Of a stretch of 64,000 nucleotides of DNA, positions 1 to 64,000 are shown in pieces (within the stretch, counting starts at the first letter, position 1; the number at the start of each line of letters is the position of its first letter). The notes under the pieces were generated by a model. That model ran no database searches, had not been told where the DNA came from, and saw only the letters and a program-made list of their open reading frames with translations. A program made the translations under genes and the position numbers. This stretch comes from Cololabis saira (lineage: Eukaryota > Chordata > Actinopteri > Beloniformes > Belonidae): contig NC_084607.1 in NCBI RefSeq assembly GCF_033807715.1, forward strand, positions 850,001-914,000, written 5' to 3'.

Positions 1-1395
1 ACGGCCACTACACCACGGTGAGTCCTGGTGGCCCAGTACGGCCACTACACCACGGTGAGTCCTGGCCCAGTACGGCCACTACACCACGGTGAGTCCTGGT
101 GGCCCAGTACGGCCACTACACCACGGTGAGTCCTGGCCCAGTACGGCCACTACACCACGGTGAGTCCTGGCCCAGTACGGCCACTACACCACGGTGAGTC
201 CTGGTGGCCCAGTACGGCCACTACACCACGGTGAGTCCTGGTGGCCCAGTATGGCCACTACACCACGGTGAGTCCTGGCCCAGTACGGCCACTACACCAC
301 GGTGAGTCCTGGCCCAGTACGGCCACTACACCACGGTGAGTCCTGGCCCAGTACGGCCACTACACCACGGTGAGTCCTGGCCCAGTACGGCCACTACACC
401 ACGGTGAGTCCTGGCCCAGTACGGCCACTACACCACGGTGAGTCCTGGTGGCCCAGTACGGCCACTACACCACGGTGAGTCCTGGTGGCCCAGTACGGCC
501 ACTACACCACGGTGAGTCCTGGTGGCCCAGTACGGCCACTACACCACGGTGAGTCCTGGTGGCCCAGTACGGCCACTACACCACGGTGAGTCCTGGTGGC
601 CCAGTACGGCCACTACACCACGGTGAGTCCTGGCCCAGTACGGCCACTACACCACGGTGAGTCCTGGTGGCCCAGTACGGCCACTACACCACGGTGAGTC
701 CTGGCCCAGTACGGCCACTAGACCACGGTGAGTCCTGGCCCAGTACGGCCCCTACACCACGGTGAGTCCTGGTGGCCCAGTACGGCCACTACACCACGGT
801 GAGTCCTGGTGGCCCAGTACGGCCACTACACCACGGTGAGTCCTGGTGGCCCAGTACGGCCACTACACCACGGTGAGTCCTGGTGGCCCAGTACGGCCAC
901 TACACCACGGTGAGTCCTGGTGGCCCAGTACGGCCACTACACCACGGTGAGTCCTGGTGGCCCAGTACGGCCACTACACCACGGTGAGTCCTGGCCCAGT
1001 ACGGCCACTACACCACGGTGAGTCCTGGTGGCCCAGTACGGCCACTACACCACGGTGAGTCCTGGTGGCCCAGTACGGCCACTACACCACCGTGAGTCCT
1101 GGCGGCCCAGTACGGCCACTACACCACGGTGAGTCCTGGTGGCCCAGTACGGCCACTACACCACGGTGAGTCCTGGCCCAGTACGGCCACTACACCACGG
1201 TGAGTCCTGGTGGCCCAGTACGGCCACTACACCACGGTGAGTCCTGGCCCTGTACGGCCACTACACCACGGTGAGTCCTGGTGGCCCAGTACGGCCACTA
1301 CACCACCGTGAGTCCTGGCGGCCCAGTACGGCCACTACACCACGGTGAGTCCTGGTGGCCCAGTACGGCCACTACACCACGGTGAGTCCTGGCCC
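1..1395 (+). repeat. Minisatellite of about 38 copies of a caskin2 exon end plus splice donor
   Basis: Units of 37 bp, or 34 bp lacking one TGG, repeat from the window edge to 1395. Each holds CCCAGTACGGCCACTACACC followed by ACG and gtgagtcct. The coding part reads AQYGHYTT, which matches the ankyrin segment (AAQYGHY) that directly precedes SEMLLQH in CASKIN2, and the next real exon (2250) starts SEMLLQH in the right phase. So each unit is a copy of the exon's 3' end and its 5' splice site. The true exon start is left of the window; which unit is the ancestral junction cannot be told from here. Confidence 0.9.
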
Positions 1396-1577
1396 TTGGG
1401 ACTGGGCCGAGCGGCCTTGGACAGACGGAATCCTGGTGCGTCCAGGACCACCCAGGACGCGACCCCTCGGTCCCTCTGTTGCAGTCGGAGATGTCTGTCT
1501 GGTCCAGGCCAGTTCTGTCTGGTTCTGTCTAGTCCAGTCCAGCCCGGTCTAGTCCGGTCCTGCCCGTCCTAACCCCT
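1396..1577. other. Intron sequence with short TCTGGTCCAG-like repeats
   Basis: Intronic tail of the donor array. Degenerate CAGTCCAG/GTCTAGTCC repeats lie around 1500-1570. No gene signal was seen, and the short open frames at 1345-1572 read through the minisatellite. The last five bases, CCCCT, form the left target duplication of the LTR that follows. Confidence 0.5.
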
Positions 1578-1990
1578 TGTTAAGTTCCTAAATCAACATA
1601 CATAAATTAATAACTTAGGAAAGACACAGAGACTGTGGAATGATCTCTAAGTGCGCTTCTGCAGAAGGGATGCAAAGTCGGAGCCCTGCAGAGCAACATG
1701 GCTCTCTGGCTCTCGACGAAATGCTTGCTGGCTCCTCCTTTGCATCAGCTATTTATTGAGAAACTGACAGGAACATGACCATTTTAAGACAACCAATGGT
1801 GGACAGTGGATGGACAATGGGAGGAAACAAACAGATAAACAGGACATTTCAGTTTAGGGAGTGGCTGTTGTAACTGGTAACATGTGGTAAGCATGTCTAA
1901 AACACAGTCAGCTCCTAAGCTGACCTAATAAATCTGATTCTAATAGTTTCATAAGGACAAACTAGTTCAAAAAGGTTGATTAACCTCACA
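1578..1990 (+). mobile_element. Solo LTR of an LTR retroelement
   Basis: A 413-bp block begins TGTTAAG and ends CTCACA (TG...CA), flanked by the 5-bp direct repeat CCCCT at 1573-1577 and 1991-1995. An AATAAA lies near its 3' end (around 1927). No internal gag/pol sequence is present, so it is a solo LTR left by recombination. The retroelement family was not identified. It sits in an intron of caskin2. Confidence 0.65.
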
Positions 1991-1995
1991 CCCCT

Positions 1996-2249
1996 CTGTC
2001 CCGTTCTGGTTCTGGTTCTGACCCGGTTCTGGTTCTGTGTCAGTCGGAGATGCTGCTGCAGCACCAGTTCTGACCTGGTTCTGACCTGGTTCTGACCTGG
2101 TTCTGTTTCTGGTTCTGACCTGGTTCTGGTTCTGGTTCTGACCCGGTTCTGGTTCTGTTTCAGTCGGAGATGCTGCTGCAGCACCAGTTCTGACCTGGTT
2201 CTGGTTCTGACCTGGTTCTGGTTCTGACCCGGTTCTGGTTCTGTTTCAG
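1996..2249. repeat. (GGTTCT)n intronic array with two decoy copies of the next exon start
   Basis: A GGTTCTG/GACCTGGTTCTG array. Two 24-bp blocks at 2044-2067 and 2164-2187 are identical to the first 24 bases of the exon at 2250, and each is preceded by a tract ending in cag. Both decoys run into TGA right after the copied codons (CAG TTC TGA). Only the third copy continues into an ankyrin exon. Confidence 0.85.
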
Positions 2250-2345
2250 TCGGAGATGCTGCTGCAGCACCAGTCCAATCCCTGTCTGGTCAACAAGGCC
2301 AAGAAGACTCCTCTGGACCTGGCCTGCGAGTTCGGCCGCGCCAAG
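2250..2345 (+). CDS. caskin2: caskin2 exon: ankyrin repeat, SEMLLQH...EFGRAK
   Basis: This 96-nt exon of 32 codons is phase 0 at both ends. Its acceptor is tgtttcag and its donor AAG|gtgggt. It contains [20 protein letters not shown] and LDLACEFGR, nearly identical to human CASKIN2. It is the third of three tandem copies of this acceptor region. Confidence 0.93.
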
Positions 2346-2348
2346 GTG

Positions 2349-2380
<32 letters not shown>

Positions 2381-5300
2381 CCCGGTTCTGACCCGGTTCT
2401 GACCTGGTTCTGGTTCTGACCCGTCTCCCCCCCAGGTGGCCCAGCTGCTGCTGAGCAGCAACATGGCTGCGTCTCTGCTGGAGGGCGACAGGAAGGAGCC
2501 GTCGGACTCGGGCTTCACCACGCCGCTGCACCTGGCGGCCCGGAACGGACACAAGGACGTCATCACGTGAGTCCGGTTCTGGTTCTGGTTCTGGTTCTGG
2601 GTCTGGGTCTGGTTCTGGACCTTTTTCCGCACTCGGCCTCAGTCACTTTTCTCAGTCAAAAGTGTTACTGTGGCAACGCTAGACGCTAAAATTCGGACGC
2701 TTGTTGCTCGGCCGAACTTTATCGTAGAGACATTGTTCAAATTTACAAACGTTCAGCCTGATTGGCTCTAACGGACCCTACAACTTCATCACGCTAATTA
2801 GGGCCCGAGCACCTTCAGTGCGAAGGCCCTATTGTATCTGTAGGAATTTTTTTTTTTTCTTTCTTTCTTCTGACGAAAGGAAGGCCTTTTTGCCCCCCTA
2901 AACGTGCCCAAAAAGTCACCAAATTTTGGCCTTCAGCCTTCAGGCCTGGCGAAAAATGTGATATTTAATGGTTTACATTAATGGGCGTGGCCTAACGGCT
3001 CAACAGCGCCCCCTAGAAAACTTTGTGCCTCAAGCCCCACAATACGGTTTGACGTACATGCACGAAAATCGCTACACACCTGTATCATGTCACAACTTAA
3101 AGAAAAGTCTCTTGGCGACATGGCCCAAACCCAACAGGATGTCGGCCATTTTGAAATAATCGTGTCACTTTGGCGCAATTTATGCCATTCCTTCGGCAGT
3201 TAATACGGCCCGAACCGTAACGTGCACCCAGGTGTGTTATACATCAAAATGTGCGTCTCCATCCTGCGACAACACACATTACTTTTCTTTTTCAAAAGCG
3301 TTACCGTGGCGACGCTAGACGCCAAAAAGCGCGCCCACCCTTCATCTGGTTGGTTCAGACAGAAAAAACTTTGCGCCTCAAGCCCCATAATACGCTTTGA
3401 CGTACATGAACGAAAATCGGTACACACCTGTATCATGTCGCAACTTAAAGAAAAGTCTCTTGGCGCCATGGCCGAAACCGAACAGGAAGTCGGCCATTTT
3501 GAACATTCTGAATTAATCGCGTAATTTTGGAGCAATATGAGCCATTCCTTGGAGAATTAATACGGCCCGAACCGTAACGTGCACCCAGATGTGTTATACA
3601 TCAAAATGTGCGTCTCCATCCTGCGACTACACGCATTACTTTTCTCTTTCAAAAGTGTTACCGTGGCGACGCTAGACGCCAACAAGCGCACCCCCCCTTC
3701 ATCTGATTGGTCCATATTTGATAGTTCCCCAAAAGGCACCAAATTTTGCATGCAAGCCAGACTTGGCGATAAATTTGATATTTAATGGTTTGCATTAATG
3801 GGCGTGGCAAAATGGCTCAACAGCGCCCCCTTGAAAACTTTGTGCCTCAAGCCCCACAATACGGTTTGACGTACATGCACGAAAATCGGTACACACCTGT
3901 ATCATGTCCCAACGTAAAGAAAAGTCTCTTGGAGCCATGGCCAAAACCGAACAGGGTGTCGGCCATTTTGAATAAATTGTGTCATTTTGGCGAAATTTAT
4001 GCCATTCCTTCGGCAGTTAATTCAGCCCGAACCGTAACGTGCACCCAGGTGTGTTATACATCAAAATGTGCGTCTACATCCTGCGACACCATGCATTACT
4101 TTTCTCTTTCAAAAGTGTTACCGTGGCGACGCTAGACGCCAAAAGGCGCGCCCCCCTTCATCTGATTGGTCCATATTTGATAGTTCGCCAAAAGTCACCA
4201 AATTTTGCATGCAAGCCAGACTTGGCGATAAATTTGATATTTCATGATTTGCATTAATGGGCGTGGCCTAACGGCTCAACAGCGCCCCCTAGAATACTTT
4301 TATCTGCCATAACTTTTGAATGGTTTGACATAGGAAGTCGTGGGTGGTGTCATGGGACTCTGTAATGAGTCCTTAAGCTTCGTTGGCCTTAATTAGCCCC
4401 GCCCCTTCTTCTGATTGGTCGTCCCTTTTTCTGCTATAACTTTTGAATGGTTTGACATAGGAAGTCGTGGGTGGTGTCATTTCTGATATGCTTATGGGGG
4501 GTGGTGGCCGTGAGTGCGAGGGCCCGTTCATCGCTGCTTGCAGCTTTAATTATTACTGTTTTTGCGATATTTAACTTTCAATTAAAAAAAAAAAAATCCT
4601 TTTTATTTTGGACGCTTGTTGCTAGGCAACGGTTTATCGTACAGACATCATTACAACATTGACAAACCCGGGACGTGTTGTACTACAACATATTTTAGTC
4701 TCATCATGCTAGCTATTACGGTGTTTGAGATATTCAACTATGCTCATTTTGATGCTAACGGAAGTTTGGACGCTAGTTGCTCGGCAACACGATATCGTAG
4801 AGACTTTGATCCAACGTTAAAAGACTCGGGACGATGAGGACAACGACATACTGAGGTCTCGTTACGCTGGTGTTTACAACTACAGAGATAGTGAAGCCAA
4901 ACTGTCCCATTCTATCCTGTATGTACCGTATTGTCCCGAATATAAGACCACCCTCTTTTTCAAGACTTTGAGTTTGAAAAAAGACTTTTTGAACACCAGA
5001 TTCAATTTTATATAGAAAATAATTAGGGGTACATCTGAAACAAATGAAAGCCTGTTATTTTGCCTCATTCGATTCATTATGTTGAAGTTTGCATCATAAC
5101 TTCTCCTCAGCTGCCGGTTCACCTGCCGAACTTCACCCACTTTTCTCCAGATTGTCGCTACTATTTTTTATTTTTCTTCTTTGGCTTTGTCCTGGGGAGT
5201 TTAGTTCAGTATTAGCTTTAAAGATATCTGGCGCCATCTAGTGGTGTGAATGGATATAACGTCTAGACCCCGAATGTAAGACGACCCCCACTTTTTCAGT

Positions 5301-8300
5301 CTGATTTCAATGTAAAAAACACCGTCTTATATTCAGGACAATACGGTATTATTATTTACGGTTTGTGGCTCGGGGGTTGTAATCTGCCCATGTCTGGCGT
5401 AGCGGGTCCTGGACCTGCCCGGTGCTGGTTCTATCCCCTGACCCGGTTCTATCCCCTGACCCGGTTCTATCCCCTGACCCGGTTCTGTCCCCTGACCCGG
5501 TTCTGTCCCTGACCCAGTCCTGCTCCCTGACCCGGTTCTGTTGTGTCCAGGCTGCTGCTGAAGGCCGGCATCGACGTGAACAGAACCACCAGGTCCGGGA
5601 CGGCTCTGCACGAGGCCTCGCTGTACGGGAAGACGGAGGTGGTGAAGCTGCTGCTGGAGGTGAGTGAGGAAACTGGACCAGAACCAGAACCAGGACCTGG
5701 TACTGGTCCTGGTCCTGGTCCACACTGCAAAAACTCAAAATCTTAACAAGAATATTTGTCTTATTTCTAGTTAAAATGTCTCATTTTTAGTAAAAATAAT
5801 CTCATTACACTTAAAACAAGATTCATCACTGGAAAAAACAACTATTTTCACCTGTTTCAAGTAGATTTTCACTTAAAATAAGTAGAAAAATCTGCCAGTG
5901 GAACAAGATTCTTTTGCTTGTAATGAGAAGATAAATCTTGTTCCACTGGCAGATTTTTCTACTTATTTCAAGTGAAAATTTACTTGAAACAGGTGAAAAT
6001 TGTCAAATAACAAGTTATTTTTATAATAATCTTTATAATAAGACAAATATTCCTGGTCAGATTGTGTAAGGTCTAAGGTCTAAACCCCTCCAGGTCCAGG
6101 TCCTGGTTCTGGTCCAGGTCCTGGTCCAGAACCAGTTCCAGGTCCAGAACCAGAACCAGTCCTAACCCCCTTTCCCTCCAGGCCGGCGTGGACGTGAACA
6201 TCAGGAACTCCTACAACCAGTCAGCGCTGGACATCGTTAACCAGTTCACCACGTCGTCTGCTGGACGAGACATCAAGCAGCTGCTGAGAGGTAGGAACCA
6301 ATCACAGACCAGAACCAGAACTAGAACTAGAACTAGAACCAGAACCAGGACCAGGACCAGAACCAGCTGCTGAGAGGTAGGAACCAGAACCAGAACCAGA
6401 ACCAGGACCAGGACCAGAACCAGAACCAGAACCAGAACTAGAACTAGAACTAGAACCAGAACCAGAACCAGAACTAGAACTAGAACTAGAACCACGGTCC
6501 AATCAGGAACCAGAACCAGCCTCTGACCAGGAACTCTCAGTAGACGGCCGAAAATGGCAAAAAAACACTTTGGGTATTCGGTGGAATAAGTGGGAAAAAA
6601 CCGAACAATTAATAACGGCGTTGTAAAATAAGGAAATAGACTGGCCGCTCCGTAACGGTTGAACCACAAACATAAATCGTTGGCCAACCAAAAAGTAACC
6701 CCATAAGAATTTTACCAACATTCACCAGCAGGTGGAACCAAAACAACATAATGCTGGAAATTAAAACATGTTCAGTTTTTTATGTTCAATAAATATTTTC
6801 TACCTTGTAATTTTGTAAAAGATTTTTTTCTTTGAAAAGCCTAAATCAAATTTATTTGATTTATGCAATGGTGAAAAAATTGGCAAAATAAATGAAAAAC
6901 TGTGAAGAACCATGTTCGGTATTGTTCGGTATTCGGCCAAGTGTTTATTAATATTTTCGGTTTCGGTTTCGGCCACAAATGTTCATTTGGGTGAATCACT
7001 CGTGCAGGAGCTTTTATTCTGTCCTGATTGTTGAGGAGCTGCAGCTGGGAGAGCAGGTGAAGGAGTGAGTGACGAGGTGGGCGTGGCTAACGGGGTGGGC
7101 GTGGTTAACGAGGTGGGCGTGGCTAGCTCTAGGTCTAAAGGTCTAAAGTTCCTTTAGTAGATGTTCTGAACTTTCTAAAGGTCTAAAGTTCTAAAGGTCT
7201 AAAGTTCCTCCAGTAGATGTTCTGAACATCTAAAGTTCTAAAGTTGTCGTTTTTCCTCCAGTAGATGTTCTGAACTTTCTAAAGTTCTAAAGTTCCTCCA
7301 GTAGATGTTCTGAACTTTCTAAAGTTCTAAAGTTGTCGTTTTTCCTCCAGACGCCACCGGGTTCCTGCAGGTCCGAGCTCTGAAGGATTACTGGAACCTC
7401 CACGACCCGACGGCGCTGAACATCCGGGCCGGAGACGTCATCATGGTGAGAAATAATCTTCTAATATTTACTGTTTCTGTTTGGTAATGTTGCTGCTGTT
7501 TTTAACCATCTTCCATTAAGCCTTTTAGTTTTAGTCACTTCTACATGTACGGAGTATTAGGGCTTGGAGAAAAATAAAGATAATATTTTAGAGTAAGATT
7601 TTTTTTTTCATTGTGCAAAAAGGGAAAAAATGTTGAGATTAATGTTGAAATAGAATTTCAAGAATAAAGTCGAACTTTTGTGAATAAAGTCCAAATTTCG
7701 CCTTTTTTCATGAAATCATGAAATTTTGCATTTTTTTGTCGACATTGTTCTACAACTTTATTCACGAAATTTCGACTTTATTCTCAAAGTGTATAATGAA
7801 AAAACAATTTTCCTCCTCTAAAATATTATTAAAATATTATACTGCCCCCCGCCCCCCTGCTGGAGCCCCGTCCTGGACTCCCTCCTCGTTAGCGTTAGCT
7901 CCTCGTTAGCGTTAGCTCCTCGTTAGCGTTAGCTCCTCGTTAGCCCCTCCAGGCTCTTCTTCCCCCTCAGCGGATCTTCCAGGATCTTCCAGGATTTTCC
8001 AGGATCTTCCAGGATCTTCCAGGATCTTCCAGGATCTTCCAGGTCACTGCTAACTTCATCTTAGCGGTTCGTTTTCCTCCTGGAGTTGATTCAGTCTGAC
8101 ACTCGTGGAGGAACAAGCAGAACCGGACCTGACCTTTGACCCCCCCAGGGCCGGGCCGAGCCTCGATTACTGCCAATAATACTGATTATTGATCATTCAC
8201 CACTATAAACTTATTTCATGTTCTTCCCTGTCATAATACACTTAAAGTTAAAGCTGCAGCAGCGATGAACGGATGAACAGATGAACGGGCCCTCACGTGC

Positions 8301-10226
8301 AATTTTCACCAATAAAGGTCAAGGACTCAAAACCGAGTCCGATGACACCACCATGACTCTTTATGTCAAACTATTTAAAAGTTATGGCAGAAAGTAGGAA
8401 CTATCAAATATGAACCAATCAGATGAAGGGTGGGCGCGCTTTTTGCCGTCTATCGTCGCCACGGTAACACTTTTGACTGAGAAAAGTAATGCGTGTGGTC
8501 GCAGGATGGAGACGCACATTTTAATGTATAACACACCTGGGTGCACGTTACGGTTCGGGCTGTATTAACGGCCGAGCTAATGGCATAACTTTCGCCAAAA
8601 TTACACGATTAATTCAAAATGGCCGACTTCCTGTTGGGTTTGGGCCATGGCTCCAAGAGACTTTTCTTTAAGTTGCGACATGATACAGGTGTATAGCGAT
8701 TTTCGTGCATGTACGTCAAACCGTAGGCAGCTGCAGGCAGGTGGAAGCAGCAGCGGGATGACCAGAGGGCGGGGGGGGGGGCGGGAACACAGGCCAGAAC
8801 GCAGCTCCCGAGGCTCAGGCCTGCAAACATGCACAAAAGAGAAAAAAGGGGAACAAGAAACTACAGGAACGATGGACAAAAATGATAGCTATGAGATACT
8901 TATAATAAATAAAAATGGTAATGGAGAAGAGAGGAAGGGAAGAGGAGAAGATGATCCAGCGGATCATGTCCCCCCTGCAGCATAAGCCTATAGCAGCATA
9001 TCTACCACCAAGCTATATTTGAGACTAACTATTATAGTCTTGTTCTATAGCTGCAACTATGACTACTGACTCTAACACACTAAAGTTTACACTACCTAGA
9101 GATTTACCAACACCAGCTAGAGGTTTACTAAACACTAACTATAGGCTTTACTAAACAGAAAGGTTTTAAGTTTAGTTTTAAAGGTGGAGGTGGTGTCAGC
9201 CTCCTTAACCCAGATTGGAAGTTGGTTCCATAGTAATGGTGCCTGATAGCAGAACGCCCGCCCTCCAAATCTACATTTAGATACTCTAGGAACTACGAGT
9301 AAACCTGCTCTCTGAGAACGGAGAGCTCTGCCAGGAACATAAGGCTCTATCAGGTCTTTGAGAGACCAGGAGCTAAGCCGTTTTGGGCTTTATGTGCAAG
9401 TAATCACATTTTTGTGTTGGTGTTTTCGTGTCTTTGTTGCTAATAAAGACGCGTCTCGCGCCCGTTGCCCCCCAGGTCCTGGAGCAGCACCTGGACGGAC
9501 GCTGGAAGGGCCACATCCACGACAGCCAGCGGGGGACGGACCGGGTCGGATTCTTCCCCCCGACCGTCGTGGAGGTGATCAGTCGGAGAAACGGTGAGTT
9601 TCAGTCGCAGAAACGGTGAGTTTCAGTCGCAGAAACGGTGAGTTTCAGTCACAGAAACGGTGAGTTTCAGTCGGAGAAACGGTGAGTTTCAGTCGTAGAA
9701 ACGGTGAGTTTCAGTCGTAGAAACGGTGAGTTTCAGTCGCAGAAACGGTGAGTTTCAGTCGTGAGTTTCAGTTGTGAGTTTCAGTCGCAGAAACGGTGAG
9801 TTTCAGTCGTGAGTTTCAGTCGTGAGTTTCAGTCGCAGAAACGGTGAGTTTCAGTCGCAGAAACGGTGAGTTTCCCCCCCAACGGGGCCTTGGGGGCCCG
9901 CAGGATGGATGGAAGTAAACCCGGGAAGATAAGGTTGGTTCCACCACTAACATGCCAGATCAATAACTTCCCAGAAATGCTTGCACCATTTCATGCTCCT
10001 CCCTCCCTCATCCCTCCATCCATCAGTAACCTCTAACCCCCCCCCCCCCTACTGACCTCTGACCTCTAACCCCCTCTCCCTCCAGGGGGCGCTCTCTCCC
10101 GCCACGCCTCCCTGCCCACCCAGCCGCCCAGAGCCCCGCCCCCCTCCTGCCTAAGCTCCGCCCCCCACACCGACGACCCCTACAGCCTGTACGCTAACGG
10201 GCTAGCCGCCGCCGCAGGTACAAGTG

Positions 10227-10307
<81 letters not shown>

Positions 10308-13300
10308 CAGGAAGGAACAGCAGGAACGTAGGCTGCCATGGCTGCCATAATTAGAGCCGAGCTGGCAACCCAGATGCCGAAACAATACTGACTTGGTGAT
10401 TGGGAGATAGGCGGAGGGTGGAGCTTCAGAAACAATACTGACTTGGTGATTGGGAGATAGGTGGAGGGTGGAGCTTCAGAAACAATACTGACTTGGTGAT
10501 TGGGAGATAGGTGGAGGGTGGAGCTTCAGAAACAATACTGACTTGGTGATTGGGAGATAGGTGGAGGGTGGAGCTTCAGAAACAATACTGACTTGGTGAT
10601 TGGGAGATAGGTGGAGGGTGGAGCTTCAGAAACAATACTGACTTGGTGATTGGGAGATAGGTGGAGGGTGGAGCTTCAGAAACAATACTGACTTGGTGAT
10701 TGGGAGATAGGTGGAGGGTGGAGCTTCAGAAACAATACTGACTTGGTGATTGGGAGATAGGTGGAGGGTGGAGCTTCAGAAACAATACTGACTTGGTGAT
10801 TGGGAGATAGGTGGAGGGTGGAGCTTCAGAAACAATACTGACTTGGTGATTGGGAGATAGGTGGAGGGTGGAGCTTCAGAAACAATACTGACTTGGTGAT
10901 TGGGAGATAGGTGGAGGGTGGAGCTTCAACATAAACATCAGTTGAGGGCTGCAACTCCTCTTTTTAAACTGGAATATCCTGGCTTGAGTGCTGTTGTCAG
11001 TGACATAAGTATTTGAAATGAACATGATTTTTAAATGTCTGTTGACATATCGGGGTCATTTTATGATTCGTTTTATTATTGCTCTTACATACAGCTCCTT
11101 TAAAGCTTGAGTTTTTCAACCTTCCTGCGGGACGGAGTTCAAGGTTCAAGGTTCTGCTCAGCCGTCACTAGTTTCCGTCGTCTTTCTGCTGCCAACTCCA
11201 CCCATCCATATTTGGTCATATGGTTGCTAAGCAACACGGCCCATGTTTGTGTGGTTGCTAAGCAACACGTCCACCAGGAGGCAGTGACGAGTCAACAACT
11301 ATTTTGTTTTTTAGTCGGAGAAATCAAACAGCCGTTGATGAAGTTGATGAGAATTAAGTTCCTCTTCATCAGTTCATGACGCCGACTTTCCTTCCTGTTT
11401 ACTCCCTGTTTCCTGTTTAACCGGTTGACTCTCCGTCGCCCCCTGGCTGTTGGCGGTTAGTCCTGCGTTCCTCCGTAGTCTAGAGCAGTGGTTTCCAACC
11501 TTTGTTCCTTGTTCCTACTTGTGTCTAACACCAGCCGGCCCCCCGACCCGTACGTACTAGCACCAAAATAGTAAAGTTATTCGTTACAAGTCTCTAATTG
11601 AAAAAATGAACATTAATTATGTTTTTTTGATACATTTCTCTTTGGTTTACCCTGTACTTTGTTTTTCTCACCTTTCTTCTGTGTCACCAATGTATAAAAT
11701 ACGCACAAAGAATAATTGCAAGGACATACAAATATTTCTGAAAACATTTTTTTACATTAACAACCTGTCGGATTAGTAGTATGATTAAATTTTTAATAAT
11801 GATTTATAATAATATTTTTAAGTTTTTATCCTGATAAATAACTTAGTATTTTAAAATGACCAAAAAATATTTCTAAGTGAGTTTATACAGACTTGGATTA
11901 CAGTATTCCATCAGGTGTGTTATTATGATTTTTTTTATTTATTTAACATGTGCAAATATAATTTTTACAACTGCATAATTTCAAAGCAGATAAAGTTTCG
12001 CCCCCCCAGAGATCTGTGCCCGGACCCCAGGGGGGGACACACTGGTCTAGACAACGAACTAAGAGGCTCCGCCTCCCCCTGCCGCCGCAAACGCTATTGT
12101 CGCGACCGCTAGTGCCGCGACCGCTAGTGCCGCGACCGCTAGTGCCGCGACCGCTAGTGCCGCAACGGTTAGCGCCGCCGTGACCGTTAGCGACGCCGTG
12201 ACCACTAGCGCCGCCACAACCACCAGCACCGCCCCCTGCAGACCAGACTCCGCCCTCTCTGTGTGTGATAGGTCCGTCCTCCGGGTCCGGGTTCGAGTCC
12301 GGGTTCGAGTCCCCGTCCGGGTCCGGATCCTGGTCTGAGTCCGGGTCTGGGTCCGGGTTCGAGTCCAGGTGTCCCTTCCAGGACATCTGGGTCCTGCGGG
12401 ACTCGTGTCAGGGTAAGACCCCGCCCAGAACCGCCCCCCCTCCGCCGGTCCTGCTACACCGCTCTGAGCCAGAACCAGAACCAGAACACACCAGGACCTG
12501 GACCCAGGACCACCAGGGAGACCCGGGGGTCCAGGACGGGGACTACTGGGACGGTTTGACCCGGTCCAGGTCCTGGTGTGGGGGGTTCATTTAGTTGCTG
12601 CATCGTTTGCTTCGGCTGGCTGCTGCCGCGGGGGGGGGGCCTGTCACTACCTGATTTGAGTCACACATGCGCAGTCGCGTCCAACATCGTCGGCCATCTT
12701 GGAAAGCAAAATACGGCAACACCACTTGGACAAACTACATACATAAAAATAAATGGAAAAAAAGGCAAACCCTCCATAGTATGTTTTAAAAACGAAATAA
12801 AAAATATATAACATCTATTAAGGTACTATCAAAAGAAAATCAGTCTATAAATGATTTATGTGAAAGCATGTTAAAGTCTCTTGCTCTTTAATTTACAATC
12901 TTGCTACGCTTAAACACTTTTGTTAAAAATGTCAACCCCTGTGATTAATTTATTTTGTGATTATTTTATTTTATTTTTAAAAATGTATAGATATACTTAT
13001 TCGCTTGTGTGTTGTGAACTTGTTATGTTTCAGTTGCAAACAAATGTTTCCTCAAAGGAATTTTGTACTTTTGATATGATATAAAGTTTATTATGAAAAA
13101 AAAAAAAAAAAACTACTCACAATAAGTTATGGATATTGTGAGTCTAAATTTTTGGGGTAATATTAAACTAATGAAAATGGTGTTTTGTTCTCATTCATCA
13201 TTAGTAATATCAAAGGCAACTTTTACTTATTTCATTAAAATTCAGACCAAATAGGAAAAGCAATCATGTAAATAATAATATCCCTAACTTATTGTGTGTA

Positions 13301-16300
13301 GTGTGTATCAAAACAAGTGTGTGTAACTGTAGTTTGTCCAAGTGCTGTTGCCGTATTTTGCTTTCCAAGATGGCCGACGATGTTGGACGCGACTGCGCAT
13401 GTGTGACTCAGATAGGGTAGCGACTCAAATCAGGTAGTGACAGGGGGGGTTAGCGGCACCGCGGGAGGTGCAGCTAGCCGCTAACCTCCCCGCGGCGCTG
13501 CTAACCCCCGCCACCTCGGCCTGGACCGCAGGGTCAGCCGGGACCAGCATGTTTACGGGCCGTTGGACCAGAACCTGCTGCTTGGCCGTAACGCTGCCAC
13601 TTCCTGTCTGGCCGCTCTGCATCCTGTTTTTTTAAGGCGACTTTTTCGCATGAGATTATTATGTAGATCAAGAAACTACTCAATTTTTAGTATGTACAAA
13701 ATTAATTTACAAGTCTACTTAATCTTTGCATTTAAAGTAACTTCTCTGCTCCCAGTCTTGCCACCAATATGGCGGCGTCGTTGACGTCCGGCTCAGCGCT
13801 CGATGTCTACGTGTAAATGTTTATGGTCCGGCCGCTGTGCATGGAGGACGCTCTGCATCCGCTAGCGCTACCGCTGACCCCCCGTGACCCCATGACCCCC
13901 ATCGTGACCTCTGACCTTGTTGTTGTCGTTGCAGCCGGCGACCGCAGCAGCGTTAGCAGCACCGGCAGCGCCGCTAGCATCCGCAGCACCCGCAGCGCCG
14001 GCAGCGGCCAGAGCACCGAGAGCAGCAGCAGCACCGCCGTCACCGGAGCCGCGCTAGCGCTAGCGGTAGGTCGCCACGGCAACCACCACACAAGCCCCGG
14101 CAACCACCACACACATTTTGACTTATTCTCAAAATTTAGACTTTTTTCGCGAAATTTCGACTTTTTTCTCGAAATTTTCGCCGTTTTTTCGACATTTCGA
14201 CTTTTGTCTAGAAATGTTTCTGGATTTTTCTCATCACTGCTGTTGTTTTGTGCAGACGGCGCCCCCTGCTGCCGACGCCGACCCGGGACCCCCGGACCCC
14301 CCCGGAGGTTCGTTCCACCTATTTGATTTGATTAATTATTTTTTTTTTTTTTTTACAGTTCATTTATTTTATTTATATATTGATTAATTATTAATTTTAT
14401 TAAATTAATTTTAGTTATATATTTTTGGATTTATCACCTTTTTTCTTTATTAGATAAATTAGGAACGTTTCCTTGTTTAAAACGAAGCAGCAGTTTGTCC
14501 TTCAAAATAAAAGTCCCTGAACCCTGAACTCCCAGCATGCATCAGCCCAGTCTCCCAGCATGCATCAGTCTCCCAGCATGCATCAGTCTCCCAGCATGCA
14601 TCAGTCTCCCAGCATGCATCAGTCTCCCAGCATGCATCAGCCCAGTCTCCCAGCATGCTTCAGTCTCCCAGCATGCATCAGTCTCCCAGCATGCATCAGT
14701 CTCCCAGCATGCTTTAGTCTCCCAGCATGCATCAGTCTCCCAGCATGCATCAGACTCCCAGCATGCATCAGTCTCCCAGCATGCATCAGTCTCCCAGCAT
14801 GCATCAGACTCCCAGCATGCATCAGTCTCCCAGCATGCATCAGTCTCCCAGCATGCATCAGGACTGACGTGTCTGTCCTTGTCCTGCAGGGTTGACGCCG
14901 CGCCGCCAGCCCGTCTCGCTGCAGCGATCAGAACCAGCTAGCTTCTCCCAGCAGTTCATCCGACCCCAGCAGCTGCTGGAGGGGAAGGTGAGTTCAGGAT
15001 CCAGCTAGCAGCTAGTTCAAGCTAGCTCCAGGATCCAGCTAGCACCTAGCTCCAGCTAGCACCTAGCTCCAGCTAGCACCTAGCTCCAGCCAGCGGCTAG
15101 TTCAAGCTAGCTCCAGCTAGCAGCTAGCTCCAGGTAGCTCCAGCTAGCACCTAGCTCCAGCTAGCGGCAAGTTCAAGCTAGCTCCAGCTAGCGGATAACT
15201 CCAGGTAGCTCCAGCTAGCAGCTAGTTCAAGCTAGCTCCAGCTAGCGGCTAACTCCAGGTAGCTCCAGCTAGCAGCTAGCTCCAGGTACCTCCAGATAGC
15301 AGCTAGCTCCAGCTAGCAGCTAGCTACAGCTAGCAGCAGCTCCAGGTTTAATTGTTTAACTGTTGAATTAGCATCCCCATTAGCTCCAGCATGACTGCAG
15401 CTATCCTTCCTGGGGTCGCCAACATTTTATATATAATACATTTCCACTTTTAGTCCCCCGAAGCCGGCCCCTCGTACCCCGAGGGCGACCCCCCCAAACT
15501 GTCTCGCCGAAACCCAACAGGAAGTCGGCCATTTTCAATTAATGGTGTAATTTTGGAGCAATTTATGCCATTCCTTCGACAGTTAATTCAGCCCGAACCG
15601 TAACGTGCACCCAGGTGTGTTATACATCAAAATGTGCGTCTCCATCCTGCGACTACACGCATTACTTTTCTCTTTGAAAAGTGTTACCGTGGCGACGCTA
15701 GACGCCAAAAAGTGCGCCCCCCCTTCATCTGATTGGTCCATATTTGATAGTTCCCCAAAAGTCACCAAATTTTACATGCAAGCCAGGCCTGGCGATAAAT
15801 TTGATATTTCATGGTTTGAATTAATGGGCGTGGCCTAACGGCTCAACAGCGCCCCCTAGAAAACTTTTATCTGCCATAACTTTTGAATGGTTTGACATAG
15901 GAATCAGCATCACCCACGACTCTCTATCAAACCATTCAAAAGTTATGGCAGAGAAAAGTATTCTAGGGGGCGCTGTTGAGCCGTTAGGCCACGCCCATTA
16001 ATGCAAACCATGAAATATCAAATTTATCGCCAGGCCTGGCTTGGTGATAAACATCAGACTCGGTATTGAGTCCTTGACCATAATTGGTGAAAATTAGCCC
16101 CGCCCCTTCTTCTGATTGGTTGTTCCTTTTTTCTGCTATAACTTTTGAATGGTTTGACATAGAGAGTCGTGGGTGGTGTCATTTCTGATATGCTTATGGG
16201 GGCGGTGGCCGTGAGTGCGAGGGCCCGTTCATCGCTGCTTGCAGCTTTAATTGATTTTGCTTTTGCAATAAATTTAAGTTTTTCCCAACTCCTGCAGTTC

Positions 16301-16538
16301 ACTTCATTCACAACATTCAGAGAAGTGAGAACCAAACACCAACCAAAGTTTCTGTGTCTCCAGGACGGAGAGGCCTTTTATAATAAATGAATCTAGTAGG
16401 TAAATACATGTAAATGTTTCCAGGACGGGGAGGCGATCCACCAGTGGCTGAGTGAGTTCCAGCTGCAGCAGTACACGGAGAACTTCCTCAGGGCTGGATA
16501 TGATGTTCTGACCATCAGCAGGATGACGCCTGAGGTGA

Positions 16539-16576
<38 letters not shown>

Positions 16577-19500
16577 CTAAGTTAAAGTCTTACCTGAACC
16601 TGTCTCTCTCTAGGACCTGACGGCCGTGGGCGTCACCAAACCCGGACACCGGAAGAAAATCTCCATGGAGATCGGCCAGCTGGAGCTCCCTGATTGGCTG
16701 CCGGAGTTCATCCCCGTAAGTTAGCGCTACGCTAACGCTAACGCCCCCTGACTCCGCCTGGTCGGAATTCTCAAAATAATAGTTCAAATTGTGACTTTTT
16801 TCTCAACATTTCAACTTTACTCAGAAAAATTTGGACTTTTTTCCCGACATTTTGACTTTAATCTCAACATTTTGACTTTTTTCGCAAAATTGTATTTCAA
16901 CTTTATTCTCGAAATTTCACCTTTTTTCTCAACATCTCAACTTTATTCACAAAATTTTAACTTTTTTCTTGACATTTCGCCTTTTTTCTCAAAATTGTAC
17001 TTCAACATTAATTTCGACATTTCAACTTTTCTCAACATTTCAACTTTATTCATGAAATTTTGACTTTTTTCTCAACATTTCCACTTTACTGACCGGTTTA
17101 GACCAGTTTAGACCGGTTTATCTCTGAATCCTGACCGGTTTAGACCGGTTTATCTGTTAATCCTGACCGGTTCAGACCGGTTTAGACCGGTTTAGACCGG
17201 TTTAGACCGGTTTATCTCTGAATCCTGACTGGTTTAGACCGGTTTATCTCTGAATCCTGACCGGTTTAGACCGGTTTAGACCGGTTTAGACCGGTTTATC
17301 TCTGAATCCTGACTGGTTTAGACCGGTTCAGACCGGTTCAGACCGGTTTATCTGTTAATCCTGACCGGTCTAGACCGGTTTAGACCGGTTCAGACCGGTT
17401 TAGACCGGTTTATCTGACCGCTGCGTCTCTCCGGCAGGCCGACCTCAGCGAGTGGCTCGGAGCGATCGGACTCCCCCAGTACCAGCAGCAGCTAACGGAG
17501 AACGGCTACGACTCCATTAGCATCGTCAAGGACCTGAGCTGGGAGGACCTGCAGGAGATCGGCATCACGCGGCTGGGTAAGAACCGGGTCCTGGGGGTCT
17601 GGGTCTGGGTCTGGGTCTGGTTCTGGGGGTCTGGGTCTGGGTCTGGGTCTGGTTCTGGGGGGGGGGACTGGTTCCTGGGAGGACCTGCAGGAGATCGGCA
17701 TCACGCGGCTGGGTAAGAACCGGTTCCTGGGGGTCTGGGTCTGGGTCTGGGTCTGGTTCTGGGGGTCTGGGTCTGGGTCTGGGTCTGGTTCTGGGGGGGG
17801 GGACTGGTTCCTGGGAGGACCTGCAGGAGATCGGCATCACGCGGCTGGGTAAGAACCGGTTCCTGGGGGTCTGGGTCTGGGTCTGGGTCTGGTTCTGGGG
17901 GTCTGGGTCTGGGTCTGGGTCTGGTTCTGGGGGGGGGGACTGGTTCCTGGGAGGACCTGCAGGAGATCGGCATCACGCGGCTGGGTAAGAACCGGTTCCT
18001 GGGGGTCTGGGTCTGGGTCTGGGTCTGGTTCTGGGGGTCTGGGTCTGGGTCTGGGTCTGGTTCTGGGGGGGGGGGCTGGTTCTGGTAAGAACCGGGTCCT
18101 GGGGGTCTGGGTCTGGGTCTGGAGGGGGGTCTGGGTCTGGTTCTGGAGGGGGGGCTGGTTCTGGTAAGAACCGGTTCCTGGGGGTCTGGGTCTGGTTCTG
18201 GGGGGAGGGGGGGGATTCCTGGGAGGACCTGCAGGAGATCGGCATCACGCGGCTGGGTAGGACCAATGTTTGTTGACGATATTTAGTCCGAATTTTGGTT
18301 TACGACGATTTTTAGTCCGAATTTTTGTTGACTATATTTTTAGGCAGCACGGTGGCTTAGTGGTTAGCACTGTTGCCTCACAGCAAGAAGGTCCCCGGTT
18401 CGACTCCCAGGCCCGGCAAGGGGCCTTTCTGTGTGGAGTTTGCATGTTCTCCCCGTGCTTGCGTGGGTTTTCTCCGGGTACTCCGGCTTCCTCCCACAGT
18501 CCAAAAACATGCATATTAGGTTAATTGATGATTCTAAATTGTCCGTAGGTGTGAGCGTGAGTGTGGTTGTGAGCATGGTTTGTGTGTCTATATGTGGCCC
18601 TGTGATGGACTGGTGACCTGTCCAGGGTGTAACCCCTGCCTCTCACCTAAAATGAGCTGGGATAGGCTCCAGCAGACCCCCGTGACCCCGCAAGGGATAA
18701 AGCGGGTAAGATAATGAATGAATGAATGAATGAATATATTTAGTGTGAATTTTCGTTGACGATATTTAGTCTGAATTTTTGTTTATGACAATATTTTGTT
18801 TGAATTTTGGTTGACAACGATATTTAGTCTGAATTTTGGTTAACGATGATATTTAGTCAGAATTTTTCGTTGACGATATTTAGTCATACTTTTCCTTGAT
18901 GACGATATTTAGTCAGAATTTTCGTTGACGATATTTAGTCCAAATTTTCCTTGACGATATTTAGTCTGAATTTTGTCTGTGCTCTCATGGAGACAGACGG
19001 GCGAGGGAACGAGCAGAAAGAAAGACCGGGATTAATTCAAAGAGGAATGAGTGTAAACATGATCGCAGAATTATTAAATTAAAAATCGGAATAAACCAGC
19101 CATTTACTTCGGAATTAAGTTTAATTCGGAATGGCCATTTTCATTTGGAATTAGGTGTTTACATGGTCATTTTTACTCATTTAAGTCGGATTTCATTTTA
19201 ATTCTGAATTAAAGAGGGATTAAACTTCCCTCCTAGCTGGCTCGCCAAGTGCATTCCAGGCGCAGCATTTCAACACTTTTGAGTAAATATCAGTAATATG
19301 CGTTAATTTGGACGTAGCCACACGGCACTTCCTGCCGTTGGGAGGGGGAGTTGTTACTGACGGTTCCCGTTTCTCCGCAGGTCACCAGAAGAAGCTGATG
19401 CTAGCGGTGAAGAAGCTGTGCGACGTCCACCGCGCCGCCGTCCTGCAGGGGGAGTCGGGCACCGGCACGCTGCGGCGTAAAGCCCCCGGGGCCCCCGTAG

Positions 19501-22500
19501 GGGCCGCCGTGGGGCCCCCTGGGGCCCTGCACCTGGTGGCCATCGAGGCCGGCGACGGCGACGGCTCGGCGCCGCACACGCCCAAGATGCTGAGCTTCCA
19601 GGACAGCGAGCTGAGCACCGAGCTGCAGACGGCCATGGCCGGCCCCTACGGGCCCCCCGGGGCCCCCGAGGCCCCCGCAGGGGCCCGGTTCAGCCCCCGC
19701 GGCTGGTCCCAGGACGGCCACACGTTAGCCTCCGTTAGCCCCCGCGGCTGGTCCCAGGACGGCCCAGACACTCGGGAGAGGAACCTCCCGGAGGGCCGGG
19801 ACCCGCGCCCGCTGAAGCAGGTGCCGCTGGGAACCGCCACCGTGTTCAAGTACCCGGCGGTCGCCGCTAAACCCGCGCCGCCGCTGTCCGGCTCGCCGCG
19901 CGGCTTCAGCTACCTCCACGCCCGCTGCGGCTCCGCGGAGCCGGCCGCGCCGCCCAAACGGCGCTGCCAGAGCGCGACGCGCTACGCCCTCTCCGACGGC
20001 GAGCCCGACGAGGACGACGACGACGAGCTGGCCGTGCCGCCGGGCAACGTGCCGTCGTACGCCACGCTGAGCCGCCGGCCCGGCCGCGGCCCCGAGAAGG
20101 GCGGCGGCGCGGTGGGACGCAGCCAGTCCTTCGCGGTGCGCGCCCGGAGGAAGGGGCCGCCGCCGCCCCCGCCCAAGCGGCTAAGCTCGGTTAGCAGCAC
20201 CACCAGCGGCGAGCTGAGCGACGGCAGCACCTCCTCGTCCTCTGGCGCCGGCGTGGTGACCGACAGCCCCGGCAGCGTGAGGTAGGAATGATATTTTACC
20301 GTTCACGATAAACCGTCAAAAAAATTCCCCACGGTAAGAATTTGTATCTCACGGTAAAAATTATAAATTCCCGTTGATGACGTTTTTTTTAAATTCAAGA
20401 TCTTTTTATTGTAATTTTCACAAAGTAAAAAAGGTGAAATGCTGCATGTCAATTACAAATATTTTGAGTAGGCATGGGCATGTTAATCATAGCATACACC
20501 AGTGTACAGAATATAAAAAACAATTAAACAGTATGAAAAAATATAAAATAGTAACAAAAACAAACTACAGACCAAACTAATCCCTCCCCTGTCACTGCCA
20601 GATTACTAATCACAATATGAGGTCATTCTAACATCAAAAGCCTGCACTAGGAATACAAAAGAAATATGAAGTATAGTTCACAGGGTCTGGAATGCTTCTA
20701 GAAAAGGTCCCCACACTTTCTGGAACTTATTTGATTTCTGAAGCGAGTATCTAATTTTCTCCAGTTTTAAGCAGGACATGATGTCTTCCAGCCATTGTGC
20801 ACGAGTAGGAGGGAAGGGATCCTTCCACCTGAACAGAATTGCCCGACGAGCCAAAAGGGAGGCAAAAGACAAAGTGTGCCCCTGTGCAGTGGTTAACTTC
20901 CTTCCTCCCTCCATGACCCCAAACAGGGCAGTCAGTGGGTTTGGTTCTAATCTGATTTTAAGCACCAGAGAGAGAGTATGAAATACTTCCATCCAGTACT
21001 TGTTTAGACATGGGCAGGACCAGTACATGTGGATGAGAGAGGCTTCGGCTACTTTACATCTTACACAGTATGGACTAATATCTGGGTACATGGAGGATAA
21101 CTTTGCTTTGGAAATGTGAGCCCTGTGTACCACTTTGAACTGAATTAAGCAGTGACGTGCGCACAGGGAGGTTGTATTAACCAGTTTGAGTATGGACTCC
21201 CAGGTATCCTCTGATAAGGGAAGCCCTAAGTCCTGCTCCCATGCTGCTTTGAGTTTATCTGTAGGGGCACTCCTAAGATCCAGCAACATGCCATAGAAAG
21301 ACGAAATGAGCCCCTTTTTGAATGGGTCTGTGGCAAGAACTTTGTCAACTGTGGTCAAGCCTATCGATGCACCAGGGCTGGGTGTCTGGGAAAGAACAAA
21401 ATGTCTAGCCTGAAGATACCTAAAGAAATGTGATTTTGGAAGGCTGAATTTACTACTTAACTGCTCAAAAGATGCCACGTGCCGTCTATGAACATATCTC
21501 TAAAACGAATCATACCCCTCCTGTGCCATTCCTGGAAGGTGGGGTCCTCAAGGGATGGTTTGAAAGAGTGATTTGATGCAATGGGGCTAAGAAGAGAGAA
21601 GCTGTGAAAACCAAAAAACTTCCTAAATTGGGCCCAAATTCTAAGAGAATGTTTAACCACTGGGTTTTTGATTGATTTAAGTGAAGGAAGTGGAAGTGAG
21701 GAGCCGAGTAGGGCAGGAATTGACAGGTCATCAGTTGGATGTAACTCCATCGCCACCCAGTCAGGGCGGTCAGCGCCGTCGCAGTAGAAGGACCAGAATG
21801 CAAGGCAGCGCAGGTTAGCAGCCCAATAGTAATAACGAAAGTTTGGGAGGGCCAGACCACCTGCAGACTTTATTTTTTGAAGGTGAGTCTTGTTCAAACG
21901 TGGCCGTTTACCCCGCCATAGGTATGAAGATATAACTGAGTCAAGGGACTGGAAAAAAGAACCAGGAATAAAGAGTGGTAAGGTCTGGAAAAGGTACAAA
22001 AATTTAGGTAAAATGGTCATTTTAACTGAATTGATGCGACCCACAAGAGACATTGACAGGGGTGACCATTGTGTAAGGGTTTGTTTGGTCTCATTTAACA
22101 ATGAGATAAGATTCTCTTGGAGCAGGTCTTTGTGTTTCCTTGTCACAGATATGCCTAAATAGGAGAATTTGTCATTTGCGATTTTAAAGGGAAAATTGGA
22201 AAGGTCTAAAGCATGCGATTCGAGATTGGTAGGGAAAAGCTCACTTTTGCTGAGATTCAGTTTATAGCCTGAGAGTTTCCCAAACTGACTGAGAAGTGAC
22301 AGCGCAGGGGGTAATGAGGCCAGAGGGTGAGAGATGAAAAGCAAGAGGTCATCGGCATAAAGCGAGACCTTATGTTCCCTGCCACCTCTCCAGATACCGG
22401 ACACATCCTCACAAGATCGGAGCGCTGTGGCAAGCGGTTTGATAGCCATGTCAAAAAGCATGGGACTAAGGGGGCACCCCTGACGGGTTCCACGATGCAG

Positions 22501-22779
22501 ATTAAATGGTTTTGACCGTTGAGAGTTAGTACGAATTGAGGCTGTTGGGTGTAAATAGAGAAGTTTAATCCACAGAGCAAAGTTCGGACCAAAACCAAAC
22601 CTGTCCAGCACAGCAAAGAGATAATCCCATTCGACGCGGTCGAATGCTTTCTCCGCATCCAGAGAGACAACGCATTCAGGGATAGCCTCAGAGGCAGAGT
22701 AGATAATATTGAACAGTCGCCTTGTGTTGAAGTAAGACTGCCTACCTTGATGACGTTTTTGTGTAAAACTGATTTATGA

Positions 22780-22867
<88 letters not shown>

Positions 22868-25800
22868 AATGAGCTAGATCAGGAGTCGGCCATCCAAAAT
22901 GTTTTAGATCCATATTGGACCAAAAACACAAAAAACAAATATGTCTGGAGCTGCAAAAAATGAAAAGTCTTGTATCAGAATTAGAATGAAGAAACACATG
23001 CTGCATTTTTCTATATTAGTTAGAACTGGGGGAGATTTTTTTTTTCATTATGCACTTCGAGAAAAAAGTCAAATGTTGAGAAAAAAGTTGAAATGTTGAG
23101 ATTAAAAAAGAAAGGAAAAAGGAAGAAAAAAAGGAAAAAAAACGGAAAAAAGAAAAAAAGAAGGAAAGAGAAAAAAAAGAAAAAAATTCGAAAAAAAAGT
23201 AAAAAAGTAAAAAAAAGGTCAAACATTTTTGAAAAAGCTCCAGGAGCCACTAGGGCGGCGCTAAAGAGCCGCATGCGGCTCTGGAGCCGCGGGTTGCCGA
23301 GCCCTGAGCTAGAAAGAAAGAAGGAAATGAGAAAGAAAGAAAGAAAAATTCCCGTTGATACGTGTTTGTGTAACAAACATGGCGGATCTGAGAGCGAGGA
23401 GTCATTACAGTTTTTTATCAATTCAATGTAATTGGTGTAGTTTAGTATTTAGTTTCTTTTAGAGCAGTGATTTGGCTCCAAAGACTGAATGTGGTGATAG
23501 ATTTATAGTTACAAAGATGGACTTGAATTGGTATTTTTTTATCGTCATTTTTATCGTTATCGGGATAAATGCCAGAAATTATCGTGATAAATGTTTTTGC
23601 CCGTCCCTAGCGTGAGGAGCATCGCGGCGTCCCTGGAGGGCCCGGCCCCCGCGGCCCCCCCGCCGGAGCCCCCCCGGCCCCCTGACCCCCCCGGGGCCCG
23701 GAGGCGGGTCCAGAGCGAGTGCGTCCCCGACCGGGCCGTGGCCGAGCCGGACCGGGGCCCAAAGTCGGACTCGGAGGAGGACGAGTCGCGGGGCGGGGGG
23801 GCCCTGGGGGGGGGCCCTGGAGGGGTCGGCGTCCCCCCAGAACAGCTCCGGCGAGTGCATCCCCTTCGCCGAGGAGGGAAACCTGACCATCAAGCAGAGG
23901 CCCAAGGCCCCGGGGCCCCCCCGGGCCGAGGCCGTGCTGGAGCCCCCCCAGGCCGGGGCCGACCCGGCGTCCCCCGAAACACCGGCCCTGGAGGTGCCCG
24001 AGTTCAACCTGAAGGAGTCGGACACGGTGAAGCGCCGACACAAACACAAGGACAAGGAGGAGGCCGGGGATTCCCTGGCCGGGGATTCCCTGGCCGGGGA
24101 CTCCCCCACTGCGCTAGGAGTAGGCGAGGCTAGCGCAGAGGCTAGCGCCGAGACGCCGGCACCGGTCAAACCTCCTCCGTCCCCGAAGCCGGCCATCGCC
24201 CCAAAACCCATCCGGACCAGCATCCTGGCGGCGCAGGGTGAGAGTTTTCTCTACATTGTATTTCAACATTAATCTCGAAATTTCGACTTTATTCACGAAA
24301 TTTCGACTTTATTCTTAAAATTGTATTTCAACATTAATCTCGAAATTTCGACTTTATTCACGAAATTTCGACTTTATTCTTAAAATTGTATTTCAACATT
24401 AATCTTGAAATTTCGACTTTATTCACGAAATTTCGACTTTATTCTTAAAATTGTATTTCAACATTAATCTTGAAATTTCGACTTTATTCACAAAATTTCG
24501 ACTATTCTTAAAATTGTATTTCAACATTAATCTCGGCTGGTCTTGTAGTCCTCCCTGGTCTAAGTTTGTTCTGTCTCTTCTCTGCAGGACTTCCGTCCCC
24601 CACGGTGACCGTCAGCGCCGTCCAGAGCGTGGCCTTCTCCTCCCCGCCCTCGCCGGCTCCCCCGGGTCGTGGATCCCCAGTTCGGGGGTCGCCGGCCCGG
24701 GGGGGTTCCCCTGCCCGGGGATCCCCAGTTCGAGGGTCCCCGGTTCCATCCCCGACCCCCCAGAGACACCAGGGCCTCGTCCCCGAGGCGTCCACCGGGA
24801 CGGAGATCGTCCACCAGAGATTCGACCAGACCAGCCCCTCCCTGGCGCCGGCCCGGGGGGGTTCCCCGGTCCGGGGGTCGCCGGTTCGGGGGTCGCCGGC
24901 CCGGGGGGGTTCCCCGGCATTGGGGGGTTCCCCGGCCCGGGGTTCCCCGGCTCGGGGGTCCCCAGTTCGGGGGTCGCCGGCCCGGGGGGGTTCCCCGGTT
25001 CCATCCCCGACCCCCCAGGGTCTCGTGGTCCACCAGAGACTGGACCAGACCAGCACGTCCCTGGCGGCGGCCCTGAAGGCCGTGGAGAGGAAGCTGGAGG
25101 ACTCGTCGTCTGACGGGTGAGAAGGTTCCCGGTTCTTCTCACTCCTGTTTAACGTCCAGATTAAAGTTGAAATACAATTTCGAGAAAAGGGAGAGATAAT
25201 AACTAGACAATTTCCTCGCAGAAATTTCGAGAGTGCCACGGCGGGCTGCTGCACATTTGTGTACATTTTGCAAGCAATAAAGGTGAAGGACTCAATACCG
25301 AGTCCAATGACACCACCCATGTCTCTCTATGTCAAACCATTCAAAAGATATTTGACTATAACATATCAACCAATCAGAAGAAGGGGCGGGGCTAATTTTT
25401 ATATATAATATACAAATGTAAATATTTATATGTATAATAATAATATACATATATATCCCATGAAATGGTTCCCAGCAGGACTGGGGATCATGTAAGGTCA
25501 AAAGGTCAGGGTTCAGATTTCTCCATTTTCCAGGTTATATTATATGAAGTCTGTACTGACTGGGTCATGTGACCAGTTCTGGGTCAGTCTAATCAGTCAA
25601 CAGCTGAGCTCTGGTTGCTAGGGGCAACAAGAACCTCGAACCTGAGGTTCCGGGTTCGCTGTGAGAAAACGCCAGCTTTTGCCTTGTGACAAGTTCTCAA
25701 ATAACTCCGATTTTTGAGACAACCATAGCTCCTAGTGGAAAAACAAAGACATCGTGAGAGACACAGAACCCGGCACATTCTGACAATCTTAATTTTATTC

Positions 25801-26778
25801 AGATATTCCTTAAAATGTGTTAGTAACGGCAGTTTGAAAACAAAGTGAGATTTTTTTGAAGAAAATGTTTGATTACATTGAAGTAAATGGAGACCGAGGC
25901 AGGAATTGGCGCTGCTTTAGCCTTCGCTGTTTAAATTTTGTGCATACCCCGCCTGTCAAAGTTAAATTTTATGAATCCCAACACCTATGTCTACATTTTG
26001 ACCAAAAATTATTTGTCCAGCTTTTACGGTTCGGCCGTGAGCTCGAGTTACAAATAAAAATTATGGTCATTTTTTGAATGTTTCTCTCACTCTAAAAAAT
26101 TAGAACTTCACTCTAGATTTGACAAAAATGTGATTTCCAGTCCTCGCTTGAGCGCTCATATCTTGAAAAGTGTACATTTTACTAAAAAACAGTTTCAGGT
26201 TTGGAGAGAGAAGAGAAGTTTTCCTCCGTTTTGAAGTTTGAATGACAGTTCTACGTGCAAGTATGAGAAAGATACGTGACTCAGAAAAAAGGTGAATTTG
26301 GAGTTTTTCCAACCTCCTTCCAGCCACAGTGTGACATTCTGCCCCATTCACTTACATGGGAAAATCTCCCCATTAGTTTGGAAATTTGGAAATGTTTTTG
26401 CACTTTGTGCAGACGACGTTTCGCGTTTTCTCAAAGCTGCGAGACTAGTTACGCGCCAAAGTTTTGTCCGGAAAATGAATAATAAGATGAAACGCACACA
26501 ATAACAATAGTGCCTCTGGCTGTGCCAAGAGGCATTCCTCCTCCATAGCTATTGCATAGCTATGGAGGAGGCGTGCCACTTGGCGCAGCCGTGGCACTAA
26601 CTAGAAAATTTCCTCACAGAAATTTGGAGAGTGCCACGGCGGGCTGCTGCCCATTTGTGTACATTGGTGAATTTTTCAGCAATAAAGGTGAAGGACTCAA
26701 AACTAAGTCTGATGACACCACACACGACTCTCTATGTCAAACCATTCAAAAGTTATAGCATTTACTCTGGGTTATTTG

Positions 26779-26843
<65 letters not shown>

Positions 26844-26863
26844 GGGGGTATTTAATATATATG

Positions 26864-26895
<32 letters not shown>

Positions 26896-27461
26896 AATTC
26901 AGCGCCTACAACTTTCTAAATCAGTTCAGAATTTTTAGAGTAACGGTGTGCGAGTGGTGAGGCCCCAAACTTCTCCCAATGCGTTCCGGATGGCGCTAAA
27001 AGCGCACGTTTTTGCACGTTGCCCAAAAACGTGCACGCCAATCGCTAATAAAAGTCATAGCACACGATTCCCGCTTAAGGCGCACGTTTCTACGTTTTTA
27101 CTTTACGCGTTTTCTCAAAGCTGCGGGACTAGTTACACGCCGAAGTTTTGTCCGGAAAATGAATAATAACATGAAACGCACACAATAACAATAGTACCTC
27201 TAGCTGTGCCAAGAGGCATTCCTCCTCCATTGCTATTGCAGAGCTATGGAGGAGGAGTGCCACTTGGCGCAGCCGTGGCACTAACTAGAAAATTCCCTCA
27301 CAGAAATTTGGAGAGTGCCACGGCGGGCTGCTGCCCATTTGTGTACATTGGTGAATTTTTCAGCAATAAAGGTGAAGGACTCAAAACTAAGTCTGATGAC
27401 ACCACACACAACTCTCTATGTCAAACCATTCAAAAGTTATAGATTTACTCTGGGTTATTTG

Positions 27462-27503
<42 letters not shown>

Positions 27504-27652
27504 GGGGGTATTTAATATATATATATAAATTCAGGGCCTACAACTTTCTAAATCGGTTCAGAATTTTTCGAGTAACGGTGTGCGAGTGGTGAGGCCCCAA
27601 ACTTCTCCCAATGCGTTCCGGATGCTGCGCCACGAGGCACTCACTCTCACTC

Positions 27653-27693
<41 letters not shown>

Positions 27694-27868
27694 GTAATAA
27701 TAATAATAGTAATAATAATAATTGGGAGACCCCGGTTCAGGTTCTAATTCCTGTTCTCTGTTTCTCAGCAGCAAGTCCGGCTCGGTCCGGTCGGCGGGAA
27801 ACATCCTGGACGACATCGGCAGCATGTTTGACGACCTGGCGGACCAGCTGGACGCCATGTTGGACTGA
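2250..27868 (+). CDS. caskin2: caskin2, CASK-interacting-type scaffold protein 2 (18 exons, 5' end outside window)
   Basis: Multidomain neuronal/vascular scaffold. In order the exons encode ankyrin repeats ([58 protein letters not shown]), an SH3 domain ([37 protein letters not shown]), a Ser/Gly linker ([10 protein letters not shown]), SAM1 ([20 protein letters not shown]), SAM2 ([20 protein letters not shown]), a proline-rich tail ([38 protein letters not shown]) and the end [20 protein letters not shown]. The tail motifs and the stretch ERNLPEG fit CASKIN2 better than CASKIN1, from memory of the human proteins. The coding exons sum to 3751 nt, about 1250 residues, against about 1200 for the whole human protein, so the tail is expanded. 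One surplus base (see exon 23611-24237) breaks the frame. SAM domains of this family are known to multimerise; that role here is inferred. Confidence 0.92.
2436..2566 (+). CDS. caskin2: caskin2 exon: ankyrin repeat, VAQLLLSS...[16 protein letters not shown]
   Basis: The exon is 131 nt, starting phase 0 and ending phase 2. The acceptor is ctcccccccag and the donor AC|gtgagt. It encodes [17 protein letters not shown] and the canonical ankyrin core [12 protein letters not shown]. The following intron opens with a GGTTCTG array. Confidence 0.93.
2640..4840. repeat. Dispersed fish repeat family B (GGGCCCGAGCAC...), internally tandem
   Basis: This block fills most of the intron. It opens with GGGCCCGAGCACCTTCAGTG near 2800 and closes with GTGCGAGGGCCCGTTCATCG near 4520, giving inverted ends. 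Inside, a unit of about 450 bp is repeated roughly three times, carrying GGCCTAACGGCTCAACAGCG, GGTTTGACGTACATGCACG and GTTACCGTGGCGACGCTAGA. The repeats make short spurious open frames in both strands. Partial copies recur at 8222-8735, 15505-16250, 25240-25400, 26600-26760 and 27290-27440. I cannot name its superfamily. Confidence 0.7.
4921..5347. mobile_element. Non-autonomous DNA element with CCGTATTGTCC terminal inverted repeats
   Basis: The left end CCGTATTGTCCCGAATATAA is matched by the right end, inverted (ttatattcaggacaatacgg). Both ends are flanked by TA, which would fit a TA target duplication of a Tc1/mariner-like element. No transposase frame is present. It lies in the intron before exon 5551. 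Confidence 0.55.
5422..5550. repeat. (GACCCGGTTCTATCCCCT)n minisatellite before an acceptor
   Basis: About five 18-bp units, with variants CTGTCCCCT and CTGCTCCCT, run directly into the polypyrimidine tract of the next exon (ttctgttgtgtccag). The apparent frames here are repeat artefacts. Confidence 0.75.
5551..5659 (+). CDS. caskin2: caskin2 exon: ankyrin repeat, [13 protein letters not shown]...[10 protein letters not shown]
   Basis: The exon is 109 nt, entering in phase 2 and leaving in phase 0. The acceptor is tgtgtccag and the donor GAG|gtgagt. It encodes [20 protein letters not shown] then [12 protein letters not shown], which aligns with CASKIN2 ([20 protein letters not shown]). Confidence 0.93.
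5723..6068. mobile_element. Fold-back MITE (family A), complete copy
   Basis: A palindromic element that starts with gcaaaaactcaaaatctt and has a central inverted pair AATCTGCCAGTGGAACAAGA and its complement. Partial or nested copies of the same family lie at 32568-33245, 37464-38755 (interrupted) and 42605-42795. It carries no coding capacity. Confidence 0.75.
6182..6290 (+). CDS. caskin2: caskin2 exon: last ankyrin repeat, [13 protein letters not shown]...IKQLLR
   Basis: The exon is 109 nt, phase 0 in and phase 1 out. The acceptor is tttccctccag and the donor AGAG|gtagga. It encodes [20 protein letters not shown] then [16 protein letters not shown], nearly identical to CASKIN2. Its last 12 coding bases plus the donor (22 bp in all) are duplicated downstream at 6365-6386. 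Confidence 0.93.
6300..6530. repeat. (CCAGAA/CTAGAA)n hexamer array with a copied splice donor
   Basis: An array of ccagaa/ctagaa hexamers. At 6365-6386 the block AGCTGCTGAGAGGTAGGAAC recurs; it is the end of exon 6182-6290 with its donor. The 'VLVLVL' antisense frame here is a repeat artefact. Confidence 0.85.
6541..6990. mobile_element. Partial copy of a hAT-type element (family D)
   Basis: The block is closely similar to the complete element at 35402-35869 (shared CGGCCGAAAATGGCAAAAAA, AACAACATAATGCTGGAAAT and TTTCGGTTTCGGCCACAAA). The terminal inverted repeats are degraded here, ending gtgaatcactcg, so target duplications were not assigned. No transposase is present. Confidence 0.65.
7070..7350. 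repeat. GTTCTAAAG minisatellite that duplicates the next acceptor tract
   Basis: At 7074-7125 there are GTGGGCGTGGCTAACGGG-type repeats, followed by units built from gttctgaactttctaaagttctaaag. The tract gtcgtttttcctccag occurs at about 7245-7260 and again at 7335-7350, where it is the real acceptor of the next exon. Shorter ttcctccag copies sit near 7204 and 7291. Confidence 0.75.
7351..7445 (+). CDS. caskin2: caskin2 exon: start of SH3 domain, [14 protein letters not shown]...AGDVIM
   Basis: The exon is 95 nt, phase 1 in and phase 0 out, with donor ATG|gtgaga. It encodes [20 protein letters not shown] and IRAGDVIM, matching CASKIN2 ([19 protein letters not shown]). SH3 ALYDY-type first strands are replaced by VRALKDYW, as in the family. 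Confidence 0.93.
7450..8220. repeat. Intron: TTTCGAC-type repeats, CGTTAGCGTTAGCTCCT array and 10-bp GGATCTTCCA array
   Basis: At 7620-7800 there is a degenerate 'cgaaatttcgacttt' repeat family, with segments in opposite orientations meeting around 7700. At 7885-7945 lie 17-bp units tcgttagcgttagctcc, and at 7972-8042 seven 10-bp units ggatcttcca. No gene was seen. Confidence 0.7.
8222..8735. repeat. Family B repeat, inverted partial copy
   Basis: The block is the reverse-complement orientation of the family at 2640-4840. It starts with agctgcagcagcgatgaacg and gggccctcac, then TTATGGCAGAAAGTAGGAAC, and ends with the complement of GGTTTGACGTACATGCACG. It is non-coding. Confidence 0.7.
8745..9410. 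repeat. Unclassified teleost interspersed repeat
   Basis: The stretch contains CGGATCATGTCCCCCCTGCA, TGGAGGTGGTGTCAGCCTCC, ATAGTAATGGTGCCTGATAG and CTATCAGGTCTTTGAGAGAC, a text I recognise as common in fish genomes. I cannot assign it to a class, and no long frame is present. Confidence 0.55.
9476..9593 (+). CDS. caskin2: caskin2 exon: second half of SH3 domain, [15 protein letters not shown]...VEVISRRN
   Basis: The exon is 118 nt, phase 0 in and phase 1 out. The acceptor is gttgccccccag and the donor AACG|gtgagt. It encodes [20 protein letters not shown] and [19 protein letters not shown]. The SH3 Trp of DGRWKG and the FFP motif are present. Its 3' end is the seed of the following minisatellite. 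Confidence 0.93.
9581..9872 (+). repeat. 22-bp minisatellite of copied SH3-exon splice donors (11 donors)
   Basis: Units AGTCGCAGAAACGGTGAGTT plus TC repeat after the true exon end AGTCGGAGAAACG|gtgagtttc. I count 11 aaacggtgag sites including the real one, with a few truncated cgtgagtttcagt units between them. Each full unit keeps the last 13 exon bases and a consensus donor. Confidence 0.9.
10086..10217 (+). CDS. caskin2: caskin2 exon: linker after SH3, [15 protein letters not shown]...NGLAAAA
   Basis: The exon is 132 nt, phase 1 at both ends. The acceptor is ccctctccctccag and the donor GCAG|gtacaa. It encodes a Pro/Ser-rich linker ([18 protein letters not shown], then [10 protein letters not shown]). 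It is placed mainly by phase continuity and its position in the gene; CASKIN linkers vary, so homology is weak. Confidence 0.75.
10228..10928. repeat. (CA)n microsatellite, then 11 copies of a 50-bp minisatellite
   Basis: A CA run fills about 10228-10307. From 10378 to 10928 there are eleven 50-bp units (GAAACAATACTGACTTGGTG, then attgggagataggtggaggg, then tggagcttca). Apart from the first unit (gataggc) they look identical, so the array is young or homogenised. Confidence 0.9.
11486..12044. mobile_element. Non-autonomous hAT element with 8-bp target duplication
   Basis: The ends are CAGTGGTTTCC... and ...GGACACACTG, with flanking octamers GTCTAGAG (11478-11485) and GTCTAGAC (12045-12052), 7 of 8 matching. 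The interior is AT-rich with no transposase frame. Confidence 0.7.
12085..12241. repeat. Short GCCGCGACCGCTAGT array before an acceptor
   Basis: Four to five tandem GCTAGTGCCGCGACC units and diverged GTTAGCGCCGCC units precede the acceptor cgccccctgcag at 12230-12241. No independent gene was seen; the antisense 147-codon frame here is a repeat shadow. Confidence 0.6.
12242..12412 (+). CDS. caskin2: caskin2 exon: Ser/Gly-rich linker ending IWVLRDSCQ
   Basis: The exon is 171 nt, phase 1 at both ends. It is entered after GCAG with AC, giving an unbroken frame, and leaves at CAGG|gtaaga. It encodes a low-complexity SGSGFES repeat made from TCCGGGTTCGAG units, then [13 protein letters not shown]. 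The IWVLR motif recurs in human CASKIN1 (PEEIWVLRKPF), which supports the exon. Use of the acceptor at 12241 rather than nearer AGs is inferred from phase: the AGs at 12368 and 12381 would not keep the frame. Confidence 0.75.
12640..13441. mobile_element. Non-autonomous DNA element with about 100-bp terminal inverted repeats
   Basis: The left arm from CCTGTCACTACCTGATTTGA through GGAAAGCAAAATACGGCAAC is repeated, inverted, at the right end (…gcatgtgtgactc…tcaggtagtgacagg). The interior is AT-rich, with a poly(A) run near 13100 and no transposase. The ends abut G runs, so target duplications cannot be read. It fills the intron between 12412 and 13935. Confidence 0.75.
13442..13934. other. Intron remainder before the SAGSGQ exon
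   Basis: A stretch of GC-rich (CGCTAACCCCCGCCACCTCGG) and then AT-rich sequence, without tandem structure or a supported exon. It ends in the acceptor gttgttgtcgttgcag at 13934. Short frames here lack family matches. Confidence 0.5.
13935..14065 (+). CDS. caskin2: caskin2 exon: Ser-rich linker, [17 protein letters not shown]...SAGSGQSTE
   Basis: The exon is 131 nt, phase 1 in and phase 0 out, with donor GCG|gtaggt. It encodes [20 protein letters not shown] then [13 protein letters not shown]. This matches human CASKIN2 ([20 protein letters not shown] then SGQSSEG), one of the strongest arguments for the CASKIN2 paralog. Confidence 0.92.
14256..14307 (+). CDS. caskin2: caskin2 small exon: [17 protein letters not shown]
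   Basis: The exon is 52 nt, phase 0 in and phase 1 out. The acceptor ttgttttgtgcag is strong; the donor GGAG|gttcgt is weak. It is supported by phase, since the next exon needs exactly one carried base, and by the acceptor, not by homology. It could be an optional exon, but skipping it would break the frame. Confidence 0.65.
14535..14862. repeat. 18-bp minisatellite CAGTCTCCCAGCATGCAT, about 17-18 units
   Basis: The array is mostly regular, with AGACTCCC, GCTTCAG and GCCCAGT variants. It contains many GCATGC palindromes and ends 27 bp before the next acceptor. The 134- and 111-codon frames across it are artefacts of an 18-bp period that is a multiple of three. Confidence 0.9.
14890..14987 (+). 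CDS. caskin2: caskin2 exon: [15 protein letters not shown]...[11 protein letters not shown]
   Basis: The exon is 98 nt, phase 1 in and phase 0 out. The acceptor is ttgtcctgcag and the donor AAG|gtgagt. Its end [13 protein letters not shown] matches CASKIN2 (QIFTQDVRPEQLLEGK), just before SAM1. Confidence 0.92.
14995..15345. repeat. AGCTAGCTCC minisatellite
   Basis: Units built from agctagctccagctagcagc and variants start only about 8 bp after the donor of the previous exon. The AGCT/GCTAGC words are self-complementary, so the array can fold back on itself. Non-coding. Confidence 0.85.
15505..16250. repeat. Family B repeat with a large internal palindrome
   Basis: This copy of the family runs from AACCCAACAGGAAGTCGGCC to GAGGGCCCGTTCATCGCTGC. 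In it, arms of roughly 120 bp (about 15780-15903 and 15922-16042) are inverted copies of each other, both with CCTAACGGCTCAACAGCGCC and AACTTTTGAATGGTTTGA or their complements, separated by about 20 bp. Non-coding. Confidence 0.75.
16424..16534 (+). CDS. caskin2: caskin2 exon: SAM1 domain, first part
   Basis: The exon is 111 nt, phase 0 at both ends. The acceptor is aaatgtttccag and the donor GAG|gtgagt. It encodes [20 protein letters not shown] then [17 protein letters not shown], aligning with CASKIN2 ([20 protein letters not shown]). A diverged copy of the acceptor and first codons (ctccaggacggagaggc) lies upstream at about 16357 and is followed by an in-frame stop. Confidence 0.95.
16614..16715 (+). 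CDS. caskin2: caskin2 exon: SAM1 end and inter-SAM linker
   Basis: The exon is 102 nt, phase 0 at both ends. The acceptor is ctgtctctctctag and the donor CCC|gtaagt. It encodes [20 protein letters not shown] then [30 protein letters not shown] is conserved in CASKIN proteins. Confidence 0.95.
16770..17415. repeat. Intron filled by TTTCGAC-type repeats and an ACCGGTTTAG minisatellite
   Basis: At 16770-17085 there are degenerate units of tttttctcaacatttcgac type. At 17090-17415 an array of gaccggttta 10-mers is interspersed with tctctgaatcct spacers. The 90-codon frame at 16791 is a repeat artefact. Confidence 0.85.
17438..17576 (+). CDS. caskin2: caskin2 exon: SAM2 domain
   Basis: The exon is 139 nt, phase 0 in and phase 1 out. 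The acceptor is cgtctctccggcag and the donor CTGG|gtaaga. It encodes [20 protein letters not shown] then [14 protein letters not shown], matching the CASKIN2 SAM2 (WLCALGLPQYHKQL, WEELQEIGVNKLG). The last 36 exon bases with the donor are copied four more times downstream. Confidence 0.95.
17541..18262 (+). repeat. About 136-bp tandem repeat of the SAM2 exon end and donor (5 copies)
   Basis: The block GGGAGGACCTGCAGGAGATC, then GGCATCACGCGGCTGG|gta, occurs at about 17541, 17677, 17813, 17949 and 18218. Between copies lie gggtctgggtctgggtctgg arrays and G runs. The first is the real exon end; the others have a donor but no acceptor of their own. The antisense 'PDPDPDP' frames are artefacts. Confidence 0.92.
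18262..18975. repeat. TTGACGATATTTAGTC(T/C)GAATTTT minisatellite, interrupted by a SINE
   Basis: Diverged 27-30 bp units of this type flank the SINE at 18343-18733 on both sides, so the SINE inserted into an existing array. No coding signal was seen. Confidence 0.75.
18343..18733 (+). mobile_element. tRNA-derived SINE with (AATG)n tail
   Basis: The head holds polymerase III promoter-like boxes: box A TGGCTTAGTGG and box B GGTTCGACTCC, spaced as in a tRNA. The body (GTGTGGAGTTTGCATGTTCT, CTCCGGCTTCCTCCCACAGT, GCTGGGATAGGCTCCAGCAG) is a text I know as abundant in fish, and the tail is a run of AATG. The 3' part may derive from a LINE partner. The repeat-derived frames in both strands are not genes. 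Confidence 0.75.
18976..19380. other. Intron remainder before the largest caskin2 exon
   Basis: AT-rich unique-looking sequence with GAATTAA-rich segments (19060-19215). It ends with the acceptor gttcccgtttctccgcag at 19380. The apparent start of a 325-codon frame at 19308 is intronic. Confidence 0.5.
19381..20281 (+). CDS. caskin2: caskin2 large exon: SAM2 end and proline-rich region, left part
   Basis: The exon is 901 nt, phase 1 in and phase 2 out. It starts [20 protein letters not shown] (end of SAM2). It then has [55 protein letters not shown] and [14 protein letters not shown], all with CASKIN2 counterparts (SELSPELQAAMAG, ERNLPEG, YATLTRRPGRS, SQSFALRARRKG). It stops at GGCAGCGTGAG where a hAT element begins. 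If that element were not spliced out, TAG follows at 20283. In human CASKIN genes the region is, to my knowledge, within one large exon. Confidence 0.95.
20384..22776 (-). pseudogene. 5'-truncated LINE-1-type retrotransposon (reverse transcriptase, broken)
   Basis: Read on the minus strand from about 22770, the conserved RT blocks appear in order: [61 protein letters not shown]-terminal Cys/His knuckle ([18 protein letters not shown]) follows. The main frame is 22757-21457; the C-terminal part continues in another frame (21478-20678), so there is at least one frameshift. The 5' half (ORF1 and endonuclease) is missing. A poly(A) tail lies at 20390-20383. Target duplication AAATTCCCGTTGAT is at 20365-20378 and 23346-23359. 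The clade (fish L1/Tx1-like) is assigned from the RT motifs. Confidence 0.85.
22777..22868. repeat. (GAAA)n microsatellite at the truncated LINE end
   Basis: More than twenty GAAA units abut the 5' truncation point of the LINE. The same type of repeat continues beyond the nested hAT, at 23311-23345, inside the LINE target duplication. Confidence 0.95.
22880..23306. mobile_element. Nested non-autonomous hAT element with 8-bp target duplication
   Basis: The ends CAGGAGTCGGC and GCCGAGCCCTG are inverted repeats. The flanking octamers are AGCTAGAT (22872-22879) and AGCTAGAA (23307-23314), 7 of 8 matching. The right end carries GAGCCGCATGCGGCTC, typical of a widespread vertebrate hAT family. The A-rich middle gives spurious Lys/Phe frames. 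Confidence 0.75.
23611..24237 (+). CDS. caskin2: caskin2 large exon, right part, with a one-base frameshift
   Basis: The exon is 627 nt. It starts [10 protein letters not shown] (compare GSVKSIAAMLE in CASKIN1), continues with [13 protein letters not shown] and [13 protein letters not shown], then changes frame in G runs at 23799-23814. It resumes with [20 protein letters not shown] then [33 protein letters not shown] and [13 protein letters not shown]. Human CASKIN2 has [20 protein letters not shown] and [14 protein letters not shown], so both halves are genuine. One extra base explains the shift and makes the whole-gene exon sum 3n+1. It may be a sequencing error in a homopolymer or a true lesion. 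Donor CAGG|gtgaga. Confidence 0.88.
24238..24587. repeat. Intron of four about 65-bp tandem units (TTTCGACTTTATTCACGAAA)
   Basis: The intron is mainly a tandem of attcttaaaattgtatttca, acattaatctcgaaatttcg and actttattcacgaaatttcg. It ends with the acceptor ctgtctcttctctgcag at 24587. Confidence 0.85.
24588..25116 (+). CDS. caskin2: caskin2 exon: [11 protein letters not shown] repeat region and [12 protein letters not shown] helix
   Basis: The exon is 529 nt, phase 1 in and phase 2 out, open throughout. It starts [20 protein letters not shown], then has many [13 protein letters not shown] repeats, and ends [20 protein letters not shown] and RKLEDSSSD, matching CASKIN2 (QQRLEQTSSSLAAALRAAEK). 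The block PVPSPTPQ...[15 protein letters not shown] is a second, upstream copy of that ending, so about 250 bp is duplicated inside the exon. Donor GACGG|gtgaga. Confidence 0.9.
25240..27640. repeat. Last caskin2 intron: family B and family C repeats, (GT)n runs
   Basis: At 25240-25400 there is a family B fragment. A family C element covers about 25790-26630, with gcatagctatggaggaggcg and gcgcagccgtggcact. A second partial copy of 26400-26930 follows at about 27110-27550, each with its own (GT)n run (26781-26830 and about 27463-27500). Together these read as a tandem duplication of about 700 bp. The family C element recurs inverted at 37519-38396. No exon is supported. Confidence 0.65.
27649..27722. 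repeat. (AAT)n microsatellite
   Basis: A run of ATA/ATT trinucleotides with a few AGT interruptions, about 45 bp upstream of the final caskin2 acceptor. Confidence 0.95.
27769..27868 (+). CDS. caskin2: caskin2 last coding exon: conserved C-terminus and stop
   Basis: The exon is 100 nt, phase 2 in. It encodes [20 protein letters not shown] then [12 protein letters not shown] and TGA at 27866-27868. The CASKIN C-terminal helix ([17 protein letters not shown]) is intact. The acceptor is a tandem ttctcagcag, so either three bases more or fewer (one Ser) can be used without frame change. Confidence 0.95.
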
Positions 27869-29441
27869 GAGGAGGAGGAGGGACTTCCCAGCATTCCTAG
27901 CTGCAGGACTTCCCAGCATTCCTAGCTGCAGGACTTCCCAGCATTCCTAGCTGCAGGTCCGGGGACTTCCTGGTCCAGGTCCTGGTCCTGGTTCTGGTCT
28001 TGGTTCCTGAACACCAGCACTTCCAGAACTAAAACCCAAAAAACTCCCAGACCAAGTCTGGTTCCAGTCGCCGTGTCAGACTCTTGTTGCTATGACGACA
28101 AGCCCCTCCCCCTTATTTTTATCCTGCAGTAAATACAACTTTTTTTTGTGATATTTTAGAAAAAAGACGTCAGAGATAAAAAAAAAAAAAAACGATTTAA
28201 AAATATGGTGCCAATTCTAACCACCGATTCCGTTCTGCAACATTTTTCTTTCCGTTGTTTTTTCAGGTCATTGATGTTTTGTTTTTTTGTTTTTTTTTAC
28301 TGTTTTTTTGTATTTCAATTATTTATTCACACATTTTAAGACCCACAGAACAAAACATGTTTTCTTCGCCAACAAATGACACTAAAAAGTGCTGAAATGA
28401 TGTCAAACTTTGTACATAAACGACCAACAGAGACGTTGTTTCTGCCGCCCCCTGGCGGCCGAGCAGAGACACTACACGCCTTTTACTCAGCAGTAGAAAC
28501 GTCTTCCTTTCAGACGTCACTTTATATGAACTTTACTGAGTATTAGGTTATATTAGAAATATTTGAGAGGAGGAAGATTTGTTTTTATTGTGCACTTTGA
28601 GGAAAAAGTTGAAATGTCGAGATTAATGTTGAAATTTCGAGAACAATGTTGAAATACAATTTTAAGAATAAAGTTGAAATTTCGTGAATAAAGTTGAAAT
28701 ACATTTTGACTTTTTTCTCGAAGTGCATAATGAAAAACAAATGTTCCTCTAAAATATTATTTTTATTTTTCTCCTGCCGAGCGAACAAACCTGGAGCTCT
28801 GACGTCACGTTAGCGAAACATAGCTACGCTACAAAAGTCCAAACATTTCAAGTTTTAATATTTAAAGAAAAATATCTATTTTCTACTGAAGATGTTTGTA
28901 CAAAGGGAAGGGGGCGGGGCTTAGCTGGGAGGGAGGGGCCAACATATGAGGGCGGGACTAATATCTGAGGGCGGGGCCAATGTCTGAGGGCGGGGCCAAA
29001 GTCTGAGGGCGGGGCCAATGACGCATCACTGCCACACAAACTATTTTTTAACATTAATTTTAGCCAGATTAGTATTTAAATGAGAGTAATCTAAGTATGT
29101 ATGTTGTTACGCGACAGATATCTTCCGTTTTTAACCAAAGGTTTGTATAAAAACATTTATTTCCTGGATTAAATGTTGTTTTCTGCCCGAGAGCTTCTGA
29201 GCATGCTCAGTTCGACCTGTGATCATGTGACCAGCTTCTCCAGCATGACGTCAGAACCAAACCCAGCCTTTACAGGGAGGCTTTTATTGTGAAAGGGTTG
29301 CAGGAAGTCATGATTGAACCAAACCCAGCCTTTACGGGGAGGCTTTTATTGTGAAAGGGTTTCAGGAAGTGATGATTGAACAGCTGTTATGATGTTTATA
29401 TCATAAGAATTATAAGTTAAAACAAACACAAGCTGAATAAA
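27869..29441 (+). other. Probable caskin2 3' untranslated region and flank
   Basis: The region after the stop holds three 24-bp copies of acttcccagcattcctagct (27884-27957), T-rich stretches, and a TTTCGAC-type repeat (28590-28740). A run of GAGGGCGGGGCCAA units is at 28912-29018, and an AATAAA at 29436-29441 could be the polyadenylation signal. The extent of the UTR is not certain; nearer AATAAA-like sites lie only inside repeats. Confidence 0.4.
28905..29020. promoter_or_regulatory. Cluster of GC boxes (GGGCGGGG) and a TGACGCA site
   Basis: Tandem copies of gtctgagggcggggccaa give four to five GGGCGGGG or GGGCGGGA sites and end with aatgacgcatcactg, a CRE/AP-1-like word. It lies about 1 kb upstream of the next gene's start codon. 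It could serve as a promoter-proximal element or be just another minisatellite in the caskin2 3' UTR. Confidence 0.3.
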
Positions 29442-29915
29442 ACACTGTTTATAAGAAGTTCCAGTGTGGAGTCTTTATTTCTGCTTTTATTGGGATTTGT
29501 TCTTTTTTAAGTTGGAAATATTTTGTGGGCGGAGTCAGAGAGAGTCAAAAGAGGCGAAAAAAGGCAGAAAAAAGGTGAAAAAAAGGCGAAAAAGAGGAGA
29601 AAAAAAGGCGAAAAAGAGGTGAAAAAGAGGCGGAAAAAAGGCAGAAAAGAGGTGAAAGAAAGGCGGAAAAGAGGCGATAAAAAACGAGAAAAGAGGCGGA
29701 AAGGAGGAGAAAAAAAGGTGAAAAAAGGCAGAAAAGAGGTGAAAAAAAGGCGGAGAAGAGGTGAAAAAAAGGTGAAAAAAGGCGGAAAAGAGGCGAACCA
29801 GAACCTCTGTACCTTTATTGTGAAGGCTGATATCTGTGCGGGTCTTTTATTGTGAAGGCTGATATCTGGGTATTAGCGGGTCTTTTATTGTGAAAGCCGT
29901 CAGAGCTGCAGGTCG
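29260..29915. repeat. Duplicated CTTTTATTGTGAAAG units and a purine-rich (GGCGAAAAAGAGG)n tract
   Basis: A unit of about 66 bp with aggcttttattgtgaaaggg is tandem at 29260-29385, and related ttttattgtgaaggctgata units are at 29811-29900. Between them, 29530-29800 is an almost pure A/G strand. The 110-codon Lys/Glu/Arg frame over it is an artefact. Confidence 0.75.
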
Positions 29916-29969
29916 CCGGTTCCGCTCCATCAGCTGGACCTGAACCAGAACCAGAACCAGAACCAGATC

Positions 29970-37046
<7,077 letters not shown>

Positions 37047-37391
37047 CGGAACCGGAACCAGGCCCGGGGACCGGGTCCAAGTCCAGATCCAGGTCCAGAA
37101 CCAGGTCCCGTCCTGGTCCCGTCCAGGTTCCAGCTGATCCAGAACCAGGAACCAGTTCTACACCAAAGTGCCTCCAGGAACCTGGAGGGTCCGGTTCCTG
37201 GTCCAGTTCCTGGTCCGGTTCTGGTCCGGTTCTGGTCCGGTTCCCGGTCCAAGACCCTGGTCCGGTTCTGGTCCAGTTTCTGGTCCGGTTCTGGTCCAGT
37301 TCCTGGTCCGGTTCTGGTCCGGTTCTGGTCCAGTTGGAGCTCCTAGTTCCTGTTAAACTAATCGTTTGTTTCTATTAAACTTCTCAATAAA
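37047..37391 (+). other. mxra7 3' UTR with polyadenylation signal
   Basis: The region contains GGTCCGGTTCTGGTCCAGTT-type hexamer arrays, which give spurious frames, and ends with AATAAA at 37386-37391 in the context aaacttctcaataaatgaat. Confidence 0.65.
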
Positions 37392-37463
37392 TGAATGAAA
37401 CTGAAGGAACTGCCGTTTTTATCATTAGATCAACAACATGTTAATGTTCAAAAGCACCTAAAC

Positions 37464-38755
37464 TGCAAAAACTCTACTAAATGTAAAAACTAAATGTTAC
37501 CAGGAATATTTGTCTTGTTAGTGCCACGGCTGCGCGACATGGCACTCCTTTGGGGCTTCACCACTCGCACACCGTTACTCGAAAAATTATGAACCGATTT
37601 AGAAAGTTGTAGGCCCTGAATTTAACTACAGTCCTGTGGATTTTCAGAGCGATGGCACAAATAGTATTTGCACGAAGTGCAAAAACATTTCCAAATTTCC
37701 AAACTAATGGGGAACTCATTTTCCCATGTATTTCTATGGCCCCATTCAAAGCGGATGGGAAAATGTCGAGAAAAAAGACAAAATTCACATAACTTTCTCA
37801 TAGTTGAACGTAGAACTGTCATTCAAACTTCAAAACGGAGAAAAAACTTCTCTTCTCTCTCGAAACCCCAAACAGTTTTTTCCTAAAATGTACACTTTTC
37901 AAGATATGAGCACTCAAGCGAGGACTGGAAATCACTTTTTTGTCAAATTTACAGTGCGGCTTTCAGTTATTAGAGTGGCAGTTAGAGTAAAAAAATAACT
38001 AGATTTTTTATTTGTAACTCGAGCTCACGGCCAAACCGTAAAAGGTAGACAGATAATTTTTGGTCAGAATGTAGACATACGTGTTGGGATTCATAAAATG
38101 TGACTTTGACAGGTGGGTAATGCACAAAATTTAAACGGGGGGGCTAACAGCCATGCAAATTCCTGCCTCTGTCTCCATTGACTGCAATGTAATAAAAAGT
38201 TTTCTTAAAAAGAATCTCTCTTTGTTTTCGAGGTCTCATTGGTGCAAATTAGCCGCACCTCCTCTTCTGATCGGTCGATATGTCATAGTTCCTATTTTCT
38301 GCAATAACTTGAATGGTTTGATATAGGAAATGTCATCAAAATCGCAATCATCCGGCAGTAGTCCCGTGGCACTTCAACATTTCCTGAAATTTTCTAGTTT
38401 CTAGTTAAAATGTCAAATTTTTAGTCAAAACAAAATCTCATTCCACTTAAAACAAGTAATTACTGGAAAAAAAACACAATTTTCACCTGTTTCAAGTAGA
38501 TTTTCACTTAAAATAAGTAGAAAAATCAAGATTTTTTTTGCTTGTAATAAGAAGATAAATCTTGTTCCACTGGCAGATTTTTCTACTTATTTCAGGTGAA
38601 AATGTACTTGAAACCGGTGGAAATTGTCAAATAACAAGTTATTTTTCTGGTAATGAGTCTTGTTTTAAGTGTAATGAGATTTTTTGACTAAAAATGAGAC
38701 ATTTTAACTAGAAATAAGACAAATATTCCTGGTAAGATTTTGAGTTTTTGCAGTG
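37464..38755. mobile_element. Family A MITE split by an inverted family C element
   Basis: The MITE ends (gcaaaaactc... and ...tttgagtttttgcagtg) lie at 37464 and 38755. The element at about 37519-38396, starting agtgccacggctgcgcgaca and ending gtggcacttcaacatttcct, is inserted within it. The insert is an inverted relative of the sequence at 25790-26630. The host sequence ctagtttctagttaaaatgt resumes at about 38396. Confidence 0.65.
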
Positions 38756-38796
38756 TAAGAATACAAGATTAATAAATATAAAATAAAGGTACAATA

Positions 38797-38816
38797 CACG
38801 TGTATATGTGTGTATA

Positions 38817-38896
<80 letters not shown>
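38797..38896. repeat. (TG/TA)n microsatellite
   Basis: A gtgtatatgtgtgt start followed by more than 30 TA dinucleotides. The Ile/Tyr frames on both strands are artefacts. A further TA run is at 39120-39150. Confidence 0.95.
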
Positions 38897-38898
<2 letters not shown>

Positions 38899-39114
38899 GA
38901 GGTGGAATATGCTGTATGTTTGTGTAGTTATTTTGTTTAAACTCAGGAAACTTCTCATATGGATTTATTTATGTATTTTGTTTCATTCTCTAAATTCTAA
39001 ATGCACTAGTTTATAAAAGCTAACATTTTTTATTGTGAAAAGTTTAGGCGTCATAAGTTTAGGCTTCAGTTCAGTCTAAACCTGTTGGTCCTTGTTTTTA
39101 GTTAAAATTGTAAA

Positions 39115-39152
<38 letters not shown>

Positions 39153-40789
39153 AAAAAATTATATTTTTTAGTATTACACTGATGATTTTCACCTGTACTT
39201 TGGGTTATTTGTGTTGTGGAAATTGAAACTAAACTAAACAACAAATCAAATCTTTTTCATTTTTGTTTAAATCAGGTTTTCATATTGATTGTAATAATAT
39301 TATTATAATATATTAATGTTCATGTTATTCCACCAGGGGGCAGCATGTGCTGGGAAATTGTGTGTAAATATCATTTTCCAGTTCTGCTAAATGTGTTTTT
39401 GGAAGTTTGATAATTTGATAGGCCGTGTCTAAATAAAAAAAATAAAAAATAAATTATTTTTTATGTGAGTGATGATTCATACGTGATCTAAGGTTTGTTA
39501 TTGTAGAAAAACACAATAATTAATATTAATTATAGTTGTAGTTTTTGTAATACTTTGTTGTTCCACTTCAAATTGTTGCAGTTTATTTAAAACCCAAACT
39601 AAAGTAGATAAGGTGTTTAATGGTTTATAAATGATCTATGTGATTATTTAGTTTCTTTTAGTCGCCTACACTTAGATGACACTCAGTATTAACTTAGTAC
39701 TACATCACTTTAAATATTAATGTAAATCAACCCCAGGCTGCTCTTGTAGCTGAATTTGCTCCATTTAGATTAAAAAGCATAGATGGTAAAAACCTGCCCG
39801 GCTGATGAAACAACACTGGAGAAAAAAAGAAGAAAGAAAAGGAAAAAAAAGGGGAAAAAATTAAGTTGACTTTACTTGCAAATGAATTTTGTACAAACTA
39901 AAAATTAAGTAGTTTATACAAAGTCTAGTCTTTCTTGATCTACATAAAAATCTTGTGCGAAAAAGTCGCCTTAATTTTTTAAAAGTAGATCAAGATATTT
40001 TTACTGTGGTTTCTACTTAAATAAATAAAACATGTTTCATCTAAACGTTGGTCAATCTGCCCAATAGATTAAAACTGTTAAAGGAAAAGTAAATATGTAG
40101 TTTGTGTGTAAATGAAAAGATTACTGGGATTAATTACAGAAAAACTGCTGGTTCAGGAAAACATTACAATGTCTTGTTTTTTGAACAAATGCAGATTCAG
40201 TTCAAAACTAGATGTATTCATGTAAAGCAACAAAGTTCATTTTGAATTGTTAATATCACAGATTTAAGTAGGTTATATTTACATACGCTTAGATTTATTT
40301 ATTTCAGTGTATATATATTATATATTATATATAGCCTCGGCTCTCGGCAGCAGCGCTGCAGTTCCTCGACTCGGCCAGCAGGCGGCAGCAGCGGGTCTCT
40401 AAAGTTGGAGATAATATAAATAAATAAATAAATAAATAAATACATAAATAAATAAATAGGAAATAGCCAAGTCATTTTCGCAATTTCTAGTTTTCTTCAC
40501 CCAAAAATAAATATATTTTTTTTTCATTTTCTTCTTTCTTTTATTTCTTCACCAAAAAAAAGTTTTCTTTTGCTTCATTCTTTTTTTTTTGACCAAAAAA
40601 GAAAATAAAGGTTTTTTTTTCATTTTCTTTCTCTTTTTTTCACCAAAAAAGATTTTAAAGGTTTGTTCTTTTTCCCCCGTGGGTCCTGGTCCAAACCAGA
40701 AAAAAACTGAAAAAACTCAGAAAAAACGTCCCCCGTGGGTCCTGGTCAGAGTCAGCTGTATTACAGGAAGTATAATATATATAATATAT

Positions 40790-41030
40790 TAAACTTCTCA
40801 ATAAATGAATGAAACTGAAGGAATGGGCCATTTTCATCCATTAGATCAACAACAAATTAAATCTTTTTCTTCACCATTGTTGATTAAATAAGGTTTTCCT
40901 ATTGATTGTAATTCCCTGTTATTCCACCAGGGGGCGGCATGTGATGGGACATTGTGTGTAAATATTATTTTCCAGTTCTGCTAAATGTGTTTATGGAAGT
41001 TTGATAATTTGATAGGCAATTTAGAGATTT
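40790..41030 (+). repeat. Diverged duplicate of the mxra7 3' end and its downstream flank
   Basis: AAACTTCTCAATAAATGAAT then gaaactgaaggaa and tagatcaacaac repeat 37376-37436. The block AATCAAATCTTTTTC... and CCACCAGGGGGC(A/G)GCATGTG then TTTCCAGTTCTGCTAAATGT repeats 39238-39420. The upstream coding exons are not repeated here. Confidence 0.8.
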
Positions 41031-41591
41031 CAAATCACAACTCATCACAGATTCTGGAATAATCTCCTCGGCCTTTGGAACCATAAAGATTCAAGTCATT
41101 TTTAATCCAGTTCAGTTTAAAGTTCCATTCATAGATTCCAGTTCAGTTTCTTTCAGACCAAGGTCGTAGTTTTTAATAAGGTGAGATCTTTTAGATAGTG
41201 GGATTTGTTTCTCCATATGAAATTAAAGATCAGAGTTTGCTGTTCGGATCATTTGAGGAGAAACTACAGAGATAAACACGGATAAACTAATATTCTCTCA
41301 GCTCTGGTTAATACGACTCTAGAATACACAGATCTCTTATTAACCCGTGATTTACAGATGTTTTTATATGATCTATTTTCTTTTCTATGTTGATTTGTTC
41401 TCTTTTATTTTTATCTTTACATATTGTTATACCTAAGTATTTTACTTCATTCTTTACAGGGAATCTTTCAGTGACGTCAGTTCAGTCAAAGCTCATCTAT
41501 CAGGTACGGCAGGTTACGAGTGACAGAAGTCTCTGTAGCTGATCTGTGTGTGAAGAAGCTGATTTATGTAGTTTATCTGTGTGGGGAAGAA

Positions 41592-41698
41592 GCTGATTTA
41601 TGGTTCTGCGTTGGTGTAACGCAGACCCTACGCCGTAGGGTACGCCGTAAGACTGATTTATGGTTCTGCGTTACACCAACGCAGAACCATAAATCAGC
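41592..41698. repeat. 33-bp perfect inverted repeat (fold-back MITE-like)
   Basis: The arms at 41592-41624 and 41666-41698 (GCTGATTTATGGTTCTGCGT... and complement) are exact. An extra direct copy of ctgatttatggttctgcg lies at about 41653-41670, and the centre holds cctacgccgtagg, itself palindromic. The superfamily is unknown. Confidence 0.85.
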
Positions 41699-42604
41699 TT
41701 TTAGAGAGCAGAAAAAGTATCTGACAAACGCAATTTAACTCATTCTGTTCACTTTATTCACTATGTCAGTGCAACAATATCACAGGGACATCCCAGTTTA
41801 ACTTTAAACAGTTAAAGTCCAAATGCAAAAAGCAGAGGGAGAGTAAAAAAAGTCAAATATTTCCCTTAAACAGATTTATAAGAGGTTAGGGTGATGTGAT
41901 TTTTTACATTAAGCAGTGTGCATTTGTAGGCATACTTTGAAATAAATTAAACTGTAGGCCTATTTCAGTCTATACTTGTGTAAAAGTAAAATAAAAAAAT
42001 ACCCCACTTTAATATAAATAAAAAATGTAGCTGCAGCTTAGCAGCTTTAAAAATAAATATAGAAATTAAAAATAGTTCTTTTAAAATTAGATGGTATCAA
42101 CTCAAACTCCAAGATAACTGGCCAACAAAATAAACTAATGACGAAAAAGTAATTTAGAAATATCATTTATTTATGTTTGGATTTTTTTCGAGGCCAAAGG
42201 TTCAGACCCCGGACCTGGTGGAATCATCATGTTCTGATATACATTGGTAGTTATTCTATATGTATTAAATAATAGAATAATCAATACAAATAGACACAGA
42301 GTAATTCCATAAATGTATTTAAAAAACAAACATTTACATTTCCCCTGAAGCCGCGGTGGCGGCTGCCGGACCTTCATACCCAATAGCAGAGTTGGTAGTA
42401 ACGAGTTACATTTACTCTGTTACATTTACTTGAGTAAGTTTTGGGAAATGTTGTACTTTTAGGAGTAGTTTTGAACAGTCTTACTAAGGTACGGCAAGGT
42501 TACGAGTCACAGAACTGTAGAGTATCAATAACACGTCCAGCAAATACTAACACAGAAGTTTATGGAGCTGATCTGTTTGGTCAAGAAAACTGGAACTTTT
42601 TACA

Positions 42605-42795
42605 ATGCTAAAAAAAAGGAATATTTGTCTTATTTCTAGTCTTCACCTACAGGTATCTATATACAGCGTGCACATCTTCAGTTTCCTATTTCACCATAGT
42701 TAAAATGTCTCATTTTTAGTCAAAAAATCTCATTACACTTAAAACAAGAGTCATTACCAGAAAAAATAACTTGTTATTTGACAATTTTCACCTGT
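42605..42795. mobile_element. Left half of a family A MITE, cut by the satellite
   Basis: The text ggaatatttgtcttatttct ... ttgacaattttcacctgttt matches the left half of the MITE at 5723. It then switches into gtgcgtttttgcc repeats at about 42797. An insertion of about 80 bp (cttcacctacaggtatctat) lies inside. The MITE marks the left edge of the satellite domain. Confidence 0.7.
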
Positions 42796-42796
42796 T

Positions 42797-43105
42797 TCGT
42801 GCGTTTTTGCCTTTTTCGTGCGTTTTTGCATTTTTTCGCGCGTTTTTTCGTGCGTTTTTTCGTGCGTTTTTGCATTTTTTCGTGCGTTTTTTCGTGCGTT
42901 TTTGCATTTTTTCGTGCGTTTTTTCGTGCGTTTTTGTGTTTTTTTTCGTGTGTTTTTTCGAGTTTTTTTCATGCATTTTTTCGTGCGTTTTTGTGTTTTT
43001 TTTCGTGTGTTTCTTCGTGTTTTTCTCGTGCGTTTTTTCGTGCGTTTTTTCGTGTTTTTTTCGTGCGTTTTATGCATTTTTTCGTGCGTTTTTGCGTTTT
43101 TCCGT
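42797..43105. repeat. T/G-rich satellite block 1 (TTTTTTCGTGCG / TTTTTGCG)
   Basis: Irregular units of about 11-13 bp (ttttttcgtgcg, tttttgcattttttcgtgcg). Frames over it read 'CVFSCVFACVF' and are not proteins. Confidence 0.95.
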
Positions 43106-43113
43106 TCTTCTTA

Positions 43114-46100
43114 CTACTGGTGGGACATGGTGGGACATCTACTGGTGGGACATGGTGGGACATGGTGGGACATGGTGGGGCATGGTGGGACATCTACTGG
43201 TGGGACATGGTGGGACATCTACTGGTGGGACATCTACTGGTGGGACATGGTGGGACATCTACTGGTGGGACATGGTGGGACATCTACTGGTGGGACATGG
43301 TGGGACATGGTGGGACATCTACTGGTGGGACATGGTGGGACATGGTGGGACATGGTGGGGCATGGTGGGACATCTACTGGTGGGACATGGTGGGACATCT
43401 ACTGGTGGGACATCTACTGGTGGGACATGGTGGGACATCTACTGGTGGGACATGGTGGGACATGGTGGGACATGGTGGGACATGGTGGGACATGGTGGGG
43501 CATGGTGGGACATGGTGGGGCATGGTGGGACATCTACTGGTGGGACATGGTGGGACATCTACTGGTGGGACATCTACTGGTGGGACATCTACTGGTGGGA
43601 CATGGTGGGACATCTACTGGTGGGACATCTACTGGTGGGACATGGTGGGACATCTACTGGTGGGACATGGTGGGACATTTACTGGTGGGACATCTACTGG
43701 TGGGACATGGTGGGACATCTACTGGTGGGACATCTACTGGTGGGACATCTACTGGTGGGACATGGTGGGACATCTACTGGTGGGACATGGTGGGACACCT
43801 ACTGGTGGGACATGGTGGGACATCTACTGGTGGGACATGGTGGGACATGGTGGGACATGGTGGGACATCTACTGGTGGGACATGGTGGGACATCTACTGG
43901 TGGGACATGGTGGGACATGGTGGGACATCTACTGGTGGGACATGGTGGGACATCTACTGGTGGGACATCTACTGGTGGGACATGGTGGGACATGGTGGGA
44001 CATCTACTGGTGGGACATCTACTGGTGGGACATGGTGGGACATCTACTGGTGGGACATCTACTGGTGGGACATCTACTGGTGGGACATCTACTGGTGGGA
44101 CATGGTGGGACATCTACTGGTGGGACATGGTGGGACATCTACTGGTGGGACATGGTGGGACATCTACTGGTGGGACATCTACTGGTGGGACATCTACTGG
44201 TGGGACATCTACTGGTGGGACATCTACTGGTGGGACATGGTGGGACATCTACTGGTGGGACATCTACTGGTGGGACATGGTGGGACATCTACTGGTGGGA
44301 CATCTACTGGTGGGACATGGTGGGACATCTACTGGTGGGACATGGTGGGACATCTACTGGTGGGACATGGTGGGACATCTACTGGTGGGACATCTACTGG
44401 TGGGACATGGTGGGACATGGTGGGACATCTACTGGTGGGACATCTACTGGTGGGACATGGTGGGACATCTACTGGTGGGACATGGTGGGACATCTACTGG
44501 TGGGACATGGTGGGACATGGTGGGACATCTACTGGTGGGACATCTACTGGTGGGACATGGTGGGACATCTACTGGTGGGACATGGTGGGACACCTACTGG
44601 TGGGACATGGTGGGACATCTACTGGTGGGACATGGTGGGACATCTACTGGTGGGACATGGTGGGACATCTACTGGTGGGACATGGTGGGACATGGTGGGA
44701 CACCTACTGGTGGGACATGGTGGGACATCTACTGGTGGGACATGGTGGGACATCTACTGGTGGGACATCTACTGGTGGGACATGGTGGGACATCTACTGG
44801 TGGGACATCTACTGGTGGGACATGGTGGGACATCTACTGGTGGGACATCTACTGGTGGGACATGGTGGGACATGGTGGGACATCTACTGGTGGGACATGG
44901 TGGGACATCTACTGGTGGGACATCTACTGGTGGGACATCTACTGGTGGGACATCTACTGGTGGGACATGGTGGGACATCTACTGGTGGGACATGGTGGGA
45001 CATCTACTGGTGGGACATGGTGGGACATCTACTGGTGGGACATCTACTGGTGGGACATCTACTGGTGGGACATCTACTGGTGGGACATCTACTGGTGGGA
45101 CATGGTGGGACATCTACTGGTGGGACATCTACTGGTGGGACATGGTGGGACATCTACTGGTGGGACATCTACTGGTGGGACATGGTGGGACATCTACTGG
45201 TGGGACATGGTGGGACATCTACTGGTGGGACATGGTGGGACATGGTGGGACATGGTGGGACATTTACTGGTGGGACATGGTGGGACATCTACTGGTGGGA
45301 CATCTACTGGTGGGACATGGTGGGACATCTACTGGTGGGACATCTACTGGTGGGACATCTACTGGTGGGACATGGTGGGACATTTACTGGTGGGACATTT
45401 ACTGGTGGGACATCTACTGGTGGGACATCTACTGGTGGGACATGGTGGGACATCTACTGGTGGGACATGGTGGGACATTTACTGGTGGGACATCTACTGG
45501 TGGGACATGGTGGGACATGGTGGGACATCTACTGGTGGGACATGGTGGGACATCTACTGGTGGGACATCTACTGGTGGGACATGGTGGGACATCTACTGG
45601 TGGGACACCTACTGGTGGGACATGGTGGGACATTTACTGGTGGGACATTTACTGGTGGGACATCTACTGGTGGGACATCTACTGGTGGGACATGGTGGGA
45701 CATCTACTGGTGGGACATGGTGGGACATCTACTGGTGGGACATGGTGGGACATCTACTGGTGGGACATCTACTGGTGGGACATGGTGGGACATCTACTGG
45801 TGGGACATGGTGGGACACCTACTGGTGGGACATCTACTGGTGGGACATGGTGGGACATCTACTGGTGGGACATCTACTGGTGGGACATGGTGGGACACCT
45901 ACTGGTGGGACATCTACTGGTGGGACATGGTGGGACATCTACTGGTGGGACATCTACTGGTGGGACATCTACTGGTGGGACATCTACTGGTGGGACACCT
46001 ACTGGTGGGACATCTACTGGTGGGACATGGTGGGACATCTACTGGTGGGACATCTACTGGTGGGACACCTACTGGTGGGACATCTACTGGTGGGACATGG

Positions 46101-46210
46101 TGGGACATCTACTGGTGGGACATCTACTGGTGGGACATGGTGGGACATCTACTGGTGGGACATGGTGGGACATCTACTGGTGGGACATCTACTGGTGGGA
46201 CACCTACTGG
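43114..46210. repeat. Two-word satellite block 1: GGTGGGACAT (10 bp) and GGTGGGACATCTACT (15 bp)
   Basis: About 3.1 kb made only of a 10-bp word and a 15-bp word (10-mer plus CTACT), with rare variants (atttact, acctact, ggggcat). There is no stop in any + frame because neither word contains one in any phase, which explains the frames of more than 1000 codons. Confidence 0.97.
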
Positions 46211-48730
46211 TTTCCGTGCGTTTTTTCCTGCGTTTTTGCGTTTTTTCGTGCGTTTTTTCGTGCGTTTTTGTGTTTTTTCGGGCGTTTTTTCCTGCGTTTT
46301 TTCGTGCGTTTTTGCGTTTTTTCGTGCGTTTTTTCGTGCGTTTTTTCATGCGTTTTTTCCTGCGTTTTTTCGTGCGTTTTTGCGTTTTTTCGTGCGTTTT
46401 TGCGTGCGTTTTTTCGTGCGTTTTTGCGTTTTTTCGTGCGGTTTTGCGTGCGTTTTTGCGTGCGTTTTTGCGTTTTTTCGTGCGTTTTTGCGTGCGTTTT
46501 TGCGTTTTTTCGTGCGTTTTTTTGTGCGTTTTTTCGGGCGTTTTTGCGTGCGTTTTTGCGTGCGTTTTTGCGTGCGTTTTTGCGTCCGTTTTTGCGTCCG
46601 TTTTTGCGTCCGTTTTTGCGTTTTTTTCGTGCGTTTTTGCGTGCGTTTTTGCATTTTTTCGTGCGTTTTTTCGTGCGTTTTTTCGTGCGTTTTTTCGTGC
46701 GTTTTTGCGTTTTTCCGTGCGTTTTTCCGTCCGTTTTTGCGTCCGTTTTTGCGTGCGTTTTTGCGTTTTTTCGTGCGTTTTTGCGTGCGTTTTTGCGTTT
46801 TTTCGTGCGTTTTTGCGTTTTTCCGTGCGTTTTTTCGTGCGTTTTTGCGTCCGTTTTTGCGTTTTTTTCGTGCGTTTTTGCGTGCGTTTTTTCGTGCGTT
46901 TTTTCGTGCGTTTTTGCGTCCGTTTTTGCGTCCGTTTTTGCGTTTTTTTCGTGCGTTTTTGCGTGCGTTTTTGCGTGCGTTTTTTCGTGCGTTTTTGCGT
47001 TTTTTCGTGCGTTTTTGCGTCCGTTTTTGCGTGCGTTTTTGCATTTTTTTCGTGCGTTTTTGCGTGCGTTTTTGCGTGCGTTTTTGCATTTTTTTGTGCG
47101 TTTTTTCATGCGTTTTTTCGTTTTTTCGTGTGTTTTTTCGTACGCATGAAAAAACTCACAAAAAAATGTACGGAAGTACGTTTTTTTGTACGTTTTTTTG
47201 TGCGTTTTTGCGTGCGTTTTTGCGTGCGTTTTTGCGTGCGTTTTTTCGTGCGTTTTTGCGTTTTTTCGTGCGTTTTTGCGTGCGTTTTTGCGTGCGTTTT
47301 TTCGTACGTTTTTTCGTGCGTTTTTGCGTTTTTTTCGTGCGTTTTTGCGTTTTTTCGTGTGTTATTTCGTGCGTTTTTTCGTGCGTTTTTGCATGCGTTT
47401 TTTCGTACGTTTTTTCGTGCGTTTTTGCGTTTTTTCGTGCGTTTTTGCGTTTTTTCGTGTGTTATTTTGTGCGTTTTTTCGTGTTTTTTCTTGCGTTTTT
47501 GCGTTTTTGCGTTTTTTCGTGCGGGAAAAAAACAAGAAAAAACACGGAAAAAACACGAAAAAAACCCTGAAAAAACACGAAAAAAACACGAAAAAAAAAC
47601 ACGAAAAAACGTCCGTTTTTGCGTCCGTTTTTGCGTTTTTTTCGTGCGTTTTTGCGTGCGTTTTTGCATTTTTTCGTGCGTTTTTTCGTGCGTTTTTTCG
47701 TGCGTTTTTTCGTGCGTTTTTGCGTTTTTCCGTCCGTTTTTCCGTCCGTTTTTGCGTCCGTTTTTGCGTTTTTTTCGTGCGTTTTTGCGTGCGTTTTTGC
47801 GTTTTTTCGTGCGTTTTTGCGTGCGTTTTTGCGTTTTTTCGTGCGTTTTTGCGTTTTTCCGTGCGTTTTTTCGTGCGTTTTTGCGTCCGTTTTTGCGTTT
47901 TTTTCGTGCGTTTTTGCGTGCGTTTTTTCGTGCGTTTTTTCGTGCGTTTTTGCGTCCGTTTTTGCGTCCGTTTTTGCGTTTTTTTCGTGCGTTTTTGCGT
48001 GCGTTTTTGCGTGCGTTTTTTCGTGCGTTTTTTCGTGCGTTTTTTCGTGCGTTTTTTCGTGCGTTTTTGCGTCCGTTTTTGCGTGCGTTTTTGCATTTTT
48101 TTCGTGCGTTTTTGCGTGCGTTTTTGCGTGCGTTTTTGCATTTTTTTGTGCGTTTTTTCGTGCGTTTTTGCGTTTTTTCGTGCGTTTTTTCGTACGCATG
48201 AAAAAACTCACAAAAAAATGTACGGAAGTACATTTTTTTGTACGTTTTTTTGTGCGTTTTTTTGTGCGTTTTTGCGTGCGTTTTTGCGTGCGTTTTTGCG
48301 TGCGTTTTTTCGTGCGTTTTTGCGTTTTTTCGTGCGTTGTTGCGTGTGTTTTTGCGTGCGTTTTTTCGTACGTTTTTTCGTGCGTTTTTGCGTTTTTTTC
48401 GTGCGTTTTTGCGTTTTTTCGTGTGTTATTTCGTGCGTTTTTTCGTGCGTTTTTGCATGCGTTTTTTCGTACGTTTTTTCGTGCGTTTTTGCGTTTTTTT
48501 CGTGCGTTTTTGCGTTTTTTCGTGTGTTATTTCGTGCGTTTTTTCGTGTTTTTTCTTGCGTTTTTGCGTTTTTTCGTGCGGGAAAAAAACAAGAAAAAAC
48601 ACGGAAAAAACACGAAAAAAACCCTGAAAAAACACGAAAAAAACACGAAAAAAAAACACGAAAAAACACGAAAAAACCACGAAAAAACACGAAAAAACAC
48701 GAAAAAAACACGAAAAAAACACGAAAAAAC
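46211..48730. repeat. T/G-rich satellite block 2 with two about 1.05-kb higher-order units
   Basis: TTTTTTCGTGCG/TTTTTGCGTGCG/TTTTTGCGTCCG units. The landmark cgtacgcatgaaaaaactca is at about 47140 and 48190, and gcgggaaaaaaacaagaaaa at about 47521 and 48580. At both landmarks the T-rich strand flips to A-rich, forming fold-backs. Not coding. Confidence 0.95.
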
Positions 48731-51700
48731 ACCTACTGGTGGGACACCTACTGGTGGGACATGGTGGGACATCTACTGGTGGGACATGGTGGGACATCTA
48801 CTGGTGGGACATCTACTGGTGGGACATCTACTGGTGGGACATCTACTGGTGGGACATGGTGGGACATGGTGGGACATCTACTGGTGGGACATCTACTGGT
48901 GGGACATGGTGGGACATCTACTGGTGGGACATCTACTGGTGGGACATCTACTGGTGGGACATGGTGGGACACCTACTGGTGGGACATGGTGGGACATTTA
49001 CTGGTGGGACATCTACTGGTGGGACATGGTGGGACATGGTGGGACATCTACTGGTGGGACATGGTGGGACATCTACTGGTGGGACATGGTGGGACATCTA
49101 CTGGTGGGACATGGTGGGACATCTACTGGTGGGACATGGTGGGACATGGTGGGACATCTACTGGTGGGACATGGTGGGATATCTACTGGTGGGACATGGT
49201 GGGACATCTACTAGTGGGACATGGTGGGACATCTACTGGTGGGACATGGTGGGACATGGTGGGACATCTACTGGTGGGACATTTACTGGTGGGACATGGT
49301 GGGACATCTACTGGTGGGACATGGTGGGACATCTACTGGTGGGACATGGTGGGACATGGTGGGACATCTACTGGTGGGACATGGTGGGACATGGTGGGAC
49401 ATCTACTGGTGGGACATCTACTGGTGGGACATGGTGGGACATCTACTGGTGGGACATGGTGGGATATCTACTGGTGGGACATGGTGGGACATCTACTAGT
49501 GGGACATGGTGGGACATCTACTGGTGGGACATGGTGGGACATGGTGGGACATCTACTGGTGGGACATTTACTGGTGGGACATGGTGGGACATCTACTGGT
49601 GGGACATGGTGGGACATCTACTGGTGGGACATGGTGGGACATCTACTGGTGGGACATGGTGGGACATGGTGGGACATCTACTGGTGGGACATGGTGGGAC
49701 ATGGTGGGACATCTACTGGTGGGACATCTACTGGTGGGACATGGTGGGACATCTACTGGTGGGACATGGTGGGACATCTACTGGTGGGACATGGTGGGAC
49801 ATGGTGGGACATCTACTGGTGGGACATGGTGGGACATCTACTGGTGGGACATGGTGGGACATCTACTGGTGGGACATGGTGGGACATTTACTGGTGGGAC
49901 ATGGTGGGACACCTACTGGTGGGACATGGTGGGACATCTACTGGTGGGACATCTACTGGTGGGACATCTACTGGTGGGACATCTACTGGTGGGACATGGT
50001 GGGACATTTACTGGTGGGACATGGTGGGACATCTACTGGTGGGACATGGTGGGACATTTACTGGTGGGACATGGTGGGACACCTACTGGTGGGACATGGT
50101 GGGACATCTACTGGTGGGACATCTACTGGTGGGACATCTACTGGTGGGACATCTACTGGTGGGACATGGTGGGACATCTACTGGTGGGACATCTACTGGT
50201 GGGACATCTACTGGTGGGACATGGTGGGACATCTACTGGTGGGACATGGTGGGACATGGTGGGACATGGTGGGACATCTACTGGTGGGACATGGTGGGAC
50301 ATCTACTGGTGGGACATGGTGGGACATCTACTGGTGGGACATGGTGGGACATGGTGGGACATGGTGGGACATCTACTGGTGGGACATGGTGGGACATCTA
50401 CTGGTGGGACATGGTGGGACATCTACTGGTGGGACATGGTGGGACATCTACTGGTGGGACATGGTGGGACATCTACTGGTGGGACATGGTGGGACATTTA
50501 CTGGTGGGACATCTACTGGTGGGACATGGTGGGACATGGTGGGACATCTACTGGTGGGACATCTACTGGTGGGACATGGTGGGACATCTACTGGTGGGAC
50601 ATCTACTGGTGGGACATCTACTAGTGGGACATGGTGGGACATGGTGGGACATCTACTGGTGGGACATGGTGGGACATTTACTGGTGGGACATCTACTGGT
50701 GGGACATGGTGGGACATCTACTGGTGGGACATGGTGGGACATTTACTGGTGGGACATCTACTGGTGGGACATGGTGGGACATCTACTGGTGGGACATGGT
50801 GGGACATTTACTGGTGGGACATCTACTGGTGGGACATGGTGGGACATCTACTGGTGGGACATCTACTGGTGGGACATGGTGGGACATCTACTGGTGGGAC
50901 ATCTACTGGTGGGACATGGTGGGACATCTACTGGTGGGACATGGTGGGACATCTACTGGTGGGACATCTACTGGTGGGACATGGTGGGACATGGTGGGAC
51001 ATCTACTGGTGGGACATGGTGGGACATCTACTGGTGGGACATGGTGGGACATGGTGGGACATGGTGGGACATGGTGGGACATCTACTGGTGGGACATGGT
51101 GGGACATCTACTGGTGGGACATGGTGGGACATGGTGGGACATCTACTGGTGGGACATGGTGGGACATGGTGGGACATCTACTAGTGGGACATGGTGGGAC
51201 ATCTACTGGTGGGACATGGTGGGACATGGTGGGACATCTACTGGTGGGACATTTACTGGTGGGACATGGTGGGACATCTACTGGTGGGACATGGTGGGAC
51301 ATCTACTGGTGGGACATGGTGGGACATCTACTGGTGGGACATGGTGGGACATCTACTGGTGGGACATGGTGGGACATGGTGGGACATCTACTGGTGGGAC
51401 ATGGTGGGACATGGTGGGACATCTACTGGTGGGACATTTACTGGTGGGACATCTACTGGTGGGACATGGTGGGACACCTACTGGTGGGACATGGTGGGAC
51501 ATCTACTGGTGGGACATGGTGGGACATGGTGGGACATGGTGGGACATCTACTGGTGGGACATGGTGGGACATTTACTGGTGGGACATCTACTGGTGGGAC
51601 ATGGTGGGACACCTACTGGTGGGACATGGTGGGACATCTACTGGTGGGACATGGTGGGACATCTACTGGTGGGACATGGTGGGACATCTACTGGTGGGAC

Positions 51701-52742
51701 ATGGTGGGACATCTACTGGTGGGACATCTACTGGTGGGACATGGTGGGACATCTACTGGTGGGACATGGTGGGACATCTACTGGTGGGACATGGTGGGAC
51801 ATTTACTGGTGGGACATCTACTGGTGGGACATCTACTGGTGGGACATGGTGGGACATTTACTGGTGGGACATCTACTGGTGGGACATCTACTAGTGGGAC
51901 ATGGTGGGACATCTACTGGTGGGACATCTACTGGTGGGACATGGTGGGACATCTACTGGTGGGACATCTACTGGTGGGACATGGTGGGACATCTACTGGT
52001 GGGACATCTACTGGTGGGACATCTACTGGTGGGACATGGTGGGACATCTACTGGTGGGACATGGTGGGACATGGTGGGACATGGTGGGACATGGTGGGAC
52101 ATCTACTGGTGGGACATCTACTGGTGGGACATGGTGGGACATCTACTGGTGGGACATGGTGGGACATGGTGGGACATCTACTGGTGGGACATCTACTGGT
52201 GGGACATCTACTGGTGGGACATGGTGGGACATCTACTGGTGGGACATGGTGGGACATGGTGGGACATCTACTGGTGGGACATGGTGGGACATGGTGGGAC
52301 ATGGTGGGACATCTACTGGTGGGACATGGTGGGACATCTACTGGTGGGACATCTACTGGTGGGACATGGTGGGACATCTACTGGTGGGACATCTACTGGT
52401 GGGACATCTACTGGTGGGACATCTACTGGTGGGACATGGTGGGACATGGTGGGACATGGTGGGACATGGTGGGACATCTACTGGTGGGACATCTACTGGT
52501 GGGACATCTACTGGTGGGACATGGTGGGACATCTACTGGTGGGACATCTACTGGTGGGACATTTACTGGTGGGACATGGTGGGACATCTACTGGTGGGAC
52601 ATCTACTGGTGGGACATGGTGGGACATCTACTGGTGGGACATGGTGGGACATCTACTGGTGGGACATGGTGGGACATCTACTGGTGGGACACGGTGGGAC
52701 ATCTACTGGTGGGACATGGTGGGACACCTACTGGTGGGACAT
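48731..52742. repeat. Two-word satellite block 2: GGTGGGACAT and GGTGGGACATCTACT
   Basis: About 4 kb of the same two words as block 1. A CTAGT variant of the CTACTGGT junction occurs at 49211, 49496, 50611, 51181 and 51891, pointing to a larger period near 285 bp and its multiples. The array ends abruptly at 52742, followed by the hierarchical satellite. Confidence 0.97.
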
Positions 52743-52789
52743 CGTTTATTGTTATCTCTTCAAATTAAGCACTGGTTATATATAATAAA

Positions 52790-55700
52790 ACTGTTTAAAA
52801 CCCGTTTATTTTTATTATTTGCAGCAGAAAACTGTTTAAAACCCGTTTATTTTTATTATTTACAGCAGAAAACTGTTTAAAACCTGTTTATTGTTATTAT
52901 TTACAGCAGAAAAACTGTTTAAAACCCGTTTATTGTTATTATTTACAGCAGAAAACTGTTTAAAACCTGTTTATTGTTATTAAACAGCATAGTTGCATAG
53001 TTTATCATTATATTAAGTTATGAAATCTCATGGGATGTTTAACTATAGTATTATTATATCGTTATATATAATAGTATGGTGATATAATTTGGTTATATGA
53101 CATAATATTGGTAACACTTTACAATAAGGGTCCCTTAATTAACGTTAGTTAATGCATTATTAAGCATTAATTAACAGTTTAATAATAGTTAAATAACCAT
53201 TATTATGTATTACTTAACATTAATTAGCATATTAGTTAATGCATTAATAAACAGTTAGTTAATGCATTATTAAGCATTAATTAACAGTGTAATAATAGTT
53301 AAATAACCATTATTATGTATTACTTAACATTAATTAGCATATTAGTTAATGCATTAATAAACAGTTAGTTAATGCATTATTAAGCATTAATTAACAGTTT
53401 AATAATAGTTAAATAACCATTATCATGTATTACTTAACATTAATTAGCATATTAGTTAATGCATTAATAAACAGTTAGTTAATGCATTAAGCATTAATTA
53501 ACAGTGTAATAATAGTTAAATAACCATTATTATGTATTACTTAACATTAATTAGCATATTAGTTAATGCATTAATAAACAGTTAATTAATGCCTACTGCT
53601 CAGAGTTAATTAATACATTAGTAAGCATTAATAAACGTTACATGATGTAATTATTTATCCTTATGTATGCATTACTTAGTATTAAGTAATACATTAGTTA
53701 ATACATAAGTAAAACGTTAATAATGTCCCTAGTAATCATTCACTAATGGTGTACGTTTACTGGATGGGCATTATTAAACAACTATTTAGAGTCTTAAGTA
53801 ATCATTTCCTAAAAACAGCTAAAAAACTGTTTTAAACCCTGTTTTTTTTTATTATTTACTGCAGAAAATAGCAGAAAACCGGTTTATTTTTATTATTTAC
53901 AGCAGAAAACAGCAGAAAACCTGTTTATTTTTATTATTTACAGCAGAAAACTGTTTTAAACCAGTTTATTTTTATTATTTACAGCAGGAAACGGCAAAAA
54001 AACGGTTTTACACCCGTTTATTGTTATTATTTACTGCAGAAAACAGCAGAAAACCTGTTTATTTTTATTATTTACAGCAGAAAACTGTTTTAAACCAGTT
54101 TATTTTTATTATTTACAGCAGGAAACGGCAAAAAAAACGGTTTTACACCCGTTTATTTTTATTATTTACTGCAGAAAACAGCAGAAAACCTGTTTATTTT
54201 TATTATTTACTGCAGAAAACAGCAGAAAACCTGTTTATTTTTATTATTTACAGCAGAAAACTGTTTTAAACCAGTTTATTTTTATTATTTACAGCAGGAA
54301 ACGGCAAAAAAAAACGGTTTTACACCCGTTTATTGTTATTATTTACTCCAGAAAACAGCAGAAAACCTGTTTATTTTTATTATTTACAGCAGAAAACCTG
54401 TTTAAAACCCGTTTATTGTTATTATTTACAGCAGAAAACCTGTTTATTTTTATTATTTACAGCAGAAAAACTTTTTAAAACCCGTTTATTGTTATTATTT
54501 ACAGCAGAAAACTGTTTAAAACCTGTTTATTGTTATTAAACAGCATAGTTGCATAGTTTATCATTATATTAAGTTATGAAATCTCATGGGATGTTTAACT
54601 ATAGTATTATTATATCGTTATATATAATAGTATGGTGATATAATTTGGTTATATGACATAATATTGGTAACACTTTACAATAAGGGTCCCTTAATTAACG
54701 TTAGTTAATGCATTATTAAGCATTAATTAACAGTGTAATAATAGTTAAATAACCATTATTATGTATTACTTAACATGAATTAGCATATTAGTTAATGCAT
54801 TAATAAACTGTTAGTTAATGCATTATTAAGCATTAATTAACAGTGTAATAATAGTTAAATAACCATTATTATGTATTACTTAACATTAATTAGCATATTA
54901 GTTAATGCATTAATAAACAGTTAATTAATGCATTATTAAGCATTAATTAACAGTGTAATAATAGTTAAATAACCATTATTATGTATTACTTAACATTAAT
55001 TAGCATATTAGTTAATGCATTAATAAACAGTTAGTTAATGCATTATTAAGCATTAATTAACAGTGTAATAATAGTTAAATAACCATTATTATGTATTACT
55101 TAACATTAATTAGCATATTAGTTAATGCATTAATAAACAGTTAATTAATGCCTACTGCTCAGAGTTAATTAATACATTAGTAAGCATTAATAAACGTTAC
55201 ATGATGTAATTATTTATCCTTATGTATGCATTACTTAGTATTAAGTAATACATTAGTTAATACATAAGTAAAACGTTAATAATGTCCCTAGTAATCATTC
55301 ACTAATGGTGTTTATTTGGAGTGAATATGCATTAAGTAACAGCTACCTAATACATCTACTAATCATTCACTAATGGTGTACGTTTACTGGATGGGCATTA
55401 TTAAACAACTATTTAGAGTCTTAAGTAATCATTTCCTAAAAACAGCAAAAAACTGTTTTAAACCCTGTTTATTTTTATTATTTACTGCAGAAAACAGCAG
55501 AAAACCTGTTTATTTTTATTATTTACAGCAGAAAACCTGTTTAAAACTCGTTTATTTTTATTATTTACAGCAGAAAACCTGTTTAAAACCTGTTTATTGT
55601 TATTATTTACAGCAGAAAACCTGATTAAAACCCGTTTATTTTTATTATTTACAGCAGAAAACCTGTTTAAAACTCGTTTATTTTTATTATTTACAGCAGA

Positions 55701-58700
55701 AAACCTGTTTAAAACTCGTTTATTGTTATTATTTACAGCAGAAAACCTGATTAAAACCCGTTTATTTTTATTATTTACAGCAGAAAACCTGTTTAAAACT
55801 CGTTTATTTTTATTATTTACAGCAGAAAACCTGTTTAAAACCTGTTTATTGTTATTATTTACAGCAGAAAACCTGATTAAAACCCGTTTATTTTTATTAT
55901 TTACAGCAGAAAACCTGTTTAAAACTCGTTTATTTTTATTATTTACAGCAGAAAACCTGTTTAAAACTCGTTTATTGTTATTATTTACAGCAGAAAACCT
56001 GATTAAAACCCGTTTATTTTTATTATTTACAGCAGAAAAACTGTTTAAAACCCGTTTATTGTTATTATTTACAGCAGAAAACTGTTTAAAACCTGTTTAT
56101 TTTTATTATTTACAGCAGAAAACTGTTTAAAACCCGTTTATTTTTATTATTTACAGCAGAAAACTGTTTAAAACCTGTTTATTGTTATTATTTACAGCAG
56201 AAAAACTGTTTAAAACCCGTTTATTGTTATTATTTACAGCAGAAAACTGTTTAAAACCTGTTTATTGTTATTAAACAGCATAGTTGCATAGTTTATCATT
56301 ATATTAAGTTATGAAATCTCATGGGATGTTTAACTATAGTATTATTATATCGTTATATATAATAGTATGGTGATATAATTTGGTTATATGACATAATATT
56401 GGTAACACTTTACAATAAGGGTCCCTTAATTAACGTTAGTTAATGCATTATTAAGCATTAATTAACAGTGTAATAATAGTTAAATAACCATTATTATGTA
56501 TTACTTAACATTAATTAGCATATTAGTTAATGCATTAATAAACAGTTAATTAATGCATTATTAAGCATTAATTAACAGTTTAATAATAGTTAAATAACCA
56601 TTATTATGTATTACTTAACATTAATTAGCATATTAGTTAATGCATTAATAAACAGTTAGTTAATGCATTATTAAGCATTAATTAACAGTTTAATAATAGT
56701 TAAATAACCATTATTATGTATTACTTAACATTAATTAGCATATTAGTTAATGCATTAATAAACAGTTAATTAATGCCTACTGCTCAGAGTTAATTAATAC
56801 ATTAGTAAGTATTAATAAACGTTACATGATGTAATTATTTATCCTTATGTATGCATTACTTAGTATTAAGTAATACATTAGTTAATACATAAGTAAAACG
56901 TTAATAATGTCCCTAGTAATCATTCACTAATGGTGTACATGTTTCCTGGATGGGCATTATTAAACAACTATTTAGAGTCTTAAGTAATCATTTCCTAAAA
57001 ACAGCAAAAAACTGTTTTAAACCCTGTTTATTTTTATTATTTACTGCAGAAAACAGCAGAAAACCTATTTATTTTTATTATTTACTGCAGAAAACAGCAG
57101 AAAACCTGTTTATTTGTATTATTTACAGCAGAAAACCTGTTTATTTTTATTATTTACTGCAGAAAACTGTTTATTTTTATTATTTACAGCAGAAAACTGT
57201 TTTAAACCAGTTTATTTGTATTATTTACAGCAGGAAACGGCAAAAAAAAACGGTTTTACACCCGTTTATTTTTATTATTTACTGCAGAAAACAGCAGATA
57301 ACCTGTTTATTTTTATTATTTACTGCAGAAAACAGCAGAAAACCTGTTTATTTTTATTATTTACTGCAGAAAACTGTTTTAAACCAGTTTATTTTTATTA
57401 TTTACAGCAGAAAACCTGTTTATTTTTATTATTTACAGCAGGAAACGGCAAAAAAACGGTTTTACACCCGTTTATTGTTATTATTTACTGCAGAAAACAG
57501 CAGAAAACCTGTTTATTTTTATTATTTACAGCAGAAAACCTGTTTAAAACCCGTTCATTTTTATTGTTTACAGCAGAAAACTGTTTAAAACCTGTTTATT
57601 GTTATTATTTACAGCAGAAAACCTGATTCAAACCGTTTATTTTTATTATTTACAGCAGAAAACTGTTTAAAACCTGTTTATTGTTATTATTTACAGCAGA
57701 AAACTGTTTAAAACCTGTTTATTGTTATTAAACAGCATAGTTGCATAGTTTATCATTATATTAAGTTATGAAATCTCATGGGATGATTAACTATAGTACT
57801 ATTATATCGTTATATATAATAGTATGGTGATATAATTTGGTTATATGACATAATATTGGTAACACTTTACAATAAGGGTCCCTTAATTAACGTTAGTTAA
57901 TGCATTATTAAGCATTAATTAACAGTGTAATAATAGTTAAATAACCATTATTATGTATTACTTAACATTAATTAGCATATTAGTTAATGCATTAATAAAC
58001 AGTTAGTTAATGCATTATTAAGCATTAATTAACAGTGTAATAATAGTTAAATAACCATTATTATGTATTACTTAACATTAATTAGCATATTAGTTAATGC
58101 ATTAATAAACAGTTAATTAATGCCTACTGCTCAGAGTTAATTAATACATTAGTAAGCATGAATAAACGTTACATGATGTAATTATTTATCCTTATGTATG
58201 CATTACTTAGTATTAAGTAATACATTAGTTAATACATAAGTAAAACGTTAATAATGTCCCTAGTAATCATTTACTAATGGTGTTTATTTGGAGTGAATAT
58301 GCATTAAGTAACAGCTACCTAATACATCTAGTAATCATTCACTAATGGTGTACACGTTTACTGGATGGGCATTATTAAACAACTATTTAGAGTCTTAAGT
58401 AATCATTTCCTAAAAACAGCAAAAAACTGTTTTAAACCCTGTTTATTGTTATTATTTACTGCAGAAAACAGCAGAAAACCTGTTTATTTTTATTATTTAC
58501 TGCAGAAAACAGCAGAAAACCTGTTTATTTGTATTATTTACAGCAGAAAACCTGTTTATTTTTATTATTTACTGCAGAAAACAGCAGAAAACCTGTTTAT
58601 TTTTATTATTTACAGCAGAAAACTGTTTTAAACCAGTTTATTTTTATTATTTACTGCAGAAAACAGCAGAAAACCTGTTTATTTTTATTATTTACTACAG

Positions 58701-61700
58701 AAAACAGCAGAAAACCTGTTTATTTTTATTATTTACTGCAGAAAACTGTTTTAAACCAGTTTATTTTTATTATTTACTGCAGAAAACCTGTTTATTTTTA
58801 TTATTTACTGCAGAAAACAGCAGAAAACCTGTTTATTTTTATTATTTACTGCAAAAAACTGTTTTAAACCCTGTTTATTTTTATTATTTACTGCAGAAAA
58901 CAGCAGAAAACCTGTTTATTTTTATTATTTACAGCAGAAAACTGTTTTAAACCAGTTTATTTTTATTATTTACAGCAGGAAACGGCAAACAAAAACGGTT
59001 TTACACCCGTTTATTGTTATTATTTACTGCAGAAAACAGCAGAAAACCTGTTTATTTTTATTATTTACAGCAGAAAACCTGTTTAAAACCCGTTTATTTT
59101 TATTGTTTACAGCAGAAAACCTGTTTAAAACCCGTTCATTTTTATTGTTTACAGCAGAAAACTGTTTAAAACCTGTTTATTGTTATTATTTACAGCAGAA
59201 AACCTGATTAAAACCCGTTTATTTTTATTATTTACAGCAGAAAACCTGTTTAAAACCCGTTTATTTTTATTATTTACAGCAGAAAAACTGTTTAAAACCC
59301 GTTTATTTTTATTATTTACAGCAGAAAACCTGATTAAAACCCGTTTATTGTTATTATTTACAGCAGAAAACTGTTTAAAACCTGTTTATTGTTATTAAAC
59401 AGCATAGTTGCATAGTTTATCATTATATTAAGTTATGAAATCTCATGGGATGTTTAACTATAGTATTATTATATCGTTATATATAATAGTATGGTGATAT
59501 AATTTGGTTATATGACATAATATTGGTAACACTTTACAATAAGGGTCCCTTAATTAACGTTAGTTAATGCATTATTAAGCATTAATTAACAGTGTAATAA
59601 TAGTTAAATAACCATTATTATGTATTACTTAACATTAATTAGCATATTAGTTAATGCATTAATAAACAGTTAGTTAATGCATTATTAAGCATTAATTAAC
59701 AGTTTAATAATAGTTAAATAACCATTATTATGTATTACTTAACATTAATTAGCATATTAGTTAATGCATTAATAAACAGTTAGTTAATGCATTATTAAGC
59801 ATTAATTAACAGTTTAATAATAGTTAAATAACCATTATTATGTATTACTTAACATTAATTAGCATATTAGTTAATGCATTAATAAACAGTTAGTTAATGC
59901 ATTATTAAGCATTAATTAACAGTTTAATAATAGTTAAATAACCATTATTATGTATTACTTAACATTAATTAGCATATTAGTTAATGCATTAATAAACAGT
60001 TAGTTAATGCATTATTAAGCATTAATTAACAGTGTAATAATAGTTAAATAACCATTATTATGTATTACTTAACATTAATTAGCATATTAGTTAATGCATT
60101 AATAAACAGTTAATTAATGCCTACTGCTCAGAGTTAATTAATACATTAGTAAGTATTAATAAACGTTACATGATGTAATTATTTATCCTTATGTATGCAT
60201 TACTTAGTATTAAGTAATACATTAGTTAATACATAAGTAAAACGTTAATAATGTCCCTAGTAATCATTCACTAATGGTGTACGTTTACTGGATGGGCATT
60301 ATTAAACAACTATTTAGAGTCTTAAGTAATCATTTCCTAAAAACAGCAAAAAACTGTTTTAAACCCTGTTTATTTTTATTATTTACTGCAGAAAACAGCA
60401 GAAAACCTGTTTATTTTTATTATTTACTGCAGAAAACAGCAGAAAACCTGTTTATTTTTATTATTTACAGCAGAAAACCTGTTTAAAACCCGTTTATTTT
60501 TATTATTTACAGCAGAAAAACTGTTTAAAACCCATTTATTGTTATTATTTACTGCAGAACACAGCAGAAAACCTGTTTATTTTTATTATTTACAGCAGAA
60601 AACCTGTTTAAAACCCGTTTATTTTTATTGTTTACAGCAGAAAACTGTTTAAAACCTGTTTATTGTTATTATTTACAGCAGAAAACCTGATTAAAACCCG
60701 TTTATTGTTATTATTTACAGCAGAAAACTGTTTAAAACCTGTTTATTGTTATTAAACAGCATAGTTGCATAGTTTATCATTATATTAAGTTATGAAATCT
60801 CATGGGATGTTTAACTATAGTATTATTATATCGTTATATATAATAGTATGGTGATATAATTTGGTTATATGACATAATATTGGTAACACTTTACAATAAG
60901 GGTCCCTTAATTAACGTTAGTTAATGCATTATTAAGCATTAATTAACAGTTTAATAATAGTTAAATAACCATTATTATGTATTACTTAACATTAATTAGC
61001 ATATTAGTTAATGCATTAATAAACAGTTAGTTAATGCATTATTAAGCATTAATTAACAGTGTAATAATAGTTAAATAACCATTATTATGTATTACTTAAC
61101 ATTAATTAGCATATTAGTTAATGCATTAATAAACAGTTAATGAATGCCTACTGCTCAGAGTTAATTAATACATTAGTAAGCATTAATAAACGTTACATGA
61201 TGTAATTATTTATCCTTATGTATGCATTACTTAGTATTAAGTAATACATTAGTTAATACATAAGTAAAACGTTAATAATGTCCCTAGTAATCATTCACTA
61301 ATGGTGTACGTTTACTGGATGGGCATTATTAAACAATTATTTAGAGTCTTAAGTAATCATTTCCTAAAAACAGCAAAAAACTGTTTTAAACCCTGTTTAT
61401 TTTTATTATTTACTGCAGAAAACAGCAGAAAACCTGTTTATTTTTATTATTTACTGCAGAAAACAGCAGAAAACCTGTTTATTTTTATTATTTACAGCAG
61501 AAAACTGTTTTAAACCAGTTTATTTTTATTATTTACAGCAGGAAACGGCAAAAAAAACGGTTTTACACCCGTTTATTGTTATTATTTACTGCAGAAAACA
61601 GCAGAAAACCTGTTTATTTTTATTATTTACAGCAGAAAACCTGTTTAAAACCCGTTCATTTTTATTGTTTACAGCAGAAAACTGTTTAAAACCTGTTTAT

Positions 61701-64000
61701 TGTTATTATTTACAGCAGAAAACCTGATTAAAACCTGTTTATTGTTATTATTTACAGCAGAAAACCTGATTAAAACCCGTTTATTTGTATTATTTACAGC
61801 AGAAAACCTGATTAAAACCTGTTTATTTTTATTATTTACAGCAGAAAACCTGTTTAAAACCCGTTCATTTTTATTGTTTACAGCAGAAAACCTGATTAAA
61901 ACCCGTTTATTTTTATTATTTACAGCAGAAAAACTGTTTAAAACCCGTTTATTGTTATTATTTACAGCAGAAAACTGTTTAAAACCTGTTTATTGTTATT
62001 AAACAGCATAGTTGCATAGTTTATCATTATATTAAGTTATGAAATCTCATGGGATGTTTAACTATAGTATTATTATATCGTTATATATAATAGTATGGTG
62101 ATATAATTTGGTTATATGACATAATATTGGTAACACTTTACAATAAGGGTCCCTTAATTAACGTTAGTTAATGCATTATTAAGCATTAATTAACAGTTTA
62201 ATAATAGTTAAATAACCATTATTATGTATTACTTAACATTAATTAGCATATTAGTTAATGCATTAATAAACAGTTAGTTAATGCATTATTAAGCATTAAT
62301 TAACAGTGTAATAATAGTTAAATAACCATTATTATGTATTACTTAACATTAATTAGCATATTAGTTAATGCATTAATAAACAGTTAGTTAATGCATTATT
62401 AAGCATTAATTAACAGTTTAATAATAGTTAATTAACCATTATTATGTATTACTTAACATTAATTAGCATATTAGTTAATGCATTAATAAACAGTTAATTA
62501 ATGCCTACTGCTCAGAGTTAATTAATACATTAGTAAGCATTAATAAACGTTACATGATGTAATTATTTATCCTTATGTATGCATTACTTAGTATTAAGTA
62601 ATACATTAGTTAATACATAAGTAAAACGTTAATAATGTCCCTAGTAATCATTCACTAATGGTGTACGTTTACTGGATGGGCATTATTAAACAACTATTTA
62701 GAGTCTTAAGTAATCATTTCCTAAAAACAGCAAAAAACTGTTTTAAACCCTGTTTATTTTTATTATTTACTGCAGAAAACAGCAGAAAACCTGTTTATTT
62801 TTATTATTTACTGCAGAAAACAGCAGAAAACCTGTTTATTTTTATTATTTACAGCAGAAAACTGTTTAAAACCTGTTTATTGTTATTATTTACAGCAGAA
62901 AACCTGTTTAAAACCCGTTTATTTTTATTATTTACAGCAGAAAAACTGTTTAAAACCCGTTTATTGTTATTATTTACAGCAGAAAACTGTTTAAAACCTG
63001 TTTATTGTTATTAAACAGCATAGTTGCATAGTTTATCATTATATTAAGTTATGAAATCTCATGGGATGTTTAATTATAGTATTATTATATCGTTATATAT
63101 AATAGTATGGTGATATAATTTGGTTATATGACATAATATTGGTAACACTTTACAATAAGGGTCCCTTAATTAACGTTAGTTAATGCATTATTAAGCATTA
63201 ATTAACAGTGTAATAATAGTTAAATAACCATTATTATGTATTACTTAACATTAATTAGCATATTAGTTAATGCATTAATAAACTGTTAGTTAATGCATTA
63301 TTAAGCATTAATTAACAGTTTAATAATAGTTAAATAACCATTATTATGTATTACTTAACATTAATTAGCATATTAGTTAATGCATTAATAAACAGTTAGT
63401 TAATGCATTATTAAGCATTAATTAACAGTTTAATAATAGTTAAATAAACATTATTATGTATTACTTAACATTAATTAGCATATTAGTTAATGCATTAATA
63501 AACAGTTAATTAATGCCTACTGCTCAGAGTTTATTAATACATTAGTAAGCATTAATAAACGTTACATGATGTAATTATTTATCCTTATGTATGCATTACT
63601 TAGTATTAAGTAATACATTAGTTAATACATAAGTAAAACGTTAATAATGTCCCTAGTAATCATTCACTAATGGTGTACGTTTACTGGATGGGCATTATTA
63701 AACAACTATTTAGAGTCTTAAGTAATCATTTCCTAAAAACAGCAAAAAACTGTTTTAAACCCTGTTTATTTTATTATTTACTGCAGAAAACAGCAGAAAA
63801 CCTGTTTATTTTTATTATTTACTGCAGAAAACAGCAGAAAACCTGTTTATTTTTATTATTTACAGCAGAAAACTGTTTTAAACCAGTTTATTTTTATTAT
63901 TTACAGCAGGAAACGGCAAAAAAAACGGTTTTACACCCGTTTATTGTTATTATTTACTGCAGAAAACAGCAGAAAACCTGTTTATTTTTATTATTTACAG
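52790..64000. repeat. Hierarchical satellite: eight 1.0-1.7 kb units with two inner arrays
   Basis: A fixed segment (aacagcatagttgcatagtt ... GGTAACACTTTACAATAAGG) starts at about 52979, 54538, 56275, 57732, 59398, 60756, 62001 and 63015. After it comes an inner array of units of about 120 bp (AGTTAGTTAATGCATTATTA ... GCATATTAGTTAATGCATTA) with 4, 4, 3, 2, 5, 2, 3 and 3 copies. Then a fixed link (GCCTACTGCTCAGAG ... GGATGGGCATTATTAAACAA) and an array of 31-44 bp units (GCAGAAAACCTGTTTATTTT). Frames reading LFLLFTAEN are artefacts. It continues beyond the window. Confidence 0.95.

Follow-up and report, generated by a model that had tools for sequence, protein, structure and literature searches.

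Does the insert that splits the large exon of caskin2 in Cololabis saira disrupt the gene, or has it become an intron of it? The locus lies in a 64,000-nucleotide stretch (hereafter the window), and the ankyrin, SH3, SAM and C-terminal parts of caskin2 span L032:2998 to window position 27865. The best reading is that a hAT-type insertion has probably been turned into an intron, a gain in caskin2 in which the splicing itself is predicted.

A layered insertion in the large caskin2 exon

The large exon, whose acceptor AG is at 19379-19380, is split by a TA...TA element flanked by an exact 8-bp duplication (Table 1). An earlier note had placed a hAT element between perfect 8-bp duplications here, which is borne out both by the exact copies of GCGTGAGG and by the duplications of the element's family. 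Its description is right for the outer element and overlooked two nested ones, as the 3.3 kb insert is built of three layers, the outer hAT-type MITE having taken up both a truncated LINE and another hAT-like MITE. The target repeat of the LINE is found at 20374-20387 and 22747-22760. An assembly artefact is unlikely, given that the layered elements each carry their own target repeats and that the family is spread across the genome.

Table 1. Features of the interrupted caskin2 exon and of the inserted block, in window positions
Feature	Positions	Strand	Remarks
caskin2 large exon, part 5' of insertion	19381..20281	+	ends ...TDSPGSV
Left target-site duplication GCGTGAGG	20275..20282	+	its final letter supplies the G of the donor GT
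Predicted donor GT	20282..20283	+	context GAG|GTAGGA; straddles duplication/element border
Whole inserted block, outer hAT-type MITE and nested elements	20283..23609	+	starts TAGGAATG, ends GTCCCTA
Outer MITE left arm, up to LINE	20283..20387	+	starts TAGGAATGATATTTTACC...
LINE, 5'-truncated, with reverse transcriptase (RVT_1), inside MITE	20388..22746	-	target repeat TTGATGACGTTTTT
GAAA array	22778..22869	+	GAAA- or GGAA-type arrays in same element part of other family copies
Second hAT-like MITE, CAGGAGTCGGCC...GAGCCCTG	22880..23306	+	target repeat AGCTAGAT/AGCTAGAA
Outer MITE right arm	23345..23609	+	ends in predicted polypyrimidine tract GTTTTTGCCCGTCCCTA
Predicted acceptor AG	23609..23610	+	element's last A and right duplication's first G; straddles border
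Right target-site duplication GCGTGAGG	23610..23617	+	exact repeat of left copy
caskin2 large exon, part 3' of insertion	23611..24237	+	RSIAASLEG... to ...RTSILAAQ
G-runs (seven and nine G) shifting the conserved caskin2 frame	23795..23814	+	sequencing error or genuine frameshift

The outer element belongs to a hAT-type MITE family whose ends give thousands of matches in the genome; the family has short terminal inverted repeats (typical ends TAGGAATGGGYGATAT and, reversed, TAGGGATGGGCGGTAT). Flanking 8-bp repeats occur in 27 of the 39 fetched copies other than the caskin2 copy itself, L001 (22 exact, five with one mismatch, none called in the remaining 12), and because of these matching duplications in the family the one in caskin2 is not attributable to chance. 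The consensus of hAT duplications is nTnnnnAn. Counted over the 27 copies, and leaving out the 12 without a called duplication, position 2 is T in 22 and position 7 is A in 18; the caskin2 duplication deviates at both positions.

Short deletions mark both ends of the caskin2 copy, and its left arm is without four letters that are present after TAGGAATG in nearly all other fetched copies. Against the consensus of the copies it differs in 21 of 261 columns, a figure that includes misaligned columns, where the median of the other copies is 5.75% (28-copy alignment from which L013 was dropped and in which one indel stretch is still misaligned). This divergence, which is like that of the other copies, and the presence of two nested elements indicate that the insert is probably not brand new.

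Reading frame with and without splicing

Without splicing, the caskin2 frame runs ...DSPGSVR and then meets TAG, the immediate stop that the earlier note had read from the letters. A donor GT and an acceptor AG, each straddling a border between duplication and element, are likewise found where it had proposed them. Excision in silico of the predicted intron, 20282-23610 (acceptor context TTTTTGCCCGTCCCTAG|C), leaves a net addition of 6 nt, two codons in frame (GSV-SV-RSI), because 7 + 7 letters of the duplication remain. The proposed in-frame splice therefore stands at the junction, but a frame break downstream had been overlooked. The post-splice frame is broken once, about 0.2 kb 3' of the insert, within the G-runs at 23795-23801 and 23806-23814, and 3' of these the conserved caskin2 sequence goes on, open, in a different frame.

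The proposed course of events begins in the lineage leading to this beloniform fish, where a nonautonomous hAT element would have landed in the GSVRSIAA of the large caskin2 exon and duplicated GCGTGAGG. The T...A ends of the element and the G...G ends of the duplication would together have formed GT...AG borders that share letters between both. The spliceosome would then most likely excise 20282-23610, so that seven letters of each 8-letter copy stay in the transcript, and the LINE and the second MITE would have entered the new intron later. Insertion, duplication, the formerly unbroken exon, the in-frame arithmetic at the join and the conservation beyond the insert are shown by the data, whereas we infer that the intron is spliced out, how this is timed against the nested insertions, and whether the end deletions bring any benefit.

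The alternative that survives best, although we judge it unlikely, is a disruptive or segregating insertion allele, or a gene on its way to being lost, with poor removal of the insert, a stop at the TAG after GSVR and the G-run frameshift as a second hit. The in-frame TAG and the single G-run break are what such an allele would present, and the break, if real, would cost the C-terminus with or without splicing. A single break at a nine-G run also has the look of a homopolymer error, however. The genome search returned one assembled copy of the caskin2 locus only, so heterozygosity cannot be judged.

Conservation bears on this alternative from both sides. In a comparison with 55 proteins, caskin2 departs from invariant columns more than most: before the large exon the window gene departs at 12 otherwise invariant columns, where a leave-one-out control puts most of the 55 others at 0 to 3 and one protein alone, with 23, above it. 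In the protein tree the window caskin2 sits on a long branch (0.34) and is not grouped with Xenentodon, so that the assignment of this fish to Beloniformes is based on cytochrome b, which points to that order. Either caskin2 or the approximate exon model used is unusually diverged 5' of the large exon. Within that exon, 53 of 54 invariant columns are kept after the insert, against 93 of 98 before it, and the frame is open beyond the G-runs even though the insert is probably not brand new, which argues against a gene under loss.

Strength of the predicted splice sites

Splice sites were scored with a simple weight matrix, a weak predictor by itself, and compared with native caskin2 sites (six donors of the eight listed and nine acceptors). 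The border donor, whose 9-mer is identical to that of caskin2's own donor after 6290, scores 3.41, level with the weakest native donor in the set of six, and ranks seventh among the 188 GT sites of the stretch. The border acceptor, at 2.74, falls inside the native range of -0.61 to 9.41 and ranks tenth of 302 AG sites. The six GT and nine AG sites above the borders are mostly in the LINE, the best donor being AAG|GTGAGT at 21882, and because they score better they could compete. Splicing mainly through such sites, for example inside the LINE, would yield truncated or altered isoforms. We hold this to be very improbable, as the border pair is the one that restores the conserved GSV...RSI reading and the matrix score, on which the rival sites excel, predicts weakly.

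The exon before the insertion

Related fish, to which the earlier note had pointed, read through the site. In the 120 fish caskin-2 proteins listed of 1,502 matches, SP[GV]S[VI][RKS]S[IL] is unbroken in 119, including the needlefish Xenentodon cancila (P0004; order Beloniformes), the exception being a gene model without the stretch (P0027); SVSVRSI, with its two extra residues, is absent from all 120. A protein search with the short region returned 17 proteins, all within the same listing, and a two-column gap opens at the insert site in 55 of 55 aligned fish proteins. Two paralogues in the same genome carry GSVRSIAA unbroken, read through in open genomic frames of 725 and 408 aa. The large caskin2 exon was thus ancestrally uninterrupted, on a comparison in which the orthologues are represented by their proteins. 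An ordinary old intron into which the hAT element moved later would explain the presence of an intron-like stretch and nothing more, and with a perfect duplication exactly at the intron borders, and no extra residues in the listed orthologues or the two paralogues, we reject it as having practically no probability.

GT...AG borders elsewhere in the family

The borders at caskin2 follow from the T...A termini of the element together with a duplication of the form G-N6-G, and the same combination recurs. On chromosome C1, which is 5% of the genome, 23 family copies have GT...AG borders (a count by exact end patterns only, which misses diverged copies), and 22 of these 23 pairs have a matched duplication with at most one mismatch; scaled up, this gives some 450 such copies genome-wide. 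Creation of GT...AG borders is not rare in this family. The earlier note's view that splice sites both made by the target duplication are rarely visible needs toning down accordingly, also because a similar transposon-made intron in fish slc26a2 is described in a published report (PMC12357937).

No evident coding exon was found around any of the 23 copies on C1. Of the open stretches that cross a rejoined site there, the longest (162 aa, in L090) resembles what we take to be the end of a WIPF-like exon, and L090 was rejected as an exonic case, being an exon end followed by intron. It is conceivable, though doubtful, that the family is pre-adapted to intron making and that a few copies beyond caskin2 could be working introns. 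This would be an early vertebrate introner-like system, in which the rare end deletions of the caskin2 copy, with no AG left in the acceptor tract, were a step of splice-site refinement.

In 28 of the 39 fetched copies an AG (mostly TTTTTTAG) lies about 20 nt before the end; it is absent from the caskin2 copy. Its matrix score is 0.34 against 0.17 for the terminal site, and its use would, read from the letters, lead to TGA. The right end in caskin2 has a deletion of 9-10 nt that is present in none of the 28 aligned copies (the end of L022 is 9 nt shorter in a different way). Genome-wide the deletion pattern has 18 matches, two of them of the family when sorted by eye on the upstream letters, namely caskin2 and L061 on C18, and the proposal that the deletion is private to caskin2 was dropped. 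Several copies (L014, L015, L024 and L025) are missing the internal AG without the deletion, so that it may have been absent from the caskin2 copy from the start. Not one of the other 22 left ends inspected has the short form of caskin2 (L017 is shortened differently); the exact genome matches of this short end are two, caskin2 and L066 on C1, and for the latter no right end was found within the 1.5 kb examined. The idea of a decoy acceptor is weakened, and selection for better splice sites is no more than a suggestion.

Relation to known systems

Insertions of the maize Ds element, also a hAT transposon, into genes were reportedly spliced as introns, shown on RNA (Giroux 1994). The two cases share a hAT element, an 8-bp duplication and a coding exon, whereas removal at caskin2 is predicted only. 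Splicing of Ds is imprecise and in many cases goes through sites that lie within the element; in caskin2 both dinucleotides straddle the borders.

Intron gain has rarely been caught in vertebrates (PMC3257199; PMC12357937). At caskin2 one can see the source element, the target duplication, the state before insertion and the borders that resulted, which makes the mechanism directly testable. It also yields a simple rule, that hAT T...A ends with a G-N6-G duplication make an in-frame GT...AG insert at once, and with it a genome-wide prediction; a hAT-type gain of this kind is always in frame because 8 - 2 = 6 nt.

In notothenioid fishes, intron 3 of slc26a2 was made by the element NTE-1 (PMC12357937). 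Like caskin2, that case has a fish coding exon, a transposon-like element between direct repeats and an intron lengthened by a later element, and the new intron has its gt-ag within direct and inverted repeats, which can be likened to the caskin2 borders. The elements differ: NTE-1 begins with tgt, ends with aca and has 4-nt direct repeats, whereas the caskin2 element is of hAT type, TA...TA, with 8-nt repeats. Introners (PMC9860276) resemble the caskin2 element in being nonautonomous DNA transposons with duplications, inverted repeats and the making of introns, but they fill many genes of one genome, while caskin2 is the single case seen here.

Insertion into the caskin2 exon

The large caskin2 exon is split by a block that starts with TAGGAATGATATTTTACCG, ends with GTTTTTGCCCGTCCCTA and is bounded, as the earlier note had proposed for a hAT-type element, by perfect 8-bp duplications (GCGTGAGG). 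A truncated LINE lies inside the block on the minus strand (RVT_1 match, E = 3.5e-26), flanked by its own 14-letter target repeat, together with a second MITE whose 8-letter target repeat carries one mismatch. Because these target repeats lie inside the block and the LINE's site is unoccupied in other copies of the outer MITE (e.g., loci L002, L005, and L020), the outer hAT element is the oldest layer and the LINE and second MITE are later arrivals.

It is close to certain that a transposon inserted into a once-continuous caskin2 exon. Paralogous exons in the same genome read SAGSVRSIAARLEG (C19:19.0 Mb) and SMGSVRSIAAMLE (C21:32.5 Mb); the open frames that contain them are 725 and 408 aa long. 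A protein search returned 1,502 hits, and the uninterrupted reading that the earlier note suggested seeking in related fish was found in 119 of the best 120 as SP[GV]S[VI][RKS]S[IL] without the insertion; SVSVRSI occurs in none of these 120, and in the remaining protein (P0027) the stretch is missing from the gene model. All 55 aligned proteins have a two-column gap at the predicted extra SV. A tree that adds the window gene to these proteins places it inside a clade of 14 atherinomorphs (support 0.999), adjoining Oryzias (0.943) on a long branch (0.34); the beloniform needlefish Xenentodon cancila, whose listed protein has no interruption, belongs to the same clade, yet is not the sister of the window gene. 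The mitochondrial cytochrome b of this genome matches best (95%) a Belonoidei cluster that takes its name from the beloniform Belone, and next best halfbeaks, which makes a beloniform the most likely source. The uninterrupted paralogues and the 119 proteins, Xenentodon included, thus indicate that the insertion is derived.

Predicted splicing at the element borders

The letter positions bear out that both splice sites straddle a border: the donor combines the last G of the left duplication with the first T of the element, and the acceptor combines the element's last A with the first G of the right duplication. Each side retains seven of eight duplication letters, so the predicted mRNA gains 8 − 2 = 6 nt, the two in-frame codons proposed previously, and any insertion with such borders always keeps the frame. 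Left unspliced, the exon runs directly into a TAG, also as foreseen. The donor context (GAG/GTAGGA) is identical to that of caskin2's own donor after 6290. On simple splice-site weight matrices, the border donor scores 3.41 (3.41 to 8.38 for six native donors, with two more unscored) and the border acceptor 2.74 (−0.61 to 9.41 for nine native acceptors). Higher-scoring sites in the same stretch, six GT and nine AG located mostly in the LINE, count against the border sites. Precise splicing at the borders is predicted as the probable outcome.

The MITE family

The outer arms belong to a large family in this 1.146 Gb genome, with 3,828 candidates in a first search, of which 40 were scored. Genome-wide, 1,671 exact left ends have a G before them and 2,152 exact right ends a G after them. 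The 8-bp duplications match in 27 of the 39 other copies examined (22 exactly); among these 27, position 2 is T in 22 and position 7 is A in 18, as for hAT elements. Chromosome C1 (5% of the genome) holds 23 same-strand pairs of G-flanked ends spaced 200 to 3,500 bp apart, 22 of them with 8-bp duplications at no more than one mismatch. None of the 23 has an evident coding exon at the rejoined site; the longest open stretches there span 43 to 162 of ~264 possible aa, compared to 266 at caskin2. Border GT...AG pairs are thus common in the family, and the rare feature is an exonic position. One GT...AG-forming copy (L090, C1:54609543-54611430) sits in a likely intron just past an exon that we take to be WIPF-like.

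Deletions shorten both ends of the caskin2 copy, and both are uncommon: the exact short left end occurs twice in the genome, and the short right end has 18 matches in all, two of them within the family. In a family member at C18:32400796 (L061) the right end is similarly short (TTTTTTTTGCCCATCCCTA) and the duplication reads GCTGGGAC.

State of the gene

The gene lies within the first 28 kb of the window (C21:850001-914000) and an 18-kb stretch upstream; its parts were located with a human query.

Positions of features (window coordinates unless a locus is named)
Feature	Position	Remark
Start codon	L032:2998	upstream stretch
Ankyrin, SH3, SAM, large exon, C-terminal exons, in order	to 27865	human-query comparison
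Minisatellite	17441-18282	
SAM2-end peptide copies	17441-17593, then near 17676, 17812, 17948, 18217	
Large exon	19381-20281, 23611-24237	plus strand
Target duplications	20275-20282, 23610-23617	
Predicted intron	20282-23610	
Outer hAT-type MITE with nested elements	20283-23609	
Unspliced stop	20283-20285	TAG
Second MITE	22880-23306	
G runs	23795-23801, 23806-23814	seven and nine G
Exon following large exon	24588-25117	expanded into amino-acid repeats
Open frame of amino-acid repeats	34041-35144	367 aa
Long arrays	42700-52880	
AT-rich repeats	52800-64000	

Of the columns invariant across the 55 other proteins, 246 of 258 are preserved in the window gene ahead of the large exon; within that exon the counts are 93 of 98 before the insert and 53 of 54 after it, and in the last exons all 13 are preserved. 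A leave-one-out control over the same 55 proteins gave no difference after the insert in 41, one column in 12 and three columns in 2, so the single difference is ordinary; on this comparison, the C-terminus is not the picture of long-dead sequence. Before the large exon the window gene differs at 12 columns, exceeding all but one of the 55 controls; unusually high divergence marks the gene, or else the rough exon model for its upstream part. The conserved frame of the first ~60 codons after the insert (RSIAASLEG...) differs from the frame fitting the remainder. The switch, which the window protein used in searches and alignment reads across, lies inside the two G runs and may reflect either an error in sequencing or a genuine frameshift. 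Separately, the minisatellite seems to have duplicated the SAM2 exon end and donor region several times.

Comparison with known introns

This mode of making introns is already known in kind. The closest comparison in fish, one precedent, is intron 3 of notothenioid slc26a2, which stems from an element that has 4-nt direct repeats; these contain the gt-ag, and a further element nested later (PMC12357937). For fish melanocortin receptors, an older study records repeats, some of them hAT pieces, within novel introns (PMC3151243). Searches of a mostly open-access literature found no vertebrate intron reported as made by a hAT element and bordered by its target duplication. The chain of evidence from DNA and protein comparison would make caskin2 a clear vertebrate hAT case, with a predicted intron.

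Other repeats in the window

The very long arrays downstream have strong GC skew and repeat-made open frames of >1,000 aa (GGTSTGGTWWDIY... and FVRFCVRFCV...), and the AT-rich repeats beside them, at ~24% GC from 54 kb onward, give frames such as FLLFTAENCLKPVYFYYLQQ.
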